DNA of 64,000 nucleotides, from contig CP166130.1 in assembly GCA_041228335.1 (NCBI GenBank), forward strand, positions 1,760,638 to 1,824,637, written 5' to 3'. The notes below the pieces were generated by a model. That model saw only the letters and a list, made by a program, of their open reading frames with translations. It had not been told where the DNA came from and made no database searches. The position numbers and the translations under genes were made by a program. Position 1 is the stretch's first letter. Every line of letters starts with the position of its first letter. This document shows positions 1 to 64,000 of the stretch, piece by piece. This stretch comes from Alphaproteobacteria bacterium LSUCC0684 (GTDB lineage Bacteria > Pseudomonadota > Alphaproteobacteria > Puniceispirillales > UBA1172).

Positions 1-638
1 CGGCCACCTATTCGCTGTCGCTGCAGATCCTGATGCTGATGACGGCGCTGACGGTGCTGCCTTCGCTTGTACTGGGGATGACGTCATTCACCCGGGTGAT
101 CATCGTTCTTTCCCTGTTGCGTCAGGCGATGGGCACCCAGCAGACCCCGCCCAATCAGGTGCTGATCGCCATTGCGATGTTCCTCACCTTCTTCATCATG
201 GCGCCGACCTTCACCGTGATCTACGATGAATCTCTCTCGCTTTACCTTGACGGCAGGATGGATGCGCTGACCGCGCTGCAGACGGCGAGCGTCCAGCTCA
301 AGGCGTTTATGATTGAAAATACACGGATCAATGATTTGTCCATGTTCTCCGAAATGGCGGGGGATGAGCCTTACGCCAGCAATGCCGATGTGCCGTTTTC
401 CGTGCTTCTGCCGGCGTATATCACCTCCGAGCTGAAAACCGCCTTCCAGATCGGCTTTCTTCTGTTCCTGCCCTTTCTGGTGATCGACATGGTGATCGCC
501 TCGACGCTGATGTCCCTCGGGATGATGATGCTGAGCCCGATGCTTGTCTCCCTGCCCTTCAAGTTGCTGCTTTTTGTGCTGGTGGATGGCTGGGCCATGA
601 CCGTCAGCTCGCTCGTTGCCACCTATTCTGTTCCTTAA
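1..638 (+). CDS. fliP: Flagellar export protein FliP (5' end missing)
   Basis: Inner-membrane core subunit of the flagellar type III export gate, acting with FliQ, FliR and FlhB. The reading frame is open from base 3, so the start lies outside the window; about 212 residues are visible of a family that is usually near 250. The family signature is clear: the stretch SFTRVIIVLSLLRQAMGTQQ near the visible start, then PPNQVLIAIAMFLTFF and, near the end, FQIGFLLFLPFLVIDMVIAS. Four hydrophobic segments are visible. fliQ follows 26 bp downstream, so this is the usual fliP-Q-R-flhB order. Identity is very likely; only the N-terminus is unknown. Confidence 0.96.
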   Translation, partial: ATYSLSLQILMLMTALTVLPSLVLGMTSFTRVIIVLSLLRQAMGTQQTPPNQVLIAIAMFLTFFIMAPTFTVIYDESLSLYLDGRMDALTALQTASVQLKAFMIENTRINDLSMFSEMAGDEPYASNADVPFSVLLPAYITSELKTAFQIGFLLFLPFLVIDMVIASTLMSLGMMMLSPMLVSLPFKLLLFVLVDGWAMTVSSLVATYSVP

Positions 639-664
639 CGGCCTGTCGCAAAGGATAAAGACCC

Positions 665-931
665 ATGAGTTTTGACCAGAATGTTGATTTCCTGCAGATG
701 ATGTTCCTGCAGATTCTGATGACCGGAGGCCCGCTTCTGGCCGTGGCGCTCGGGATCGGCCTGACCATCGGCATTATCCAGGCAGCGACCTCGATCAACG
801 AGATGACGCTAAGTTTCGTGCCGAAACTTGTGGTGGTGCTGATCGTCTTCGGGCTTCTTTCCGGCTATATGCTGAACAGTCTGTCCGCCTTCTTCACCGT
901 CACCTTTGATCAGATTGTGGCGATCAGGTGA
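665..931 (+). CDS. fliQ: Flagellar export protein FliQ
   Basis: Small two-helix membrane subunit of the flagellar export gate. At 88 residues it has the family's standard length. Both transmembrane helices are visible (GGPLLAVALGIGLTIGIIQA and the segment after FVPKLVVVLIVFG), with the conserved ATSINEMTLSFVPK loop between them. An AAAGGATAAAGACCC stretch before the ATG gives a plausible ribosome binding site. The stop codon overlaps the fliR start, so the two are probably translationally coupled. Confidence 0.96.
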   Translation: MSFDQNVDFLQMMFLQILMTGGPLLAVALGIGLTIGIIQAATSINEMTLSFVPKLVVVLIVFGLLSGYMLNSLSAFFTVTFDQIVAIR

Positions 932-1761
932 TGATCAAGGAAATGGTCATTGCCGGGGCAACCGACCCCTCCCTGCCGGGTCTGGATCTCCAGATCGTCA
1001 TGGCCTATCTTACCAATTTCTTTATCAGCAGTCTTCGTATTGGCGCCTTCATGATAGCGGCGCCGTTTTTCGGCTCGCGCTGGGTGCCGCTTCAGGTCCG
1101 GATCATCATGTCGATTTCGCTGGCCACCGCCATTGCGCTCAATGCCCCGCTTCTGCCGATGGAGGTGGTGGCATCGATGCAGGTGATTGTCATCATCATG
1201 GCGGAAATCAGCATCGGGCTTGCGGCCGGGCTGATCATGACGATCTTCTTCGGTGCCGCCATGCTGGCCGGGGAAAAGATCGCCTCTTCCTCGGGGCTCA
1301 GCTATGCCGCCCAGATCGACCCAAATGCCGGTGGCCAGACACCCGTGGTGAGCCAGATCCTCTATCTCTTTCTGATGATCGTATTTGTCAGCGTTGACGG
1401 CCATCTGATCGCCATCCGCTCGATGCTTGAATCCTACCGGATCATGCCGGTGGGGTTCAGCCCGGATACCGAAGTCATGGTCAGGTCCGGGATCGCGGCG
1501 GCGGGGTCGATGTTCTTCGCCGCCACCATGATCATGGTGCCGATCACCATGATCCTGCTTTTCATCAATGTGTCGATCGGCATTGTCACCCGGGCGGCGC
1601 CGCAGTTGAATCTCTTTTCCTTCGGGTTTCCGATTTCGCTGATGGGTGTGTTCGTCATTCTTTATTTTTCGGCGGATTTCCTCGGCGTGGCCATGGTCAA
1701 TCTGACCGATGAGGCGATCCAGCACCTGCACCAGATGATGGGAGATATGCACCATGGCTGA
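928..1761 (+). CDS. fliR: Flagellar export protein FliR
   Basis: Multi-pass inner-membrane subunit of the flagellar export gate. The product is 276 or 277 residues, normal for FliR. It shows the expected pattern of about six hydrophobic helices, including FFISSLRIGAFMIAAPFFGS and the C-terminal segments before residue 260. Translation can begin at GTG 928, which overlaps the fliQ stop, or at the adjacent ATG 931; the two give the same protein apart from one residue. The 3' end overlaps flhB by 8 bp, again suggesting coupled translation. Confidence 0.95.
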   Translation: MMIKEMVIAGATDPSLPGLDLQIVMAYLTNFFISSLRIGAFMIAAPFFGSRWVPLQVRIIMSISLATAIALNAPLLPMEVVASMQVIVIIMAEISIGLAAGLIMTIFFGAAMLAGEKIASSSGLSYAAQIDPNAGGQTPVVSQILYLFLMIVFVSVDGHLIAIRSMLESYRIMPVGFSPDTEVMVRSGIAAAGSMFFAATMIMVPITMILLFINVSIGIVTRAAPQLNLFSFGFPISLMGVFVILYFSADFLGVAMVNLTDEAIQHLHQMMGDMHHG

Positions 1762-2899
1762 AGAAGACGACAGCCAGGAAAAGACCGAAGACCCCTCCCA
1801 GCGAAAACTGGATAAAGCCAGCGAGGAGGGGCGGGTTCTTTCATCAAAAGAGATGTTTGTCTTTACCGGCATCGCCATGGGCTGGGCCCTGATCTCAACC
1901 ATCCCTCTTTACGGGCAGTATATGCTTGATATCTGGTCGGATCTCTTTGTGCTTGATCACGCCGAAATGCTGGAAGGGCTGTGGCTGACCAAGGTCCGGT
2001 CGATTTACTGGTCTTATATCGTCTTCATCCTGATCACCGGCGTGCCGATGCTCATCATCGTTCTCCTTACCCAGGCCGCGGTCGGCGGAATCAATTTTGC
2101 GCCAAAGGCCATGGCCTTCAAGGGAAACAAACTCAACCCGATCAAAGGGCTTGGGCGGATCTTCTCCATGAAAGGGCTGGTGGAACTGGGCAAATCGCTG
2201 CTCAAGGTCATTCTGCTTTTTACGATCGTCGGGGTGTTCATTTCCATCTTCATGCCAACGGTGCTGCCCTTGGCGCAGAGCACGCTCAACCAGTCCCTCA
2301 TGGTGATGCTGCAGGGATTTCAGTATCTCCTCGGCGCCATGGTTCTGGCGCTCCTGATCATTGCCGTGATCGATTATATCTGGCAGCGGCACACCCATAT
2401 GCAGTCGATGCGCATGTCGAAAAAGGAAATGAAGGACGAGATGAAGGAAACCGAAGGATCACCCGAAGTCAAGGCCAAGATCCGGCGCATGCAGATGGAA
2501 CAATCCCAGCAAAGCTCACGCCAGCGTGAGGCGCTCGAGGATGTCCGCGATGCCACGGCGGTGATTGTCAACCCGACCCATTTTGCCGTGGCCCTGCGCT
2601 ATGTCGCCGAAGAGGGCGGCGCGCCGGTCATCCTTGCCATGGGCAAGGGCGTGCTGGCTGAACGCATCATCGAGCGGGCAAAAGAGCATCATGTCACCAT
2701 CTTCCAGAGCCCGCTGCTGGCAAGGGCGCTGTATTTCACCGGGAATATCGGTGCAGAAATCAGCGAAAAACTATACAATGCCGTGGCGGTGGTGCTGGCC
2801 TATATCTACCGCGTTGACCGGGGCGAAATCATGCCCGAGCCTGAAGTTGTCCTGCCGCAGGACATGATGTTCGACGAACATGGTCAGGCGTTGAACTGA
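1754..2899 (+). CDS. flhB: Flagellar export switch protein FlhB
   Basis: Membrane protein that changes export specificity from rod/hook to filament substrates. Length is 381 residues. The N-terminal cytoplasmic segment starts with the family motif EDDSQEKTEDPSQRKLDKA, followed by four transmembrane helices. The C-terminal cytoplasmic domain carries the autocleavage motif NPTH at about residue 273 (NPTHFAVALRY), so it should cleave itself normally. A C-terminal tail of about 25 residues after the RVDRGEI region is somewhat longer than usual. It ends the recognisable export operon; an unrecognised membrane protein gene follows 14 bp later. Confidence 0.96.
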   Translation: MAEEDDSQEKTEDPSQRKLDKASEEGRVLSSKEMFVFTGIAMGWALISTIPLYGQYMLDIWSDLFVLDHAEMLEGLWLTKVRSIYWSYIVFILITGVPMLIIVLLTQAAVGGINFAPKAMAFKGNKLNPIKGLGRIFSMKGLVELGKSLLKVILLFTIVGVFISIFMPTVLPLAQSTLNQSLMVMLQGFQYLLGAMVLALLIIAVIDYIWQRHTHMQSMRMSKKEMKDEMKETEGSPEVKAKIRRMQMEQSQQSSRQREALEDVRDATAVIVNPTHFAVALRYVAEEGGAPVILAMGKGVLAERIIERAKEHHVTIFQSPLLARALYFTGNIGAEISEKLYNAVAVVLAYIYRVDRGEIMPEPEVVLPQDMMFDEHGQALN

Positions 2900-2913
2900 T
2901 AGAGGGAAGACAT

Positions 2914-3150
2914 ATGCCACGTTATCGTCACCACAGCCTCGGCGAGTTGATCAGCACCATTTCCTTCTTTGGTGTTGCCGTCTATCTGACCCTTTCGGGA
3001 TTTGACTGGAAGGATGGAGGGGACATGATGCGGGCCTGGCTTTCCTGGTTTGCGGCCCTGCTCTGCTATCTCGGGGCGATGCGTTTTCGTCTGGCGCAGA
3101 TGGCGATGAGGTACCAGCAACGGAAAAGGCGGCGAGACGATGCGAAATAA
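2914..3150 (+). CDS. Small membrane protein, unknown, flagellar-operon passenger
   Basis: A 78-residue protein I do not recognise. It has two hydrophobic segments (about residues 15-28 and 43-60) and a strongly basic C-terminus (QQRKRRRDDAK). An AGAGGGAAGA ribosome binding site lies 8 bp before the ATG. It starts 14 bp after flhB and overlaps the next gene by 11 bp, so it is almost certainly transcribed with the flagellar export genes. Function is unknown; a role linked to flagella is only an inference from position. Confidence 0.7.
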   Translation: MPRYRHHSLGELISTISFFGVAVYLTLSGFDWKDGGDMMRAWLSWFAALLCYLGAMRFRLAQMAMRYQQRKRRRDDAK

Positions 3151-3382
3151 ACCCCGGAGATCCGTTGCGGAGACCAGAAGGCGGGTGAACTGCTTTGACT
3201 GCATCCATCATTACATCACCTATGAGACACCGCGCCCCTATGCCTGCCGGAAATTCGGGTTCAAGGGGCCAAGGCTGCCTTCGATAACGGTTTTCGAGGT
3301 GACTGGCACGGAATGTGCATATTTTGTCAAGCAACAGGTTTCTGACACATCCGGGCAGAAGACCATAAGGAGACGCAGATGA
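3140..3382 (+). CDS. Small cysteine-rich protein, unknown
   Basis: An 80-residue basic protein with four cysteines in a C-x2-C ... C ... C arrangement: CFDC near residue 18, then C near 36 in PYACRKFGFK, then C near 58 in TGTECAYF. That spacing could bind zinc or an Fe-S cluster, but no named family is recognised. It overlaps the preceding gene by 11 bp and its stop overlaps the next start by 4 bp (ATGA), so the three genes look translationally coupled. The overlaps on both sides and the conserved-looking cysteines argue that it is real. Confidence 0.65.
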   Translation: MRNKPRRSVAETRRRVNCFDCIHHYITYETPRPYACRKFGFKGPRLPSITVFEVTGTECAYFVKQQVSDTSGQKTIRRRR

Positions 3383-4116
3383 GCATGCGACCAAAGGAAA
3401 TTCAGGACAGCATAAAGCTGGCGCTTGATGCGGCTGATGCGGCAACTGATGTAACCGCGGAATTCAGCAAGATCAAAAACAGCAACAGGACGCTGGAGGA
3501 AAACGTGAAAAAGATCCATCGCGCGACAACCATTATCTTTTTCAGCGCCGTGACCGGCATGCTGGTAGCTTCGGTCTTTGCCGGGCTGATCTATTTCCGG
3601 ACCATGTCTGATCTCAAATCGATCACCACCACAAGCCGTGAAGCCCTGGTGGTATTCGCCGAAAACGTCAATCAGGTGAACAATACGCTGAACAGTCTTG
3701 AATCCGCCCTCAAAACCCAGGAATCGCTCGTTGCCCAGAATAACCAGCTGATCGTCGAGCTGCAGTCGCTGAACGAAGGCATCACCCTCACCCGCGACAG
3801 CATCGTTGCCAGCATGAAGGCCACCTCCGATGCCGTGCAGGCCAGCAATAAATCCATGTCGGTTTCGGTCGCCAAGGGGATCAGCACCGAGATGAGCAAC
3901 CAGAACAGCAAACTTCTGGCCCAGATCAAATCCATGGAAACAAAGACCATCGAAGGTATCACCACCATGGCAAGCGGCATGGATGACGGCCGCCAGCTGA
4001 AAGCGATCTACAGTCGCCAGGGTGAGTTGCTCGAGCTGCTCAATGCCATGGTTCGGCAGAATATGGCGATCGTTCAGCAGATCGAAGACAGCAAGAACAG
4101 CATCAAATATCCCTGA
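3379..4116 (+). CDS. Single-pass membrane protein with long coiled coil, unknown
   Basis: A 245-residue protein. A short N-terminal helix is followed by one transmembrane segment (about residues 50-70, TTIIFFSAVTGMLVASVFAG). A long region rich in heptad-like Asn, Gln, Ser and Leu, predicted coiled coil, runs through about residue 240. The layout recalls methyl-accepting proteins without a signalling tip, or a membrane-anchored spacer. I do not recognise a family. It is coupled to the gene before (ATGA overlap) and followed by another membrane protein after 35 bp. Location suggests a flagellar or motor-accessory role; this is inference only. Confidence 0.7.
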   Translation: MSMRPKEIQDSIKLALDAADAATDVTAEFSKIKNSNRTLEENVKKIHRATTIIFFSAVTGMLVASVFAGLIYFRTMSDLKSITTTSREALVVFAENVNQVNNTLNSLESALKTQESLVAQNNQLIVELQSLNEGITLTRDSIVASMKATSDAVQASNKSMSVSVAKGISTEMSNQNSKLLAQIKSMETKTIEGITTMASGMDDGRQLKAIYSRQGELLELLNAMVRQNMAIVQQIEDSKNSIKYP

Positions 4117-4151
4117 TTTTCTGATATCCTTCCCGAAAAGGGGGTTGGCAC

Positions 4152-4961
4152 ATGCTAGATGAAAACCCGGCAATGGACGCGTCAGCCCGCCCGGATGACA
4201 CCCCGACAGGCGGGATGGCCCATCAGAGCAGTTTTCTGACGATCAAGGAAGTCAACACCATCTCCCGGGCCAGAACATTGCGGCTGGCCGTCGGGGATGT
4301 GATCATCGGCACCGACAGCCAGATCTATCGTGGCGGCATCATCGAATTTCAGACCGTCATGGAAGAATGCGATGAGGAAAATGGCGTTCTGCTGACCATC
4401 TGGCGTGATGGAGCGATTTTCCATGTCATCGGGTTTGGCCCGCTTGGGGTGACGCTTGAATTTGCCAGCCCGGAGAATATCGAGCAGATCAGCAAGGATC
4501 TTGAAAACTTCACCTTCCCGAAACGAGAGGAACTTTCTGTTTTCGAAGTGCTGCGAAACTTTGCCAGGCGATGCGAGATCATTGATACAAGCCCTTCACA
4601 ACTGGCTTTTATCGCGCCGCCGCTCTGGCTTATTCAGCATCGGCTTATCGAGCCTCTGATGGCGGTGATGGCGATCTATGCGATCACTTTTGTTGTTCAC
4701 TGGGCTCTTTTCATCATCGCCTATATCCTGATGTCGCTCTATTTCAAGCGTGGATATCTCATGATGCTGCGCAGTTTCATCATCTATAAAGAATATCAGA
4801 TGTGGGTGGTCATCGCGGCAAGAGACGTTAAGGAAGTGCAGCAAATCTGCCGCAAATTCGACCCCAAGACACGGTTCAGGAACTCGCAGGTCGGCGAACC
4901 TGTCATCGAAGAAACCGCACCAAAGAAGAAACGCCGCAGATCTTCCATCCCCGGAATGTAA
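4152..4961 (+). CDS. Membrane protein with DUF2628-like C-terminal region
   Basis: A 269-residue protein. The N-terminal part (about residues 25-115) is soluble and has a GDVIIGTDSQIYRGG stretch reminiscent of PDZ-type folds. The second half contains two close hydrophobic helices (about residues 160-205) after PPLWLIQHRL, followed by a soluble segment EYQMWVVIAARDVKEVQQICRKF. That pattern resembles DUF2628 proteins, but the match is by eye. The C-terminus is very basic (KKKRRRSS). It is the last gene in the rightward run that begins with fliP. Confidence 0.65.
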   Translation: MLDENPAMDASARPDDTPTGGMAHQSSFLTIKEVNTISRARTLRLAVGDVIIGTDSQIYRGGIIEFQTVMEECDEENGVLLTIWRDGAIFHVIGFGPLGVTLEFASPENIEQISKDLENFTFPKREELSVFEVLRNFARRCEIIDTSPSQLAFIAPPLWLIQHRLIEPLMAVMAIYAITFVVHWALFIIAYILMSLYFKRGYLMMLRSFIIYKEYQMWVVIAARDVKEVQQICRKFDPKTRFRNSQVGEPVIEETAPKKKRRRSSIPGM

Positions 4962-5608
4962 CCCCGGGCCGCCGCCCCGGAATGCAGCCCCGACTGACAT
5001 AGCACCCTGGCATATCGCCGGGGCATATCGCCGGGGCATAGCGGACGCCTTGCCTCCCCTTCTCAATCGCTCACCCGGGTATTCAAGGCCCGGATTCTGC
5101 CTTTCGCGCCCAGCTTCCGGGAAGGCCTTTCCGGCGCATGTGTTTTTCCGGCGGGAAAACGCACCTCCAGCCAAACCAGCCCAAGGGGTCAAATCAACAT
5201 GGCCGTAAGGCCGCCGGTTCCATTTCAACCGCTGAGATGTGGCCATCCCCACGGCAGCTGCCATGGACCGGCGGCCTTCGGGGAGATGGGCTATCAGGAA
5301 TGGGTATCAGGCGGGTAGGACCAGAGGGGCGGGGGATCAGAGGTGGGGGGGATCAGAGGCGCGGGGGATCAGAGGCGGGGGGGGGATCAGGTATGGAGCA
5401 CGCGGGCCTGCCCCCTCATCCGACCTGCTCTCGCTAAATCTGCCCCCTGCCCTCGGCGAACCTGCCCGGCAAAGTATTACCAGCGCGGCGGATCAGCCCC
5501 CGGCATTCCCTATGGGCCAGACGAACCCCCAGCCCTGACAGGACCGGGGGAGAGGTCATGCGTCAAACGATGCCTTGAGTGGATCAGGCCATGCCGGGCG
5601 CGGCCTGA
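4962..5608. other. Gene-poor 647-bp stretch with G-rich repeats
   Basis: No convincing gene is seen between the end of the flagellar run and the stator pair. Open frames here are short, very proline- or glycine-rich and lack homology-like features. The stretch holds tandem GCATATCGCCGGG copies near 5008-5044 and a GGGATCAGAGGCG tandem run at 5319-5391. It separates two converging transcription units. Confidence 0.6.
5319..5391. repeat. G-rich imperfect tandem repeat
   Basis: Four to five imperfect copies of a 15-20 bp unit around GGGATCAGAGGCG, with runs of up to nine G. They lie downstream of both converging units, where G-rich repeats are prone to slip. No coding role is supported. Confidence 0.6.
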
Positions 5609-5610
5609 TC
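5582..5610 (-). terminator. Hairpin at the end of the stator operon
   Basis: A perfect 9-bp inverted repeat (GATCAGGCC / GGCCTGATC) with an 11-base loop overlaps the stop codon of the MotB-like gene. No U-tract follows on either strand, so it may act as a 3' stabilising stem rather than a classical terminator. Confidence 0.4.
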
Positions 5611-6766
5611 AGTAGTTGATCTCAATCTCGATACGGCGGTTCTTGTTGCGACCTTCGGCGGTATCGTTGCTTTCAATCGGCTGGGTTTCACCGAAGCTGA
5701 TCGCCTCAAGCCTGCCGGCGCTGACGGCACCTGTATCCTCGAGCGCCTGGACCACGCTGGCGGAACGGGCAGCCGCAAGATCCCAGTTGTCGCGGAAGTT
5801 CGAGCCGAAGATCAGCGGCACATTATCGGTATGGCCCGAAACCTTGATCTTGCCCTTGCTGTCGGCGCTGGCACCGGCGATCTTTTCCATGATCTCTCTG
5901 GCTTGAGGGGTCAGGGCCGCCGAACCTGAAGGGAAGGCTCCGCCTGAACCGACGGTGATAATCACCTTGTCATCGATGCGTTCCACATCGACCAGCCCCT
6001 GATCGATCTGCTGCTTGAGCGCGATTTTGAGCTCATCTTCGGCGATTTCAGCCCGGCGATTGGCATTTTCAGCCTTTTCCGCCGCCTCGGAAGCGGCATT
6101 GGCGATTTCCGCCTGCTGCTGCTGGGCCTGTTCGGTGGCGGCGATCATCTGCTTGAGTTTCTGCTCAAGCCCGCCAAAGAGCACGTCCTGATCTGCCTTG
6201 CCCGCGGATTCTTTGGCCGCTTCAAGCGCGTTCAGGGTTTCTTTGAGCATCTGGGGCAGATTCTGCTGTTCGGTGTCGGTTGCGGTGAAATTGACCACCA
6301 CTTTCTCACCGAGGGTTTCGACCTCGATATCGCCGCGGGCGATGGCATCTTCAAGAGCTTTCAGGATATCATCGGCACTGCCATCCGTGCCTTCGCCGTC
6401 GTTGCTCTTCTGCTGCACGTCGAGATCAGGCTTGGTCACATCGGTTGTCTGCTGGGTCATGTCGTCGGTCAGCGACGGCGCCGGGGACGGGCTGAAATTA
6501 AGGGAAAGGACGGTGGTGCCCTTTGGCTGTTCGACAATCGGGATGATCCGCTGGACACCAAAGGCATTTTTCAGCGAGCCGGAAATCTGCTTGAATTTCG
6601 GCACGTTGAACTCGGCAAAAGACAGGATGAGAACGAAGAACGCCATCAGCAGGGTTGCCATATCCGCAAAGGTGGCCATCCATGCCGGGGCCCCGACAGG
6701 GGGGCATTTGGGGCATTCTTCGTCCTGCTGTTCTTCTTCAATAGCTTCTTCGGCTTCAGCTGCCAT
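5609..6766 (-). CDS. pomB: Flagellar stator subunit, PomB/MotB type with OmpA domain
   Basis: Stator subunit that anchors the motor to peptidoglycan and forms the ion channel with its MotA/PomA partner. Length 385. The N-terminus has a CPKCPP motif (Cys18, Cys21), then the single transmembrane helix FADMATLLMAFFVLILSF with the ion-carrying aspartate at residue 35. It continues with FKQISGSLKNAFGV, which resembles Vibrio PomB more than E. coli MotB. A long coiled-coil/low-complexity linker leads to a C-terminal OmpA-like peptidoglycan-binding domain (about residues 265-385; SGHTDNVP and GRNKNRRIEI). It follows the pomA-like gene by 39 bp. Na+ use is inferred from similarity only. Confidence 0.93.
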   Translation of the reverse strand: MAAEAEEAIEEEQQDEECPKCPPVGAPAWMATFADMATLLMAFFVLILSFAEFNVPKFKQISGSLKNAFGVQRIIPIVEQPKGTTVLSLNFSPSPAPSLTDDMTQQTTDVTKPDLDVQQKSNDGEGTDGSADDILKALEDAIARGDIEVETLGEKVVVNFTATDTEQQNLPQMLKETLNALEAAKESAGKADQDVLFGGLEQKLKQMIAATEQAQQQQAEIANAASEAAEKAENANRRAEIAEDELKIALKQQIDQGLVDVERIDDKVIITVGSGGAFPSGSAALTPQAREIMEKIAGASADSKGKIKVSGHTDNVPLIFGSNFRDNWDLAAARSASVVQALEDTGAVSAGRLEAISFGETQPIESNDTAEGRNKNRRIEIEINY

Positions 6767-6805
6767 GATGCTACCCTCGATTGGTTCCGGATTGCGGCCG
6801 CAGCA

Positions 6806-7567
6806 TTACGCTGCCGCCACGCTTTCCTGCAGTTTCGGCGGCAGGTTGGCGATCATCTGATCCTGAATATTACGCGGGGACTCGCCGCGGGCGATATTCT
6901 TGAGCCCGATCACCACCATCTCGCGATAGACGGTCTCATAGGCGGTGTAGCCCTCAAGCTTGGTGACCATCGGCGCGAACATGATATTGGCGATAAACGC
7001 CCCGTAAAGCGTTGTCAGCAAGGCCACCGCCATCGCCGGGCCAATCGCCTTCGGATCCGCCATGTTCCCGAGCATGAGCACGAGACCGATCAGCGTGCCG
7101 ATCATCCCCATGGCCGGGGCCAGATCCACCCAGGCCTTGAGCACGCCCTGGTTGGCTTCGTGGCGCGACCGCATCGCCTTGATTTCCTGATTGAGCTGGG
7201 TGGTCAGTTTGGACTCATCGGCGCCATCGACCAGCATCTGCAGCCCTTTGGAGAAAAACTTGTCCGGCACATCCTGGCCTTCAAGCGCCATCATGCCGTC
7301 TTTACGGGCAATCCCCGCAAGCTCGACCATGCGGGTGACCAGTTCATCCTGTTTTTTCACCGGCGGCAGAAAGACTTTGGCCATCACGCCAAAACTGCCG
7401 AGAAAGACCCCGAGCGGGGCGGTGTACATCACCGCAAAGAACGTCCCGCCAAAGACGATGAGAATGGATGGCACGTCAATAAAGGGCCCGACGCCACCAC
7501 CGGAGATCATCGCCCCGACAATCATGCCGACCGCGCCCAGAAAACCTACTAATGATGCAATATCCAT
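6806..7567 (-). CDS. pomA: Flagellar stator subunit, PomA/MotA type
   Basis: Four-helix stator subunit that turns ion flow into torque on FliG. Length 253, as expected for PomA. The N-terminus MDIASLVGFLGAVGMIVGAM and the following VDVPSILIVFGGTFFAV closely follow the Na+-type PomA pattern. The cytoplasmic loop (about residues 60-140) carries charged residues, and helices 3-4 contain LVLMLGNMADPKAIGPAMAVALL. It is the first gene of a two-gene unit with the OmpA-domain partner and has a sigma-54-type promoter 43-59 bp upstream of its ATG. Confidence 0.94.
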   Translation of the reverse strand: MDIASLVGFLGAVGMIVGAMISGGGVGPFIDVPSILIVFGGTFFAVMYTAPLGVFLGSFGVMAKVFLPPVKKQDELVTRMVELAGIARKDGMMALEGQDVPDKFFSKGLQMLVDGADESKLTTQLNQEIKAMRSRHEANQGVLKAWVDLAPAMGMIGTLIGLVLMLGNMADPKAIGPAMAVALLTTLYGAFIANIMFAPMVTKLEGYTAYETVYREMVVIGLKNIARGESPRNIQDQMIANLPPKLQESVAAA

Positions 7568-7609
7568 AGCTAAAAACCGTGACGTTCAAGTAAACTCAGC
7601 CAGTGATCC

Positions 7610-7626
7610 TGCAATAATGATACCAA
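7610..7626 (-). promoter_or_regulatory. Sigma-54-type promoter of the stator operon
   Basis: On the minus strand the sequence TTGGTATCATTATTGCA matches the sigma-54 consensus TGGYRYRN4TTGCW with one mismatch and keeps the obligatory GG-N10-GC spacing. It points at the pomA-like start 43 bp away, leaving room for a normal leader. rpoN lies about 1.1 kb further on. Confidence 0.65.
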
Positions 7627-7678
7627 CCTGAAAAGGAAGGATGAAAATGGTCCAAAATTTGCAGGTCCCCTCTTGCCG

Positions 7679-7698
7679 GTTCTACTATATAATAGAAC
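7679..7698. promoter_or_regulatory. 20-bp inverted repeat between divergent genes
   Basis: GTTCTACTATATAATAGAAC has perfect 6-bp arms and an almost palindromic centre containing a TATAAT-like hexamer. It lies 27 bp before the start of the DUF1566-like gene. A repressor or activator operator over the -10 region is the simplest reading; the binding protein is unknown. Confidence 0.4.
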
Positions 7699-7724
7699 AC
7701 TAATGTTGAAAATGGAGTGTATCC

Positions 7725-8222
7725 ATGAATTCATTCCAGCGTATTGCGTCGAAGGTCGTGCTTGCCGTGCTGGTCTCTGTGAACAGCCTTTCGGTGTCTT
7801 CCGCCTCTGCTTCAAGTGTCTTCATGCCGCGCGAGCATCTCGTGATCGACCTCAGCCATGGGGTGGAGTGGCTCCGCTGCAGCGTCGGCCAGAACTGGAA
7901 CGGCGAAACCTGCATCGGCGAGATTGTCAAACTCAACCAGGAAAGCATCAAGGAAGCCATCCGCCTTGCCAATGAACAGCTTGGCGGGGAATGGCGGCTG
8001 CCGTCGCTGGCCGAACTCAAGGGGCTGATCTGCATGGAATGCGGGACGGTGAAGATCGATCAGGAGGCGTTTCCCAATACCTCACCCGAACCTTACTGGA
8101 CCGGGGAGACAAACCCCTACGCCTCACGTCATATGTATACGGTGAATTTCATCAACGGCTATACCTATGGCCGATTTTTCCCGTTTCAGGAGATGGCCGT
8201 CAGGCTTGTTCGTGATCGCTAG
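7725..8222 (+). CDS. Secreted DUF1566-like (Lcl) domain protein
   Basis: A 165-residue protein with a Sec signal peptide (hydrophobic core LAVLVSVNSLSVSSASA, likely cut after residue 29). The mature part contains the pattern of the DUF1566/Lcl family: CSVGQNWNGETCIGE, then WRLPSLAELKGL, then YWTGE and a closing VRLVRDR. In other bacteria this fold occurs in secreted or surface proteins with binding roles; the ligand here cannot be read. It stands alone, diverging from the stator operon and overlapping a convergent small membrane gene by 23 bp. Confidence 0.75.
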   Translation: MNSFQRIASKVVLAVLVSVNSLSVSSASASSVFMPREHLVIDLSHGVEWLRCSVGQNWNGETCIGEIVKLNQESIKEAIRLANEQLGGEWRLPSLAELKGLICMECGTVKIDQEAFPNTSPEPYWTGETNPYASRHMYTVNFINGYTYGRFFPFQEMAVRLVRDR

Positions 8223-8460
8223 ACGCCTGGCGGCGTTCACGTCGCCACAAGAAGAGCTTGACGGCAAAACCGGCACCGCCAACAACCCAGATCGCCAGCG
8301 CCGCACCTTCCGCCGTGATAAACTGCAGATACTGCATCTTGTCGGTGGCGAGCAGGCCGAGAATGACCATCATGAAAACCGTCAGCATGAAAAGCCGGAT
8401 GATCCGGCAACGCTGGCATCCGGTGTAACGGCTTGGTCTGGTCCGGCTGAGCGTGATCAT
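8200..8460 (-). CDS. Small two-helix membrane protein, unknown
   Basis: An 86-residue protein starting at MITLSRTRPSRY. It has two hydrophobic segments (about residues 25-42 and 50-68) and a charged tail. The frame remains open 45 codons further upstream, but that extension is Cys/Pro/Ser-rich and unlikely, so the internal ATG is preferred. No family is recognised. Its 3' end overlaps the convergent DUF1566-like gene. Confidence 0.5.
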   Translation of the reverse strand: MITLSRTRPSRYTGCQRCRIIRLFMLTVFMMVILGLLATDKMQYLQFITAEGAALAIWVVGGAGFAVKLFLWRRERRQASSDHEQA

Positions 8461-8588
8461 CTCTTTTGTTTTCCTCGTGCTTGCCGGGTGCAAGGCCCGA
8501 TGCGGCAGATCGGCCCCAATACCCGGAGCTTCCCGTCCCGATATGCAAGAACAATACCATGATTGCGGGCCAGAGGGAGGTTGAAAAA

Positions 8589-8617
8589 TTGACATTATGT
8601 TAATAATAAATTAATGA
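8589..8617 (+). promoter_or_regulatory. rpoN promoter region with CtrA-like box
   Basis: A TTGACA at 8589 and TAATGA at 8612 are spaced 17 bp, a sigma-70-type layout. Lying across it at 8600-8614 is TTAA-N7-TTAA, the full consensus of the alphaproteobacterial cell-cycle regulator CtrA. A second TTGACA at 8663 forms part of a TTGAC-N10-GTCAA inverted repeat. The stretch is very AT-rich, so chance matches are possible. Confidence 0.45.
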
Positions 8618-8749
8618 ATAATTATTATCTTACTGAAATATAATTATATTTTTATTCTTTTTTTGACAAAATTGCTCGTCAAATATTCTTTTTTGAAGGC
8701 CTGATTATTTCCCCCATGCTCTCCATAAAGACAACATGTGGAGGGTATC

Positions 8750-10240
8750 ATGCAGTTGAAACCAGTTATCAGGGCACAGCAGAAACAATCGCTCATTATC
8801 ACTCCCCAGTTGCAGCAGGCCATCAAACTGCTGCAGATGACCAATCTTGAAATCCGGGCCTTTCTTGAAGAACAGGCGCTGGAAAACCCTTTCCTCGATG
8901 TCCGCGACGCCAATGCCGACAAAGACAGTGCGGCCGATGCCCGGGATATGCCCGATCAGGCCGAACCTGCCGATCACGACATGCCGAGAGACGTGGCCGA
9001 CATGACGCCGGGCAACAATGCCCTTCAGGATGACCCGACGGCGCATGCCGATCTCGACAACCGGTATTCTTCGCTTGAAAACATGCCTGCCCGTTCCGCG
9101 TTTGACGGCGAAGCCGAGGACATGATGGCGCGGCTGGCCAATCCGGATGATGGCCTGCATGCGATGGTGCTCCGCCAGATCGACCTTGCCATTGACCCCG
9201 GTGACCGAGCCATTGCCTATATGCTCACCGATCTTCTGTCGCCGACGGGATGGCTGGACCAGCCGCTCGATGAGATCGCCGCCAGCACCAGCATCAGCCT
9301 CGAGCGTCTTGAGGAGGTTCTCAACACACTGCAGGAACTTGAACCGGCGGGGATTTTTGCCCGCAGTCTTTCGGAATGCCTCGCGCTGCAGGCAAAAGAC
9401 AACGGCGAATATGATCAGGTCATGGCAACGGTTCTCGACCATATCGAGCTGTTGGGCAAAGGTGAGATCGCCGCACTTGCACGCCTCGCCGATTGCAGCC
9501 AGGACGATATCCTTGACACCCTGCGCCTGATCCGCAGCTATAACCCGAAGCCAGGTGAAAGCTACAGCAATGACCTGCCGCCCCTGGGTGAGCCGGATGT
9601 GCTTGTCCGCCAGACCAAAGACGGCTGGGCGGTGGAGCTCAACCGGTCCACCCTGCCAACCATCCATATCCGCGAGAATTACGCCAAGGATATCGAGAAA
9701 ACCCTTGAGCGCAAGCGCGACGAGAACAGCAGCGATTTTATCGGCACGGCCATCGGTTCGGCCCGCTGGCTCAAGCGCGCGCTCGAACAGCGCAACATGA
9801 CCACCATGAAGATCTGCGCAGAGATCATCCGCCTGCAGCAGGATTTCATGAACCATGGCCTGGATGCGCTGAAACCCATGTCGCTCAAGACGATTGCCGA
9901 AGCCGTCGGCATGCATGAAAGCACCATCAGCCGGGTGACAAACGGCACCGTCATCCACACCCCCCGGGGCACCTATTCGCTCAAATCCTTCTTCAGCGTG
10001 TCGATTGCCACCGACGACGGCGACGAAGGCATGGCCGCCACCGCGGTCCGCAACAAGATCAAGAGCCTGATCGAAGCCGAAAGCCCGAACAAACCGCTCA
10101 GCGACAACGATATCGCCGAGGCGATCAGCGATCAGGGCATTACGCTGGCGCGCCGTACCGTTGCCAAGTATCGGGAGATGATGCGTATCCCTTCCTCGTC
10201 GGAACGTCGTCGTCTGGCACGGATGAAGATGATTGGCTAG
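8750..10240 (+). CDS. rpoN: RNA polymerase sigma-54 factor
   Basis: Alternative sigma factor that recognises -24/-12 promoters and needs AAA+ activators. The product is 496 residues from ATG 8750, chosen over GTG 8738 because GGAGGGT sits just before it and sigma-54 proteins begin MQLKP. Domains in order are the Gln/Leu-rich activator-interacting region (residues 1-50, SLIITPQLQQAIKLLQM), an acidic linker (about 50-115), the core-binding domain, a helix-turn-helix near residue 385 (TIAEAVGMHESTISRVT), and the RpoN box ARRTVAKYREMM near 465. Two sigma-54-like promoters lie within 2.5 kb on either side. Confidence 0.97.
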   Translation: MQLKPVIRAQQKQSLIITPQLQQAIKLLQMTNLEIRAFLEEQALENPFLDVRDANADKDSAADARDMPDQAEPADHDMPRDVADMTPGNNALQDDPTAHADLDNRYSSLENMPARSAFDGEAEDMMARLANPDDGLHAMVLRQIDLAIDPGDRAIAYMLTDLLSPTGWLDQPLDEIAASTSISLERLEEVLNTLQELEPAGIFARSLSECLALQAKDNGEYDQVMATVLDHIELLGKGEIAALARLADCSQDDILDTLRLIRSYNPKPGESYSNDLPPLGEPDVLVRQTKDGWAVELNRSTLPTIHIRENYAKDIEKTLERKRDENSSDFIGTAIGSARWLKRALEQRNMTTMKICAEIIRLQQDFMNHGLDALKPMSLKTIAEAVGMHESTISRVTNGTVIHTPRGTYSLKSFFSVSIATDDGDEGMAATAVRNKIKSLIEAESPNKPLSDNDIAEAISDQGITLARRTVAKYREMMRIPSSSERRRLARMKMIG

Positions 10241-10272
10241 GCCCGCAAGGCCCTGCCCGGAAAAAGCCTAGC
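10236..10272. terminator. Shared hairpin between convergent rpoN and small gene
   Basis: A 7-bp inverted repeat (GCTAGGC / GCCTAGC), enclosing a smaller GGCCCGCAAGGCCC stem, spans the stop codons of both converging genes. There is no strong U-tract, so termination strength is uncertain. Confidence 0.4.
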
Positions 10273-10471
10273 GCCGACGGACACCAAGTTTCTGATGGCG
10301 GGCGAGGAAGGCCTCACTCGTCAGGCCGAAATCCTGAAGATAACGGGCAAGCGGCACCGTCTCGCGGCTGGTGACCTCTTCCTGATCATTGTAATGGACA
10401 AAATTTACCCCCATCTCCGACGACGTGATGCCGTCTTCCTTGATGATATCTTTCACATTATGATCATTCAT
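10268..10471 (-). CDS. 67-residue protein under a sigma-54-type promoter, unknown
   Basis: A small acidic protein (MNDHNVKDIIKEDG at the start) ending ARHQKLGVRRR. The ATG at 10471 is preferred over one at 10498 because AAAGGGAG lies 8 bp upstream and because the upstream ATG would sit at the predicted transcription start. No family is recognised. It converges on rpoN and has the best sigma-54 promoter match in the window directly before it, suggesting a sigma-54-dependent regulator or motility accessory. Function is unknown. Confidence 0.6.
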   Translation of the reverse strand: MNDHNVKDIIKEDGITSSEMGVNFVHYNDQEEVTSRETVPLARYLQDFGLTSEAFLARHQKLGVRRR

Positions 10472-10507
10472 GGGCTTGCTCCCTTTCAGGTTCGTCAAGC
10501 CGATGAT

Positions 10508-10524
10508 TGCATGATCCGTGCCAA
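10508..10524 (-). promoter_or_regulatory. Sigma-54-type promoter, near-consensus
   Basis: On the minus strand TTGGCACGGATCATGCA fits TTGGCACG-N4-TTGCA with a single mismatch and GG-N10-GC spacing. The predicted transcription start is about base 10497, some 26 bp before the ATG of the 67-residue gene, which leaves room for its ribosome binding site. Confidence 0.7.
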
Positions 10525-10851
10525 TCAGGTACCGAGCGCCGCCATCGAATTGATGAAATCCTGATGCGAGGCCGGCATTTTTTCCACCCGCTCAAACAAC
10601 AGCCGCGCCGGAAACGCCCGGATCACGGTCTGGCCCGAGACCACCGCCGTATGCGGCCACAGCGCCCCGGCCAATACTTCGGGGATGCCGAAAAGCTGAT
10701 CTTTTTCATAAAAGCGGAGGATATTGCATCCCGGCCGGTCAAGCACAAGCACCCGCCCCTCTTCGACAAGATAGAAGAAATCCGCCGGCCGACCCTCGCG
10801 GAAGAGGACTTCGCCATCCATCATGCGGGCTGAAGGGATCTGCGTGCTCAT
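10525..10851 (-). CDS. Stand-alone cyclic-nucleotide-binding-fold protein (second of a pair)
   Basis: A 108-residue protein consisting of little more than a cyclic-nucleotide-binding beta-roll: DGEVLFREGRPADFFYLVEEGRVLVL, then LFGIPEVLAGALWPHTAVV and a closing AFPARLLFERVEK. It has no DNA-binding or enzyme domain. The usual phosphate-binding-cassette arginine is not evident, so ligand binding is uncertain. Its start overlaps the stop of the previous gene (ATGA), so the two small CNB proteins are probably made in equal amounts and may pair. Confidence 0.75.
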   Translation of the reverse strand: MSTQIPSARMMDGEVLFREGRPADFFYLVEEGRVLVLDRPGCNILRFYEKDQLFGIPEVLAGALWPHTAVVSGQTVIRAFPARLLFERVEKMPASHQDFINSMAALGT

Positions 10852-11228
10852 GCCACCACCTTGTCCGGGGTCATGTTTTTCTTGACCGTATCGCTTGCAA
10901 GGGAGCGGGCAAATACCCAGCTTGTCCTGTCTTCATCCTGCCAGCAGTTTTCCACCAGCTCCCGCGGCAGGACAAGCACCTCGCACCGGCTTGTCGCCAG
11001 CACATCTGCCTCGTAGCTCTCCAGTGCGAGAAAAGAGACAAAGCTGAGAAAATGCCCTGCCAGGAGCTCGCCTTCATTGACGATAGGATGCCGGGCCCTG
11101 GCGCTGCCTTCGAGCAGGAAATACGCCTGGTCGGTGGACGCCCCGGCGGTGATGATCGCCTTGCCCTTGTCAATGATCTGGCGTGGATAGGCCAGCGCTT
11201 CGGCATCCACGCGCAACGGTGTTTTCAT
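10848..11228 (-). CDS. Stand-alone cyclic-nucleotide-binding-fold protein (first of a pair)
   Basis: A 126-residue protein with the CNB-type pattern IIDKGKAIITAGASTDQAYFLLEGSARA, a diverged cassette (GHFLSFVSFLALESYEADVLA) and a short helical tail. No effector domain is present. It is coupled to the next CNB gene by an ATGA overlap and lies 86 bp downstream of a K+ channel gene on the same strand, so the pair could act as soluble sensors for that channel. That link is inferred from position only. Confidence 0.75.
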   Translation of the reverse strand: MKTPLRVDAEALAYPRQIIDKGKAIITAGASTDQAYFLLEGSARARHPIVNEGELLAGHFLSFVSFLALESYEADVLATSRCEVLVLPRELVENCWQDEDRTSWVFARSLASDTVKKNMTPDKVVA

Positions 11229-11314
11229 ATCAGCTTCCTCTACGGTGAATAAACGACACAGGAAGAGGAATGTTAGCCGCGCGCGTGAAAATCACCCGCC
11301 GGACCGAAGCGGTT

Positions 11315-12214
11315 TCAGTCGCGTTCCTTCAGCACGGTGATCAGCGCGTTGACATGTTCCTCGGAAAGGTGGAACTCACGACGCATCTGCTCAATTTTCT
11401 CCATCTCGTCCTCGGTCAAAAGGCCATCGCTGAGGGCGTGGGCGATCTCGGCCTCGATGATCATCTTGCGCTGGGCAATCTGGTTGGAGAAGGCCGAGGC
11501 AACGATACCTGTCAGCATCGCCACCACGCATACCCCCATGAGCGCGGTGATGGCGCCGACGATCCGGCCGACCGGCGTGATCGGCGAGACATCTCCATAT
11601 CCGACGGTGGTGAGGGTGATCAGCGACCACCACATCGTCTCGGGAATGGAGGAAAACTTGTCCGGCTGGGCTTCGTTTTCCACCAGATACATGACCGCGC
11701 TCGACATGAAGAGCGCGATCAGCAAAAGATACATCGCCGCGCCAAAAGAACTGAGCTCGGATTTGACCGCCGTCAAGAGATCCTCGAGCGCCGAGGAATA
11801 ATGCGAGATCTTGAAGAGCCGGACAAGACGCATGGCGCGGAGCCAGCGCAGATCCATGTCGCCGATGAAAAGCGGCAGGATACTCGGCAGAATGGCGAGA
11901 AGATCGATCAGCCCGGTGAAACTGAAGATATATTCGAGCCGCCGGGCGGAAGCCGAGGTGTATTTGCTGGTCTCATTGGCTTTGCTCGCCCAGATGCGCA
12001 GCAGATATTCGATCCCGAAGATGGTGACCGACAGCATCTCAAAGGCGAAGAACTCATCGGCATAGGCAATGCTCAGACGGTCGATAGATTCCAGCGAGAT
12101 CGCAACGATATTGAGGATGATCAGCAACCCGAGCAGGCGGTCCACCATCATGCTTGCGCGGTCATCCTTGCTGCCGCGTTCAAGAATTTGAAGCATGCGT
12201 TGTTGCGTGATCAT
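11315..12214 (-). CDS. Voltage-gated-type potassium channel
   Basis: A 299-residue six-helix ion channel subunit. Helices S1-S4 occupy about residues 25-150, with an arginine-bearing S4-like segment (DLRWLRAMRLVRLFKIS). The pore loop carries the K+ selectivity filter TTVGYGD near residue 210, followed by the last helix. A short helical, charged C-terminus (about residues 255-299) follows. It is an inner-membrane protein. The channel itself has no ligand-binding domain, but two stand-alone CNB proteins are encoded just downstream. Confidence 0.9.
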   Translation of the reverse strand: MITQQRMLQILERGSKDDRASMMVDRLLGLLIILNIVAISLESIDRLSIAYADEFFAFEMLSVTIFGIEYLLRIWASKANETSKYTSASARRLEYIFSFTGLIDLLAILPSILPLFIGDMDLRWLRAMRLVRLFKISHYSSALEDLLTAVKSELSSFGAAMYLLLIALFMSSAVMYLVENEAQPDKFSSIPETMWWSLITLTTVGYGDVSPITPVGRIVGAITALMGVCVVAMLTGIVASAFSNQIAQRKMIIEAEIAHALSDGLLTEDEMEKIEQMRREFHLSEEHVNALITVLKERD

Positions 12215-12279
12215 GATATGTACACCCGGGCTGTCTCAAACACGATTGGCCCCGAGTTTATACTATGGGAAAAAATCCA

Positions 12280-12576
12280 TCAATCGGCACGGAATGTTTC
12301 CGCCAGTTCCATGTTTTCAACGCATCTTCTGGTGAATTCCATCACATAGGCGCGGCCATAGATCTGGGTCATCCGCATGATGCCGAACCGCGCCGCCGCC
12401 AGCGCCACCGCGTTGGGATCACGCCTGAGGCCGGCAACCATATGCAGAAGCTCTTCTATATTATCGCGAATATTTTCAAGACGCGCGATTTCAGCTTCGG
12501 TAAGCGAGCCGTTGTCATCATCGGTCATCTTGGCGATTTCAGGGCGTTGTTTATTAAGATAGATAACTTCGCCCAT
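12280..12576 (-). CDS. Conserved-looking 98-residue protein, unknown
   Basis: A helical, soluble protein starting MGEVIYLNKQRP, a start style common in small alphaproteobacterial proteins. The middle (LTEAEIARLENIRDNIEELLHMVAGLRRDP) is a clear amphipathic helix. No family is recognised. It lies 65 bp upstream of the channel gene on the same strand and could share its transcript. Confidence 0.6.
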   Translation of the reverse strand: MGEVIYLNKQRPEIAKMTDDDNGSLTEAEIARLENIRDNIEELLHMVAGLRRDPNAVALAAARFGIMRMTQIYGRAYVMEFTRRCVENMELAETFRAD

Positions 12577-12656
12577 GAGACACCCTTTCGCTTTCCCGAT
12601 ATCAGACTATACGACCGGATGAGCCCCTGTTTTAGCCTCTCCCGGATACTTCCCCC

Positions 12657-12672
12657 TGGCATGGAGATTGCA
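12657..12672 (+). promoter_or_regulatory. Sigma-54-type promoter before the transglycosylase
   Basis: TGGCATGGAGATTGCA matches TGGYRYRN4TTGCW at every position with GG-N10-GC spacing. Transcription would start near base 12683, one base before the first ATG. Either the mRNA is nearly leaderless or translation begins slightly downstream (ATG 12687 or GTG 12693). Confidence 0.55.
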
Positions 12673-12683
12673 CCCATCTTCAC

Positions 12684-13517
12684 ATGATGCCTGTGTATTC
12701 ATCGAGATTTGCCGTTTTCCTTGCCGCTGTTCTGGCTGGAATTGCCGCGCTTGAGGCGATAGCCCAGCCCATGGTTCCCCGCCACCAGCATCCATCCTAT
12801 GAAAGCATCTGCGAGGCGCATACGCCTGACCTTGAAAAGGCGTTTGACCTGCCTCCGGGGGTGCTGACGGCAATTTCCCGGGTCGAATCCGGCCGCCCCA
12901 ATGCCGAGGGAATCCGGCAGGGCTGGCCCTGGACGATCAATCACGATGGCAAGGGGCTTTTTTTCGAGACCAAGGACGAGATGCTGGCCTATGCCCGCTC
13001 ACATATCGAAAAAGGGGACAGGCGCATGGACCTCGGCTGCATGCAGATCAGCCTGTTCTGGCATGGCGATGCGTTCAGCAGCCTTGATGAGATGGCCGAC
13101 CCGCCAAGCAATATCGCCTATGCCGCCGCCTTTCTTGCCGATCTCTCGGCCCAGCATGGAAGCCTTGATCAGGCGATCCGGCGCTACCATAACGCCGACC
13201 CGAAGGCGAATACCCCTTATGTTGCCCGTGTCTATGATGTCTGGCAGGCCCTTGCCGGTGATGCCGATCTCACCTCCGTCAGCCCACCCCAAGAAGTGAC
13301 CGCCCAGCCCAACACCGCCAGCACCAGAGCCATCCCGGCCCCGGCCAGCATCACGCCCGCCGTGATCATGGATGCTCCGGTAGTCGCCCCCTCCCCCCGG
13401 CCGGTCAGCGCCAGCCAGGTTGAGGCCGATCCCCTTGCCGCGGTAAGGGCGCGCCAGCCTCATCTCAAAGGGAAATGGGACAGGGTGGTGCTTTTCCGGA
13501 AAATGCTCAACCCCTGA
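12684..13517 (+). CDS. Exported lytic transglycosylase (SLT fold)
   Basis: A 277-residue protein with an N-terminal signal peptide (FAVFLAAVLAGIAALEAIAQ, cut near residue 28). An SLT-type domain (about residues 38-190) contains the catalytic glutamate in TAISRVESGR (Glu68), LGCMQIS and an IAYAAAFLADL/AIRRYHNAD tail typical of the fold. The C-terminal 90 residues are Pro/Ala/Ser-rich and probably unstructured. Such enzymes open peptidoglycan for envelope machines. The sigma-54-type promoter directly upstream and the nearby flagellar genes make a flagellar assembly role plausible. The exact start is uncertain by a few codons. Confidence 0.85.
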   Translation: MMPVYSSRFAVFLAAVLAGIAALEAIAQPMVPRHQHPSYESICEAHTPDLEKAFDLPPGVLTAISRVESGRPNAEGIRQGWPWTINHDGKGLFFETKDEMLAYARSHIEKGDRRMDLGCMQISLFWHGDAFSSLDEMADPPSNIAYAAAFLADLSAQHGSLDQAIRRYHNADPKANTPYVARVYDVWQALAGDADLTSVSPPQEVTAQPNTASTRAIPAPASITPAVIMDAPVVAPSPRPVSASQVEADPLAAVRARQPHLKGKWDRVVLFRKMLNP

Positions 13518-13521
13518 GAAA

Positions 13522-13543
13522 AGAGCCAGGCAAGCCTGGCTCT
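13522..13543 (+). terminator. Strong hairpin after the transglycosylase gene
   Basis: A perfect 10-bp inverted repeat (AGAGCCAGGC / GCCTGGCTCT) begins 4 bp after the stop codon. It is not followed by a U-run, so it may be Rho-assisted or a stabilising stem. Confidence 0.5.
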
Positions 13544-13739
13544 GACAAGGGGGAGATATATTCATGCGTATATCCATAAACGACCGGCGGCGGAAAACTT
13601 TAGCTCACCCCCGCATATTCTGCGCTGGAACCTCCTGATCCGGGCCAGCGAATATCACGAAACCCAAATGTTGTGGCCAACTCTGGCCTGATCAGGGTGA
13701 AGGTATAAACCTCGCCTCATTTCGGTCGTTAAGACAGGT

Positions 13740-13946
13740 ATGGAACTGTCACCGATCGCACATAACAATGCCGGCATGCGCCGCAACCCGAGGCGCGATG
13801 AGCACCTTGAAGATGAGGCACCGGAGCACGACGATGGCCCGGGCGATCTCTACGAAGCGCTTGGCTACCGCAAGCCTGTCATGCCGGGGATCACCACCCA
13901 GCAATGGCTTGAGAAACGCCTGCTCATCGAAAATATTTTCACCTGA
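13740..13946 (+). CDS. Small hypothetical protein
   Basis: A 68-residue charged protein (EHLEDEAPEHDDGPGDLYEALGYRKP in two parts, ending WLEKRLLIENIFT). An AGACAGG precedes the ATG as a weak ribosome binding site. A 74-codon frame also exists on the opposite strand, but the plus-strand product looks more protein-like. No family is recognised and it may not be real. Confidence 0.4.
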   Translation: MELSPIAHNNAGMRRNPRRDEHLEDEAPEHDDGPGDLYEALGYRKPVMPGITTQQWLEKRLLIENIFT

Positions 13947-13950
13947 TCTT

Positions 13951-14316
13951 CTAGCTGGCCCCGCGGCAGTCAAACGCCGACCTGATCATGGTTTCATCAA
14001 GTGAAATCGAGGTCACGTATCCAAGATCATATCCTTTTTCCTGGCACCGTGTTCTGATCTCCTGAAGAACCTCAAGAGGCGGAGCGATATCAAGCCTGCC
14101 CTGACTATCCCAGGTGACGTAACCTGATACCGGGTCTTCCGGCACGACATTGCCCTTGAACGAGGCATCCGGCTTCGGGGTCGTGGCGGGCGCGCAGGCG
14201 GCCATCCCCGCCAGAAGCAGGCAGGGAACGAGGCGGAGATACCGAGGGGAGACCGCCCCCTTGCGCAAGCATGAACGCGGCAGGTTCTGTCGGGGTAATG
14301 ACACGGGACGTTTCAT
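13951..14316 (-). CDS. Putative lipoprotein, unknown
   Basis: A 121-residue protein with a long basic N-terminus, then a hydrophobic segment and a lipobox LAGMAAC with Cys41. The mature part is about 80 residues and contains two further cysteines (TRCQEKG and FDCRGAS) that could form a disulfide. The start may lie downstream of the first ATG, since the basic N-terminus is long. No family is recognised. It stands alone. Confidence 0.6.
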   Translation of the reverse strand: MKRPVSLPRQNLPRSCLRKGAVSPRYLRLVPCLLLAGMAACAPATTPKPDASFKGNVVPEDPVSGYVTWDSQGRLDIAPPLEVLQEIRTRCQEKGYDLGYVTSISLDETMIRSAFDCRGAS

Positions 14317-14414
14317 GGTGCCTCAGAAATCTCCTTTAATACCTTTATAGATGATTCGTAAGAGCTTTCAGGGTAAAAAATTGCGGAAGCCCCAAGCGCT
14401 GGCTCCTTATTTTC

Positions 14415-14429
14415 AAGCCTGGCAGGCTT
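14415..14429 (-). terminator. Short hairpin after the lrgB-like gene
   Basis: AAGCCT-GCC-AGGCTT on the minus strand, followed by GAAAATAAGG, 25 bp past the lrgB-like stop. The stem is short and there is no clear U-run. Confidence 0.25.
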
Positions 14430-14453
14430 TACCGCCTCAATCCCGTCACCCTC

Positions 14454-15188
14454 CTAGAGGATATCGCCCAGCAGGCGAAACAGCAGCGGCAGCATGAACG
14501 CGGTGACAATTCCGCTGAGCCCCATGGCAACGGCAGCAAAAACGCCGGCGGTGTTGTTCCGGCTCATGGCCCGGGCGGTGCCGATCCCGTGGCTGGAAAG
14601 TCCAAAGGCAAATCCCCGCGCCGACATATCCCTGATCCGGGCCAGATCAAGAACAAATGTCCCCAGCGCGGCGCCAACAATCCCGGTCACGATTGTAATG
14701 ATCGCCGTCAGCGAGGGCACGCCGCCAATCATCTCCGAGATTCCCATCGCGATAGGCGCCGTCACATTCCGCGGCAGCAAGGACCGGATGGTGGACATCT
14801 CAAGCCCGAGCAGAAGGGAAAGCCCGAAGGTGATGGCAATGGCAAAAAACGCCCCAAGGACAACCGTTGCAAGGATGGCCAGCCGTTCCGCCATGACAAT
14901 CTTCCAGTTGAGATAGATCGGTACCGCCAGCGCCACGGTGGCGGGACCAAGCAGAAAATGGATGAATTTCGCACCGTTGAAATACCGTTCATAATCAACG
15001 TCAAAGACGATGAGGCAGGTGCTGACAAGACCAACGCTGACAGCAACCGGATTGAGCAGCGGAAACAGGTTTGCTGCCCGGTAGATGAAATCCGCCACCA
15101 GATAGCATCCCACCGTCAGCGTCAGCCAGAAGAGCGGTTCGGCCTGCAGATAGACCCAGACGTCATAAAGGCGGCTTGCATCACTCAT
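14454..15188 (-). CDS. lrgB: LrgB-family membrane protein
   Basis: A 244-residue multi-pass inner-membrane protein of the LrgB/CidB family, associated with murein hydrolase export control and, in some bacteria, with transport of small organic acids. Family features are FHFLLGPATVALAVPIY (seen here as HFLLGPATVALAVPIYLN), LLPRNVTAPIAMGISEMIGG and the C-terminal GLSSHGIGTARAM. Its start overlaps the lrgA-like gene by 8 bp, so the two are coupled. Confidence 0.92.
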   Translation of the reverse strand: MSDASRLYDVWVYLQAEPLFWLTLTVGCYLVADFIYRAANLFPLLNPVAVSVGLVSTCLIVFDVDYERYFNGAKFIHFLLGPATVALAVPIYLNWKIVMAERLAILATVVLGAFFAIAITFGLSLLLGLEMSTIRSLLPRNVTAPIAMGISEMIGGVPSLTAIITIVTGIVGAALGTFVLDLARIRDMSARGFAFGLSSHGIGTARAMSRNNTAGVFAAVAMGLSGIVTAFMLPLLFRLLGDIL

Positions 15189-15549
15189 CTGCGTCTCGTC
15201 TGGTCAATGCCTGGAACAAAAATGCCGTGAAGACAAGCGTTGCCAAGGTGCCAAGAACGATCACCCCGAGCACCCGCACAAGCTGGCTTTCCAGCAGCTG
15301 CAAATGCATGACCACCCCGACCCCTATGGGCACGAACAAAAGGGAAAGATGGCCGAGCAATGTCCCGGATGTGGTGATGAGGTCCTGGCGAAATACCGCA
15401 ATCGGGCCGGAAGCCTTGCGCTGGAACAAGAGAAGCCCCAGAAGCATGACCAACCCGATCACCGGCCCGGGCACGGCAAGCTCAAAGTATTTCTGGATGG
15501 CCTCACCTGCCAGCTGCAGCAAAAGGATCAGGAAAATGGCGTGGAGCAT
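15181..15549 (-). CDS. lrgA: LrgA/CidA-family holin-like protein
   Basis: A 122-residue protein with four hydrophobic helices. The family signature is present: LLQLAGEAIQKYFELAVPGPVIGLVMLLGLL, with the conserved PGPVIG, then LSLLFVPIGVGVV. It is the partner of the LrgB-family protein, with overlapping genes. LrgA proteins are described as holin-like in Gram-positive bacteria; the role in alphaproteobacteria is less clear. Confidence 0.92.
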   Translation of the reverse strand: MLHAIFLILLLQLAGEAIQKYFELAVPGPVIGLVMLLGLLLFQRKASGPIAVFRQDLITTSGTLLGHLSLLFVPIGVGVVMHLQLLESQLVRVLGVIVLGTLATLVFTAFLFQALTRRDADE

Positions 15550-15655
15550 AATTCTGTCCCGATTGCGATTTCCCTAGAAATACCCCTTCCCGGAACATTA
15601 GGCCAGCCCTTATGGACGCCAGAGATACGGATGCCGCCTTCTTGCGGGCCGGGTT

Positions 15656-16288
15656 TCAGGGATGGGCGAGCAGCGACGGGGCGCGGGCGAGGAGCGCTTC
15701 TACGGGCGCTGCCGATTGATCAGGCCTGCCATCAAGCTCCCCCTCACAGAAGGCCTTGGCGACGATTTCATGATCAACCAGAAAGCGGATGGCCTCCCGG
15801 TCCCCGGGCGGCGCTATCGCAAGAAGGGCGGAATATTCGTCGATATCTGCATCCAGCTCATCGCTGAAGCGCCGCATCAGCTGATCCCAGGGCAGGTGCA
15901 TGTACCCCTCGGCGTCCCGCTCGCCTTCGCAGAGGCTTTCCGGCCTTGCATCTGTCGCCATGCCATGGCGCTTGAGCACCGGCTCAAGCACGGATCGCGT
16001 CACCTCTTCAAGCCGGACAAGAAGACGCCATTTCTCTTTTTCATCGGGGTGCGGGCGGGCATCGGCAATCCGGCGGTACATGGCAAGACCGTAGAACTCC
16101 CCCTGATAGGCTTCATCCAGTTTCGACTGGTAATCGGAAAAGTTGTTCAAGCCTGCACCACGATACTGAACCTCGCTCCTGCCAGCATAAATCGGCCCCG
16201 TGGGCTGATCAAGCCCGGATCGCTCTGAATAATCCTGAGGCAATGCCAGTGGCGGCGGCAAACAGAGCGTGCGCGTCCCTGTCGTCAC
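15656..16288 (-). CDS. Ferritin-like helical protein, unknown
   Basis: A 210-residue mostly helical protein. The core has Glu- and His-containing helices spaced as in ferritin-like four-helix bundles: YQGEFYGLAMYRRIADAR near residue 60, LVRLEEVTRSVLEPVLKRHG near 90, and FLVDHEIVAKAFCEGELDG near 175. Possible metal ligands are Glu63, Glu92/93, His103 and Glu/His near 173. No named family is recognised. It is the last core gene before the tRNA-Met island. The first 40 residues are low-complexity, so the start could be downstream. Confidence 0.6.
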   Translation of the reverse strand: MTTGTRTLCLPPPLALPQDYSERSGLDQPTGPIYAGRSEVQYRGAGLNNFSDYQSKLDEAYQGEFYGLAMYRRIADARPHPDEKEKWRLLVRLEEVTRSVLEPVLKRHGMATDARPESLCEGERDAEGYMHLPWDQLMRRFSDELDADIDEYSALLAIAPPGDREAIRFLVDHEIVAKAFCEGELDGRPDQSAAPVEALLARAPSLLAHP

Positions 16289-16399
16289 ACCCTGTCGCTT
16301 TCAGGCGTGAACATCGTTCAATCGCATGAGCAAACCAGAAACGAGACAAACCTGACCTGACGGTCAAGTGGCAGAAAAGTTGAGGGTTTTTGAAAGAAA

Positions 16400-16471
16400 T
16401 GGTAGCTTCGGCACTGACTTTTACCCCCGACACGCGGGTTGTGATTTCGCTGTACCAGCTGTAATCTCCGC
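16400..16471 (-). pseudogene. Decayed tRNA-Met copy, left edge of island
   Basis: Aligns end to end with the intact minus-strand tRNA-Met genes. It begins TGGTAGC, keeps an exact 15-base block around the T-arm (ACCCCCGACACGCGG, 16423-16437), then TGATTTCGCTG, ACCAGCTG and TCTCCGC, with several mismatches and a small deletion. The anticodon loop reads as mutated. It is interpreted as the oldest attachment-site remnant. Confidence 0.65.
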
Positions 16472-16590
16472 TTAATTACAATAGGTTAGACACGCTGTTA
16501 AGAGGTCAGGCTTAAGTTATGTTGATTAGAATGATGAGCAGGGTAAAAGTATATTGTGGTAGAGAAACTGTGCCAAACTATGCTTGGTTT

Positions 16591-17154
16591 CTATCGTCTG
16601 TGATACGCAAGATGGTCAAAATGACTGTCTAAGATTGTGAACTTCGTACAAATTTGTTTCAACTCAATTGCACATTGATTCCAAAAAGCTACTTCAACAT
16701 TTTTAAAACCAGCATTGATAAGCCTTTCGATGGGCGGAACGTAATCGCTATCTCCAGCGACAAGAGTAATCGTGTCTAATTTTTTATTCGCATATTCAAG
16801 AGCATCTGCAACCATTTCAGTTGCTATACCAGTATCAATCTTCTTCTCTTTATTCCTGATGTTGCGGTCAACCACTTTCACTTCAAAGCCCGCTCGTTCT
16901 GCAATATCCCAAAGCGTGTCGTTAGGCGGCGGTCTACTTCCTAGTAGATAACACCGACCGATAGTCGGACAATCTGTTCCAGTCAGAAACTGGTACAACT
17001 TTCCAAAGTCAATTGAATAACTATTGTCTTGAATATCTTGGTTCATAGCCTGAAGAATATCTCTAGCTAAACCATTTCGAACAGCAGCTACACGCTTCCC
17101 CTCAATGAAGAGGTTAGAATTATCGACGTAAATGAAGTCAGTCACTTTTGTCAT
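16591..17154 (-). CDS. NYN-domain (PIN-like) putative ribonuclease
   Basis: A 187-residue protein with the NYN/LabA-like pattern: an N-terminal strand with the first acidic residue (FIYVDNSNLF, Asp11), KKIDTGIATEMVADAL in the middle, and VAGDSDYVPPIERL with the acidic pair of the PIN-like active site. NYN proteins are Mg2+-dependent RNases or RNA-processing factors. It overlaps the preceding DUF2188-like gene by 4 bp (ATGA), so the two form a coupled pair and possibly a functional unit. It lies in the leftmost, AT-rich part of the tRNA-Met island. Substrate is unknown. Confidence 0.85.
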   Translation of the reverse strand: MTKVTDFIYVDNSNLFIEGKRVAAVRNGLARDILQAMNQDIQDNSYSIDFGKLYQFLTGTDCPTIGRCYLLGSRPPPNDTLWDIAERAGFEVKVVDRNIRNKEKKIDTGIATEMVADALEYANKKLDTITLVAGDSDYVPPIERLINAGFKNVEVAFWNQCAIELKQICTKFTILDSHFDHLAYHRR

Positions 17155-17378
17155 CCTTTTGGTGGGTATGGGTCGTTTCCGTAGCTGTTTCGCCCACGAA
17201 TTTTCCCGTTTTCACCTTGTAGTATTGCTTCACCCTTCGACAGTCTTGCAAGTCGTTTTGCCTCAATCCAAGCTTCAGCTTGAGTTGGATGCAAAGAAGA
17301 TGCTCTCTCCGCACCTTCTCGCTTCACCTTCCATGCAATTCCTTCTCTAGTTACCCAATAATTGTCTTTGTTTGGCAT
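17151..17378 (-). CDS. DUF2188-family protein
   Basis: A 75-residue protein from ATG 17378, starting MPNKDNYWVTREGIAW; an 18-codon upstream extension with a TTG start is less likely. It has the DUF2188 pattern: WKVKREGAERASSLHPTQAEA, then LSKGEAILQGENGKIR and a closing SYGNDPYPPKG. The family is widespread but uncharacterised. It is translationally coupled to the NYN nuclease gene, so it may regulate, deliver or neutralise that nuclease; this is inference. Confidence 0.8.
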   Translation of the reverse strand: MPNKDNYWVTREGIAWKVKREGAERASSLHPTQAEAWIEAKRLARLSKGEAILQGENGKIRGRNSYGNDPYPPKG

Positions 17379-17605
17379 TATTAATTCCTGTTCTTTTAAT
17401 GAGATTAACCAACACATATTGTGTCTAACCAAAGAATTGGTGTCAAGTAATTGATTTTATTGCTTTTTATTAGATTTTTCTAATGTAATTCAAACGTAGA
17501 CCAAACACCAACAATAACAACAAATCGTCCCTTTAACGATGATTTTGAAGTGATGTTTGTGTCTACCCACTGGAGGGTGTCTTTTCGGAGGTGTGGAACC
17601 AAAAT

Positions 17606-17650
17606 TGGTAGCGGAGGAGGGACTTGAACCCCCGACACGCGGATTATGAT
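17606..17650 (-). pseudogene. tRNA-Met 3' half (attachment-site copy)
   Basis: These 45 bases are identical to the 3' part of the tRNA-Met at 42294-42370, from CCA through the T-arm to the anticodon loop, then diverge abruptly. The T-loop base matches the 42-kb copy, not the 30.8-kb copy. This is the displaced 3' end expected when an element integrates by crossover near the anticodon loop. Confidence 0.85.
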
Positions 17651-17706
17651 AAAACTGTTTTAATTTTTTCTATTTTAAATCAGTGTTTTAGATGGAATAA
17701 AGTCTG

Positions 17707-17726
17707 GTGTGTTAAAAAGTGTGTAA
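17707..17726. repeat. Paired GTGTGT repeats, left end of element B
   Basis: Two copies, GTGTGTTA and GTGTGTAA, start 12 bp apart. The second belongs to AAAAAGTGTGTAA, which recurs exactly at the right end of the element (30736-30748). They are probable integrase arm-binding sites. Confidence 0.5.
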
Positions 17727-18063
17727 TGGAAATTGGTTGCGGGGGCGTGCAACCGCCGTTACTTGCACCTTAATTTTGCGAGGATGTAGATGCTTTATAC
17801 CTCATCGCTGGCCAGGCCATTCTGCCCCGAAACGCCATTCTACACCGATGGTCACATTGTCTTTTGTTAGCATAAAAACACCCTGAATAAGAGGCATTAT
17901 TAGAGCCTTCAGAAGGGGCCGATTACTTGGTTAAATATCAGGATATTCACCATAAATCTGGTTTGGATAGTGCGGTAACACAACTAAACTAGGTTAGAGT
18001 GTGTGGAAAAGCATCTAAATTAAAACTGCTTACGAGGAGACTGCGAACCGCTAAGGTTGTCCC

Positions 18064-18753
18064 TTAATCTAAAGTTATTTCTGTTATTAGTCTATAACCA
18101 AAGCCCCTTTCTGATTTTATGGTTCTCTTGCCTAATCCAGCATCCTCTAGTTTTTGTCGTAATCGGCTCAAACGCATTTGAAGGGCAGGCAAACTGAACG
18201 CATCATCGTTATCACTAAAAAGAGCAATCAATTGCCAGCTTTCTAAAAACTGACCCTGTGCAGAGATAAGTTTTGATAGAATGAGCGTCTCCGTATAGGA
18301 AAGACTAATCTTTGCTATTTTTGTTTTGAGAATCTGACGTTTCACATCCAAGATGCCATCTGAACTCTTATTTTCATCAATTTTAAATTGTGATCTTAGA
18401 ATTGAGATTAGCTCAGAAGGTTCCACCGGTTTTTGAAGATAAACATTGGCTCCAGCTGCGTAGCCTAAAACCCTATCGTCAACTCTGGTTCGAGCAGTTG
18501 CTACAACCACAAAACTAGTTGGGTTTGACCTTTTTAGCCTGGCTACAAAATTAAGGCCATCTTCCCCAGGAAGTGTTAAGTCTACTATGAAAGCATCAGC
18601 GTCGCTGGTAGTTGAGTCATCATCAAAATCTTCAGCACATTCCAAAGCGACTACATCAAAACCCTCCCCTTCTAAAAGGTTCTTCATCACTGTTCTTAAG
18701 TTATGATGATCTTCTATGAGAATTATTTTTCTTGATTTAGCAATATCGCCCAT
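18064..18753 (-). CDS. Two-component response regulator, OmpR-like
   Basis: A 229-residue cytoplasmic regulator. The receiver domain (about residues 8-125) has the acidic pocket (LIEDHH), the phospho-acceptor Asp58 in FIVDLTLPGEDG, and the conserved lysine in YLQKPVEPSEL. The C-terminal part (about residues 130-229) is a winged-helix DNA-binding domain ending ERGFGYRLIT. ATG 18753 is taken as start; a TTG two codons upstream is possible. The histidine kinase lies 99 bp upstream on the same strand, and the adhesin gene diverges from that kinase. Control of the adhesin is inferred from context. Confidence 0.88.
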   Translation of the reverse strand: MGDIAKSRKIILIEDHHNLRTVMKNLLEGEGFDVVALECAEDFDDDSTTSDADAFIVDLTLPGEDGLNFVARLKRSNPTSFVVVATARTRVDDRVLGYAAGANVYLQKPVEPSELISILRSQFKIDENKSSDGILDVKRQILKTKIAKISLSYTETLILSKLISAQGQFLESWQLIALFSDNDDAFSLPALQMRLSRLRQKLEDAGLGKRTIKSERGFGYRLITEITLD

Positions 18754-18852
18754 CACCAAGTACCATTATGCCTTAAGTGAATTTCACTATAATACCGCAC
18801 ATTAGACTTTTCTAACAAAAGCCAACGCCCAACCAAGAAGTTTGTTTTTTGA

Positions 18853-20175
18853 TTAGTTTTTCGAAATCCGAAAAAAATTCAACTTCACGACAAAGATTTT
18901 ATCATCAATTTCTACATTCATCGTTCCATTCAGCATTGGCATAAACCCCTTTACCAAATAAAGACCTAACCCAGAGCCACTCTGGTTTTTAGAATGTGGT
19001 TCGCGATAATATTTCTTAACTATATTTTTTTTACTGATTTTTTGACCAACAACAATCTCATTAGAAATGGTTATAGACCAATGACCTAGTTCTAAATCAT
19101 TGTAAATATTCAGAATTATCTGACTTCCTGGCTTCCTATATTTATTGGCGTTATCTACCAAGTTCTTCAAGATGACTTTTAACAAAAAAGGGTCAGTTTC
19201 AGCTAAATCAGAGTGTTGTGAATCAATTTTTATTGAGCCCGTAACATTCAACTTTTCAGCAGTTTCAACTGCAGCCTCTTTTAGGTTAACGGTATAAAGT
19301 TTAGCCTTGATTGAATTTGACTCAATCTCATCAGCAAGTTGGCTAGATGTGATTATTGCATCAATCTCAAACACTGATTGGTTTGCGATTTCAACAAGCT
19401 TTGGGGTTATTTTTTTACTTGAGATTACTGACTTAAGTACAGAAAGCGGCGTTTTTATTTCGTGAGAAAGCATCGCTAAAAATTTACTTTTCTCCTCGCT
19501 TTCCTTTCTAAGACTTTCGAGATTTTCTTTGAGTCTTGTCTGCAAAGATAGAGAAATCAAAAGGGTGCAGCCTGTCGTGAGCATAATCGTAATAAAAGTA
19601 CCAGTTATAAAGACAACAAAATTTGAGATTTGAGCCGTTTGAACAAAGTTTTGCTCGACAATATCTTGAGATACATAAACTACTAAACGGTAAATATGAC
19701 TTGCCCCACCAACAAAAAGAGCCAGGAGAAGTAGCTTATGAGCTGCATTTTTTGTAGAGCAAATCAAAAGCACATAGATTGAAAAAATGTGAAGAACTAT
19801 CAACCCAATACTGAAGATAATTATTCTCAAACTAAGATAAGTCGGGTCTGTAAGTGCTATAAAAATTACCGTCAGAGCTAGGCAAACCAAGAAAGGTGCT
19901 TTTGATGGCTTCAATTTGCCAACATGCAGAGCAAAACCACGATAATAAAATGCATAACCAAAAAATATGGCAGCATTTGCAACCGCTATAGATGCAAAAA
20001 CTGGAATTGCGCCTCTAAAACCCACTAATAGACAACCGGCTCCAATCAATAGACCACCGATTGCCCACTCCTGAGTGGATGGAACATCCCTGAAAGCGAA
20101 ATATAAATATGCCAGCATCAGACCCGCTAAAATGTTCACTGAGCTGAAAATGATTACTATTGTCTGAAAATCCAT
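18853..20175 (-). CDS. Sensor histidine kinase with seven-helix membrane domain
   Basis: A 440-residue inner-membrane kinase. The first 212 residues contain about seven transmembrane helices with short loops, so sensing is probably within or at the membrane. The HisKA motif is LSHEIKTPL with phospho-acceptor His238. The ATPase part shows the N box (LKNLVDNANKY) and G box (SGSGLGLYLVKGF). The F/D region is somewhat degenerate. It is transcribed with the response regulator and divergently from the autotransporter across a 186-bp region. Confidence 0.9.
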   Translation of the reverse strand: MDFQTIVIIFSSVNILAGLMLAYLYFAFRDVPSTQEWAIGGLLIGAGCLLVGFRGAIPVFASIAVANAAIFFGYAFYYRGFALHVGKLKPSKAPFLVCLALTVIFIALTDPTYLSLRIIIFSIGLIVLHIFSIYVLLICSTKNAAHKLLLLALFVGGASHIYRLVVYVSQDIVEQNFVQTAQISNFVVFITGTFITIMLTTGCTLLISLSLQTRLKENLESLRKESEEKSKFLAMLSHEIKTPLSVLKSVISSKKITPKLVEIANQSVFEIDAIITSSQLADEIESNSIKAKLYTVNLKEAAVETAEKLNVTGSIKIDSQHSDLAETDPFLLKVILKNLVDNANKYRKPGSQIILNIYNDLELGHWSITISNEIVVGQKISKKNIVKKYYREPHSKNQSGSGLGLYLVKGFMPMLNGTMNVEIDDKIFVVKLNFFRISKN

Positions 20176-20239
20176 GGCAATTGATACCGACCGTATTTTG
20201 GTAATGTCATATGAAATCGTATTTAAAGATCAATTACAA

Positions 20240-20272
20240 AACAATAGGTTATTAAAGGAAATTCCTATTGTT
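20240..20272. promoter_or_regulatory. Inverted repeat in the kinase/adhesin intergenic region
   Basis: AACAATAGG and CCTATTGTT form a perfect 9-bp inverted repeat with a 15-base AT-rich spacer, centred between the divergent starts. It could be an operator or an RNA hairpin in one leader. Confidence 0.4.
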
Positions 20273-20277
20273 GGGTT

Positions 20278-20303
20278 TCGTTAGATTTTGTTGGCTATCG
20301 TTA
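20278..20303 (+). promoter_or_regulatory. TCGTTA direct repeats before the adhesin gene
   Basis: Two TCGTTA words start exactly 20 bp apart (20278 and 20298), about two helical turns, upstream of the adhesin start. OmpR-type regulators often bind such repeats. This is weak evidence, from spacing only. Confidence 0.3.
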
Positions 20304-20361
20304 AATAATAAGAAACATCTGCGGTAAAAGTTCGTTTCTACCTGATGAGCTTTGCCATTCT

Positions 20362-23300
20362 ATGCCCTCAATTTTATGCGCAGCAATTCCCAAGTCTTAT
20401 TTAGAAGTTCTTGTTGGGGTCACCGATTGCTTAAAACTTCCAAAATCAGAAGTTTTCAAAATTTATAATATTTTTTTGTTTTTGGTTTTTTTGGGCGCAG
20501 CTCTATTAGTAGGCGCCAAAGCTCACGCAGATGAATACTATTGGTCAAATGGTATAACCATCAGTGGCGCGACAGCAACTGGTTCCGTCAAAGGCGTTGG
20601 TTACACCATAACATCTTCTAGTGGCATTATAACTTCCTACGATGGACACTGGTATCCTGCTAATTTCCCGCCCAGCTATGAAATTCCTGGTGACACGAGG
20701 AAGGTCTTTACAGACAGTCAAGCATCAACTTATACCCTCACCTTTGATAGTCCAGTTGAAAGTCCGCTAATCTCAATTTCTTCGCTTGGCGCCCCGACGG
20801 AGTCGAGAACTTTCACATTTGGTAGCTCAGTTAATCTGCTATGGACCAATGATAAGGTTGCCCCCGCGGGCCCCGAGTCAGGTGTGACCTCTGTTACTGG
20901 CACAGAGGGGTACATTATCGCTCGGTATCCAGGAACAGTTTCATCTGTAACATTTACTCCTGGCAACACAGCAATCGGCGACCTAATGATGCTTATGGTT
21001 GGCTTCGCAGTAAGCACTACTCCACCAACAATTACCGCGCCCGGAGGCACGGCGGGTGCGAGCTCTTCTGCAATTTCAGTGGCAGAATTGCAAACAGCTG
21101 TTGGTGACTTTGATGCAAACAAAGCGGTCAATTGGTCGATTGTTGGAGGCGCAGACCAAGGTTTGTTCACAATCAATAGCAGTACCGGCGTTTTAAGCTT
21201 TTCTACAGCCCCCGACTTTTTGTCTCCATCGGATCAAGACCAAAACAATGTTTACGAAGTCCAAATCCGAGCATCTGACTTGCAACAATTTCCTCAGTCT
21301 GCAGATCAAACAGTAAATGTCACGGTTACCGACGCAACAGCACCTACTGTCTCTTCAGTCTCTGTTCCTGCTGATGGAAGCTATAAAGCAGGAGATACGC
21401 TCAGCTTAACGGTGAACACCTCAGAAGCGGTGACAGTTGTAACCACACCCGACACGCCCCAGATCGCTCTGACCATTGGCAGCAATACGCGGCAAGCAAC
21501 ATATGCCTCTGGCACTGGCACATCTGCGCTTGTCTTCAGCTATACCATTCAAGCAAGCGAGACAGACACAGACGGCATCGCCGTTGGCACATTATCAGCC
21601 AATGGCGGTACACTCAAAGATAGTGCTGGCAATGACATGAACTTGACGCTCAATAGCGTTGGCAGCACTGCAGCTGTCTTGGTCGATACCACCGCTCCCA
21701 CCATCAGTTCTGTGAGTTTGAATGCGGCGAATGATGCGTTGACGGTTACTTTTGCTGAGAATGTTTACAACACGAGCGATGGTTCTGGAGATTTAGCTGC
21801 ATCTGATTTTGCGCTCTCTATTTCTGGTGGAACAGCAACAGTAACGGCCACGCCGAGTTCGATCGCAAAGACGTCCCAGAGTGTTTGGGTTCTTGGCGTG
21901 AGCCTTTCTGGAACACCAGATGGTAATGAGACGCTGAGTGTTGTGCCGTCTGGAACTGAAGCGATCTATGATGCAGCTGGCAATGCAGCATCGACCACCC
22001 AATCTAACAATACTGCGAGTTTGACGGAGAAGGTTGCTCCGACTGTCTCTTCAGTCTCTGTTCCTGCTGATGGAAGCTATAAAGCAGGAGATACGCTCAG
22101 CTTAACGGTGAACACCTCAGAAGCGGTGACAGTTGTAACCACACCCGACACGCCCCAGATCGCTCTGACCATTGGCAGCAATACGCGGCAAGCAACATAT
22201 GCCTCTGGCACTGGCACATCTGCGCTTGTCTTCAGCTATACCGTTCAAGCAAGCGAGACAGACACAGACGGCATCGCCGTTGGCACATTATCAGCCAATG
22301 GCGGTACACTCAAAGATAGTGCTGGCAATGACATGAACTTGACGCTCAATAGCGTTGGCAGCACTGCAGCTGTCTTGGTCGATACCACCGCTCCGACTGT
22401 CTCTTCAGTCTCTGTTCCTGCTGATGGAAGCTATAAAGCAGGAGATACGCTCAGCTTAACGGTGAACACCTCAGAAGCGGTGACAGTTGTAACCACACCC
22501 GACACGCCCCAGATCGCTCTGACCATTGGCAGCAATACGCGGCAAGCAACATATGCCTCTGGCACTGGCACATCTGCGCTTGTCTTCAGCTATACCGTTC
22601 AAGCAAGCGAGACAGACACAGACGGCATCGCCGTTGGCACATTATCAGCCAATGGCGGTACACTCAAAGATAGTGCTGGCAATGACATGAACTTGACGCT
22701 CAATAGCGTTGGCAGCACTGCAGCTGTCTTGGTCGATACCACCGCTCCCACCATCAGTTCTGTGAGTTTGAATGCGGCGAATGATGCGTTGACGGTTACT
22801 TTTGCTGAGAATGTTTACAACACGAGCGATGGTTCTGGAGATTTAGCTGCATCTGATTTTGCGCTCTCTATTTCTGGTGGAACAGCAACAGTAACGGCCA
22901 CGCCGAGTTCGATCGCAAAGACGTCCCAGAGTGTTTGGGTTCTTGGCGTGAGCCTTTCTGGAACACCAGATGGTAATGAGACGCTGAGTGTTGTGCCGTC
23001 TGGAACTGAAGCGATCTATGATGCAGCTGGCAATGCAGCATCGACCACCCAATCTAACAATACTGCGAGTTTGACGGAGAAGGTTGCTCCGACTGTCTCT
23101 TCAGTCTCTGTTCCTGCTGATGGAAGCTATAAAGCAGGAGATACGCTCAGCTTAACGGTGAACACCTCAGAAGCGGTGACAGTTGTAACCACACCCGACA
23201 CGCCCCAGATCGCTCTGACCATTGGCAGCAATACGCGGCAAGCAACATATGCCTCTGGCACTGGCACATCTGCGCTTGTCTTCAGCTATACCGTTCAAGC

Positions 23301-26300
23301 AAGCGAGACAGACACAGACGGCATCGCCGTTGGCACATTATCAGCCAATGGCGGTACACTCAAAGATAGTGCTGGCAATGACATGAACTTGACGCTCAAT
23401 AGCGTTGGCAGCACTGCAGCTGTCTTGGTCGATACCACCGCTCCCACCATCAGTTCTGTGAGTTTGAATGCGGCGAATGATGCGTTGACGGTTACTTTTG
23501 CTGAGAATGTTTACAACACGAGCGATGGTTCTGGAGATTTAGCTGCATCTGATTTTGCGCTCTCTATTTCTGGTGGAACAGCAACAGTAACGGCCACGCC
23601 GAGTTCGATCGCAAAGACGTCCCAGAGTGTTTGGGTTCTTGGCGTGAGCCTTTCTGGAACACCAGATGGTAATGAGACGCTGAGTGTTGTGCCGTCTGGA
23701 ACTGAAGCGATCTATGATGCAGCTGGCAATGCAGCATCGACCACCCAATCTAACAATACTGCGAGTTTGACGGAGAAGGTTGCTCCGACTGTCTCTTCAG
23801 TCTCTGTTCCTGCTGATGGAAGCTATAAAGCAGGAGATACGCTCAGCTTAACGGTGAACACCTCAGAAGCGGTGACAGTTGTAACCACACCCGACACGCC
23901 CCAGATCGCTCTGACCATTGGCAGCAATACGCGGCAAGCAACATATGCCTCTGGCACTGGCACATCTGCGCTTGTCTTCAGCTATACCGTTCAAGCAAGC
24001 GAGACAGACACAGACGGCATCGCCGTTGGCACATTATCAGCCAATGGCGGTACACTCAAAGATAGTGCTGGCAATGACATGAACTTGACGCTCAATAGCG
24101 TTGGCAGCACTGCAGCTGTCTTGGTCGATACCACCGCTCCGACTGTCTCTTCAGTCTCTGTTCCTGCTGATGGAAGCTATAAAGCAGGAGATACGCTCAG
24201 CTTAACGGTGAACACCTCAGAAGCGGTGACAGTTGTAACCACACCCGACACGCCCCAGATCGCTCTGACCATTGGCAGCAATACGCGGCAAGCAACATAT
24301 GCCTCTGGCACTGGCACATCTGCGCTTGTCTTCAGCTATACCGTTCAAGCAAGCGAGACAGACACAGACGGCATCGCCGTTGGCACATTATCAGCCAATG
24401 GCGGTACACTCAAAGATAGTGCTGGCAATGACATGAACTTGACGCTCAATAGCGTTGGCAGCACTGCAGCTGTCTTGGTCGATACCACCGCTCCCACCAT
24501 CAGTTCTGTGAGTTTGAATGCGGCGAATGATGCGTTGACGGTTACTTTTGCTGAGAATGTTTACAACACGAGCGATGGTTCTGGAGATTTAGCTGCATCT
24601 GATTTTGCGCTCTCTATTTCTGGTGGAACAGCAACAGTAACGGCCACGCCGAGTTCGATCGCAAAGACGTCCCAGAGTGTTTGGGTTCTTGGCGTGAGCC
24701 TTTCTGGAACACCAGATGGTAATGAGACGCTGAGTGTTGTGCCGTCTGGAACTGAAGCGATCTATGATGCAGCTGGCAATGCAGCATCGACCACCCAATC
24801 TAACAATACTGCGAGTTTGACGGAGAAGGTTGCTCCGACTGTCTCTTCAGTCTCTGTTCCTGCTGATGGAAGCTATAAAGCAGGAGATACGCTCAGCTTA
24901 ACGGTGAACACCTCAGAAGCGGTGACAGTTGTAACCACACCCGACACGCCCCAGATCGCTCTGACCATTGGCAGCAATACGCGGCAAGCAACATATGCCT
25001 CTGGCACTGGCACATCTGCGCTTGTCTTCAGCTATACCGTTCAAGCAAGCGAGACAGACACAGACGGCATCGCCGTTGGCACATTATCAGCCAATGGCGG
25101 TACACTCAAAGATAGTGCTGGCAATGACATGAACTTGACGCTCAATAGCGTTGGCAGCACTGCAGCTGTCTTGGTCGATACGACAGCGCCTACTGTATCC
25201 ATTCAAAATGCTCCAACCGCCGTAAACTCTACGAGCCCATTCTCTGTGACATTTGAGTTCTCAGAAGATGTTTCTGGCTTTGCGGTGGGTGATATTTTGG
25301 TCACTAATGGTTCTGCCGGTAATTTTACCACAACCGATGCCAACACATACTCGGCAGATATCACGCCAGATGCAGGTGGTAACATCGCTATCGATGTTTC
25401 CGCCAATGTTGCCCAAGACGCTGGTGGCAATAACAACACCACTGCAACGCAGGTAACAGTGACCTATGACATCGCAGCACCAACAGCGCCCACAATTGGT
25501 ACCTCCAATGGCTCGACCTTGTCAGGGACAGCTGAAGCAGGAGCCACAGTCACTATCTATGCAGCTAATGGCACAACAGTGCGGGCAACGACCACGGCAG
25601 ATGGAAGTGGCAATTGGAGCATCACCAACCCGCTATCCGATGGCCAAACAGGCTCCGTTAAAGCCACGGACGCCGCTGGCAATACGAGCTCTGCAACGGC
25701 AATTTCTGCAGTCGATGCAACAGCACCAACAGCGCCCACAATTGGTACCTCCAATGGCTCGACCTTGTCAGGGACAGCTGAAGCAGGAGCCACAGTCACT
25801 ATCTATGCAGCTAATGGCACAACAGTGCGGGCAACGACCACGGCAGATGGAAGTGGCAATTGGAGCATCACCAACCCGCTATCCGATGGCCAAACAGGCT
25901 CCGTTAAAGCCACGGACGCCGCTGGCAATACGAGCTCTGCAACATCAATTTCCGCTGTGGATGCAACAGCACCAACAGCGCCCACAATTGGTACCTCCAA
26001 TGGCTCGACCTTGTCAGGGACAGCTGAAGCAGGAGCCACCGTCACCATCTACGCATCCGATGGCACAACAGTGCTTGCAACGACCACGGCAGATGGAAGT
26101 GGCAATTGGAGCATCACCAACCCGCTATCCGACGGCCAAACAGGCTCCATTACAGTAACCGACAGTGCTGGCAATACGAGCTCTTCAACATCAATTTCCG
26201 CTGTGGACGGGACGGGTCCGACAATGACGATCACAGCAGTTGAGGTGAGTGATGGTGGTGCATCAGCAGATACGAGCCTATCCCTGACCTTCACCGCTAG

Positions 26301-27720
26301 TGAGGCGACATCCAATTTTGCCGTTGGGGACATAACCGTTTCTAACGGCTCTATCAGCAACTTCGCTTCAACTTCATCCACTGTCTATACGGCAACCTTC
26401 ACTCCGACGGGGGCTGGCGCCACTACGATCGATATTGCAGCGGGTGCATTTACAGATGCTGCTGGCAATAATAATACCGCGGCAACTCAGTTCAATTGGA
26501 CATTTCTATCAGATCCTACTCAAAAAGCTGATGTAGTAGGTAGCCTTTTGAGTCAGGAAAGTATTGCCTATCAATTTCACAAAGGCTCTATCCAGTCTGT
26601 CAAAGACCGACTGGCGTGGCTGGCTTCCAGAGCAGGCAACAACTCTAGTAAAGTCAAGCAAGGTATCACCTTCAAATTCAGCGATCCTGCTCTGAACCAG
26701 TTCTTTAACGGCTCTCCATCACGCTTGAGAGACTATACTGAGACTGAATTAGCACAGCTTGCCTCAAGTCTTGGAAACAACCCCGAACTTTATCAAGAGA
26801 TTCTCAAGGCACAGGCAATATCACTAGGCATCGCAGAGTTAAAAGCGGAGACGGGTTTTAACCCCAATCCTGAGTTTGATAGCTCAGACAATGACTGGAG
26901 CATCTGGAGTGACGGGGAAGTATCCGTTGGTTCAATTAGTGCTTCATCTTCATCACCGTCGCGCAAATTTAATAATTCCAGGATCACAATTGGAATTGAT
27001 AAAGAGTACAAACAAGACAATCTGATTGGCTTTGCGGTATCAGCAGGAAGAGACGACGCTGACATCGGCACAGATGGTAGCAAAATTGAGTCAGATAATT
27101 TTGGTGCGACCTTATACACAACATATAAAGCAGAGGGATTACCGCAGATCGAAGCATCTCTTGGTTATGCTGACCTAACTTATGAGACCAAGCGCATCGA
27201 TGGAAGTGAGACACTTACCGGAGAGAGAAATGGGCATACCTACTCTGGCTCAGTGAGATTAAGGCAATTCATAAATTATGCTGACATGGATTACTCCTAT
27301 TATGGAGGATTTAATCTCGCCGATATCAAACTGGAAATGTTTGATGAGACCGGGGGCACAAGGGCTCTGAGATTTTTTGATCAGGACATTGATTATCAAG
27401 AGTTGGATTTAGGTGCTGAAATGTCAAAGATCATTGACTGGAATGGCTTCAAAATCCGCACATACGGCAATGTTCAGTATTCCAATTTCTTGAATAAAAG
27501 CTTCCCAGCATCAATGCGCTATCTCAGTCAATCCAACATATATAGCACGAATGTTTCAACTGAACTCAAAGAGAGTGGCACTGTGAAATTTGGTGTAAAT
27601 ATGTGGAAATTAGATGATCTTAAAATTGATTTTGCTGTGTCAAGAATGGAGAGCATCCACAGCAATGACAATGACCATTATGCCAATTCTGCGAGTTTTG
27701 GTTTGAATTACAGGTTCTGA
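20362..27720 (+). CDS. Giant repeat-built autotransporter adhesin
   Basis: A 2452-residue surface protein. An extended basic N-terminus precedes a signal peptide (FLFLVFLGAALLVGAKAHA, cut near residue 57). A lectin-like region follows (about 57-225), then a cadherin-like segment (about 240-328). Next come eleven near-identical Ig-like units (329-1610), one further Ig-like domain (about 1610-1705), three 82-residue units (1706-1951) and another Ig-like domain. After a helical linker, the last 280 residues form a beta-barrel ending FGLNYRF, the C-terminal Phe typical of type V autotransporters. Units end in Ca2+-style DxxGN motifs (SAGNDMN, AAGNAAST). It likely mediates attachment; the ligand is unknown. 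It diverges from a two-component system in the same element. Confidence 0.88.
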   Translation: MPSILCAAIPKSYLEVLVGVTDCLKLPKSEVFKIYNIFLFLVFLGAALLVGAKAHADEYYWSNGITISGATATGSVKGVGYTITSSSGIITSYDGHWYPANFPPSYEIPGDTRKVFTDSQASTYTLTFDSPVESPLISISSLGAPTESRTFTFGSSVNLLWTNDKVAPAGPESGVTSVTGTEGYIIARYPGTVSSVTFTPGNTAIGDLMMLMVGFAVSTTPPTITAPGGTAGASSSAISVAELQTAVGDFDANKAVNWSIVGGADQGLFTINSSTGVLSFSTAPDFLSPSDQDQNNVYEVQIRASDLQQFPQSADQTVNVTVTDATAPTVSSVSVPADGSYKAGDTLSLTVNTSEAVTVVTTPDTPQIALTIGSNTRQATYASGTGTSALVFSYTIQASETDTDGIAVGTLSANGGTLKDSAGNDMNLTLNSVGSTAAVLVDTTAPTISSVSLNAANDALTVTFAENVYNTSDGSGDLAASDFALSISGGTATVTATPSSIAKTSQSVWVLGVSLSGTPDGNETLSVVPSGTEAIYDAAGNAASTTQSNNTASLTEKVAPTVSSVSVPADGSYKAGDTLSLTVNTSEAVTVVTTPDTPQIALTIGSNTRQATYASGTGTSALVFSYTVQASETDTDGIAVGTLSANGGTLKDSAGNDMNLTLNSVGSTAAVLVDTTAPTVSSVSVPADGSYKAGDTLSLTVNTSEAVTVVTTPDTPQIALTIGSNTRQATYASGTGTSALVFSYTVQASETDTDGIAVGTLSANGGTLKDSAGNDMNLTLNSVGSTAAVLVDTTAPTISSVSLNAANDALTVTFAENVYNTSDGSGDLAASDFALSISGGTATVTATPSSIAKTSQSVWVLGVSLSGTPDGNETLSVVPSGTEAIYDAAGNAASTTQSNNTASLTEKVAPTVSSVSVPADGSYKAGDTLSLTVNTSEAVTVVTTPDTPQIALTIGSNTRQATYASGTGTSALVFSYTVQASETDTDGIAVGTLSANGGTLKDSAGNDMNLTLNSVGSTAAVLVDTTAPTISSVSLNAANDALTVTFAENVYNTSDGSGDLAASDFALSISGGTATVTATPSSIAKTSQSVWVLGVSLSGTPDGNETLSVVPSGTEAIYDAAGNAASTTQSNNTASLTEKVAPTVSSVSVPADGSYKAGDTLSLTVNTSEAVTVVTTPDTPQIALTIGSNTRQATYASGTGTSALVFSYTVQASETDTDGIAVGTLSANGGTLKDSAGNDMNLTLNSVGSTAAVLVDTTAPTVSSVSVPADGSYKAGDTLSLTVNTSEAVTVVTTPDTPQIALTIGSNTRQATYASGTGTSALVFSYTVQASETDTDGIAVGTLSANGGTLKDSAGNDMNLTLNSVGSTAAVLVDTTAPTISSVSLNAANDALTVTFAENVYNTSDGSGDLAASDFALSISGGTATVTATPSSIAKTSQSVWVLGVSLSGTPDGNETLSVVPSGTEAIYDAAGNAASTTQSNNTASLTEKVAPTVSSVSVPADGSYKAGDTLSLTVNTSEAVTVVTTPDTPQIALTIGSNTRQATYASGTGTSALVFSYTVQASETDTDGIAVGTLSANGGTLKDSAGNDMNLTLNSVGSTAAVLVDTTAPTVSIQNAPTAVNSTSPFSVTFEFSEDVSGFAVGDILVTNGSAGNFTTTDANTYSADITPDAGGNIAIDVSANVAQDAGGNNNTTATQVTVTYDIAAPTAPTIGTSNGSTLSGTAEAGATVTIYAANGTTVRATTTADGSGNWSITNPLSDGQTGSVKATDAAGNTSSATAISAVDATAPTAPTIGTSNGSTLSGTAEAGATVTIYAANGTTVRATTTADGSGNWSITNPLSDGQTGSVKATDAAGNTSSATSISAVDATAPTAPTIGTSNGSTLSGTAEAGATVTIYASDGTTVLATTTADGSGNWSITNPLSDGQTGSITVTDSAGNTSSSTSISAVDGTGPTMTITAVEVSDGGASADTSLSLTFTASEATSNFAVGDITVSNGSISNFASTSSTVYTATFTPTGAGATTIDIAAGAFTDAAGNNNTAATQFNWTFLSDPTQKADVVGSLLSQESIAYQFHKGSIQSVKDRLAWLASRAGNNSSKVKQGITFKFSDPALNQFFNGSPSRLRDYTETELAQLASSLGNNPELYQEILKAQAISLGIAELKAETGFNPNPEFDSSDNDWSIWSDGEVSVGSISASSSSPSRKFNNSRITIGIDKEYKQDNLIGFAVSAGRDDADIGTDGSKIESDNFGATLYTTYKAEGLPQIEASLGYADLTYETKRIDGSETLTGERNGHTYSGSVRLRQFINYADMDYSYYGGFNLADIKLEMFDETGGTRALRFFDQDIDYQELDLGAEMSKIIDWNGFKIRTYGNVQYSNFLNKSFPASMRYLSQSNIYSTNVSTELKESGTVKFGVNMWKLDDLKIDFAVSRMESIHSNDNDHYANSASFGLNYRF
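21346..25191 (+). repeat. Eleven near-identical 354/342-bp repeats inside the adhesin gene
   Basis: Two unit types alternate in the order A B A A B A B A A B A. A is 354 bp (118 residues) and B is 342 bp (114 residues). A units begin at 21346, 22042, 22396, 23092, 23788, 24142 and 24838; B units begin at 21700, 22750, 23446 and 24496. Copies look identical apart from an Ile/Val change in the first A, so they were duplicated or homogenised recently. Confidence 0.95.
25477..26214 (+). repeat. Three 246-bp repeats inside the adhesin gene
   Basis: Three in-frame copies start at 25477, 25723 and 25969. Each encodes an 82-residue Ig-like unit with APTIGTSNGSTLSGTAEAGA and GSGNWSITNPLSDGQTGS. The first two are nearly identical; the third has drifted slightly. 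Confidence 0.93.
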
Positions 27721-27731
27721 TTTGACCTGAA

Positions 27732-28496
27732 TTATCGCCCCTCTCTCTTTGGAAACTCTCCCGCAGCCACATTTCCAATATATTGCTCTGCAATCCTAAG
27801 GTGCCTTTGAACTGTCAACTGTTTACGGCGTTTAATCACACGCTCTAAGTCTCTGGTTGGCAGGTCTTCTGCTCTAAGCTCAGCTATGGTTTCACCATTC
27901 ACAACTTCATTTACTGATATGCCTGCAATATCAGCAAGCTCACTGTCATGTGCAGTTGGGTTCTGCTGTTTTGCATCCCAAACCAACAAATGCTCATGCA
28001 GTGTTCTCAATAAAGGCTTGGTCGCCACAGGATACTTAGCTTGGCTCTGTGTTTTTTTGCGAGCTGCCTTCTGAACTTGAGGCTCTAACAAACGCCTAAT
28101 CTGCTTCATTGATACAGACAGTTTGTTCTCTAATGGAACAGACAATGAGAGCGTGTTTTGATCTGTTGAAACACTATGTTCAACCGACACATGTCTTATG
28201 GGTGGCTCAGCAAATAATTCTGCATGTTCAGTCCACCAACTCCAAAAATCACCCTCATGCACATTGCCAAAGTCAGCGTAGAGATCGGCATATTTGCCCC
28301 TGCCCGCGCTCTCACAGGCTTGCCTGTATCCTTCATGACGGCGCAAATACTCCCACCAGTAATAGTAGACTGAGCATTTCCAAGCAGGCGCACCCTTATA
28401 TGGCGACTCAACAGCACGGCGATTACTTGGCCGCTTTCCCCTCAATGGCGGTGCATAGACAAAGAATAGAGGACGGTTGGCACGAGACTTTTTCAT
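27732..28496 (-). CDS. Element-borne protein, unknown
   Basis: A 254-residue soluble basic protein. The N-terminal half has a tryptophan/tyrosine-rich core (WKCSVYYYWWEYLRRHEGYR, then YADFGNVHEGDFWSWWTEHAEL); the C-terminal part is helical and basic. I have a general impression of similar proteins on plasmids and integrative elements but cannot name a family. It converges on the adhesin gene. A role in element maintenance is a guess. Confidence 0.65.
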   Translation of the reverse strand: MKKSRANRPLFFVYAPPLRGKRPSNRRAVESPYKGAPAWKCSVYYYWWEYLRRHEGYRQACESAGRGKYADLYADFGNVHEGDFWSWWTEHAELFAEPPIRHVSVEHSVSTDQNTLSLSVPLENKLSVSMKQIRRLLEPQVQKAARKKTQSQAKYPVATKPLLRTLHEHLLVWDAKQQNPTAHDSELADIAGISVNEVVNGETIAELRAEDLPTRDLERVIKRRKQLTVQRHLRIAEQYIGNVAAGEFPKREGR

Positions 28497-28614
28497 AAAT
28501 ATATGATGCCATATTTGTTAATTTAAATGAACAACAATTTGGCGTCATTTTTTGTGCGATATTCACTACATCGATGCAAGCACGCATCACAACAAAACAC
28601 GAAAGGTGAATATC

Positions 28615-28971
28615 ATGACTAAAACACAAACAACTAAAACTGCTTCAAACCATGCCAACATCAGCACTTGGATTGATTCACTCAAAACCAAGCGTGAAAC
28701 TTGGGAAAATGGAACCTACAAAGCATCAAATGAAGAGCTCTATGTGCTGCTTGATGAATGTGTAGATCTATTCAAAGAAGTTCGCGCACATCGTTCGCTT
28801 GTCAAAAAGCTAAACCTCATTCTCGAAGAACGCGAGATTATGATGCGGAGCAATACCAGCCTCGCTACCAAGATTGTGCGACTGATTTTTGGAGATTGCG
28901 GTAAACGCGCATACACATATGCCCGTGTGCTTACTGTAGCAGCAGAGCAAAAAGGTGAAATACTGTCTTAG
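28615..28971 (+). pseudogene. Element-borne gene cut short by an IS
   Basis: A 118-residue helical product starts at ATG 28615 (MTKTQTTKTASNHANI) after a GAAAGGTGAA ribosome binding site. It runs through YTYARVLTVAAEQKGEILS, and its TAG stop is made by the first bases of the IS (28969-28971), so the native 3' end is gone. It diverges from the 254-residue gene across 118 bp. The family is not recognised. Confidence 0.65.
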
Positions 28972-29018
28972 CCCCGTAAAACTGTGCCATAATTTGATAG
29001 AGACGGAGGATCGAAATT

Positions 29019-29306
29019 ATGGCTAGGAAGCGTTATACGGACGAAGATATTTTGAAGCTGTTACGTGAGATTGAAGTTCATATTCATGGTGGCATGGATG
29101 TTGTTAGCGCTTGTCGCAAGGCAGGAGTTTCGGACAAAACCTATTACGGCTGGCGCAAGAAATTCGGCGGCATGGGGCGGTCTCAGCTCAGCGAGATGAA
29201 GTCGCTGCAAAAAGAGAATGATCGGCTCAAAAAGATTGTAGCGGAACTTGAGTTGGACAAGTTGATCTTGAAGGAAAGCTTGGATTTTTTAAAGCCAAAG
29301 GTCTGA
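29019..29306 (+). CDS. IS3-family transposase OrfA
   Basis: A 95-residue DNA-binding subunit: a helix-turn-helix (residues 25-50, GGMDVVSACRKAGVSDKTYYGWRKK) followed by a leucine-zipper-like helix (LQKENDRLKKIVAELELDK). A GGAGG ribosome binding site lies 11 bp before the ATG. Near its end the run TTTTTTAAAG (29285-29294) is a possible -1 slippery site that would join it to OrfB. Confidence 0.92.
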   Translation: MARKRYTDEDILKLLREIEVHIHGGMDVVSACRKAGVSDKTYYGWRKKFGGMGRSQLSEMKSLQKENDRLKKIVAELELDKLILKESLDFLKPKV

Positions 29307-29383
29307 CGCAAGAGCAACAACGTCAGGCCGTCATTCATACAAGACAAAAGCTCAACACATCTGAGCGACGAACATGCAAGGTC

Positions 29384-30127
29384 TTGGATATTGCTCGTTC
29401 AACGCTGAACTACAAGGCGGTTCAGCACGATGATGATGCCCTACGCTTGGCCATGATGAGATTGGCCAAGGCGTATGGCCGCTACGGCTATCGGAAGATA
29501 ACTCAGTTGCTGCAGATCGAGGGCTGGAAGGTCAACCACAAGCGAGTAGAACGATTATGGCGTGAAGAAGGGTTGCAACTTCCACAGCGTCACAAGAAAC
29601 GAAAACGCCTGTATCACAAAGACAGCTCTGTCATCAGGCTAAGACCTCAGCATTCAAATCATATTTGGTCGATTGACTTTGTCCACGATAAGCTAACAAA
29701 TGGACGCAGCTACAAAATGCTGACCGTTATCGATGAATACACACGAGAAGCTTTGTGCGTGGCCGTCAGGCCGAAGATGAATGCCAATGACGTGCTGGAC
29801 GTATTGTTTGATCTGATCCTTAAGCGAGGAAAACCAAGGTTCATCAGATCGGACAACGGCCCCGAGTTCATTGCAGAGCATCTTCAAACTTGGCTTAGGA
29901 AGGTTGGCATCGAGCCAATCCAAATCTATCCAGGCTCGCCTTGGGAAAATGGCTATAACGAGCGCTTCAATGGCACGTTACGCAATGAAGTGCTAAACGC
30001 AGAATGGTTCCACACTGTCCATCAAGCGCAAACTGCAATCAATGTATGGCTCCGCCAATACAATCACATCAGACCACATCATGGACTAAATATGCGACCG
30101 CCCGTACCTGAAACACTAGTAGAGTAA
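29384..30127 (+). CDS. IS3-family transposase OrfB (DDE catalytic part)
   Basis: This is the catalytic half of the transposase. 247 residues are read from TTG 29384, but the frame is open back to about base 29248 and overlaps orfA in the -1 frame, so the real product is probably an OrfAB fusion or starts further upstream. The integrase core shows all three acidic residues: SIDFVHD, RSDNGPEF and GYNERFNGTLRNE. It appears intact, so the IS may still be active. Confidence 0.9.
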   Translation: MDIARSTLNYKAVQHDDDALRLAMMRLAKAYGRYGYRKITQLLQIEGWKVNHKRVERLWREEGLQLPQRHKKRKRLYHKDSSVIRLRPQHSNHIWSIDFVHDKLTNGRSYKMLTVIDEYTREALCVAVRPKMNANDVLDVLFDLILKRGKPRFIRSDNGPEFIAEHLQTWLRKVGIEPIQIYPGSPWENGYNERFNGTLRNEVLNAEWFHTVHQAQTAINVWLRQYNHIRPHHGLNMRPPVPETLVE

Positions 30128-30159
30128 TCGAAAATTAGTGGCACAGAAAATTGGGGCTA

Positions 30160-30679
30160 GACAATGTGTCTTGTTCATAAAACCACGCGCAACACTCTCA
30201 TCAAACACTCTGTTAAGGGCAGAGTTATGTGTATTCAGCGTTGATGCTTTGGGTTCTCTGCCCATCTGCTGTTCGCGCCAGCGTGAAAACTTTTGGAGTG
30301 TTTCATAGGTGATGCTGGTGACATGCATCTTGCCAAAGAACGGAATTAGATATTTCTCAAGCACGATCACATAGTCGCGATAGACTTTCTTGCCAACGCC
30401 ACTTTCCAGCTGCTTGTTCATTTCTGCGATGCACAGTTTAGCGACATCCGAGAAGCGTTTGGACACAACTGGCACGCCATTCTTCTGATGAAACTTGTAT
30501 TCCAAATAGCTGTCAGAGGCAGCCTGCTTGGCTTCGTCTAAATCGCTCTTACCTGTTGAAATGCGAATGTATTGGCCGTCGATTTGGAAGGCTGCTTGCC
30601 ATTTGCGGCTTCTCTCACGCCTGTAGAGCTTGACGGCTCCATCCATAATCAACACAGAATCTTCACGCAAAACAGGCAT
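30160..30679 (-). pseudogene. Element B integrase, catalytic domain deleted
   Basis: The N-terminal part of a tyrosine recombinase: an arm-binding-like segment (residues 10-60) and a SAM-like core-binding domain (KLCIAEMNKQLESGVGKKVYRDYVIVLEKYLIPFFG). After FMNKTHC the frame runs into the IS, which supplies the last 14 residues and a stop. The R, H-x-x-R, H and Tyr catalytic residues are absent, so it cannot recombine DNA. It lies 143 bp from the tRNA-Met at 30822-30898, the normal position for an integrase next to its attachment site. Confidence 0.85.
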
Positions 30680-30735
30680 CTAACACATCCAATCACTATA
30701 AAAACGATATAGTCTGGAGTGACTGGAAGCCAACC

Positions 30736-30759
30736 AAAAAGTGTGTAAGAGGTGTGTAA
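30736..30759. repeat. Paired GTGTGTAA repeats, right end of element B
   Basis: GTGTGTAA at 30741 and 30752, spaced 11 bp; the first sits in AAAAAGTGTGTAA, identical to 17714-17726 at the other end. They lie between the integrase start and the attachment site, where arm sites are expected. Confidence 0.55.
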
Positions 30760-30821
30760 CGCAAAAATCGCCTCAAGATCTTCTTTGAGACGCTGCAATA
30801 CATTGATAATATTAGGAGAAA

Positions 30822-30898
30822 TGGTAGCGGAGGAGGGACTCGAACCCCCGACACGCGGATTATGATTCCGCTGCTCTAACCAGCTGAGCTACTCCGCC
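30822..30898 (-). tRNA. tRNA-Met (CAT), middle copy
   Basis: A 77-base cloverleaf with encoded CCA. The anticodon stem GCGGA/TCCGC encloses the loop ATCATAA (anticodon CAT). The T-loop is TTCGAGT, one base different from the other copies (TTCAAGT). The body resembles elongator tRNA-Met of alphaproteobacteria rather than initiator or lysidine tRNA-Ile. Its upstream flank is island DNA, so whether it is transcribed is unclear. The attachment sites of elements B and C both fall here. Confidence 0.9.
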
Positions 30899-31259
30899 CC
30901 GGGATTAAAGCATGGTTTCCTGTCAGTATTGTTTGCAGGCTTACACCCTCAAATCATGTTGTCCCTGATACCAGTGTGGCACAGCTGTGGCAGAAAATAA
31001 ACTCTCCTCACCCACGCATGGGCCACCCCACCCCTAGTGCATATGCCTAACACGATTGCTGGCGATTGGCATTTTTTTAGTTATCTGTATGAGAAACAAC
31101 ATACAAAAACATAGAACAAAGAGAATTGGGTTTGCGGCGGCAGAATAATTGTTTAGCGAATTGTTATTCATACACATAATCCCTTAAGCTATCTTGCAAT
31201 CTCCAACTATTCAATAACTTGGCTTGCCACGCAGCAGTTACCTGTATGGCAAACACCCG
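30899..31259. other. 361-bp gene-free left end of element C
   Basis: No gene is seen. It holds the paired TGTGGCA repeats (30975-30992) and AT-rich sequence towards the metallopeptidase gene. It is probably an attachment-site arm region. Confidence 0.65.
30975..30992. repeat. Paired TGTGGCA repeats, left end of element C
   Basis: TGTGGCA at 30975 and 30986, spaced 11 bp, about 77 bp inside the left attachment site. The same word with the same spacing occurs at the right end (42228 and 42239). Confidence 0.55.
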
Positions 31260-31964
31260 TTACTTGAGTGACATTTCCAGCCTGTGCTTCAAGCGTTGCC
31301 AATTTGGTGATTTCTGTTCAAGCAAATGCCAAAAAGTGGGGCCGTGATGGGGATGCTCAATGTGGCAAAGTTCGTGCAAAATTACATAGTCGATACATTC
31401 CACAGGCGCACGCACAAGGTCAGGATTTAAAGTCAAAACTCCTTTGGGAGACATGCCACCCCACCGGGATTTAAAACGCTTCAATACCAAACTTGGAGCA
31501 GGTTTATCTGGAAAGCGTTTCAGGCACTCTTCCAGTCGTCTATTAAACAGGTCAGCCGCCCGTTCTTTATACCACCCCATCATTAAGGACATGGCTTTTT
31601 CAGAAGAGGGTATTTTCATAGTCACATGAAAGAAACGCCCTTTCAGCTTCACTCCCTCTGATAGCCCTTGATGAAACTTCAACCGATACTGCCGGCCAGT
31701 ATATAGATGAGTTTCGCCAGCAACAAACTGGCGAGGCGGCGTCAGCGGTTTGAACTGGTTGAAATAATCAATCTGTCTTTTTATCCAACTGGCTCGTTTG
31801 CGAAGTCGATTTTTAATGTCTGAAACAGCTGCACCCAGCGGGGCCAACGCCACAATCGAACAATCAGGCAGGACTGAAATCGAAAGTGTCTTCCTTTCAC
31901 GATATTCAATCTGCACATTAAAGGTGTTCGACCCATAGTTGACCAAAATTGTTTGACCAGTCAT
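31260..31964 (-). CDS. YgjP-like zinc metallopeptidase in the RM operon
   Basis: A 234-residue protein of the COG1451/YgjP-like group. The conserved C-terminal block has VLTLNPDLVRAPVECIDYVILHELCHI with the zinc motif HExxH (His197-His201). A further histidine before GPTFW (near 207) is the probable third ligand. It overlaps the end of hsdR by 4 bp and is the last gene of the operon. Such peptidases are often found beside type I restriction genes, but their role there is not established. All predicted metal ligands are present. Confidence 0.85.
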   Translation of the reverse strand: MTGQTILVNYGSNTFNVQIEYRERKTLSISVLPDCSIVALAPLGAAVSDIKNRLRKRASWIKRQIDYFNQFKPLTPPRQFVAGETHLYTGRQYRLKFHQGLSEGVKLKGRFFHVTMKIPSSEKAMSLMMGWYKERAADLFNRRLEECLKRFPDKPAPSLVLKRFKSRWGGMSPKGVLTLNPDLVRAPVECIDYVILHELCHIEHPHHGPTFWHLLEQKSPNWQRLKHRLEMSLK

Positions 31965-34900
31965 GACAGACGACGCTCTGCGATTGTCATAATGTTTTCT
32001 ATGATAATGTCCATCTGCTCAGGGGAGAGACTTACTCCTCGCTCATCCAGCAACACGTCATACATGTAATTATCAATCGCCAGTCTTATTTCATTCAACT
32101 TGGCCGTCTGCTGGAAGAGTTGCGGGACATTACGATATGCATCCAATGTCTGACTGATGAATTTTGCAAAGGCGATTTGTGTGTCTTCATCTGCACCAGC
32201 ATCCTTTGTGGGGCCAGTCAACAGATACCCATGATAAGCTGCGGCATTTGCATCATCAGCCAGAGCGTTTGGCGTTTCTTCCAGCCCCTCAGACAGCACC
32301 GTGCTATGAATGTTACGTACCCTTTTCAGATATTCTGCCTCTGCATAACGCCCTTGAATAAAATCATTAATCAAGGTCTCAAGCATATCTGACAGCTTTT
32401 TATACAGGGCAGGGTTCTCTTCCATCTTCTCTGTGATGGTTCGTTTTGTGGAATGAGCAATGAAGTCCGCTTTTGCCCGGTCAGAAGGGAGTTTTTCTTC
32501 GGTTTTTTTCATCATCTCCAGATTAAAGATATTCACAGGTTCAATAACGAGTTCGATATCAGTTGCGCCAATATGGTCATGCAGAATTTTCTCGATGCGC
32601 TTTTCATAATCACTGAAATCTACCTCTTCAGCATAGCGGCGTTTAACAGCACTTCTGAGATTTGTGAAACGCTTCAGGTCGCGCTTATACCGGTGGATAT
32701 CTGCTTCAGGTGTTTCATCATAGAAACGGGCCGCCCCTAATGCAGCGGCCAGAGCCTTACCATAAGCGGTCAGGCGACAATAGAAATCCTCTCGGATGGC
32801 ATCATCAGCCAAGAAAACTTCATAGGCTTCTTCATCTGCATTACCATCAAGAGACTGAAACAATGCCCTAAGATGACTGTGGGTTTGTGGCAGCTTGTCT
32901 AAAATCTCACCCACATTACGCATCAAGCCTTCAAGGTCTTTTTCCTCATATCCAGCAAGCGCATCATAGTGACTGAAGGCTTCATCCAAATTTTCTAAAA
33001 CACCCTCGTAGTCTACAATGTAGCCTTCATCTTTATCCGTGTTGAACTCATCACTGTCTGAATCCAACACACGGTTCACTCGGGCAATCGCCTGCAACAG
33101 ATTATGTTCTTTCATCGGCCGCGTGAGATAAAGAACCGTATTGCGCGGGGCATCAAACCCGGTCAGCAGCTTGCTCACCACAATGATGATTTCCGGGTCT
33201 TCCCCATGCTTGAACTGGTTGATGATATATTCGTTATATTTCTCTTCATCACCATAGCGGTTCATCATCTGCTGCCAGAACTCAACAACCTCGTCTGTTG
33301 CTTTGGCTTCGTCAACAGCATCATGCCCTTCCCGAGTATCTGGGCTGGATATCAGCACTTCACTTGTCACATGGCCGATATCATCCAGTGCGGCTTTATA
33401 TTTCAGGGCAGCCGCCTTGCTGGGGGCAACAAGCTGTGCCTTTAGCCCTGTCCCTTTAAAGTTGGCACGGAAATGCTCCGAGATATCGAAAGCACGACAG
33501 GCGATGACCTTATCCAGTTTTCCCAGCATATTGGCTTGGGCATATTTCTTTTTCAGGTCAGCCTTTTGCGCGTCTGTCAGGCCGATGGTCAACCGTTCAA
33601 ACCATGTATCCAGCCCTTTAGAATCCATATCAGGCTTAATCAGGCGGCCTTCATAAACCAGAGGCACCACCGCGCCATCTTCAACCGCATCACGCATCGT
33701 GTAGGTATCGATAATCGGGCCAAATTCGGACATGGTGTTTTTGTCTTTTTTGGCGATGGGCGTACCGGTGAAGGCAATATAAGTGGCGTTTGGAAAAACA
33801 CGCCGCATCTGTGCGCTGAAGCGGCCATACTGGCTGCGGTGACCTTCATCCACCAGAATAAACACATTTGATGACTCGTCTCGCAACTGGTCACGGGCAG
33901 CGGCCTCAAACTTGTTGATGATGGTAGTAATCACCCCAGCTTTTCGTTCTGCAATCAGGGAAATCAGTTCCTTGCCTGTTGCAGCCCGTTTGGGTGACAT
34001 CCCGGTATTTTTAAAAGTGCCTTTAATCTGTTTGTCCAAGTCTACACGGTCGGTGACCAGCACAATCCGCGCATCATTCAGCGTGCTATGAGAGATAAGC
34101 GCACGGGCCAGCATCACCATCGTAAGGGATTTACCTGAACCTTGTGTGTGCCAAATCACGCCACCCCTGCGGTCCCCTCCACCTTCAACACGGGCGACTG
34201 TCTTGCGCACAGCCTCAAACTGCTGGAACCGACTTATGATTTTATGTGGACCATCAAACAGAATAAATTCACGTGTCAGGCGCAGCAGCCTGTCCGGACG
34301 GCATAACCCCACCAACGCCCGGTCTTGGTCTGTTATCAACCGGCCTAATTGAGAATCATCAAACGCCCTTTCCCCGGCGAAATCATCACTGAATAAAGCA
34401 TTACGCTGGTCATCTGATAAAGGCGTATCTATCAGGGCGCGCAAAATAGCATCACCAATTTCATTTTCTTTCCAGATATTCCACAGCTTGGCTGGTGTGC
34501 CGGTCGTGGCATATCGGTTTTCGTTCTTGTTCACGCTCATTAAGATTTGCGCATAGACATAAAGATGCGGAATCTCGTCTGGTTTCTGGTTCCGAATTGT
34601 CTGGCTGATGCCCTGTGCCACATCCGTTGCAGATTTTTTATTTTCAATCACCGCCATCGGGATGCCATTAACGAACAGCACGATATCGGGGCGTCTGGTA
34701 TCGACCGATTTGCTGCGTTCCACCGAAAACTCTGCCGCCATATGAAACTGGTTATTTTCAGGGTTATCAAAATCAATCATTGGCACGTTATGGCTGCGGC
34801 GGGTGCCGTTAATCACTTGCTCCACGCTTTGGGGCAGGCACAGCAAATCCCATTTATCTTCCGCCTGTTTGCCATAAGTTGCTGGCGGCAGATTTTTCAG

Positions 34901-35167
34901 CCGCACCATCAGGGTTTCAATATTATCTTCAGACAAAGGCGCATCTTGCCCTGCCCAATTGAGGCGGCGGGTGAGCAGATAATCACGTGTAATATCTTCT
35001 AAAATAACGGCACTGGTGCGACCTTTGCGGGCAGAATTAGCCTGTGCTTTAGTCAAAGGTTGCCAGCCCATTTTTGCCAGTAAAATCATGGCAGGCAATT
35101 GGCTTGTTGCAATTTCATCAGTTCGAAAAGTAGGAGTTCTGGTCATGATTTTGTTATGATGCCTCAT
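31961..35167 (-). CDS. hsdR: Type I restriction enzyme, R subunit
   Basis: The motor and nuclease subunit of a type I restriction complex. Length is 1068 residues from the first ATG, or 1061 from MTRTPTFRT (35146), which avoids overlap with the previous gene. The nuclease domain near residue 170 has RRPDIVLFVNGIPMAVIENKK (Asp...Glu-x-Lys type). The helicase part has Walker A HTQGSGKS near 340 and the DEGH box LVDEGHRSQYG near 440, with TGTPI and a RAIARVNR-like motif VI (LLQAIARVNRV). A helical C-terminal region for complex assembly follows. It looks intact. Confidence 0.95.
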   Translation of the reverse strand: MRHHNKIMTRTPTFRTDEIATSQLPAMILLAKMGWQPLTKAQANSARKGRTSAVILEDITRDYLLTRRLNWAGQDAPLSEDNIETLMVRLKNLPPATYGKQAEDKWDLLCLPQSVEQVINGTRRSHNVPMIDFDNPENNQFHMAAEFSVERSKSVDTRRPDIVLFVNGIPMAVIENKKSATDVAQGISQTIRNQKPDEIPHLYVYAQILMSVNKNENRYATTGTPAKLWNIWKENEIGDAILRALIDTPLSDDQRNALFSDDFAGERAFDDSQLGRLITDQDRALVGLCRPDRLLRLTREFILFDGPHKIISRFQQFEAVRKTVARVEGGGDRRGGVIWHTQGSGKSLTMVMLARALISHSTLNDARIVLVTDRVDLDKQIKGTFKNTGMSPKRAATGKELISLIAERKAGVITTIINKFEAAARDQLRDESSNVFILVDEGHRSQYGRFSAQMRRVFPNATYIAFTGTPIAKKDKNTMSEFGPIIDTYTMRDAVEDGAVVPLVYEGRLIKPDMDSKGLDTWFERLTIGLTDAQKADLKKKYAQANMLGKLDKVIACRAFDISEHFRANFKGTGLKAQLVAPSKAAALKYKAALDDIGHVTSEVLISSPDTREGHDAVDEAKATDEVVEFWQQMMNRYGDEEKYNEYIINQFKHGEDPEIIIVVSKLLTGFDAPRNTVLYLTRPMKEHNLLQAIARVNRVLDSDSDEFNTDKDEGYIVDYEGVLENLDEAFSHYDALAGYEEKDLEGLMRNVGEILDKLPQTHSHLRALFQSLDGNADEEAYEVFLADDAIREDFYCRLTAYGKALAAALGAARFYDETPEADIHRYKRDLKRFTNLRSAVKRRYAEEVDFSDYEKRIEKILHDHIGATDIELVIEPVNIFNLEMMKKTEEKLPSDRAKADFIAHSTKRTITEKMEENPALYKKLSDMLETLINDFIQGRYAEAEYLKRVRNIHSTVLSEGLEETPNALADDANAAAYHGYLLTGPTKDAGADEDTQIAFAKFISQTLDAYRNVPQLFQQTAKLNEIRLAIDNYMYDVLLDERGVSLSPEQMDIIIENIMTIAERRLS

Positions 35168-36050
35168 AGGATTGCTGGATAAGGGGTTTGGCCCGCTCTA
35201 AATCCGCGTCAGAAGAAATGGTGATTTCGATATTGCCTGTGCCGTAATGACCAATCTCACGGACATCACGGCTAAACCCTTCAATCAGTTCAATGTCATC
35301 AGGGTTGATTTGAATGAAAACCATAATGTTGTTTCTCTGATTACGCAGCTCAACACAGGCGAAGTTCTTAATGCGTTTAAAAGCCACATAGCGCTGTAGA
35401 TGTCTTTCCTGCACATCATCGCCGAGCGAGTGGAGGTAGTCGACCAACGCTTCATACCGTTCTTTCTGCTCGCTTGAAGCGGCGGCGATGATATCCTCAT
35501 GGTCTTTTTGTGTGCTGCGTCCGCTGCTATTTGATGGGGCTGTCGGCGTTGTGCCGGTGGTTGCGGTTAGCAAATCCAGCATCAGCAAATCATCGCCAAA
35601 TTTACGATAGCGGATAAGTTCAATATTCCGGTTCATCTGTTTGACCGCGTGCGTATCGTAACGCTTGAAATCTCCTGCGATACACACAAGGCGCGGGGCA
35701 GACCAGTCAATGGCGTCTGCTGCTTCTTTACCGATTTTTTCCATAACCAGCAGTTTGAAATCAGACTGGTTCTCCATCAGCAAGTCGAGATAGAACAAAC
35801 CCTGTACTATGATGGATTCATTTGTTTGGCGTTTATATTCAATGATGACAGGACAGTTATTTTCATCCAGCCCTAGTGTATCAATTCGCCCATCCTTGAT
35901 ACTGTATTCAGAGACTAGAAAGCGCACACCAATCAAGGCATCAAGGTTACGCTCAAATAGCGTTTGAAGTGACTTCTCCAGTTCTATAACCGCACCATTA
36001 ATTTCGTTCACAGTCTGGCCGTTGAGATTGAAGAGTTTGATATCGCTCAT
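35154..36050 (-). CDS. NucS-like/DUF5655 putative nuclease inside the RM operon
   Basis: A 298-residue protein. The N-terminal 150 residues resemble the NucS/DUF91-type nuclease fold: GRIDTLGLDENNCPVIIEYK gives Asp57, Glu71 and Lys73, the D...ExK pattern of PD-(D/E)xK enzymes. After a Thr/Ser/Pro linker (about 160-180), the C-terminal part resembles DUF5655 (YLHSLGDDVQERHLQRYVAFKRIKNFACVELR). The gene is inserted between hsdS and hsdR with overlaps on both sides, so it is made together with the restriction complex. A second DNA-cleaving activity is inferred. Confidence 0.8.
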   Translation of the reverse strand: MSDIKLFNLNGQTVNEINGAVIELEKSLQTLFERNLDALIGVRFLVSEYSIKDGRIDTLGLDENNCPVIIEYKRQTNESIIVQGLFYLDLLMENQSDFKLLVMEKIGKEAADAIDWSAPRLVCIAGDFKRYDTHAVKQMNRNIELIRYRKFGDDLLMLDLLTATTGTTPTAPSNSSGRSTQKDHEDIIAAASSEQKERYEALVDYLHSLGDDVQERHLQRYVAFKRIKNFACVELRNQRNNIMVFIQINPDDIELIEGFSRDVREIGHYGTGNIEITISSDADLERAKPLIQQSYEAS

Positions 36051-37204
36051 GCCGCCCCCTTCACGCGCAGCTTGCCCGTCAGCAATTGCTGCATTAGCCC
36101 ACGTTTTTGTTGTTTGAGAAGGTTGAGTTGAGAATCCAGTTTGAGAAGTTCTGATTGCGCTTCTTGCAAAACAAGAACTGCTCTTTTCAATTCATCATTG
36201 TCCATCGGAAAAGGTAAAGTAAATTTGAGAACAGATGACTTATCCACGGCTGTGAATGTGCTACCCTGTTGAACAGTTTTCCATTTTGCTTTCATCGCTA
36301 TCAGAGAAAAACGAATATAATCCCTACTCATTTCAGACTTTGGTTCAATGGCACAAAACCCTCGACCAATGCATAAGTCTGAGTCTGAAATAGCAATGTC
36401 CCCAACTGGCGCACGAACTGTCATTAAGACAGAACCTTTAGGCGCAATTTTTGACGGCTGAATGGTATATCTTGATGGATTAACAAAACCGTCTTTAATG
36501 TCATCTCCGCCACCTGCGAGAGGCAACCCTGTACCAACATCGTTATAGCTGGATGCTGGCGGTGATTGCCCCATTGTCACATTAGCAACTTTTTCTAATG
36601 AACATTCCTCTATTGAATTGAGGTTTCGTGAAAATTGGTCTGGTAGCCCTTCAAACAGCTTCTTCTTATGTAAAATGATAGATTGCAAATCACTTATCGC
36701 GGTGTCGCAATCGGTAAGGATTTCAACGATTTTCTGCTGCTCTGCAAGTTCAGGGAGCCATAATGAAAGCTGTGACAATTCTTGCGCATAAATATGAACA
36801 ACTGAATTGCCTGTAGCTAATTTAAATTTCTGTCTATTCAACTCCCATGAATTAAGCATATGAGCTAAATAAATAGGGTCTTGCCCATGCCCCCTTAAGA
36901 TAATTGTATCCCCGCCCACATATGTTTCTTCTTGCCCAACAAATGCTGATGCTTTCCCAATTTCTTCTGCTGTTTCACCAGAAGTGGGGAAAATAATGTC
37001 TCCATATTCTAACTTTTGTGCGTCTGCGGCAGCATCACTTGACACCCTTGAAATAGGGTTACGGATAACCTCACCATATTCGGTGTAGATTTCAGCATAT
37101 CGGATGCAGGATAGACCGCCTTCGTCAACAAGGTCAGATTTAGCTATACCTTTACCACGAATGAAGTTGCCCAACGTACCCAACTGAACTATTGCGTCGC
37201 TCAT
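36047..37204 (-). CDS. hsdS: Type I restriction enzyme, specificity subunit
   Basis: A 385-residue DNA-recognition subunit with two target recognition domains (about residues 5-150 and 200-350). Each is followed by a helical spacer (LPELAEQQKIVEILTDCDTAISDLQ and the C-terminal AVLVLQEAQSELLKLDSQLNLLKQQKRGLMQQLLTGKLRV). The layout is the standard full-length HsdS, so a bipartite target is expected; the bases cannot be read from the sequence. It overlaps hsdM and the nuclease gene by 4 bp each. Confidence 0.94.
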   Translation of the reverse strand: MSDAIVQLGTLGNFIRGKGIAKSDLVDEGGLSCIRYAEIYTEYGEVIRNPISRVSSDAAADAQKLEYGDIIFPTSGETAEEIGKASAFVGQEETYVGGDTIILRGHGQDPIYLAHMLNSWELNRQKFKLATGNSVVHIYAQELSQLSLWLPELAEQQKIVEILTDCDTAISDLQSIILHKKKLFEGLPDQFSRNLNSIEECSLEKVANVTMGQSPPASSYNDVGTGLPLAGGGDDIKDGFVNPSRYTIQPSKIAPKGSVLMTVRAPVGDIAISDSDLCIGRGFCAIEPKSEMSRDYIRFSLIAMKAKWKTVQQGSTFTAVDKSSVLKFTLPFPMDNDELKRAVLVLQEAQSELLKLDSQLNLLKQQKRGLMQQLLTGKLRVKGAA

Positions 37205-38727
37205 ACCCCCAGCTCCTTCAGATGCTGGCGCAGGCGCGCGCGGGTCTCGGCCAGTTCTTTGTCAAGCCTGTCAATCTCGGCTTGAACGGCGGCAAGGTCG
37301 ATTTCTTCTTCCTCTTCGAACGTATCCACATAACGCGGGATGTTGAGGTTAAAGCCGTTCTCCACCACCTCATCAAAACTGGCCAGATGGGCGAATTTCC
37401 CCACCTCTTCCCGCGCTTCAACTGCAGCGACAATCTTGTCAATATGCGCATCAGTCAGGGTGTTCTGGTTACGGCCGGATTCGAACTCGTTACTGGCATC
37501 AACAAACAGGATATCTTTCTGGTCTGTCAGCGCGCCGCCTGCTTCCCGCCGCAAATCAAAGACCAGCAAGGCAACTGGAATAGCGGCGGTGGAGAACAGC
37601 TTTTCCGGCAAGCCAATGACGGCATCAAGCAGGTTTTCTTTCAACACCGCTTCACGGATACGCCCTTCGGCCGCGCCGCGGAACAACACCCCATGCGGGA
37701 CCACAACCACCACCCGGCCAGATTGCCGCTTGGCGGTGGCCAGCATATGCAGGATAAACGCCCAGTCGCCCTTTGATTTGGGCGGCACGCCGCGACCAAA
37801 ACGGCCATATTGGTCTGATGCGGCATCCTCTGCCCCCCATTTATCAAGGCTGAATGGCGGGTTGGCAACCACACGGTCAAAGCGCATCAGGCGGCCTTCA
37901 TCCAGCAATTTGGGGTCATTAATCGTATCGCCCCATTCAAGCACCGCATCATCAACGCCATGCAAGAACATATTCATCTTGGCCAATGCCAGCGTGCCGC
38001 CATTCTTTTCCTGCCCGAACAGGCGGCAGGCACCGCCTTCAACCTCACGCCCGGTATCAAGGGCCAATGAGCCTGACCCGCAAGTAGGGTCACATATCAG
38101 ATTGCCGGGTTCTGGTTTCGCCAGTTTGGCGACCAATCGGCGAACCGGTGAAGGGGTGTAAAACTCACCTGCCTTCTTGCCCGCATCACTTCCGAAGCGT
38201 TCAATCAGATACATATAGGCTTCACCAATAATATCTTCCTGAATACGAGATGGGCGCAAATCAAGACGGGGGTTCGCGAAATCTTCCAGCAGGTTTTTCA
38301 GCAGCCTGTTGCGGTCTTTGGTGGTGCCCAATTTTTGGTTATTGAAATCGATGTCTTGAAATACGCCATTCAGTTTCGGGCGGTTCGCCGCTTCAATCTT
38401 TTCAATGGCGATGTTAATCAACTCACCCACATTATCCGCATTGCGGCTTTGATGCAGGGCGGTGAAGGACGCATCCTCAGGCAGAATAAAGCGTTCCAGA
38501 CGCATGGCTCGCTCCACGCGTTCCGCATTGCCGTTATATTGTGCCATATACTCATCATAATGGTCGCGCCAAACATCAGAGATGTATTTGATGAACAGCA
38601 TCACCAGAATGTAGTCCTTGTATTGACCACCATCGATAACGCCGCGGAAGGTATCGCACGCCCGCCAACAGATATCATTTACTTCCTGTTGAGTCAGTTT
38701 TTCGTTGTTTGGTGTTTTGTCTGCCAT
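37201..38727 (-). CDS. hsdM: Type I restriction enzyme, methyltransferase subunit
   Basis: A 508-residue adenine-N6 methyltransferase that protects host DNA and forms the complex core. The HsdM N-terminal helical domain occupies about residues 1-150 (CWRACDTFRGVIDGGQYKDY). The AdoMet motif I is DPTCGSGSLAL near 215 and the catalytic NPPF motif is near 290 (VVANPPFSLDKWG). A coiled-coil C-terminus ends near QHLKELGV. It follows the short S-like gene by 8 bp and overlaps hsdS by 4 bp. It looks intact. Confidence 0.95.
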   Translation of the reverse strand: MADKTPNNEKLTQQEVNDICWRACDTFRGVIDGGQYKDYILVMLFIKYISDVWRDHYDEYMAQYNGNAERVERAMRLERFILPEDASFTALHQSRNADNVGELINIAIEKIEAANRPKLNGVFQDIDFNNQKLGTTKDRNRLLKNLLEDFANPRLDLRPSRIQEDIIGEAYMYLIERFGSDAGKKAGEFYTPSPVRRLVAKLAKPEPGNLICDPTCGSGSLALDTGREVEGGACRLFGQEKNGGTLALAKMNMFLHGVDDAVLEWGDTINDPKLLDEGRLMRFDRVVANPPFSLDKWGAEDAASDQYGRFGRGVPPKSKGDWAFILHMLATAKRQSGRVVVVVPHGVLFRGAAEGRIREAVLKENLLDAVIGLPEKLFSTAAIPVALLVFDLRREAGGALTDQKDILFVDASNEFESGRNQNTLTDAHIDKIVAAVEAREEVGKFAHLASFDEVVENGFNLNIPRYVDTFEEEEEIDLAAVQAEIDRLDKELAETRARLRQHLKELGV

Positions 38728-38735
38728 CTTGTCCT

Positions 38736-39284
38736 CTATCGGTTGAATACGCTGCTGCGAAGGTATTCTTCAGCTGCATAAAAATAGTCAGCGGCCAGTT
38801 CTTTGCCAGCATCGATTTCATCACTCACTTGAATGATTTTTTCCTGAGATGCTCTATCAGGCATTGGCACATCTAGGTTACGTAAATCTCGAATGGAAAC
38901 GCTCTTTATCATATGCGTTTGTTGAGTCATTCGGTCAAAATTAGTGTTATTTAACACCCATGCCAAATATCGCGGTATGACATCAGAATGTGGCCGCACC
39001 ACAATAAATCCATTTGTAACGATAGTTTGTTCGGGTTCATGCATTAGTGCAAAAGCTTCTAAAACGTGACCACGGGATTTGAACAACACATCACCCTTTC
39101 GAATAAATTTGTCAGGGTTGCTAACGCTCATATCAGTCCGTTTCAGGCCGGTTAACTTGATGTGCTCTTTTGATACATCCCGAAGCTGAATTACAGTTGT
39201 GCTGCCTAACTCGGCAAAGTTTTGACTGCTTAAGGAGAAACCCGTAAACAATTCACCGCATTCTGAAATCTTTCGCTTTGCCAT
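38736..39284 (-). CDS. Half-length HsdS-like protein
   Basis: A 182-residue protein from ATG 39284 (MAKRKISECGELFTGFSLSS); a TTG seven codons upstream is less likely. It has the fold signs of one target recognition domain: TVIQLRDVS, FIRKGDVLFKSRG, VTNGFIVVRPHSDVIPRYLAWVLNN, then VSIRDLRNLDVPMPDRASQEKIIQVSDEID and one spacer helix. There is no second domain. It lies directly upstream of hsdM in the same operon as a full hsdS, so the complex could exchange or share recognition parts. The function is inferred. Confidence 0.75.
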   Translation of the reverse strand: MAKRKISECGELFTGFSLSSQNFAELGSTTVIQLRDVSKEHIKLTGLKRTDMSVSNPDKFIRKGDVLFKSRGHVLEAFALMHEPEQTIVTNGFIVVRPHSDVIPRYLAWVLNNTNFDRMTQQTHMIKSVSIRDLRNLDVPMPDRASQEKIIQVSDEIDAGKELAADYFYAAEEYLRSSVFNR

Positions 39285-39317
39285 TACACTAATCCTGCTT
39301 GCCAAGCATCCTAAACG

Positions 39318-39656
39318 TTAATGCCAAGTTTTTTTGACACGTTTCCGATAATGGCGACCTGCTTTCCCCGATTTCATATGCATTACGGTAACCACTTTGG
39401 TTTCGTCATTATCATTACTTACCACCACAGATTTGCCCGTGATTTTTTCAACCATTTTTGGTGCCAGCGTCCCTTCCTCTCCCAGACGGATTGCGCATCG
39501 CTTTGTTACCGATACGGAGACCAATCCCTTGCCAACGGGGACTTCTTTATCGGCATATCGAATGATGGTTGTTACCACCGATTTTCTTATGCCTCTTTGC
39601 TGCAACCTTACTGTTGCATGTGCGCCAAATTCGATATCGTCAAACGTTTCGTCCAT
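39318..39656 (-). CDS. DUF4258-like small protein at head of RM operon
   Basis: A 112-residue basic protein whose N-terminal half fits the DUF4258 pattern (FGAHATVRLQQRGIRKSVVTTIIRYAD) and whose end is very basic (GRHYRKRVKKTWH). DUF4258 is linked to small RNase-toxin-like folds, but its function is open. It precedes the half-length S gene by 33 bp on the same strand and is probably the first gene of the operon, so a regulator or toxin-like addition to the restriction system is possible. Confidence 0.65.
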   Translation of the reverse strand: MDETFDDIEFGAHATVRLQQRGIRKSVVTTIIRYADKEVPVGKGLVSVSVTKRCAIRLGEEGTLAPKMVEKITGKSVVVSNDNDETKVVTVMHMKSGKAGRHYRKRVKKTWH

Positions 39657-39809
39657 GATTTTTGACCTTTCGTTTCTGCCTACAATTGTCGTTATGACAC
39701 TTGATTATACCATTGTCAACACCTAATTTCGTATTTCTGCATATTGTAGGACAAAAATAAATTACAGAATACCCCAAGTAAGGGCCGCCCCAACCAACCT
39801 TAGGGGTAT
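39657..39809. promoter_or_regulatory. Divergent promoter region, RM operon and polymerase-like gene
   Basis: The region separates the minus-strand RM operon from the plus-strand polymerase-like gene. It holds an inverted repeat TGTC-N5-GACA (39687-39699). On the plus strand TTGATT-N17-TAATTT is possible; on the minus strand TTGACA-N17-CATAAC. These elements overlap, so a single regulator could control both directions. Confidence 0.35.
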
Positions 39810-41237
39810 ATGAATGGTGATGATATGAACAATACAAAGCAAAGAGAGACGCTAACCACTCTCCTCAACGACAAGAATAGCGAACGATACATCAACGAAG
39901 AAGAGATTGAGATTTATGAGACTGGAGGCTTCTTTGAAGATGATGAAGACTGGCATTGTTTCATTCGAGAAAGAAAAGCACAAAGCCTTGATTACTCTCG
40001 CCCCTTGAACTTGAACATTATGGCCTCTAGTACAAAATGCACTTCTGGCATCAATGAACTGAGCCAGCGCATCCTAAGCCATACCAATAGGCGACTATAT
40101 CAGCCCAGCCGAATACAGTTGAACTGTCTGCTGGCAAATCTGTTTTTCAATTATGCGCAGTCATCCAATCTTTGGACAATTGTGTCACGTGCACATGAAG
40201 GTGCCATCATCAAAAAATACAACCCAATGGGCCTGAACAATGAAACGATGGCCCGCCTGTGTGATGCGATGGCTGACCTGCAGTTTCTGGATAAGGAAAT
40301 TGGCTATCGAGAAACAAGCAAAGGCAAAAAGGATGGCCACCTAACCAGAATAAGAGCCACTGAGGACTTAATCAAACTGCTAAAGAATCATGGATGGGAA
40401 CACAGTATCCTGCATTACCACCCTGACACGATTCCAGTCGTTATGAAAGAAACGCCAGAGGGGAGAAAGACCAGCAAGCCAGTTGACTATGTGGATACTG
40501 AAACAACAAAGACTACCAGCGAACTGCTTTGGGATTATCATCACTTTCTGCGGAGACGAGAGATACTTCTGCCAACATTACTTGGCGATAAGGTTCCTGA
40601 CCTTATCTTTATGCGGCAAATCTTCAGCAATAACTCATGGCAGGAAGGTGGCCGTCTGTTTGGCGGGGCCTATCAGCAGCTGTCTGAAGACGAGAGAGAA
40701 ACCATTACGATTGATGGCGACCCGGTTGTAGAAATAGATATAGCGTCTTGCCATGCAACAATGGCTTTTGCAGAGGCAGGTCGAGATTGGTTCAAAACCA
40801 GCAATCAAGATATTTACCAGCGTGATAACCTTTCTCGCTGGCCTCGAAACGTCATTAAACGAGCGTTCAATATTGCCATTAATACCGAAAATAAGAAAAA
40901 AGCTATTTCAGCCCTCACCAATGCAGATAATAAAGAAGGCTGGTTTCATAACCACAAGCACCTAAAGACACCGGGCTGGCAGAAGGTGCTGCTAGATGAG
41001 ATGCAAGATGCATATCCTGAAATAACCCACCTCTTTTTTAAAAGAAGAGGCATGGTCTACATGCGGCAGGAAGGTGAGATAGGCTTGCGCATCATTGCAG
41101 ATGGTATGAATCGCGGCATACCTGTTCTTACCCTGCATGACAGCTTCATTGCCCCTAAACAACATGAAGCTACTTTATGTGCCATCATTTCAGATGCTTT
41201 TGAAACTGTGGTTGGAATTAGTTGTCATCTGAAGTGA
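39810..41237 (+). CDS. Polymerase-like protein (family A/T7 RNAP-type motifs), unrecognised
   Basis: A 475-residue protein. The N-terminal 270 residues are helical and match no family I can name. The C-terminal half has three motifs in the order and spacing of single-subunit polymerases. Motif A is VVEIDIASCHATMAF with Asp310. Motif B is RNVIKRAFNIAINTE with Lys350 and Arg351. Motif C is LTLHDSF with His443-Asp444, as in T7 RNA polymerase and family A DNA polymerases. A GGRLFGG stretch precedes motif A. No exonuclease domain is seen. ATG 39810 follows AGGGG. It sits between the RM promoter and the convergent integrase (20-bp overlap). A replication or priming role for the element is inferred. 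Confidence 0.75.
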   Translation: MNGDDMNNTKQRETLTTLLNDKNSERYINEEEIEIYETGGFFEDDEDWHCFIRERKAQSLDYSRPLNLNIMASSTKCTSGINELSQRILSHTNRRLYQPSRIQLNCLLANLFFNYAQSSNLWTIVSRAHEGAIIKKYNPMGLNNETMARLCDAMADLQFLDKEIGYRETSKGKKDGHLTRIRATEDLIKLLKNHGWEHSILHYHPDTIPVVMKETPEGRKTSKPVDYVDTETTKTTSELLWDYHHFLRRREILLPTLLGDKVPDLIFMRQIFSNNSWQEGGRLFGGAYQQLSEDERETITIDGDPVVEIDIASCHATMAFAEAGRDWFKTSNQDIYQRDNLSRWPRNVIKRAFNIAINTENKKKAISALTNADNKEGWFHNHKHLKTPGWQKVLLDEMQDAYPEITHLFFKRRGMVYMRQEGEIGLRIIADGMNRGIPVLTLHDSFIAPKQHEATLCAIISDAFETVVGISCHLK

Positions 41238-42210
41238 CCCTCGTTAATTTGCGTCTCAGCATCTGAACATCCGCATGGGCATATCTCAGCAACATTGTTG
41301 GGGTTTGATGCCCGGTGATAGATGCAACTTCCGGCACAGTTAAACCCATCTCGAAAAATCGTGATGTGGCCTCATGGCGTAAATCATGTAAGCGCAGGTC
41401 TAATATGCCCGTGCGTTTCCTCAACCGCTGCCAAGCAGATTTTACTGCCTCATAATTGGTTGGCAAAATCCTGTCTGATGTCCGAGATATCGATAAAATC
41501 ACCTGATTAGCGCGAGGCGTTAGCGGAACAAATCTGTCTCGCCCATTCTTGGTATCAATAAGATGCAGGATGGCCTCTTCCTCATTCCAGTCAGCCCATT
41601 TCAGTTTCAACATCTCCCCTGCCCTCATCCCAGTCTCAACAGCAAGCAAAATCAGAGCAGGCATATAAGCACTTCCAGACTCGTTTGCAGCCGCCAGCAA
41701 CACATCCAACTCTCCAGCCTTCAGACGCCTGTCACGGGGCTTTGAAGGGGCAGGAAACCGCACTTTATCAAGAGGATTTTCCTTAATACTCACACCCCAT
41801 TCAGATGAGGCTATGTTCAATGCATGCCTTATAATTTGCAGGTCATATGCTGCTGCCCTTTGTCCATCTAGAAGCCTTCTATCTCTGAATTTGGACAGCG
41901 TTTCGGGTGTAAGGTCACGGATACGATATTGACTGATAGGGTCTTTTAAAAGGCGTGCTATTCGCCTGCTTTCACTTGCTGCTGACTTTTTCTGAGGCGT
42001 TACCTCTGCCGCATATCTTCCCAGCAACTCTGTAAGGGTCTCTTTGACAGGCAGGGCGATGCCAGCCTCTGATGCATTAAGACGAACCTCTTGGCTTCGT
42101 CCCCATGCTATTGCCTCTTCTCTGCGGTGAAATGTTTTTGTGATACTAGAATAGCCTGCGCGTCTTATCTGCACCTGCCATTTATTTCCCCTTTTACGTA
42201 TGTTTGCCAT
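41218..42210 (-). CDS. int: Tyrosine integrase of element C, intact
   Basis: A 330-residue site-specific recombinase from ATG 42210 (MANIRKRGNKWQVQIRR); the frame is open 28 codons further, up to the tRNA, but that extension lacks a good start. An N-terminal arm-binding domain (residues 1-55) is followed by a SAM-like core-binding domain (about 60-160) and a catalytic domain with Arg in ETGMRAGEML, LRLHDLRHEA, TGHQTPTMLLRYAH and the tyrosine in RYAH. It reads away from the tRNA, 84 bp from it. All catalytic residues are present, so element C may still excise. Confidence 0.93.
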   Translation of the reverse strand: MANIRKRGNKWQVQIRRAGYSSITKTFHRREEAIAWGRSQEVRLNASEAGIALPVKETLTELLGRYAAEVTPQKKSAASESRRIARLLKDPISQYRIRDLTPETLSKFRDRRLLDGQRAAAYDLQIIRHALNIASSEWGVSIKENPLDKVRFPAPSKPRDRRLKAGELDVLLAAANESGSAYMPALILLAVETGMRAGEMLKLKWADWNEEEAILHLIDTKNGRDRFVPLTPRANQVILSISRTSDRILPTNYEAVKSAWQRLRKRTGILDLRLHDLRHEATSRFFEMGLTVPEVASITGHQTPTMLLRYAHADVQMLRRKLTRVTSDDN

Positions 42211-42226
42211 ATCAAACACCCCTTGT

Positions 42227-42247
42227 GTGTGGCAAGGGTGTGGCAAG
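42227..42247. repeat. Paired GTGTGGCAAG repeats, right end of element C
   Basis: GTGTGGCAAG occurs at 42227 and 42238, 11 bp apart, between the integrase start and the tRNA. The core TGTGGCA and its spacing match the pair at the left end of the element (30975-30992). They are probable arm-type binding sites of the integrase. Confidence 0.6.
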
Positions 42248-42293
42248 ACGGCTTTGTGCCGACCATCAACAAACAAAAATCGTAGGAAAATCA

Positions 42294-42370
42294 TGGTAGC
42301 GGAGGAGGGACTTGAACCCCCGACACGCGGATTATGATTCCGCTGCTCTAACCAGCTGAGCTACTCCGCC
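42294..42370 (-). tRNA. tRNA-Met (CAT), right copy and probable original locus
   Basis: A 77-base cloverleaf with encoded CCA and anticodon CAT (loop ATCATAA), T-loop TTCAAGT. It resembles the elongator tRNA-Met of alphaproteobacteria. Its upstream side is core, GC-rich DNA, so this copy most likely keeps the native promoter. Its 3' side is element C. Confidence 0.92.
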
Positions 42371-42666
42371 CCGGGCCGCGTCCTATCAAGGACCCGCGAG
42401 AGCTTTCTTCTAGGCAATTCCCGCCCGGCGGTCAAGCGTGTTTTCACGCTATCCCACCTGTTGCCGCACACCTGCCGCCGCACGCCCCGACCCCATCGCA
42501 AGACCTGATATCTCACAAAGCCCGCGGCCGACCAAAGACAAGGTATCCCTGCAAGGCCCGCCGCAACCAAAAGATACGAAAGCCCCGTTATCGCGGCTGG
42601 CCCGACCTTTTCGCAATATTCGCAATCATCGCAAGCCGCAATCTCGACACAACTCGATGCGCCCAT
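42361..42666 (-). CDS. Possible small cysteine-rich membrane protein
   Basis: An open frame of 101 residues. The N-terminus has four cysteines in CVEIAACDDCEYC (residues 6-18), followed by a hydrophobic stretch (about 24-50) and an arginine-rich tail. It follows mnmA on the same strand after 54 bp and ends 10 bp inside the tRNA gene, which weakens it. No family is recognised. The rest of the 350 bp between the tRNA and mnmA shows nothing else. Confidence 0.3.
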   Translation of the reverse strand: MGASSCVEIAACDDCEYCEKVGPAAITGLSYLLVAAGLAGIPCLWSAAGFVRYQVLRWGRGVRRQVCGNRWDSVKTRLTAGRELPRRKLSRVLDRTRPGAE

Positions 42667-42720
42667 ACGCCTAGCTGATGTTGCGGGTTGGGGTGTTGCC
42701 CACTACTCAAGAGGCATCAT

Positions 42721-43986
42721 CTAGCCGGCGGCCGTCGGCGCTTCACTGATCCAGCCGCCCCCGAGCACGAGATCAGGGTCATCGGCGGCGTAAAGCACCG
42801 CGGCCTGCCCCCGGGCAATCCCGAATTGAGGCGCATCAAGGGCAAGCCGGGCTATGCCAGCCGGGGTTTCAGGCCCCATGCCAGCCGGGGTTTCAGGCCC
42901 CATACCGGCCGGGGTTTCAGGTTCCATGCCAGCCGGGGTGCCTGGCCATGCCACAATCCGTGCCGGCAGGGCAGGTGCGGTATTGCGCAGCCGCGCCAGC
43001 ACCGGCTTTCCGGCCTCGGGCGGTTCCGCGGCCAGCCAGTTCACGTCGCTGAGATGGACTTCATGGCAGGCAAGCATCGCCTTTTCGCCGACAATGACCT
43101 GATGATCTTCGGCGTTGATCCCGATCACATAGAGCGGGCCATCCTCTTCATCCGCATCCTTGCGGCCGCCAATGCCAAGCCCACGGCGCTGGCCGATCGT
43201 ATAATCAATCACCCCGTTATGGCGGCCGAGCACGGTGCCATCATGATAGACAATATCCCCCGGCTCGACGGCACCGGGCCTGAGCCTGCGGACAACATCT
43301 CCATAACGGCCATTGGGAACAAAACAGATATCCTGGCTATCGGGTTTGTCGGCAATGGCGAGCCCGAACCGGCGGGCATGGGCGCGGGTTTCCTCCTTGT
43401 CCATCCCGCCAAGGGGGAAACGGAGATAATCGAGCTGCTCCGGGGTGGTGGCAAAAAGGAAATAGGACTGATCCTTGCCGCTATCGACGCCGCGAAGGAG
43501 CTGGGCTGAGCCGCCCCGCATCTCACGGCGGACATAATGGCCGGTGGCAAGGCACGCCGCCCCGAGATCACGGGCGGTTGCCAGAAGATCAGTGAATTTG
43601 ACCGTCTGGTTGCAGCGCACGCAAGGAATAGGGGTTTCGCCGTTAAGGTAGCTGTCGGCGAAATCCTGCATCACCTGATCCTTAAAGCGGGATTCGTAAT
43701 CCAGCACATAATGCTTGATCCCAAGTCGCGCGGCAACGCTGCGGGCATCGTGAATATCGGCCCCGGCGCAGCAGGCCCCCTTGATACGGACCGCCTCACC
43801 ATGGTCATAGAGCTGGAGCGTAATGCCGACAACGTCATACCCCTCTTCCTTGAGGAGCGCGGCGGTCACCGAACTGTCCACCCCGCCGGACATGGCCACC
43901 ACCACGCGGGTGTCTTCCGGTGCCGCGGCGAATCCGAGCGTATTGAGCCCGGCTGTTTCATGGGAATTTGCCACGGCCCCGGTCAT
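42721..43986 (-). CDS. mnmA: tRNA 2-thiouridylase MnmA with in-frame minisatellite
   Basis: Puts sulfur on U34 of tRNA-Lys, -Glu and -Gln. Length 421, longer than most. It has the ATP-binding P-loop [13 protein letters not shown], the catalytic cysteines in PIPCVRCN and in [11 protein letters not shown], and the GQRRGLGI block. The C-terminal barrel contains four copies of a PETPAGMG-like unit (about residues 346-378), an insertion absent from the usual family layout. It follows the ferredoxin gene by 3 bp, and the whole operon supplies sulfur for this reaction. The enzyme core appears intact. Confidence 0.94.
42854..42949. repeat. 24-bp tandem repeat inside mnmA
   Basis: Four consecutive 24-bp copies begin at 42854, 42878, 42902 and 42926. 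The first two are identical, the third has four differences, and the fourth diverges at its end. Because 24 is divisible by three, copy-number change would keep the frame. Confidence 0.9.
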
Positions 43987-43989
43987 GTT

Positions 43990-44304
43990 CTAGTCGTCGT
44001 CCGGCAGGCGCACCTTGAGCCCGTCGAGTTCCTCGGTAAGGGTGATCTGGCAGCCGAGACGCGATGTTTCCTCAAGCCCGAAGGCCAGATCCAGCATGTC
44101 TTCTTCATCAAGCGACGGCTTGCCTGTGGCCTCGACCCAGGCCGCATCGACGACAACATGGCAGGTGGCACAGGAAAGACTGCCGCCACATGTCCCTTCA
44201 ATTCCGATACCATTGTCGCGGCCGATCTCCATGACCGAAAGACCGGCGGCAGCTTCAATGGTTTCTTCCGATCCGTCGCGTTTGACAAATGTGATCGATG
44301 GCAT
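43990..44304 (-). CDS. fdx: Adrenodoxin-type [2Fe-2S] ferredoxin
   Basis: A 104-residue electron carrier. Four cluster cysteines are visible: Cys in GTCGGSLSCATCH (spacing C-x5-C-x2-C) and the last in LGCQIT. Typical Fdx segments (EAAAGLSVMEIGRDNGI) precede them. It lies between the cysteine desulfurase and mnmA, so it probably supplies electrons in Fe-S or sulfur transfer. Confidence 0.93.
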   Translation of the reverse strand: MPSITFVKRDGSEETIEAAAGLSVMEIGRDNGIGIEGTCGGSLSCATCHVVVDAAWVEATGKPSLDEEDMLDLAFGLEETSRLGCQITLTEELDGLKVRLPDDD

Positions 44305-44332
44305 GCTTCAGCTCCACAAACAAATGTTGAAA

Positions 44333-45424
44333 TCAGGCTTGCTTATAGAGGTCAAGCCAGCATTCGGCAAGCCTGTCGATATCATCTTCGGTGCTTGCCC
44401 ACCCCCAGGAAATGCGGATGGTGTGGCTGGCAAGATCACCTGCCCCCATCGCCTCAAGCACATGGCTTGATCTGACCTTGCCCGACGAACACGCCGCCCC
44501 GGCGCTGACGGCAATCCCGGCAAGATCGAGCGCCATGACTTGCGTCTCCGCCCGGCGGCCCGGCATGGCAAGGGCGGTGGTATTGGGCAGGCGCTCAACC
44601 ATGCGGCCGAAAATCACCGCATCGGGGGCCTTTGCCGTAATCCGGCCTTCGAGCCGTTCCCGCAAGGCAACCCCGCGCGCGCCAAAGCCGCTGATATCGC
44701 GGGCAGCAGCAGCGGCGGCGGCACCAAAGCCGACCGCTCCTGCCATGTTTTCCGTTCCCGGCCGGCGGTTTTTTTCCTGCCCGCCGCCACGGGCAAGCGG
44801 ATTTGCGGCAAGGCCTTCGCGCTGGATGAGCGCGCCTATCCCTGTCGGCCCGCCGATCTTGTGGGCAGAAACAGACATCATATCAAGACCGAGCGCCGAA
44901 AAATCGAGCGGGATCTTGCCCAGCGCCTGCACCGCATCGCTATGGACGAGCGCGCCGTGCTCCCGGGCAAGGGCGACAATTCTGGAAAGTGGCTGGCAGA
45001 CCCCGGTTTCATTATTGGCGGCCATCACCGAGACAAGCGTGCCCTCAGGGCTTTCGGCAAGCAGCCCTGCCAGCGCTTCCATATCGGTGACGCCGTTGCC
45101 ATCCACGGGAATCCGGACAGCATCCGGTACGGATTCAAGCACCGCGGCATGCTCGGTGGCGCCGACCAGCACTGCCGGCCAGGCACGCCTGAGCGCCATG
45201 GCATTGGCTTCGGTGCCGCCACTGGTGAAGATCACCTCTTCCGGTCTTGCCCCTGCCAGCATGGCGACCTTGCCCCTTGCGTCTTCCATCGAAAGGCGCG
45301 CCCGCTGGCCATAGACATGCACGGAAGACGGGTTTGCCGGCGGGCCGAGCACATCCAGCATGGCCTCCCGCGCTTCCGGCCTGAGAGGGGTGGTGGCGTT
45401 ATAATCAAGGTAAATGTCTAGCAC
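44333..45424 (-). CDS. Cysteine desulfurase (NifS/IscS family)
   Basis: A PLP enzyme that removes sulfur from cysteine and holds it as a persulfide. Length 363. It starts [23 protein letters not shown]. The PLP lysine is in [16 protein letters not shown], and the active-site cysteine is in [17 protein letters not shown], close to the end of a longer mobile loop as in IscS-type enzymes. It overlaps cysE by 7 bp and precedes ferredoxin and mnmA, so its sulfur may go to tRNA thiolation and Fe-S clusters. Other Isc genes are not nearby. Confidence 0.93.
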
Positions 45425-46176
45425 GACTTCCCATCATCGGCTTCGGATTCCGCCCCGGCATGATCCGATGGCGACAGATCAACCCTGTTTCCTGTCTGGC
45501 TGAGGCCTTCTTCAAGCGCATTGAGGCGACTGCGCAGGGACTGCACTTCATTGAGAAGACCCTGTATCGCAAGCTCACGGGTATCGATCGAACTTTCCGC
45601 CGCGGTTCCGTAAGCCCGGAAGGTCGGGATCGTTTCCGGTTTCTTCGAGGCCACGGGACGTGCCGGGATGCCGGTCACGGTAATGCCATCGGCCACATTC
45701 TTGACGACGACGGAATTGGCCCCGATGCGGGCGCATCTGCCGATGGTAATCGGCCCGAGCACCTGGGCGCCGGCACCGATGATGACGTCATCGCAGATCG
45801 TGGGGTGGCGTTTGACGCAGCGCTGGCTGTCCGTATCGACGCTGGGCAGCACGCCGCCAAGGGTGACGCCGTGATAAAAGGTCACATCATCGCCGATTTC
45901 GGCGGTCTCCCCGATCACCACCCCCATGCCGTGATCGATGAAAAACCTACGGCCGATGGTCGCCCCGGGGTGAATCTCAATCCCGGTGAGCCATCGCGCA
46001 ATCTGCATCATGAGGCGGGCTATTGTCTTGAGGCGCCATTTCCACAAACGATTGGCAAGACGATAGATGAGAAGCACATGCACCGAGGGGTAGAGAAGAA
46101 GGATGCTCAACCGGCCGCCTGCCGCCGGGTCGCGGGCGATCACGGAGTCCAGTTCTTCGCGCAATCTTTCAAGCAT
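45418..46176 (-). CDS. cysE: Serine O-acetyltransferase
   Basis: Makes O-acetylserine, the cysteine precursor. Length 252. An N-terminal helical part ([17 protein letters not shown]) is followed by a left-handed beta-helix of hexapeptide repeats ([32 protein letters not shown] and [12 protein letters not shown]), with the active-site Asp-His pair in IDHGMG. The C-terminal 60 residues are charged and helical, longer than in short cytosolic forms. It starts a sulfur operon: cysteine synthesis, then desulfurase, ferredoxin and tRNA thiolase. Confidence 0.94.
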
Positions 46177-46283
46177 CTAAAGCCGTCCATCATCGTCAGG
46201 TCAGAGGATTGTTCCCCAGTGTAACATGTGGGGCCGGATAAGTACAATTTCAACCAATACAGCCTTAAGGCGTTGCGTTTATG

Positions 46284-46312
46284 TTGGAAAAGCCGTTAAC
46301 ACCTGATATACC
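46284..46312 (+). promoter_or_regulatory. Candidate sigma-70 promoter for the hydrolase gene
   Basis: TTGGAA at 46284 and TATACC at 46307 have a 17-bp spacer and lie 28 bp before the start of the alpha/beta-hydrolase gene. The match to consensus is moderate. Confidence 0.4.
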
Positions 46313-46339
46313 CTCATGGTCTAAAACGTGGAAAGCATC

Positions 46340-47005
46340 ATGCCTGAAATTATCATCAACGGGCCGGAAGGTCGCCTCGAAGGCCGGTATATGCCGGCGG
46401 CAGACCCGACCGCGCCGCTTGCCCTCATCCTGCATCCTGAGCCCAATCGCGGCGGCAACATGAACAATCGTGTCTCGCTTGCCATGTATAAACTGTTTCA
46501 GGCGCGGGGGTTTTCCGTCATGCGGTTCAACTTTCGCGGCGTCGGCCGTTCGATGGGCGTCTATAACAATGGCGAAGGCGAGCTTTCGGATGCCGCCACC
46601 GCGCTCGACTGGATCGAAGCGCAATGCCCGAACGCCAGATCCTGCTGGGTGGCCGGGTTTTCCTTTGGTGCCTGGATCGGCATGCAACTGATGATGCGGC
46701 GCCCCGAAATCGTTGGCTTTGTCTCCGTGACCCCGCCTGCAACAGACAAGGATTTCACCTTCCTTGCCCCCTGCCCTTCTTCCGGTATCATCGTCCATGG
46801 TGAAGCCGATGGCGTGGTGCCCGTGGACAGCGTCATCCGTATGGTGGACCGTATCCAGACCCAGCGCGGCGTCAAGGTTGATCTCAGGCTGGTGCCGGAG
46901 GCCAACCATTTCTTCACCGGCAAGATCGATGCCATGACCGATGAGATCAACGATTATCTCGACACGGCGGTCGGCGATATTTCGGCGCCGGTCGAACCTG
47001 TCTAG
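46340..47005 (+). CDS. Alpha/beta hydrolase (COG2945-like)
   Basis: A 221-residue cytoplasmic hydrolase from ATG 46340 ([17 protein letters not shown]); a GTG four codons upstream is possible. It shows [28 protein letters not shown], the nucleophile elbow [11 protein letters not shown] with Ser, then [13 protein letters not shown] with Asp and a late His in EANHFFTGK. This is the pattern of small dienelactone-hydrolase-like proteins. The substrate is unknown. tyrS follows 25 bp later, so they may share a transcript. Confidence 0.85.
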
Positions 47006-47030
47006 GCACGAAGACGAGCAGGTCCGGAAC

Positions 47031-48275
47031 ATGACACCTTCTGCCGATTTTCTCCGCATCATCACCGAACGCGGCTATATGCATCAGGCCACCAGCCTTG
47101 AAGGGCTGGATGAGATTGCAAGACAGAAAAGCATTCCTGCCTATATCGGCTTTGACTGCACCGCCGACAGCCTGCATGTCGGGTCTCTTGTGCAGATCAT
47201 GATGCTGCGCGTGCTCCAGCAGACCGGCCACAAGCCCATTGTTCTCATGGGCGGCGGCACCACCAAGGTCGGGGATCCTTCGGGCAAGGACAGCCAGCGC
47301 CCGCTCCTATCGGATCAGGATATTGAGAACAACAAGAACGGTATCAAGAAAATCTTTGAAAAATATCTGACCTTCGGAGATCGCCCCGGCGATGCCGTCA
47401 TGGTGGATAATGCCGAATGGCTTGACGAACTTGGCTATATTTCCTTTCTGCGAAATTACGGCGTGCATTTTTCCGTCAACCGGATGCTTTCAATGGACAG
47501 CGTGAAACTCAGGCTTGATCGCGAACAGCCGATGAGTTTTCTTGAGTTCAACTACGCCATCCTTCAGGCTTATGATTTCATGGAGCTGCGCCGCCGGTAT
47601 GGCTGCCTCTTGCAGATGGGCGGCTCGGATCAATGGGGCAATATCGTCACCGGTGTTGACCTGACACGCCGGGTGGACAACCAGGAAGTGTTCGGGCTCA
47701 CCTCGCCCCTGATCACCACCGCTTCCGGCGCCAAGATGGGAAAATCCGCGCAAGGCGCAATCTGGCTGAACAGGGAAAAACTCCCGGTCTGGGATTTCTG
47801 GCAGTACTGGCGGAATACCGAAGATGCGGATGTCGGCCGTTTCCTCAGGCTTTTCACCGAACTGCCCCTTGACGAAATCCGGCGACTCGAAGCGCTCAAG
47901 GGCAGCGAGATCAACGATGCCAAGATCATCCTTGCCAATGCCGTGACCAGTCTCTGCCACTCGGCGGAAGAGGCCGAGGCCGCCGCCAGCACCGCGCTGA
48001 AAGCCTTTGCCGAAGGCGGCAAGGCCGAAGGCCTTCCCGAAGTCGAAACCGATGCGGATGAGATCAGTTTTATTGCCGCGCTGAACCTTGCCGGGCTGGC
48101 CAATTCCAATGGCGAAGCCCGCCGGCTGATCCGGGGTGGCGGGGCACGGCTCAATGATGTGCCGGTTCAGGATGAAGACCACCTCATCACGAAGAGTGAT
48201 TTTGACAAGGATGGCAAGGTCAAGCTTTCAGCCGGCAAGAAGCGCCATGTCCTGCTGACCCGGCGTCCCGGCTGA
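47031..48275 (+). CDS. tyrS: Tyrosyl-tRNA synthetase
   Basis: Charges tRNA-Tyr. Length 414 from ATG 47031 ([19 protein letters not shown]), chosen over an upstream start that would overlap the hydrolase gene. The HIGH-type motif is seen as SLHVGSL near residue 50, the tyrosine-binding region as [15 protein letters not shown] and [12 protein letters not shown], and the KMSKS-type loop as GAKMGKSA near 235. The C-terminal S4 RNA-binding domain (about 345-410) includes [15 protein letters not shown]. The gene appears complete. Confidence 0.97.
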
Positions 48276-48285
48276 GGGGCCGGAT

Positions 48286-51200
48286 TTACTTTGCGCTTCC
48301 CGCGGCGGAATTCTCCTCCGAGCCGATAAGACGCTCTCTTTCACGGTTGACCCAGTCCGGGCTGAAGACATCACGGAAAACCCCGGGGATGATGCTCGAG
48401 GCATTGACGATACTGGAAGGATCATCAATCGGGCCGGTGATATTGAACTGGGTGACGAAAAGTCCCTGATTGTCGATGCCGGTGAGGATCTCCCTCAGAA
48501 GAGGAACCTTGCCGATCAGTTTGGTGATGCCGTACACCGGCAAGAGGGCGCCGCTGACCTCCAGCTCTCTTTTGTCGCTATCGACGATGCCGACAAAATC
48601 CACGGCAAGCGCCTCACCTGTTCCCCGCGCCTGATGAATTTTCTGCACGCCTGGTGAAACCGAAATCATGGCGCTGCCTTCGCGGAAATTCGTCCCGTCC
48701 CCCTCAAGCAGGGAATAGAGCCCCGCAAGGCTGAGCACCGACAGCATCCGAACCGCGCGCGGGGCTTCGATGACGTTGAAATTCTCAAGATCGAGAAGCA
48801 CGTCGTAATGGCCGTCCTGTTCAGGGTTGAAGATCACCTTCATTTCAAGCTGCCCACGCCGGATGGCGTCGGTGACATTCAATGTCTTGAGCACCTGCCC
48901 CGCATTATTCGAGTAAATTTCAAGCACATCGCCGCCATTCTCCCCGGGACCGAGCACAAGATCAGCTTCAGCCCCGCCGATCAGGCCGCGCCCGCGCATC
49001 ATGTCTCTGCCGCCGCCGAACTCGGCTTTGAGCGTGCCTTCGGTCAGCATCGGTTTGCCATTGAGGAAAAGATTGCCCAGCAGTTCGGCTTCACCGATTC
49101 CATCCGCTTCGGTGGTGAAAACAACATTGCCGCTGAAAGATGCCTTCTCATCCATGATGATACGGTCGGCGGTCAGGTCAACGATGAGCGACATACCCTC
49201 GCCCGGGCTTTCTTCGCGGCGGAGCGGGGTCAGGTCAATGATCCTGGCATCGGCATCCACGCGCAGGATATTTTCACCGTTGCGTTCCATCGTCATGTTG
49301 GAGATATCATTGCCGGGCCAGGAAATATGATCAAAAAAGGCCCCCAGAAACCGGCCGCTTTCATCAAAGGTGATCCGCCCGTCGGCTGCAAGGAATTCAC
49401 TTTCAAGATCGATATCGTGAATTGATGTGATCCTGCTGTCGGCAATATCGAATCTGGCATGCATGACCGCTTTTTCGCCCGGCAGTTTGGTCAGGCCAAA
49501 GCGCTCGATATTTATGCTGGCATGATCCAGATCGAGGCGGGTATCAAGCACCAGTTCATCCATTCCGTCCCGGTCATCGATCCTGATCAGGGCGCCTGTC
49601 TTGCCGCCAAGCCCCATGCTGAACCGATCCTGAAGCCAGCCGGTCAGCTCTTCGCTCGGGCTGAGGGCCAGATCCATCCTGATCTCCCCGGAACGCTGCC
49701 GCGTCAGGCTCACCACCCCGGGTGCTTTGTTGAAATGGCCTCGGCCGTTGATCTCCAGCTTTTGGCCGGCATAGACCATATCGAGCGAGCCATCGGAAAA
49801 TTCGATCCCATAGGGCAGACCATCAAGGCTGGCATTGCCAACCGTCGCGGTGGCATTGATCTCCGCCCCGCCCGTATCCTCGATCGTCTTGCCGGGGGGC
49901 GGAACAAGCCATTTCATCGACATGGTCAGATCCACCTTGCCCTGACTTCGGGTGACATTGAGCCCCCGCGGCCGCAGGAGATTCAGCCGCGGATGATCAA
50001 GCAGGTGGAGGGCACCGCTGAAATCACCTCGGCCAATGAGGGCCAGATCACCCTGGGGGCCCTGATCGGTTGCCCGGATGATGAAGCGGCTGCCATCGAA
50101 ATCCAGCCCTTCCACGGTGCCGCTCAACAGATCAAAGCGCAAGGACGAGCCTTCAAAACTCACCGCCGCGCTGGCATTTCGCAAGGGCGGCATGGTGCGG
50201 AGATAGGTCAGGGACGATCTTGAGATTTCCGCCTTGCCGTTGAGATAGAGAACCTTTGGTTTTTCAGCAACCGGAAGATCAAATCCGGCATTGACCGAAA
50301 GGCCGTTGATGACCCCTCCATCCACTCTTTCCTCAACCCATGCCCGTGTCTGCGGGCGAATACCCGAAGGCCAGAGCGATGTCATGAAATCCTTGTCAAT
50401 CTGTTCGGCCTTGAGCGAGATATCGAGGCGGTGGGGATGCCAGTCATCCTGCAATTCCATCTGGCCGACAAGGACCAGCTGGCCGAGATGCCGGGCATCG
50501 ATTGCCGCCCTGGTGACCTGAAGCTTGTTGCCGACAAGACGGGTGCGTATCTCAATTCCCTCAAGCTCAGCGGCTTCGTGGTTTCCCTTCGGCTTGAGCT
50601 CTGCATCAAGAAGCAGGAATTCCGCCGAGGCATGATCGATCACGCCCTGGCTGCCAATCGAAAGCTCAAGCCGTGATCCCAGCCGTCCGGTCAGGCGTTC
50701 GATTGACGAGAACCCCGTATCAAACAGAAGCTCCCTCAGATCAGCAATCAGATCAAGGGTCGTGATATCGAAACGTTGCAGGGCCGTGTTGAACACCCCA
50801 ACCGTTTCCAGACCGAAAGACGTGATTTTCCCCTCGCTGACGCTGCCGGTGATCATTTTTCTGAGTTCGGGTTCAGCCGTATTCGGCCACAGGCCGAGCG
50901 CCTCCTCAAACGGCAAGCCGCTACCCTTGACCTTGGCGAAGATAACAGGTTTTTCCAATGAAAGATCACGGACCTGCCCGGTAAAGATCGCCTGCCTTGG
51001 TTCAGTTTCACCGGCAGGCTGGTGTTCATATTCAACCTGCTGGAATGTCAGCAGATCCTGTCCTGCGTCATAGGAGAAGGTGGAGGCGAGCCGGTCATAT
51101 TCGATCCCGCCAAAGCCGGGCAGATCCACCTGCCCGCCTGCCGCCGTCAGCTCACCCGAAACCATGGCAAGCCGCTGTTCACGGATGGTGAATGCCAGGC

Positions 51201-52014
51201 GCCCATCGAGCCTGCCTGCCTCACGCAACTGGGGGATGTCAACCCCGAGATAGGGATAGATTGTGCTGAGATTGACGCCACTCATGGTGATATCGAAATC
51301 AATAACCGAGCCGGCGGCATTGCCGACGAAATCCATGTTCATCCGGCCACCGGTCAGGTTGTCGAACCTGACGCTGCCAAGCAGACGCCTTGCATCCCGC
51401 CGCAACAGGATTTCAATCGGCTCGATTACCGCCTGAGCCGGAATAGCCACGCCATCATCTGTTGCCTGCCCGGCCCAGGCAGATCTGCCGATGGTGATCT
51501 TGGCATTGCTGATAAGGATCTGCCCCAGACCGGAAAACCTGGCGGCATTCTCCACCGGCGGGGCATTGCCGAGCAATCCCGTGATCATGGCCATGGTCGA
51601 GCCCGCATACCAGCCGTCCTGGCCATGGCTGATTTCCATTTCCAGCCCGAAAACCCGCATTTCGGAGGGAATCAAATCTGCGGTGATGAGGTTCTGCCAG
51701 GAAAACCCGAACTCGGACCTTGGCAGGATGATGCCGGTATCTTCGGCTTTGAGCGTGATATTCCGGGCACGGAGCAACACGGGCGTGGCCGATAGCTGAA
51801 ATTCCAGCCCGGCCTCTTCCACCCGGGACTCGATACCGGGGGCCTGCTTTTTCAAGGTCTGTTCGATAAATCCGGCAACGCCGCCGGCCTGATCAATTCT
51901 GACCCAGGCGATCGCCCCGACGATCGCGGCCAATGCCAGAACAGCCCCAAGAAAGAGCAGCAGGATTTTCAGTGATTTGCGGATCAGTATCATTCCATCC
52001 AGGTTCTTGAACAT
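48286..52014 (-). CDS. Large AsmA/YhdP-like envelope protein
   Basis: A protein of 1242 residues from ATG 52014 (MFKNLDGMILIRKSLKIL), or 17 residues longer from 52065. A single N-terminal membrane anchor (ILLLFLGAVLALAAIVGAIAW) is followed by a very long beta-rich region, and the C-terminal part (last about 350 residues) fits the AsmA-like C-terminal/DUF3971 pattern (KLIGKVPLLREILTGIDNQGLFVTQFNITG). In other bacteria such proteins bridge the periplasm and help move phospholipids to the outer membrane. It converges on tyrS with a 10-bp gap and diverges from the peroxiredoxin gene. Confidence 0.85.
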   Translation of the reverse strand: MFKNLDGMILIRKSLKILLLFLGAVLALAAIVGAIAWVRIDQAGGVAGFIEQTLKKQAPGIESRVEEAGLEFQLSATPVLLRARNITLKAEDTGIILPRSEFGFSWQNLITADLIPSEMRVFGLEMEISHGQDGWYAGSTMAMITGLLGNAPPVENAARFSGLGQILISNAKITIGRSAWAGQATDDGVAIPAQAVIEPIEILLRRDARRLLGSVRFDNLTGGRMNMDFVGNAAGSVIDFDITMSGVNLSTIYPYLGVDIPQLREAGRLDGRLAFTIREQRLAMVSGELTAAGGQVDLPGFGGIEYDRLASTFSYDAGQDLLTFQQVEYEHQPAGETEPRQAIFTGQVRDLSLEKPVIFAKVKGSGLPFEEALGLWPNTAEPELRKMITGSVSEGKITSFGLETVGVFNTALQRFDITTLDLIADLRELLFDTGFSSIERLTGRLGSRLELSIGSQGVIDHASAEFLLLDAELKPKGNHEAAELEGIEIRTRLVGNKLQVTRAAIDARHLGQLVLVGQMELQDDWHPHRLDISLKAEQIDKDFMTSLWPSGIRPQTRAWVEERVDGGVINGLSVNAGFDLPVAEKPKVLYLNGKAEISRSSLTYLRTMPPLRNASAAVSFEGSSLRFDLLSGTVEGLDFDGSRFIIRATDQGPQGDLALIGRGDFSGALHLLDHPRLNLLRPRGLNVTRSQGKVDLTMSMKWLVPPPGKTIEDTGGAEINATATVGNASLDGLPYGIEFSDGSLDMVYAGQKLEINGRGHFNKAPGVVSLTRQRSGEIRMDLALSPSEELTGWLQDRFSMGLGGKTGALIRIDDRDGMDELVLDTRLDLDHASINIERFGLTKLPGEKAVMHARFDIADSRITSIHDIDLESEFLAADGRITFDESGRFLGAFFDHISWPGNDISNMTMERNGENILRVDADARIIDLTPLRREESPGEGMSLIVDLTADRIIMDEKASFSGNVVFTTEADGIGEAELLGNLFLNGKPMLTEGTLKAEFGGGRDMMRGRGLIGGAEADLVLGPGENGGDVLEIYSNNAGQVLKTLNVTDAIRRGQLEMKVIFNPEQDGHYDVLLDLENFNVIEAPRAVRMLSVLSLAGLYSLLEGDGTNFREGSAMISVSPGVQKIHQARGTGEALAVDFVGIVDSDKRELEVSGALLPVYGITKLIGKVPLLREILTGIDNQGLFVTQFNITGPIDDPSSIVNASSIIPGVFRDVFSPDWVNRERERLIGSEENSAAGSAK

Positions 52015-52227
52015 GCAGGTTGGTTGTTGACCAGGCGCGGATCTTCCAGGCGGTTTGCTCTCCAAGGTTCCAGATTTCAGCCCCCGGGGGCTTGGTGCGG
52101 TGACCTTGAGCCCCTATATCTCAATATTGTACGTATCTTATGAACGAATACCACCACAAAACTGGCCTCAACAGGTCAGAACCGGAAGAAACCCTGCCGA
52201 TACGGCAGTATTGAGAAAGGATACATC

Positions 52228-52683
52228 ATGCTCAACCAAGGCGACACCGCGCCCCGTTTCACCATCACCACCGACGAGGGCACCTTTTCACTGAAGGATA
52301 CAGATGGCCCGGTCGTGGTGTTTTTCTTCCCCAAAGCCGATACACCCGGCTGCACCAAGGAAGCGATTGCCTTCTCCCAGCTCAAATCCGAATTCGATGC
52401 CGCCGGGGCACGCGTCATCGGCATTTCCAAGGACAAGGCCGGCAAACAGGGAAAATTCCGCGAAAAGCATGGCCTGACCTGCGCCCTTGGTGCCGATGAT
52501 GAGAGCGATATCTGTGAGCAGTTCGGCGTCTGGGGTGAAAAATCCATGTATGGCCGCACCTATATGGGGGTGCAGCGGGCGACGTTTCTGATCGATGCCG
52601 AAGGCAAGATCGCCCGTGTCTGGCCGAAAGTCAAAATTCCCGGCCACGCCGAAGAAGTGCTCGAGGCTGTCCGGGCGCTCTAG
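52228..52683 (+). CDS. bcp: Peroxiredoxin, Bcp/PrxQ type
   Basis: A thiol peroxidase of 151 residues. The peroxidatic cysteine is Cys42 in FFPKADTPGCTKEA. The usual nearby second cysteine five residues later is replaced by Ile, but other cysteines occur near residues 89 and 99 (GLTCALGADDESDICEQFG), one of which may resolve. Later blocks RTYMGVQRATFLID and KVKIPGHAEEVL are typical. An AGAAAGGATACATC ribosome binding site precedes the ATG. Confidence 0.93.
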   Translation: MLNQGDTAPRFTITTDEGTFSLKDTDGPVVVFFFPKADTPGCTKEAIAFSQLKSEFDAAGARVIGISKDKAGKQGKFREKHGLTCALGADDESDICEQFGVWGEKSMYGRTYMGVQRATFLIDAEGKIARVWPKVKIPGHAEEVLEAVRAL

Positions 52684-52745
52684 AAAACGCGAAACCCACT
52701 GCCGCGGATGAACAGGGACGCGGTGCTCTATCTGGGTGGTCTGCT

Positions 52746-53864
52746 CTAGGCCGTCTCCTGACGCCGGGACCCCACCTTGAGCGCGAGGCTGGCTTCGATG
52801 AAATCGTCAATATCACCATCAAGCACCCCCTGGGCGTTGCCCTTTTCCACATGGGTGCGGAGATCCTTGACCATCTGATAGGGATGCAGCACATAGGACC
52901 TGATCTGGTTGCCCCATCCGATATCGGTCTTGCCTGCCGCCGAAGCATTGGCCTCTTCCTCGCGTTTCTGCAGCTCAAGCTCATAGAGACGTGCCTTGAG
53001 CATGTTGAACGCCGTGGCGCGATTGCGATGCTGTGAGCGGTCGTTCTGGCACTGCACCACGATACCCGTGGGAAGATGCGTGATGCGGATGGCGCTGTCG
53101 GTCTTGTTGACATGCTGGCCACCGGCACCGGATGCGCGATAGGTGTCGATACGCAAATCCTTTTCCTCGATCTCGATCTCGATGGCTTCATCGACCAGCG
53201 GATAAACCCAGACCGAGGCAAAACTCGTATGACGACGAGACGATGAATCGTACGGCGAAATCCGCACCAGCCGATGCACCCCGCTTTCCGTCTTCAGCCA
53301 GCCATAGGCGGAATCCCCGGAAAATCGCATGGTCACGGATTTGATGCCGGCTTCCTCGCCCGGGCTTTCCTCGATATAGTCGATCTTGTAGCCGCGCGCC
53401 TCACCCCAGCGGGCATACATCCGCTGCAGCATTTCCGCCCAGTCCTGAGCTTCGGTGCCGCCAGCGCCGGCGTTGATCTCGACAAAACAGTCATTGCCAT
53501 CGGCCTCGCCTGAAAGCAGGCTTTCGATCTGGCGTCTGGCGGCGAGACTCTCCAGTTCCGTCAGGCTGGCCAGCGCATCGGCCACCAGTTCAGCATCGCC
53601 TTCCTCATCGCCAAGGGTGATGAGTTCAACCGCTTCTTCAAGGCCGTTTTCCATCTCGCGGACACCGCCGATCAGCCGTTCAAGGCGGTTCTTCTCGCGC
53701 ATCACCTTCTGGGCGCGGTCCTGATCATTCCACAGCGACTGGTCTTCGGCGAGGGTGTTCAACTCCCCCAGCCTGGCGACGGCTTCATCCCAGCCGATAT
53801 GTTTCCGGAGCAGCTCAAGGCTGGAGGTGATCGCGGTGATCTTGTGTTCGGTTTCAGCGTTCAT
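52746..53864 (-). CDS. prfB: Peptide chain release factor 2, uninterrupted frame
   Basis: Releases finished proteins at UGA and UAA. Length 372. It carries the GGQ motif in RASGAGGQHVNKTDSA (near residue 247) and a stop-codon-reading segment RISPYDSSSRRHTSFASVWVYP. The frame is continuous from ATG 53864, so the in-frame UGA and +1 shift used for autoregulation in E. coli are not present. It converges on bcp. Confidence 0.96.
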   Translation of the reverse strand: MNAETEHKITAITSSLELLRKHIGWDEAVARLGELNTLAEDQSLWNDQDRAQKVMREKNRLERLIGGVREMENGLEEAVELITLGDEEGDAELVADALASLTELESLAARRQIESLLSGEADGNDCFVEINAGAGGTEAQDWAEMLQRMYARWGEARGYKIDYIEESPGEEAGIKSVTMRFSGDSAYGWLKTESGVHRLVRISPYDSSSRRHTSFASVWVYPLVDEAIEIEIEEKDLRIDTYRASGAGGQHVNKTDSAIRITHLPTGIVVQCQNDRSQHRNRATAFNMLKARLYELELQKREEEANASAAGKTDIGWGNQIRSYVLHPYQMVKDLRTHVEKGNAQGVLDGDIDDFIEASLALKVGSRRQETA

Positions 53865-53904
53865 GGCAGATCAGAAGAACTCGCATCGTGAAGTGATGCT
53901 ATCG

Positions 53905-56496
53905 TTAATACAGCCCCGGAAGAGGTTGCGCAACTGTCGTCGCGCCCCCGCCGGGAACATCGATAACCGCCATATCGCTGCCGCGTTCAAGCGGGCGCTG
54001 CCCGGGCTTGAAGGCTTCGATCGTCCGCATCTCATCGCTGGCAAGGGCCCGCTCACCGGTTTCGGGATTGACGGCAAAAAGATTGACTCCTTCGGGCCGC
54101 CGGAACGGGATGGCCGGTTTGCCTGCCATGATCTCGCGGATGAAATCGCTGAACACCGGCACCGCCGCAGTTGAGCCTGTTTCGCGTTTTCCCAGCGGCC
54201 GGGGGGTGTCGTAGCCGATATAGACGCCAACCACCAGATCAGGCGTGAAGCCGACAAACCAGGCATTGGTGTTGTCATTGGTGGTGCCCGTCTTCCCCGC
54301 AACAGCAAATCCCGGATCGCCGATCATACGCCCGGTGCCGCGCTTGATCACCCCTTCGAGCATGGTCACCATCTGATACGCCGAAGCCTTGTCGGTGACG
54401 CGGCGGCGGGTATCCGGAAGGGTCGGCGGCACCAGCACTTCACCGGCTGGAATGATCTCCGGATTGCAGGCATCGCAACGCCGCTGATCGAGTTTCAGCA
54501 CCGTCCGGCCGTATCTGTCCTGCACCCGGTCAATGATACTGGGCGTGATATGGGAACCGCCATTGACGATCATCCCATAGGCGGCGGTCAGCTGAATGAG
54601 CGTTGTCTCCCCTGCCCCGAGCGACATCGACAGAAATGGCGGCATATCACCATCAATGCCAAATCGCCGGGCATAATCCTGCACCACCGGCATGCCGAGT
54701 GCCATGGCAAGACGTGCCGTCATCAGGTTACGCGACTGTTCAATCCCGAGGCGCATGATGCTGGGGCCATAGAATTTTCTTGTATAATTGGCCGGCTTCC
54801 ATTTCGGTTGCCCCGGGCCCTGATCCACCACCAGCGGGGCATCGAGGATACGCGTGATCGGGGAGAAGCCGTTATCCAGCGCCGCAAGATAGACAAATGG
54901 CTTGAAGGCCGATCCGGGCTGGCGTGCCGCCTGGGTCGCGCGGTTGAATTCACTATCCGCAGCATTGTAACCGCCACTCATCGCCAGCACCCTGCCGGTA
55001 TGGGGGTCAAGCGCCACCAGCGCGCCTTCGACCAGCGGACGCTGGCCAAGCGCCCAGGTATCTTCGGGCAGGCTGCCCGGATTCTCCAGCCGGGAAAGAC
55101 GATCCGGCACCGTTTCGGGATGCTGAACCATGATAATGTCATGGAGTTTCACCACCTGACGCATGGACGTGACCTTCGGTGGCCTGACGCCATTCTTGTC
55201 ACGTGGGGGATAGGCCCAGTCGGCGAGCGAAAAGGGGATGCTTCCCGGAACAATCCGGCTTTCCTTTGCGTTCGGGCCAAGTTCCACCATGACTTCGATT
55301 CGGCGGCGGCTGACGCCGGTGACAAGCGCCGGGTAACGTCCGGGGATCATGCTCCGGCCATATTCTTCGAGAACTTCGGCGAGATTCTGCGCGCTGTCAT
55401 ACTGGCCGAGCGGCCCGCGCCATCCCTGGCGTTTATCAAGTGCCTCAAGCCCCTGGGTCAGGGTGAGATCAGCCATCTTCTGCATATTCGCATCAAGAGT
55501 GGTGCGGACGGAATATCCGCCACCATAGAAATTCCCGGCGCCAAAACGATCCACCATCTGGCGCCGCACTTCTTCGGCAAAAAACGGCGCATCGGCGCCA
55601 TCAACACCTGTCTGCTGGCGGATCGTGATCGGTTCTGCTGCTGCCTGCCTCATTTCTTCGGGGGTTATGAAGCCATTTTTTTCCATCTGGCCGAGCACCC
55701 AGTTGCGCCGCGTCATGGCTGCCTCAACGCGGCGGGTCGGATGGTAATTGTTCGGCGCCTTGGGCAAGGCGGCAAGATACGCCATTTCCGCAAGGGTCAG
55801 CGTATCGAGGGATTTGTCAAAATAGTTGAGCGCCGCCGCCGCCACCCCGTAACTGCCAAGACCGAGATAAATCTCATTGAGGTAGAGACCAAGCAACTGA
55901 TCCTTGCTGAAGGCGCGTTCCATGCGAATAGCGAGGATCGCTTCCTTGATCTTGCGTTCGATCGACACCTCATTGGTCAGGAGAAAGTTCTTGGCGACCT
56001 GCTGGGTGATGGTTGACGCACCAACAAGCCTGCGGCCGTTGCGATAATTTGAAATATTCGTGATCACCGCCCGGGTCAGCGCCTTGATATCCACCCCGGG
56101 ATGGCTGTAGAAATCTTTGTCTTCCGCCGAAAGAAACGCGTGGATCAGGGGATCGGGCATTTCGCCTACCGGAACGAAGACACGTTTTTCCGTGGCAAAT
56201 TCCGCCAGCAGCGCCCCGTTGCCCGCATGCACCCGGCTCACCACCGGCGGCTCATATCTGCCAAGCTTGCCGTAATCCGGCAGATCCCGGCCATATTCCC
56301 AGAACACCCATAGCACGAAGCCAACCCCGGCAATGACGGCGGAAAACCCAAGCGAAATGAAGGTCAGTACCAGCTTGCCGAAAAGAGACATGCCGCGACG
56401 TCGGCGCGACGGCGCAGGGTTTTCCCCTTCCTGCCGATCTCCATCAAGATGAAAATCGCCGGATTTCTCGTGCTGATGTTCTTCCCCGGATACCAC
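53905..56496 (-). CDS. mrcA: Penicillin-binding protein 1A (bifunctional)
   Basis: A membrane-anchored enzyme that polymerises and cross-links peptidoglycan. Length 863. A basic N-terminus is followed by one transmembrane helix (about residues 40-65). The glycosyltransferase domain has EDKDFYSHPGVD near 130, and GASTITQQVAKNF is intact. The transpeptidase domain has the SxxK serine in RQPGSAFKPF near 520, an SRN-type motif (EQSRNLMTARL) and KTGTTNDNTNAWF near 715. An inserted domain (about 300-470) is typical of PBP1A. It is followed by prfB after 40 bp. Confidence 0.95.
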   Translation of the reverse strand: MVSGEEHQHEKSGDFHLDGDRQEGENPAPSRRRRGMSLFGKLVLTFISLGFSAVIAGVGFVLWVFWEYGRDLPDYGKLGRYEPPVVSRVHAGNGALLAEFATEKRVFVPVGEMPDPLIHAFLSAEDKDFYSHPGVDIKALTRAVITNISNYRNGRRLVGASTITQQVAKNFLLTNEVSIERKIKEAILAIRMERAFSKDQLLGLYLNEIYLGLGSYGVAAAALNYFDKSLDTLTLAEMAYLAALPKAPNNYHPTRRVEAAMTRRNWVLGQMEKNGFITPEEMRQAAAEPITIRQQTGVDGADAPFFAEEVRRQMVDRFGAGNFYGGGYSVRTTLDANMQKMADLTLTQGLEALDKRQGWRGPLGQYDSAQNLAEVLEEYGRSMIPGRYPALVTGVSRRRIEVMVELGPNAKESRIVPGSIPFSLADWAYPPRDKNGVRPPKVTSMRQVVKLHDIIMVQHPETVPDRLSRLENPGSLPEDTWALGQRPLVEGALVALDPHTGRVLAMSGGYNAADSEFNRATQAARQPGSAFKPFVYLAALDNGFSPITRILDAPLVVDQGPGQPKWKPANYTRKFYGPSIMRLGIEQSRNLMTARLAMALGMPVVQDYARRFGIDGDMPPFLSMSLGAGETTLIQLTAAYGMIVNGGSHITPSIIDRVQDRYGRTVLKLDQRRCDACNPEIIPAGEVLVPPTLPDTRRRVTDKASAYQMVTMLEGVIKRGTGRMIGDPGFAVAGKTGTTNDNTNAWFVGFTPDLVVGVYIGYDTPRPLGKRETGSTAAVPVFSDFIREIMAGKPAIPFRRPEGVNLFAVNPETGERALASDEMRTIEAFKPGQRPLERGSDMAVIDVPGGGATTVAQPLPGLY

Positions 56497-56604
56497 GATG
56501 CTTCCTGTTCAAATTAACTATTCAAGTATAAATCCAATCATGGCCATTATATGGTATATGGCCTTTGTCTTCGGAAGTTTTTCCCGGACCCCGGATTACA
56601 TCGG

Positions 56605-57930
56605 TCACGACGGGGCCTTTTCAGGGGCGGGGATATTGCTGGTTTCAAGATACCGCAAGACCGCGCGGGTGACCCGCTGCATCAGATCACGTCGGTAGGT
56701 CCTGTTTTTGAGATTACGCTCATCGGTCTTGTTCGTCAGGAACCCCATCTCGATCAGGACCGAGGGAACGTCGGGCGATTTGAGCACGGCGAAACCGGCA
56801 AACCGGTGGCCGCGACGTGGCGTGGGCAGCCCTTCGAATTCCTGCATGATATGGGCGGCGAGCACCGAGGACTGATTCATCGATTCCCGCTGAAACATGC
56901 TGAGAAGAGCCGAACCGACCTCGGGATCGGTTGTCTCGAGATCAGGGCCGCCGATCAGATCCGCCTTGTTCTCCTGCGAGGCCAGGCGTTCGGCTTCCTT
57001 GTCCGAGGCGGTTTCAGACAAGGTGAAGACCGACACCCCCCTTGCCTTCTTGTTGGGTGCGGCATCGGCATGCAGGGAAATGAACACATCCGCCTGCTCA
57101 GCCCGCGCAAGAGATATCCGCCGCCGCAGTTTGTGATAGATATCCCCATCGCGGGAGAGCACGACCCGGACCTTGCCGCTGGCGTTCAGCATCCCCGCCA
57201 GTTCCTGCGCTGCCTTGAGGGTGATATCCTTCTCCTTGAGCCCGCTTACACCGATAGCCCCCGGATCCTTGCCGCCATGCCCGGCATCGATGAAGACCAC
57301 CCAGCGCCCCGGCCGGCCCGTGGCCTTTTCCGCAGGGCGCGGCAGGGGCACCAGTTGACCGCTGGCATTGCGGCCATCCTCCCGGCGCGCCGGCCTTGGC
57401 AGCGGCATCAGCATCGTCAGCTGTCCCTGCTCCGGATGAGCCTCTTCCCGGATCACAAGCGGGGTGTTGCGATTTTCCCGCAAGGCCTTGGCCGCCAGCT
57501 GGAACGCGGTTTCCCCGCGATCCTTCAGGTCAATGACAATGCGATGCCCGGAATTGTTGGGTGCAAGACGGAACGCGCGCACCGGCACGGCCGGGCCATC
57601 AAGATCAATCACCAGCCGGGAGACATCCGGCGCGGGCACGCCGTAGCGATATCCGCGCAAGGGCGGGGTCTGCAGCGGGCCGCTGGCCCCTTTCCTGCCC
57701 ACCCGCCATTTGACATCCGGCATATCCACCACAAGCCGGTAGGGACTGCTGAGCAGAAAGATGGAAATTTCGGTTTCATTGAGGGTTTCGATCACCAACC
57801 GGGCGGTGCCATCGAAATTTCCCGTGCGCAGGCCGGTGATGCTGTTCTGGCCCCACGCCTGGGTGATACTGCATAAAAACGCCACGATCAGCGTCAGGAA
57901 TGATGCCGCCCGCATGGCTGTTCCTCTCAA
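56605..57930 (-). CDS. N-acetylmuramoyl-L-alanine amidase, AmiC-like
   Basis: A periplasmic zinc hydrolase that splits septal peptidoglycan. Length 441, or 436 from the second ATG (MRAASFLTL). Signal peptide (FLTLIVAFLCSITQAWG), then an AMIN domain (about residues 30-140) for envelope targeting, a Pro/Arg-rich linker, and an amidase_3 domain (about 210-430). Zinc ligands are visible in FIDAGHGGKDPGA, LHADA and the catalytic glutamate in LIEMGFLTN; an inhibitory insert lies between. It precedes the PBP1A gene on the same strand, consistent with a shared role in cell wall growth and division. Confidence 0.93.
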   Translation of the reverse strand: MRGTAMRAASFLTLIVAFLCSITQAWGQNSITGLRTGNFDGTARLVIETLNETEISIFLLSSPYRLVVDMPDVKWRVGRKGASGPLQTPPLRGYRYGVPAPDVSRLVIDLDGPAVPVRAFRLAPNNSGHRIVIDLKDRGETAFQLAAKALRENRNTPLVIREEAHPEQGQLTMLMPLPRPARREDGRNASGQLVPLPRPAEKATGRPGRWVVFIDAGHGGKDPGAIGVSGLKEKDITLKAAQELAGMLNASGKVRVVLSRDGDIYHKLRRRISLARAEQADVFISLHADAAPNKKARGVSVFTLSETASDKEAERLASQENKADLIGGPDLETTDPEVGSALLSMFQRESMNQSSVLAAHIMQEFEGLPTPRRGHRFAGFAVLKSPDVPSVLIEMGFLTNKTDERNLKNRTYRRDLMQRVTRAVLRYLETSNIPAPEKAPS

Positions 57931-58336
57931 TCCAATTCACTCTTTTTACCGTTGCGCGGCCAACATGTGAAGACAGTCCCCGCAAGAATAGGATTTTATT
58001 TGTATCGGATGATTTAAATCACTATATTGTAATAGAGTTTCTCGACATGACCGCTTTCGACTATAGCGGCCAGTGTAGCAAATTCCTATTCGTAGGCCGG
58101 AACGGATTCCGCCGCGATTACCTTAAGGGCGGGTAACCGTCCAACACGACCGAAAGACGACACCATGACTGGCGCCACAGAAAGATCATATACTCACCGC
58201 ACTGCCCGAATGGCAGGCGGCATCTTCTGTGATGAGATGCGGCATGTTCTCGCTTTCCCGAACCATCCTTCGGCAAGTCCGGCCCATGGCCACGCCTTGA
58301 GGCCGACGCACTTGCGCGCGGAAGAAAGTATTACAA
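57931..58336. other. 406-bp leader region between amidase and rne
   Basis: No gene is supported here; open frames are short and lack protein-like features. It contains the candidate rne promoter near 58000 and then about 300 bases of untranslated leader. Long leaders that mediate RNase E autocontrol are known in enterobacteria; whether this one acts that way is unproven. Confidence 0.5.
58000..58028 (+). promoter_or_regulatory. Candidate sigma-70 promoter for rne
   Basis: TTGTAT and TATATT with an exact 17-bp spacer. The spacer contains the palindrome GATTTAAATC. The position would give rne a leader of about 300 bases. Confidence 0.45.
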
Positions 58337-60928
58337 ATGTCCAAGAAATTGCTTATCGATGCCCGCCAGAACGACGAAACGCGCATCGTTGTCCTGAACA
58401 ACAACAAGGTTGAGGATTTTGACCACGAAACAAGCCACCGCAAACAACTAAAGGGAAATATCTACCTCGCCAGGGTAACAAGGGTTGAGCCGTCCCTGCA
58501 GGCGGCGTTTGTGGAATATGGCGGCAATCGCCAGGGCTTCCTTGCGTTCAGTGAAATTCACCCCGATTACTATCGCATTCCGGTTGAGGATCGCGAAAAG
58601 CTCCTCGCCGAAGAACTTTCCGATGAAGATTCCGCCGCGATCGTCGAAGAAATCGCCGAGGAAGCCGACGCGGCACCGACCATCGCCGAAGATGACGCTG
58701 AAACCGGCGCCGGGGATGCCCCGGACGCCAATGGCGAGAAAGAAAGAGGGGATGAGGCAGGCGGCGAGGATAACGGCGACGATGAGCGGCGCGAAAACCG
58801 CCGGCGTTTTGCCCGGTTTTCCCGGCACTATAAAATTCAGGAAGTCATTTCCCGGCGCCAGATCATGCTTATTCAGGTGGTCAAGGAAGAACGCGGCAAC
58901 AAGGGGGCTGCGCTGACGACCTATCTCTCTCTGGCAGGCCGTTATTGCGTCCTCATGCCAAACACCTATCACGGTGGCGGCGTCAGCCGGAAGATCAGCA
59001 ACCCGGCCGATCGCAAAAAGCTCAAGACCATTGTCGGCGGCCTTGACGTGCCGCAGGGGATGGCGGTGATTGTCCGGACCGCCGGATCCAAACGCACCAA
59101 GGCGGAAATTACCCGCGACTATAACTACCTGTCGCGCCAATGGGATGAAATCCGTTCCATGACGCTGGAATCGAACGCCCCTTCACTGATCTATGAGGAA
59201 GGCAATCTCATCAAACGTGCCATCCGCGACTATTACGGCACGGATATAGATGAAATCCTGGTGGAAGGCGACGACGCCTATAAAGCTGCCCGGATGCATA
59301 TGAAGAACCTGATGCCGAGCCATGTCCGCAAGGTCAAGGCCTATGATGATACGGCAACCCCGCTTTTCCAGCGATATCAGGTGGAGAACATGCTTTCCTC
59401 GATGCATGATCCGCAGGTGACGCTCCGGTCAGGCGGCTATATCGTCATCAACCAGACCGAAGCCCTGGTGGCCATTGACGTTAACTCCGGGCGCGCGACC
59501 AAAGAGCGGAATATTGAAGAAACCGCGCTCAAGACCAATCTTGAAGCCGCCGATGAAATCGCCCAGCAGCTTCGCCAGCGTGACCTTTCCGGGCTGATCG
59601 TGATTGATTTCATTGATATGGAAAGCAACCGCAACCAGCACACGGTGGAACGCCGGCTGAAAGATGCGGTGAAGAATGACCGGGCCCGAATCCAGATCGG
59701 CGGCATCAGCCAGTTCGGTCTGCTTGAAATGTCACGCCAGCGTCTGCGCCCAAGCCTGAGCGAGACCGTGACCGACCTCTGCCCCCATTGCCAGGGAACA
59801 GGACGCATCCGTTCGGTTGAATCGGCCGCGCTTGACGTGTTTCGCGCCATTGAATCCGAAGCCAGCAAGAACAGGGGGGAAGACCTGCATGTGTTCATGG
59901 CTTCCACCGTGGCAATCTATATTCTCAACAACAAGCGTGATCAGATCGCCGAGATCGAGAGCCGCTTCGGCATCCGTATCTTCCTTGAAGAAGATAACAG
60001 CCTGATCGCGCCGGATCTTCGTTTCGGGGACAGCAAGCCTCTTTCTGAAATGCGTGAGGCAGCGCGGGAGACCAACGGCCGACGACGTCGACGTGGCGGC
60101 AGGAATGGTGCGGAGACAGCAGCTACCGATGAACATGCAGCCGCAGGGGCCGGTGACACCGAAATCGACGCACCTGCCGCCGAAGACGAGGATGAGGACA
60201 AGCCGCGCCGTCGGCGTCGCCGGGGCAAGCGTGGAGGCCGTCGCCGTCGCCGTGACGACAATGGCGCAACCGAAACCGAGATGCAGGACGTCGCGGACGG
60301 ACCTGATGCCGGCAGTGGTGACGAGGCGGCGGAAGAAGGTGAATCCGGTGCAAGCGATGAAAATACCGGCGATGAACGTAGGGGCGATGACAGTGATCGC
60401 GGCAAAGCCAAGCCGAAGCGCCGCCGCCGCCGCAAGGGCCAGTCCAGAACGGAAGATGGCGGCAAGGCTGATGGAGATGAAGATCCCTCCGATCAGCCGC
60501 AAGACGCACCTCAAGATGACCTGAAGCAAGCCGCCGCAAGCCTAGAGAGCGGTGACGCCGACCAGGGCGAAAACTCGGCCGAAACTGCCGGGCAGGACGA
60601 GGAAAGCACGTCACCTCGAGCAGGAAAAGCGAAAAAGGCCAAGGCCAAAAAAGCCGGCGCCAAGAAGGCCAGAGCCAAAGCCGACAAAAGCGATCCGGTT
60701 GGTGGGGACAGCGCCAGGCCGAAAGCCAAGAAAGCCAGAGCGGCCAAGAAGGCCCGGGCTAAAAAGAAAGCGTCCGCCAGCGATGATGCCGCCGCCGCGG
60801 CTGCCGAGGAGACTTCAACGGTGAAACCCAAGGCCGAACGGCAACCGGTGAGCTCGGCCGAGGTCGAGGTGGTCAACGTGGACGCCGCCAAGCCGGAAGC
60901 CAAAAAGAAAGGGTGGTGGAGCCTCTAG
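58337..60928 (+). CDS. rne: Ribonuclease E
   Basis: Main endoribonuclease for mRNA decay and rRNA/tRNA processing. Length 863. The S1 domain (about residues 35-200) is interrupted by an acidic, low-complexity insert (about 85-155, rich in Glu/Asp/Ala). Next come the 5'-sensor and DNase-I-like domains with the metal aspartates in EALVAIDVNSGR and GLIVIDFIDME, and the zinc-link CPHCQGTGR near 480. The C-terminal 300 residues are alternating acidic and Lys/Arg/Ala-rich stretches (partner-binding scaffold) ending KKKGWWSL, a short aromatic tail as in other alphaproteobacteria. The scaffold cannot be assigned partners by eye. Confidence 0.95.
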   Translation: MSKKLLIDARQNDETRIVVLNNNKVEDFDHETSHRKQLKGNIYLARVTRVEPSLQAAFVEYGGNRQGFLAFSEIHPDYYRIPVEDREKLLAEELSDEDSAAIVEEIAEEADAAPTIAEDDAETGAGDAPDANGEKERGDEAGGEDNGDDERRENRRRFARFSRHYKIQEVISRRQIMLIQVVKEERGNKGAALTTYLSLAGRYCVLMPNTYHGGGVSRKISNPADRKKLKTIVGGLDVPQGMAVIVRTAGSKRTKAEITRDYNYLSRQWDEIRSMTLESNAPSLIYEEGNLIKRAIRDYYGTDIDEILVEGDDAYKAARMHMKNLMPSHVRKVKAYDDTATPLFQRYQVENMLSSMHDPQVTLRSGGYIVINQTEALVAIDVNSGRATKERNIEETALKTNLEAADEIAQQLRQRDLSGLIVIDFIDMESNRNQHTVERRLKDAVKNDRARIQIGGISQFGLLEMSRQRLRPSLSETVTDLCPHCQGTGRIRSVESAALDVFRAIESEASKNRGEDLHVFMASTVAIYILNNKRDQIAEIESRFGIRIFLEEDNSLIAPDLRFGDSKPLSEMREAARETNGRRRRRGGRNGAETAATDEHAAAGAGDTEIDAPAAEDEDEDKPRRRRRRGKRGGRRRRRDDNGATETEMQDVADGPDAGSGDEAAEEGESGASDENTGDERRGDDSDRGKAKPKRRRRRKGQSRTEDGGKADGDEDPSDQPQDAPQDDLKQAAASLESGDADQGENSAETAGQDEESTSPRAGKAKKAKAKKAGAKKARAKADKSDPVGGDSARPKAKKARAAKKARAKKKASASDDAAAAAAEETSTVKPKAERQPVSSAEVEVVNVDAAKPEAKKKGWWSL

Positions 60929-60962
60929 GCTCCCCGCCATTTCACCCCCCGCTGATCCTTAG

Positions 60963-60988
60963 AAGGGCAGAGATCCATCCGCCCTTTT
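60963..60988 (+). terminator. Rho-independent terminator candidate after rne
   Basis: AAGGGC and GCCCTT pair across a 12-base loop and the stem is followed by TT, 35 bp after the rne stop. The gene on the other side converges, so it may serve both directions; the U-run is short. Confidence 0.5.
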
Positions 60989-61027
60989 CCAGCCCCGTGA
61001 ATTCGGGCGTGAGCATCGATGACGGGT

Positions 61028-62203
61028 TCATCCGTCCAGATTGGTGCTGATCCATCTGTTGATGCGGCGGACGGCCTCTTCCATATCCGCATTGGTGCCA
61101 GCAAAACTGAGACGGATGAACGACTGGCCCTGTTCGGTGTCGAAATCAAGGCCGGGCGTCGTGGCAACATGAGCTTCGTTCAACAGGCGATCCGCCAGAT
61201 CAAGGCTGTCCTGGCTGATCTGGCTTGTATCGGCGTAAATGTAGAAGGCCCCTTCGACCGGCGCGGCATTGCCCAGAAACCTCGGGTCAAGCCCGTTCAG
61301 CAGAATATCTCTATTTTGCCGATATCGGCGGACATGATCTTCAAGCTCAACCTCGGCGGAGGCGTCGGTAATGGCGGCGGCGGCGGCAATCTGCGAGAGG
61401 GTTGGAACGGAAATAACGCAGTTCTGCGCCAGCCGCTCCAGCGGATCGATGAGATCGTCAGGCACAATCATCCAGCCCACCCGATGGCCGGTCATGGAAA
61501 AATATTTGGAAAAGGAGTTCACCACGATTGCCTGCGACGACGACGCAAGCGCGGTGGCCGCCTCAACATCAAAAGTGATGCCATGATAGATTTCATCGGA
61601 AATGAGCCTGACGCCATTGGCATCGCACCAGCCGGTGATCGCCGCCATTTCGCGGTGGTCGAGCACGACGCCGGTGGGATTGGACGGGCTGGCGATGATG
61701 AGCCCGTCGGGAACAGGATCGAGCGCCTCAAGATCGGCAATCGAGGGCTTCCATCCCTTTTCCGCCCGGCAATCGAGCATCATGGGCCTGAGCCCGACGG
61801 AAACCATCAGATTGCGATAGGCTGAATACCCGGGGCTGGTCATCGCAACCGTGTCACCATGGTCAAAACAGGTCAGGAAAGCCATGGCAAAACCGAGCGA
61901 AGACCCAATGGTGACAATCACATTTTCCGTCCTGACCTCAATACCGTAAAGCCGGGCGTAATGATCGGCAATCCCCTGCCGGAGAGACGGTATCCCGAGC
62001 GAGAGCGTGTAGCCATGGCTGGAGGGTTCCGCCAGCGCATCAGCAATCGCCTTGCTGGCGGCCTGCGGCGCGCCGGTGGAAGGCTGGCCGACTTCAAGAT
62101 GGATGATTTTCTCCCCCTGATCTTCCAGCGCTGCCGCTTTCTCCATGACGTCCATCACCATGAAGGATGACAGATCCGACCGCCCTGATATTTTCAGTGC
62201 CAT
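61028..62203 (-). CDS. Class I/II aminotransferase
   Basis: A PLP-dependent enzyme of 391 residues. Substrate-binding blocks typical of aspartate/alanine-type aminotransferases are present: GEKIIHLEVGQPSTGAPQAA near residue 35, SPSNPTGVVLD near 170 and the PLP lysine in NSFSKYFSMTGHRVGW near 230. A conserved arginine for the substrate carboxylate is in FIRLSFAGTNADMEEA. The substrate cannot be decided from sequence. It is a single gene converging on rne and diverging from the M48 protease gene across 121 bp. Confidence 0.9.
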   Translation of the reverse strand: MALKISGRSDLSSFMVMDVMEKAAALEDQGEKIIHLEVGQPSTGAPQAASKAIADALAEPSSHGYTLSLGIPSLRQGIADHYARLYGIEVRTENVIVTIGSSLGFAMAFLTCFDHGDTVAMTSPGYSAYRNLMVSVGLRPMMLDCRAEKGWKPSIADLEALDPVPDGLIIASPSNPTGVVLDHREMAAITGWCDANGVRLISDEIYHGITFDVEAATALASSSQAIVVNSFSKYFSMTGHRVGWMIVPDDLIDPLERLAQNCVISVPTLSQIAAAAAITDASAEVELEDHVRRYRQNRDILLNGLDPRFLGNAAPVEGAFYIYADTSQISQDSLDLADRLLNEAHVATTPGLDFDTEQGQSFIRLSFAGTNADMEEAVRRINRWISTNLDG

Positions 62204-62324
62204 AAAACTACCTTAATTGCCGTTATTTTCCTTGAGATGTGCTATGCAGAAAAGACCATAAATCATGGCTGAACTCAATGGGATTTCTTCGCCCGGGTTC
62301 GGCGCGAGGCAGGAAGGGGCCGGA

Positions 62325-63644
62325 ATGCGGATAAAGGCAGGTATCGTGTTGCTGATGCTGATCGTGCTGCCGGTCTCGATGGCGGCGGCGTCGATCATCC
62401 GTGACACGGAAATCGAGCACGGCCTCAAGCGCATCATTGCCCCGATGGCGAAAAGCGCCGGGCTTGATCCGGAAAAGCTCGCCATCCGCATCATTATCGA
62501 CCCGCAATACAACGCCTTTGTTCTGGGCGACGGCTCCATCTATCTACACAGCGGGCTCTTGCTCAAGGCAGAAAGCGTTCTTGAGATTGCCGGCGTGATG
62601 GCCCATGAGGTTGGGCACATCGCCTCAGGTCATGTCCAGCGCCGGGGAGAGGTTGTATCCGATGCCGGTCTTGCCAGCATTCTCGGTGCCGCTGCCGCCG
62701 TGGCCCTGAGCGCCGCGGGCAGCCCCGATGCGGCCTATGGGGTGATAACGGGCGGTATAGACCAGCGCACACGGCTGATCCTTGCCCGCTCACGACAGGA
62801 TGAGGGCGTCGCCGATGCCCTTGCCATCAAACTCATGCAGGAGCAAAACCTCTCCCTGCAACCGATGGCGACTACGATGCGGCGGATCGCCTCCCAGCGC
62901 CTGCTTCCCCAGAGCCGTCAATCCGATTACTACCTGACACACCCGGGGGCGCTGGAACGAAGCGCGGTGTTTCAGGATCACGTCAATCTCAACGAAACCA
63001 CCCCGCCCGTCACGCCGCCATGGATGATCGAGATTTTTGACCGTATCCGCACCAAAATGGAAGGCTGGACCGCGCCGCCCAAATCTATGCTGGTCAGCAC
63101 CCTTGACAAGGATGACAGCGCATCACTCTACAAGAATGCCATCGCACATTATCGGCTATCGGATGTATCGGCGGCCGGCACGGCCATGCAGGCATTGATC
63201 GAACGTCACCCCAAGGATGCCTATTACCGGGAGTTTTATGGCGATATTCTTTTATCGCAAGGGCGCGGTGCCGATGCGGCAGCGCAGTATGAACTTGCCC
63301 TGGAACTCCTGGGAGAGACGGTTAATCAAGGCCAGATCAGGCTGTCGCTTGGCCGGGCGTATCTGGCAACAGGCGATGAAAGGCTGATCACAGATGCCGT
63401 CCGTCACCTTGAAATCGCCCATCAGCAGGAACCGGACTGGGCTTTTGCCAAACGTCAGCTCGGGATAGGATATGGCAAATCAGGCCAGATTGCCAAAGCC
63501 GATCTCACCCTTGCCGAAGAAGCCCTGATGCGCGGGCAGGATAAACTGGCAGGCCAGCTCGCCCGGCGCGTGACGGACAATCCGGACGCCACGGCCATTG
63601 AAAAACAGCTCGCCGCCGATATTCTGCATCAGGTCGGCCCGTGA
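62325..63644 (+). CDS. Secreted M48 zinc protease with TPR-like tail (BepA-like)
   Basis: A 439-residue envelope protease from ATG 62325 (MRIKAGIVLLMLIVLPVS), which gives a proper signal peptide; an upstream ATG would add 20 residues. The catalytic domain has the zinc motif HEVGH (AGVMAHEVGHIASGH) and the third ligand Glu in DEGVADALAIK. The last 200 residues form TPR-like helical repeats (about 270-430). The layout matches BepA, which acts in outer-membrane protein quality control. A DsbA-like gene follows after 111 bp. Confidence 0.92.
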   Translation: MRIKAGIVLLMLIVLPVSMAAASIIRDTEIEHGLKRIIAPMAKSAGLDPEKLAIRIIIDPQYNAFVLGDGSIYLHSGLLLKAESVLEIAGVMAHEVGHIASGHVQRRGEVVSDAGLASILGAAAAVALSAAGSPDAAYGVITGGIDQRTRLILARSRQDEGVADALAIKLMQEQNLSLQPMATTMRRIASQRLLPQSRQSDYYLTHPGALERSAVFQDHVNLNETTPPVTPPWMIEIFDRIRTKMEGWTAPPKSMLVSTLDKDDSASLYKNAIAHYRLSDVSAAGTAMQALIERHPKDAYYREFYGDILLSQGRGADAAAQYELALELLGETVNQGQIRLSLGRAYLATGDERLITDAVRHLEIAHQQEPDWAFAKRQLGIGYGKSGQIAKADLTLAEEALMRGQDKLAGQLARRVTDNPDATAIEKQLAADILHQVGP

Positions 63645-63755
63645 CCCGGCCGATACACCGGCGCAAAGCCAGCGCAAAGAACGTGGCCGGATGATGCTTT
63701 GCAAAGGATAAAGGTTTCGGCTAAAACAAATCATCCAAAGCAAAAAGGAAATGTC

Positions 63756-64000
63756 ATGACCTCCCCGGACGCCTCCCCAAGATCAGCCAACATGCCCGGC
63801 CTCGTATCAACACTGTTGCTCGTGGTCATGCTGGTGGTGGGGGCCGGACTCGGCTATGGGCTTGGCGGCGCGGCTTCCGGCCCGGATGAGGATGAGATCA
63901 ACCAGATGATCCGCACCTATATTGCCGAAAATCCGGGCTTCGTCCTCGACGTGCTGACACAGCATAACCTCAAACAGCGTGACGCCGCTCGCCAGCAGGC
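63756..64000 (+). CDS. DsbA-like thioredoxin-fold protein (3' end missing)
   Basis: Only the first 81 residues are in the window. ATG 63756 is used because an ATG five bases upstream hits a stop after two codons. A single N-terminal membrane or signal segment (LVSTLLLVVMLVVGAGLGYG) is followed by DEINQMIRTYIAENPGFVLDVLTQH. That segment, with its helix and Asn-Pro pair, precedes the thioredoxin domain in Com1/DsbA-type proteins. The active site lies beyond the window, so the call rests on this N-terminal pattern. Confidence 0.65.
   Translation, partial: MTSPDASPRSANMPGLVSTLLLVVMLVVGAGLGYGLGGAASGPDEDEINQMIRTYIAENPGFVLDVLTQHNLKQRDAARQQ

Follow-up and report, generated by a model that had tools for sequence, protein, structure and literature searches.

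An island between two tRNA-Met copies

The window (the whole 64,000-nt stretch of the genome of Alphaproteobacteria bacterium LSUCC0684 that was analysed) contains an element that runs from tRNA-Met to tRNA-Met (30822–42370) and encodes a 475-residue protein, here called the polymerase, whose position, strand and length were confirmed as given in the preliminary description. The island comprises the following features:

30821–30903, − strand: left 83-bp repeat with a second complete tRNA-Met (30822–30898), the other end of the island
31260–39305, − strand: cargo genes for a YgjP metallopeptidase, HsdR, a DUF5655/NucS_C-like protein, HsdS, HsdM and a partial HsdS (type I restriction-modification, RM; Pfam)
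39318–39656, − strand: small DUF4258-like protein (Pfam E=4.5e-5, just below the cut-off)
39810–41237, + strand: polymerase gene, 475 aa (ORF, phrog_4756 match, motif conservation, AlphaFold2 (AF2) model and PDB fold matches)
41218–42294, − strand: tyrosine integrase (Pfam Phage_integrase, E=7.4e-24)
42293–42375, − strand: right 83-bp repeat with a complete tRNA-Met (42294–42370), the att site beside the integrase, next to mnmA

The two 83-bp repeats are 99% identical and lie 11,472 bp apart, which gives an island of about 11.5 kb, and the GC content between them is 0.45–0.48 compared with about 0.56–0.62 to the right. The integrase gene begins at the 3′ end of tRNA-Met and runs into the last 20 bp of the polymerase gene, the two lying tail to tail, while the DUF4258-like gene sits between the RM genes and the polymerase gene and is divergent from the latter. 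No co-oriented neighbour of the polymerase gene was found among the ORFs and Pfam matches of the island. A Pfam scan of 30822–42370 agreed with the earlier remark that the element has no other replication gene; HsdR was the only helicase, with no replicative helicase detected. The island also showed neither an origin nor a gene for an SSB-like partner, and the surroundings of the polymerase gene contained no direct or inverted repeats that could mark an origin. The island carries the type I RM genes as cargo. Within them, the DUF5655 protein with the NucS_C-like nuclease match (35154–36050) is inserted between HsdS and HsdR, and a half-length second HsdS (38736–39305), perhaps a spare specificity half, adjoins HsdM.

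Beside the left tRNA-Met lies an N-terminal integrase fragment (30116–30679) adjoining an IS3-type transposase, together the remnant of a neighbouring island. Partial tRNA-Met copies occur at 16416–16452 and 17601–17650 and, with the full copies, span 26 kb of lower-GC DNA; the full and partial copies mark islands arrayed in tandem at a single attachment site, the shorter pieces suggesting that the site took up several islands. A 45–50-nt 3′ piece of tRNA-Met is found again in genomes belonging to the same order, and in one genome (G109) the same tRNA-Met stands beside mnmA, with the contig ending right there.

Motifs and predicted fold of the polymerase

The polymerase gene starts with the ATG at 39810, with an in-frame ATG at 39825 as an alternative start, and its stop codon ends at 41237. 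Neither Pfam, NCBIfam nor PADLOC gave a match to the protein even at E=10, while the PHROGs profile phrog_4756 matched residues 140–473 (E=2e-42), placing both in the same protein family under the PHROGs label 'unknown function'. The protein had been described as unrecognised, which holds for Pfam, NCBIfam and PADLOC, whereas PHROGs contains its family and TV-Pols have featured in the literature since 2008. Because the match to an independent profile is joined by relatives in phages, plasmids and genomes, the ORF is more than a chance reading frame; the gene is real and belongs to a widespread family. Five segments of the protein are referred to below:

39993–40505, + strand: N-terminal domain, residues 62–232, winged-helix-like at about residues 97–200 (separate AF2 model; Foldseek and VIA matches)
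40647–40664, + strand: hairpin strand, residues 280–285, carrying R282 (conservation, AF2 model and TV-Pol literature)
40719–40763, + strand: motif A, residues 304–318, with invariant D310 and with H315 (conservation, AF2 model)
40845–40883, + strand: motif B/O-helix, residues 346–358, with R346-x3-K350, N354 and N358 (conservation, AF2 model)
41127–41156, + strand: motif C, residues 440–449, LTLHDSFIAP, with H443 and D444 (conservation, AF2 model)

Conservation was counted over 143 full-length relatives. Both D310, which stands in the context VEIDIASCH, and D444 are present in all 143, followed by K350 (142/143), R346 and H443 (141/143 each); also near-invariant are R282 and R296 (142/143 each) and Y336 (141/143), while the fingers Asp D334 is kept in 134/143 and S445 of motif C in 126/143. 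D310, K350, H443 and D444 had thus been rightly picked as residues of motifs A, B and C, since all four are conserved across these relatives. The proposed pairing of Lys350 with Arg351 stands for its first member, whereas position 351 is variable (R, K, Q, L, T) and K350 is instead partnered by the conserved R346, which gives the R-x3-K of family-A polymerases. Lack of conservation of the motif residues among homologues, which the preliminary description had named as grounds for giving up its reading, was not seen in these 143 proteins.

The AF2 model of the full polymerase, built from an 80-row alignment (A3), reached a mean pLDDT of 88.1 and a pTM of 0.84. In this model D310 and D444 lie on palm strands, R346 and K350 lie on helix 346–358, and R282, the template-strand Arg of TV-Pol and Pol I, lies on a predicted β-hairpin strand; for the thumb, which in TV-Pols consists of two antiparallel helices, one helix (231–248) was assigned. 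The best Foldseek match in the PDB was the Bst Pol I fragment 1xwl (E=3e-5), with apicoplast and Taq DNA polymerase I fragments matching more weakly. VIA-align ranked the apicoplast polymerase apPol (9qsc_A) first (Z 13.1, rmsd 3.5 over 232 residues, 13% identity), and its best 50 matches were all family-A DNA polymerases. Against viral models, phage relatives came first, followed by proteins annotated as DNA polymerase I. This fold link rests on the model, since a sequence search of solved structures returned only a chance match (APOBEC3H, E=1) and a profile search of solved structures with the polymerase family returned none. The fold search bears out the earlier proposal of a family-A/T7-type palm, and where a predicted fold without a palm had been considered, a family-A palm was modelled. 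No Pol I-type nuclease was detected by Pfam, and the 475 residues include no exonuclease.

The N-terminal part had been thought to contain no recognisable domain, but residues 62–232 modelled alone (pLDDT 91.6, pTM 0.86) as a winged-helix-like domain. Its Foldseek and VIA matches were weak (best E 0.02, Z about 7) and mostly to winged-helix proteins, among them MarR, PadR, GntR, a replication terminator and many eS10 ribosomal proteins, and we read them as indicating a fold class rather than a relationship to the matched proteins. The modelled domain is probably the DNA-binding part, and its occurrence in the polymerase would be a new detail.

Matched by motif spacing, D310 and H315 presumably correspond to D705 and E710 of Pol I, and K350, N354 and N358 to K758, F762 and Y766; N358 is likewise taken to sit at the position of Y639 in T7 RNA polymerase. 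The residue at the steric-gate (E710) position is His in 120 of the 143 relatives and that at the O-helix Tyr766 position is Asn in 126, matched in the same way. With His in place of the steric-gate Glu and Asn in place of the O-helix Tyr, the choice between dNTPs and NTPs is therefore not readable from sequence; the putative sugar-selecting residues His315, Asn354 and Asn358 are unusual and are a new detail.

These substitutions bear on whether the polymerase might be a single-subunit RNA polymerase of the T7 kind, transcribing the island genes or making RNA primers. Replacement of the Pol I steric-gate Glu by His and loss of the O-helix Phe would suit such an enzyme, as would the HDS of motif C, which resembles T7 RNA polymerase (S445 in 126/143), and the finding that the commonest, though weak, Pfam match among family members was the T7-type RNA_pol (4/80), this model having no match to the polymerase itself. 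We nevertheless regard an RNA polymerase as unlikely: the top fold matches are DNA polymerases, 475 residues leave no space for the T7 promoter-recognition domains, the T7 Tyr639 is Asn in this protein, and a characterised TV-Pol, CCPol, favours dNTPs (PMC7581432).

Relatives and their genomic settings

Using tblastn, relatives at 21–27% identity were found in 37 phage records and two plasmids (Paracoccus, Thioclava), the phage hosts being Vibrio, Aeromonas, Klebsiella, Pseudaeromonas and Shewanella. The phrog_4756 relatives belong to large Vibrio, Aeromonas and Klebsiella phages, with no integrase beside the gene in the phage loci read. Among genomes of the same class, 19/289 had a match to the polymerase. 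Single-sequence scans of viral and genome contigs with the polymerase gave no match because this member is too divergent, while an 8-row alignment of closer relatives yielded 237 confirmed stretches in genomes (79 loci kept) and 29 viral-contig loci; among the matches listed of the 237, nearly all were alphaproteobacterial, with SAR116 and Rhodobacteraceae prominent.

A tyrosine integrase was the constant partner of the polymerase gene, occurring within the fetched flank in 47 of 81 chromosomal loci (including this island and a second copy in the source genome), a count that is a lower limit because many contigs are short. At L076 and L140 the integrase gene directly adjoins the polymerase gene in convergent orientation, at distances of 10 and 88 bp, respectively. 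When island bounds were defined by a copy of the tRNA's last 22 nt (≤2 mismatches) beyond the far side of the polymerase gene, islands with both polymerase and integrase were delimited at nine loci (L075, L103, L106, L114, L115, L131, L132, L136 and L139), ranging from 3.4 kb (L132) to 12 kb (L106) and lying at tRNA-Leu, Gln, Thr, Val and Gly genes. These related islands have polymerase and integrase in common, not RM, and some appear to carry little else. A resolvase cluster was found near the polymerase gene in 8 loci. Across 125 neighbour proteins the commonest Pfam families had 3–5 members each, with no other constant gene; RM genes were rare and defence-like matches scattered. At three tRNA-Leu islands (L075, L078 and L114), one large convergent gene of 592–602 aa lies between polymerase and integrase.

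The source genome carries a second TV-Pol-like gene (L175: 8555–10078) on an island of its own (L175: 7234–13948; G000:C1 at about 607.7–614.4 kb), with an integrase adjoining tRNA-Thr. The second copy is flanked on both sides by a 108–116-aa ORF with a shared start (7234–7581, − strand; 11564–11887, + strand), perhaps an inverted repeat sequence.

The same settings bear on the earlier suggestion that the polymerase forms an anti-phage defence module with the adjacent type I RM genes, a suggestion to which one plasmid relative, lying beside a methyltransferase and an AbiE pair, might also lend some weight. However, the polymerase and RM genes point in opposite directions, PADLOC gave no match, phages themselves carry homologues, and among homologues' neighbours integrases are common (47/81 loci) and RM rare (125 neighbour proteins), with cargo varying between islands. 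These neighbour tallies led us to reject the view that polymerase and RM genes work as a functional unit, and we consider a defence module highly improbable.

Phage loci offer a different kind of context. In Shewanella phage KASIA (L028) the relative (5734–7083) lies between genes for a primase, an RNA polymerase and an AAA ATPase and the terminase gene, a location in the replication region that favours a function in replication. Phage relatives occur in genomes that carry other polymerases, which allows for an accessory role.

In the family tree a long branch (1.78 changes per column) leads to the polymerase, which lies close to sequences from phages and viral contigs, its exact place being unsure, and some near-invariant residues are replaced in it (N244 by H, R270 by Q). 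The long branch and the missing near-invariant residues mean that this copy could be decaying or specialised. That it is a decaying relic of an immobile island, with no present function, would also accord with the older-island remnants at the tRNA-Met site, including the integrase fragment at 30116–30679, but the ORF is full-length, every catalytic residue is kept, the integrase ORF is intact and the two tRNA copies are 99% identical, and we judge a functionless relic to be rather improbable.

Proposed replication of the island and comparison with known systems

We consider it likely that the polymerase is a TV-Pol-type, family-A/T7-type enzyme and serves as the replication enzyme of the small tRNA-Met integrative island, and the earlier proposal of a priming enzyme or replicase for a small integrative element is supported as likely. 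Under this reading, excision by the integrase would yield a circular island, the winged-helix-like domain at the N-terminus would bind island DNA for origin recognition, and the C-terminal palm would prime and/or extend the new strand, such that the excised island could be copied before reintegration or transfer. The remaining functions would come from a helicase and polymerases of the host, invoked because the island has no replicative helicase. More tentatively, and with rather low probability, the N-terminal domain and palm could constitute a one-polypeptide initiator-primase-polymerase that begins DNA synthesis on the island that carries it and works without a separate primase or SSB partner. 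If so, the altered pocket, with its His at the steric gate and Asn for the O-helix Tyr, would permit both ribo- and deoxyribonucleotides, or obey an unknown selection rule, and no self-priming enzyme related to Pol I and T7 RNA polymerase would be simpler than this protein.

A proposal of 2008 held TV-Pols to be primase-polymerases close to the ancestor-like state from which family-A DNA polymerases and T7-type RNA polymerases derive (PMC2579912), and in 2020 the authors of the CCPol study were aware of no other characterised TV-Pol (PMC7581432). The alphaproteobacterial and phage branch, being large and common on tiny tRNA islands, would provide a simple test ground for this proposal, its sugar-gate residues are unlike those of both Pol I and T7 RNA polymerase, and the polymerase could act as a marker gene for finding small tRNA islands.

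The polymerase shares with Pol I and apicoplast Pol the palm and fingers fold and motifs A, B and C (Z 13, 13% identity), but differs from Pol I in the absence of the 3′–5′ exonuclease domain, in HDS rather than HDE in motif C and in Asn for Tyr766. From T7-type RNA polymerases it differs in having N358 for the O-helix Tyr639. PICMI, other marine phage satellites and tycheposons are likewise small tRNA- or att-bounded islands with an integrase and a priming gene; the PICMI primase is of the DUF3987/DUF5906 type and is accompanied by AlpA and Fis genes (PMC10803314), whereas of int, alpA, fis and that primase only the integrase was found by Pfam on this island.

CCPol of SCCmec, placed among the TV-Pols by the 2008 paper (PMC2579912), is a distant TV-Pol relative of this polymerase. 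This family-A DNA polymerase is active and primes de novo when bound to its partner MP, on which priming depends, and it prefers dNTPs and retains the Pol I residues E710 and F762 (PMC7581432), whereas the polymerase has H315 and N354 at these positions by motif spacing. Bacillota are known to have related PolA-SSB pairs, with RM-carrying islands (PMC10061031). Like the enzymes of the CCPol-MP and PolA-SSB systems, the polymerase has a family-A palm and belongs to a genomic island that carries a recombinase; those systems have an adjacent OB-fold partner and a helicase, both lacking here.

The closest correspondence is with the TV-Pols as described by Iyer, Abhiman and Aravind in 2008, enzymes of 400–600 residues found on mobile elements in Rhodobacterales and other groups, with a thumb, a hairpin Arg, two palm Asp, a fingers Asp and RxxxK and without nucleases, and predicted to act as primase-polymerases for mobile elements that replicate (PMC2579912). 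One subset has an N-terminal domain, is linked to a gamma-delta-resolvase, lambda-type integrase or transposase, and sits in hot spots with RM operons, so that integrase-linked alphaproteobacterial elements near RM genes were already part of the family (PMC2579912). The polymerase and its setting agree with this description in almost all points compared: the equivalent residues (D310 and D444, R282, D334, R346/K350), no Pol I-type nuclease, linkage to a lambda-type integrase or resolvase, RM-rich integration hot spots and many hosts in Rhodobacterales and other alphaproteobacteria. Two differences concern the N-terminal domain, winged-helix-like with β wings in our model and predicted to be all-helical in the TV-Pol subset, and the D5-like helicase, present in one TV-Pol subset and absent from this island, although D5 linkage is not required for the integrase-linked subset (PMC2579912).

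A direct link to a previously listed member was weaker. Searching the whole Ma-LMM01 record with a profile gave no significant match, and a sensitive local search ranked MAP_030, located beside transposases, first (E=0.6). We take MAP_030 to be the Ma-LMM01 member of the TV-Pol paper, and the family matches it weakly (BLASTP E=2e-6 for a single pair; hhalign E=0.002, probability 13%; hmmsearch E=0.6). The polymerase fits the TV-Pols because motifs, context and host range agree with their description. The idea of a new kind of enzyme thus gives way, TV-Pols having been described in 2008, and the polymerase is best seen as a new, previously unannotated member of that known family.
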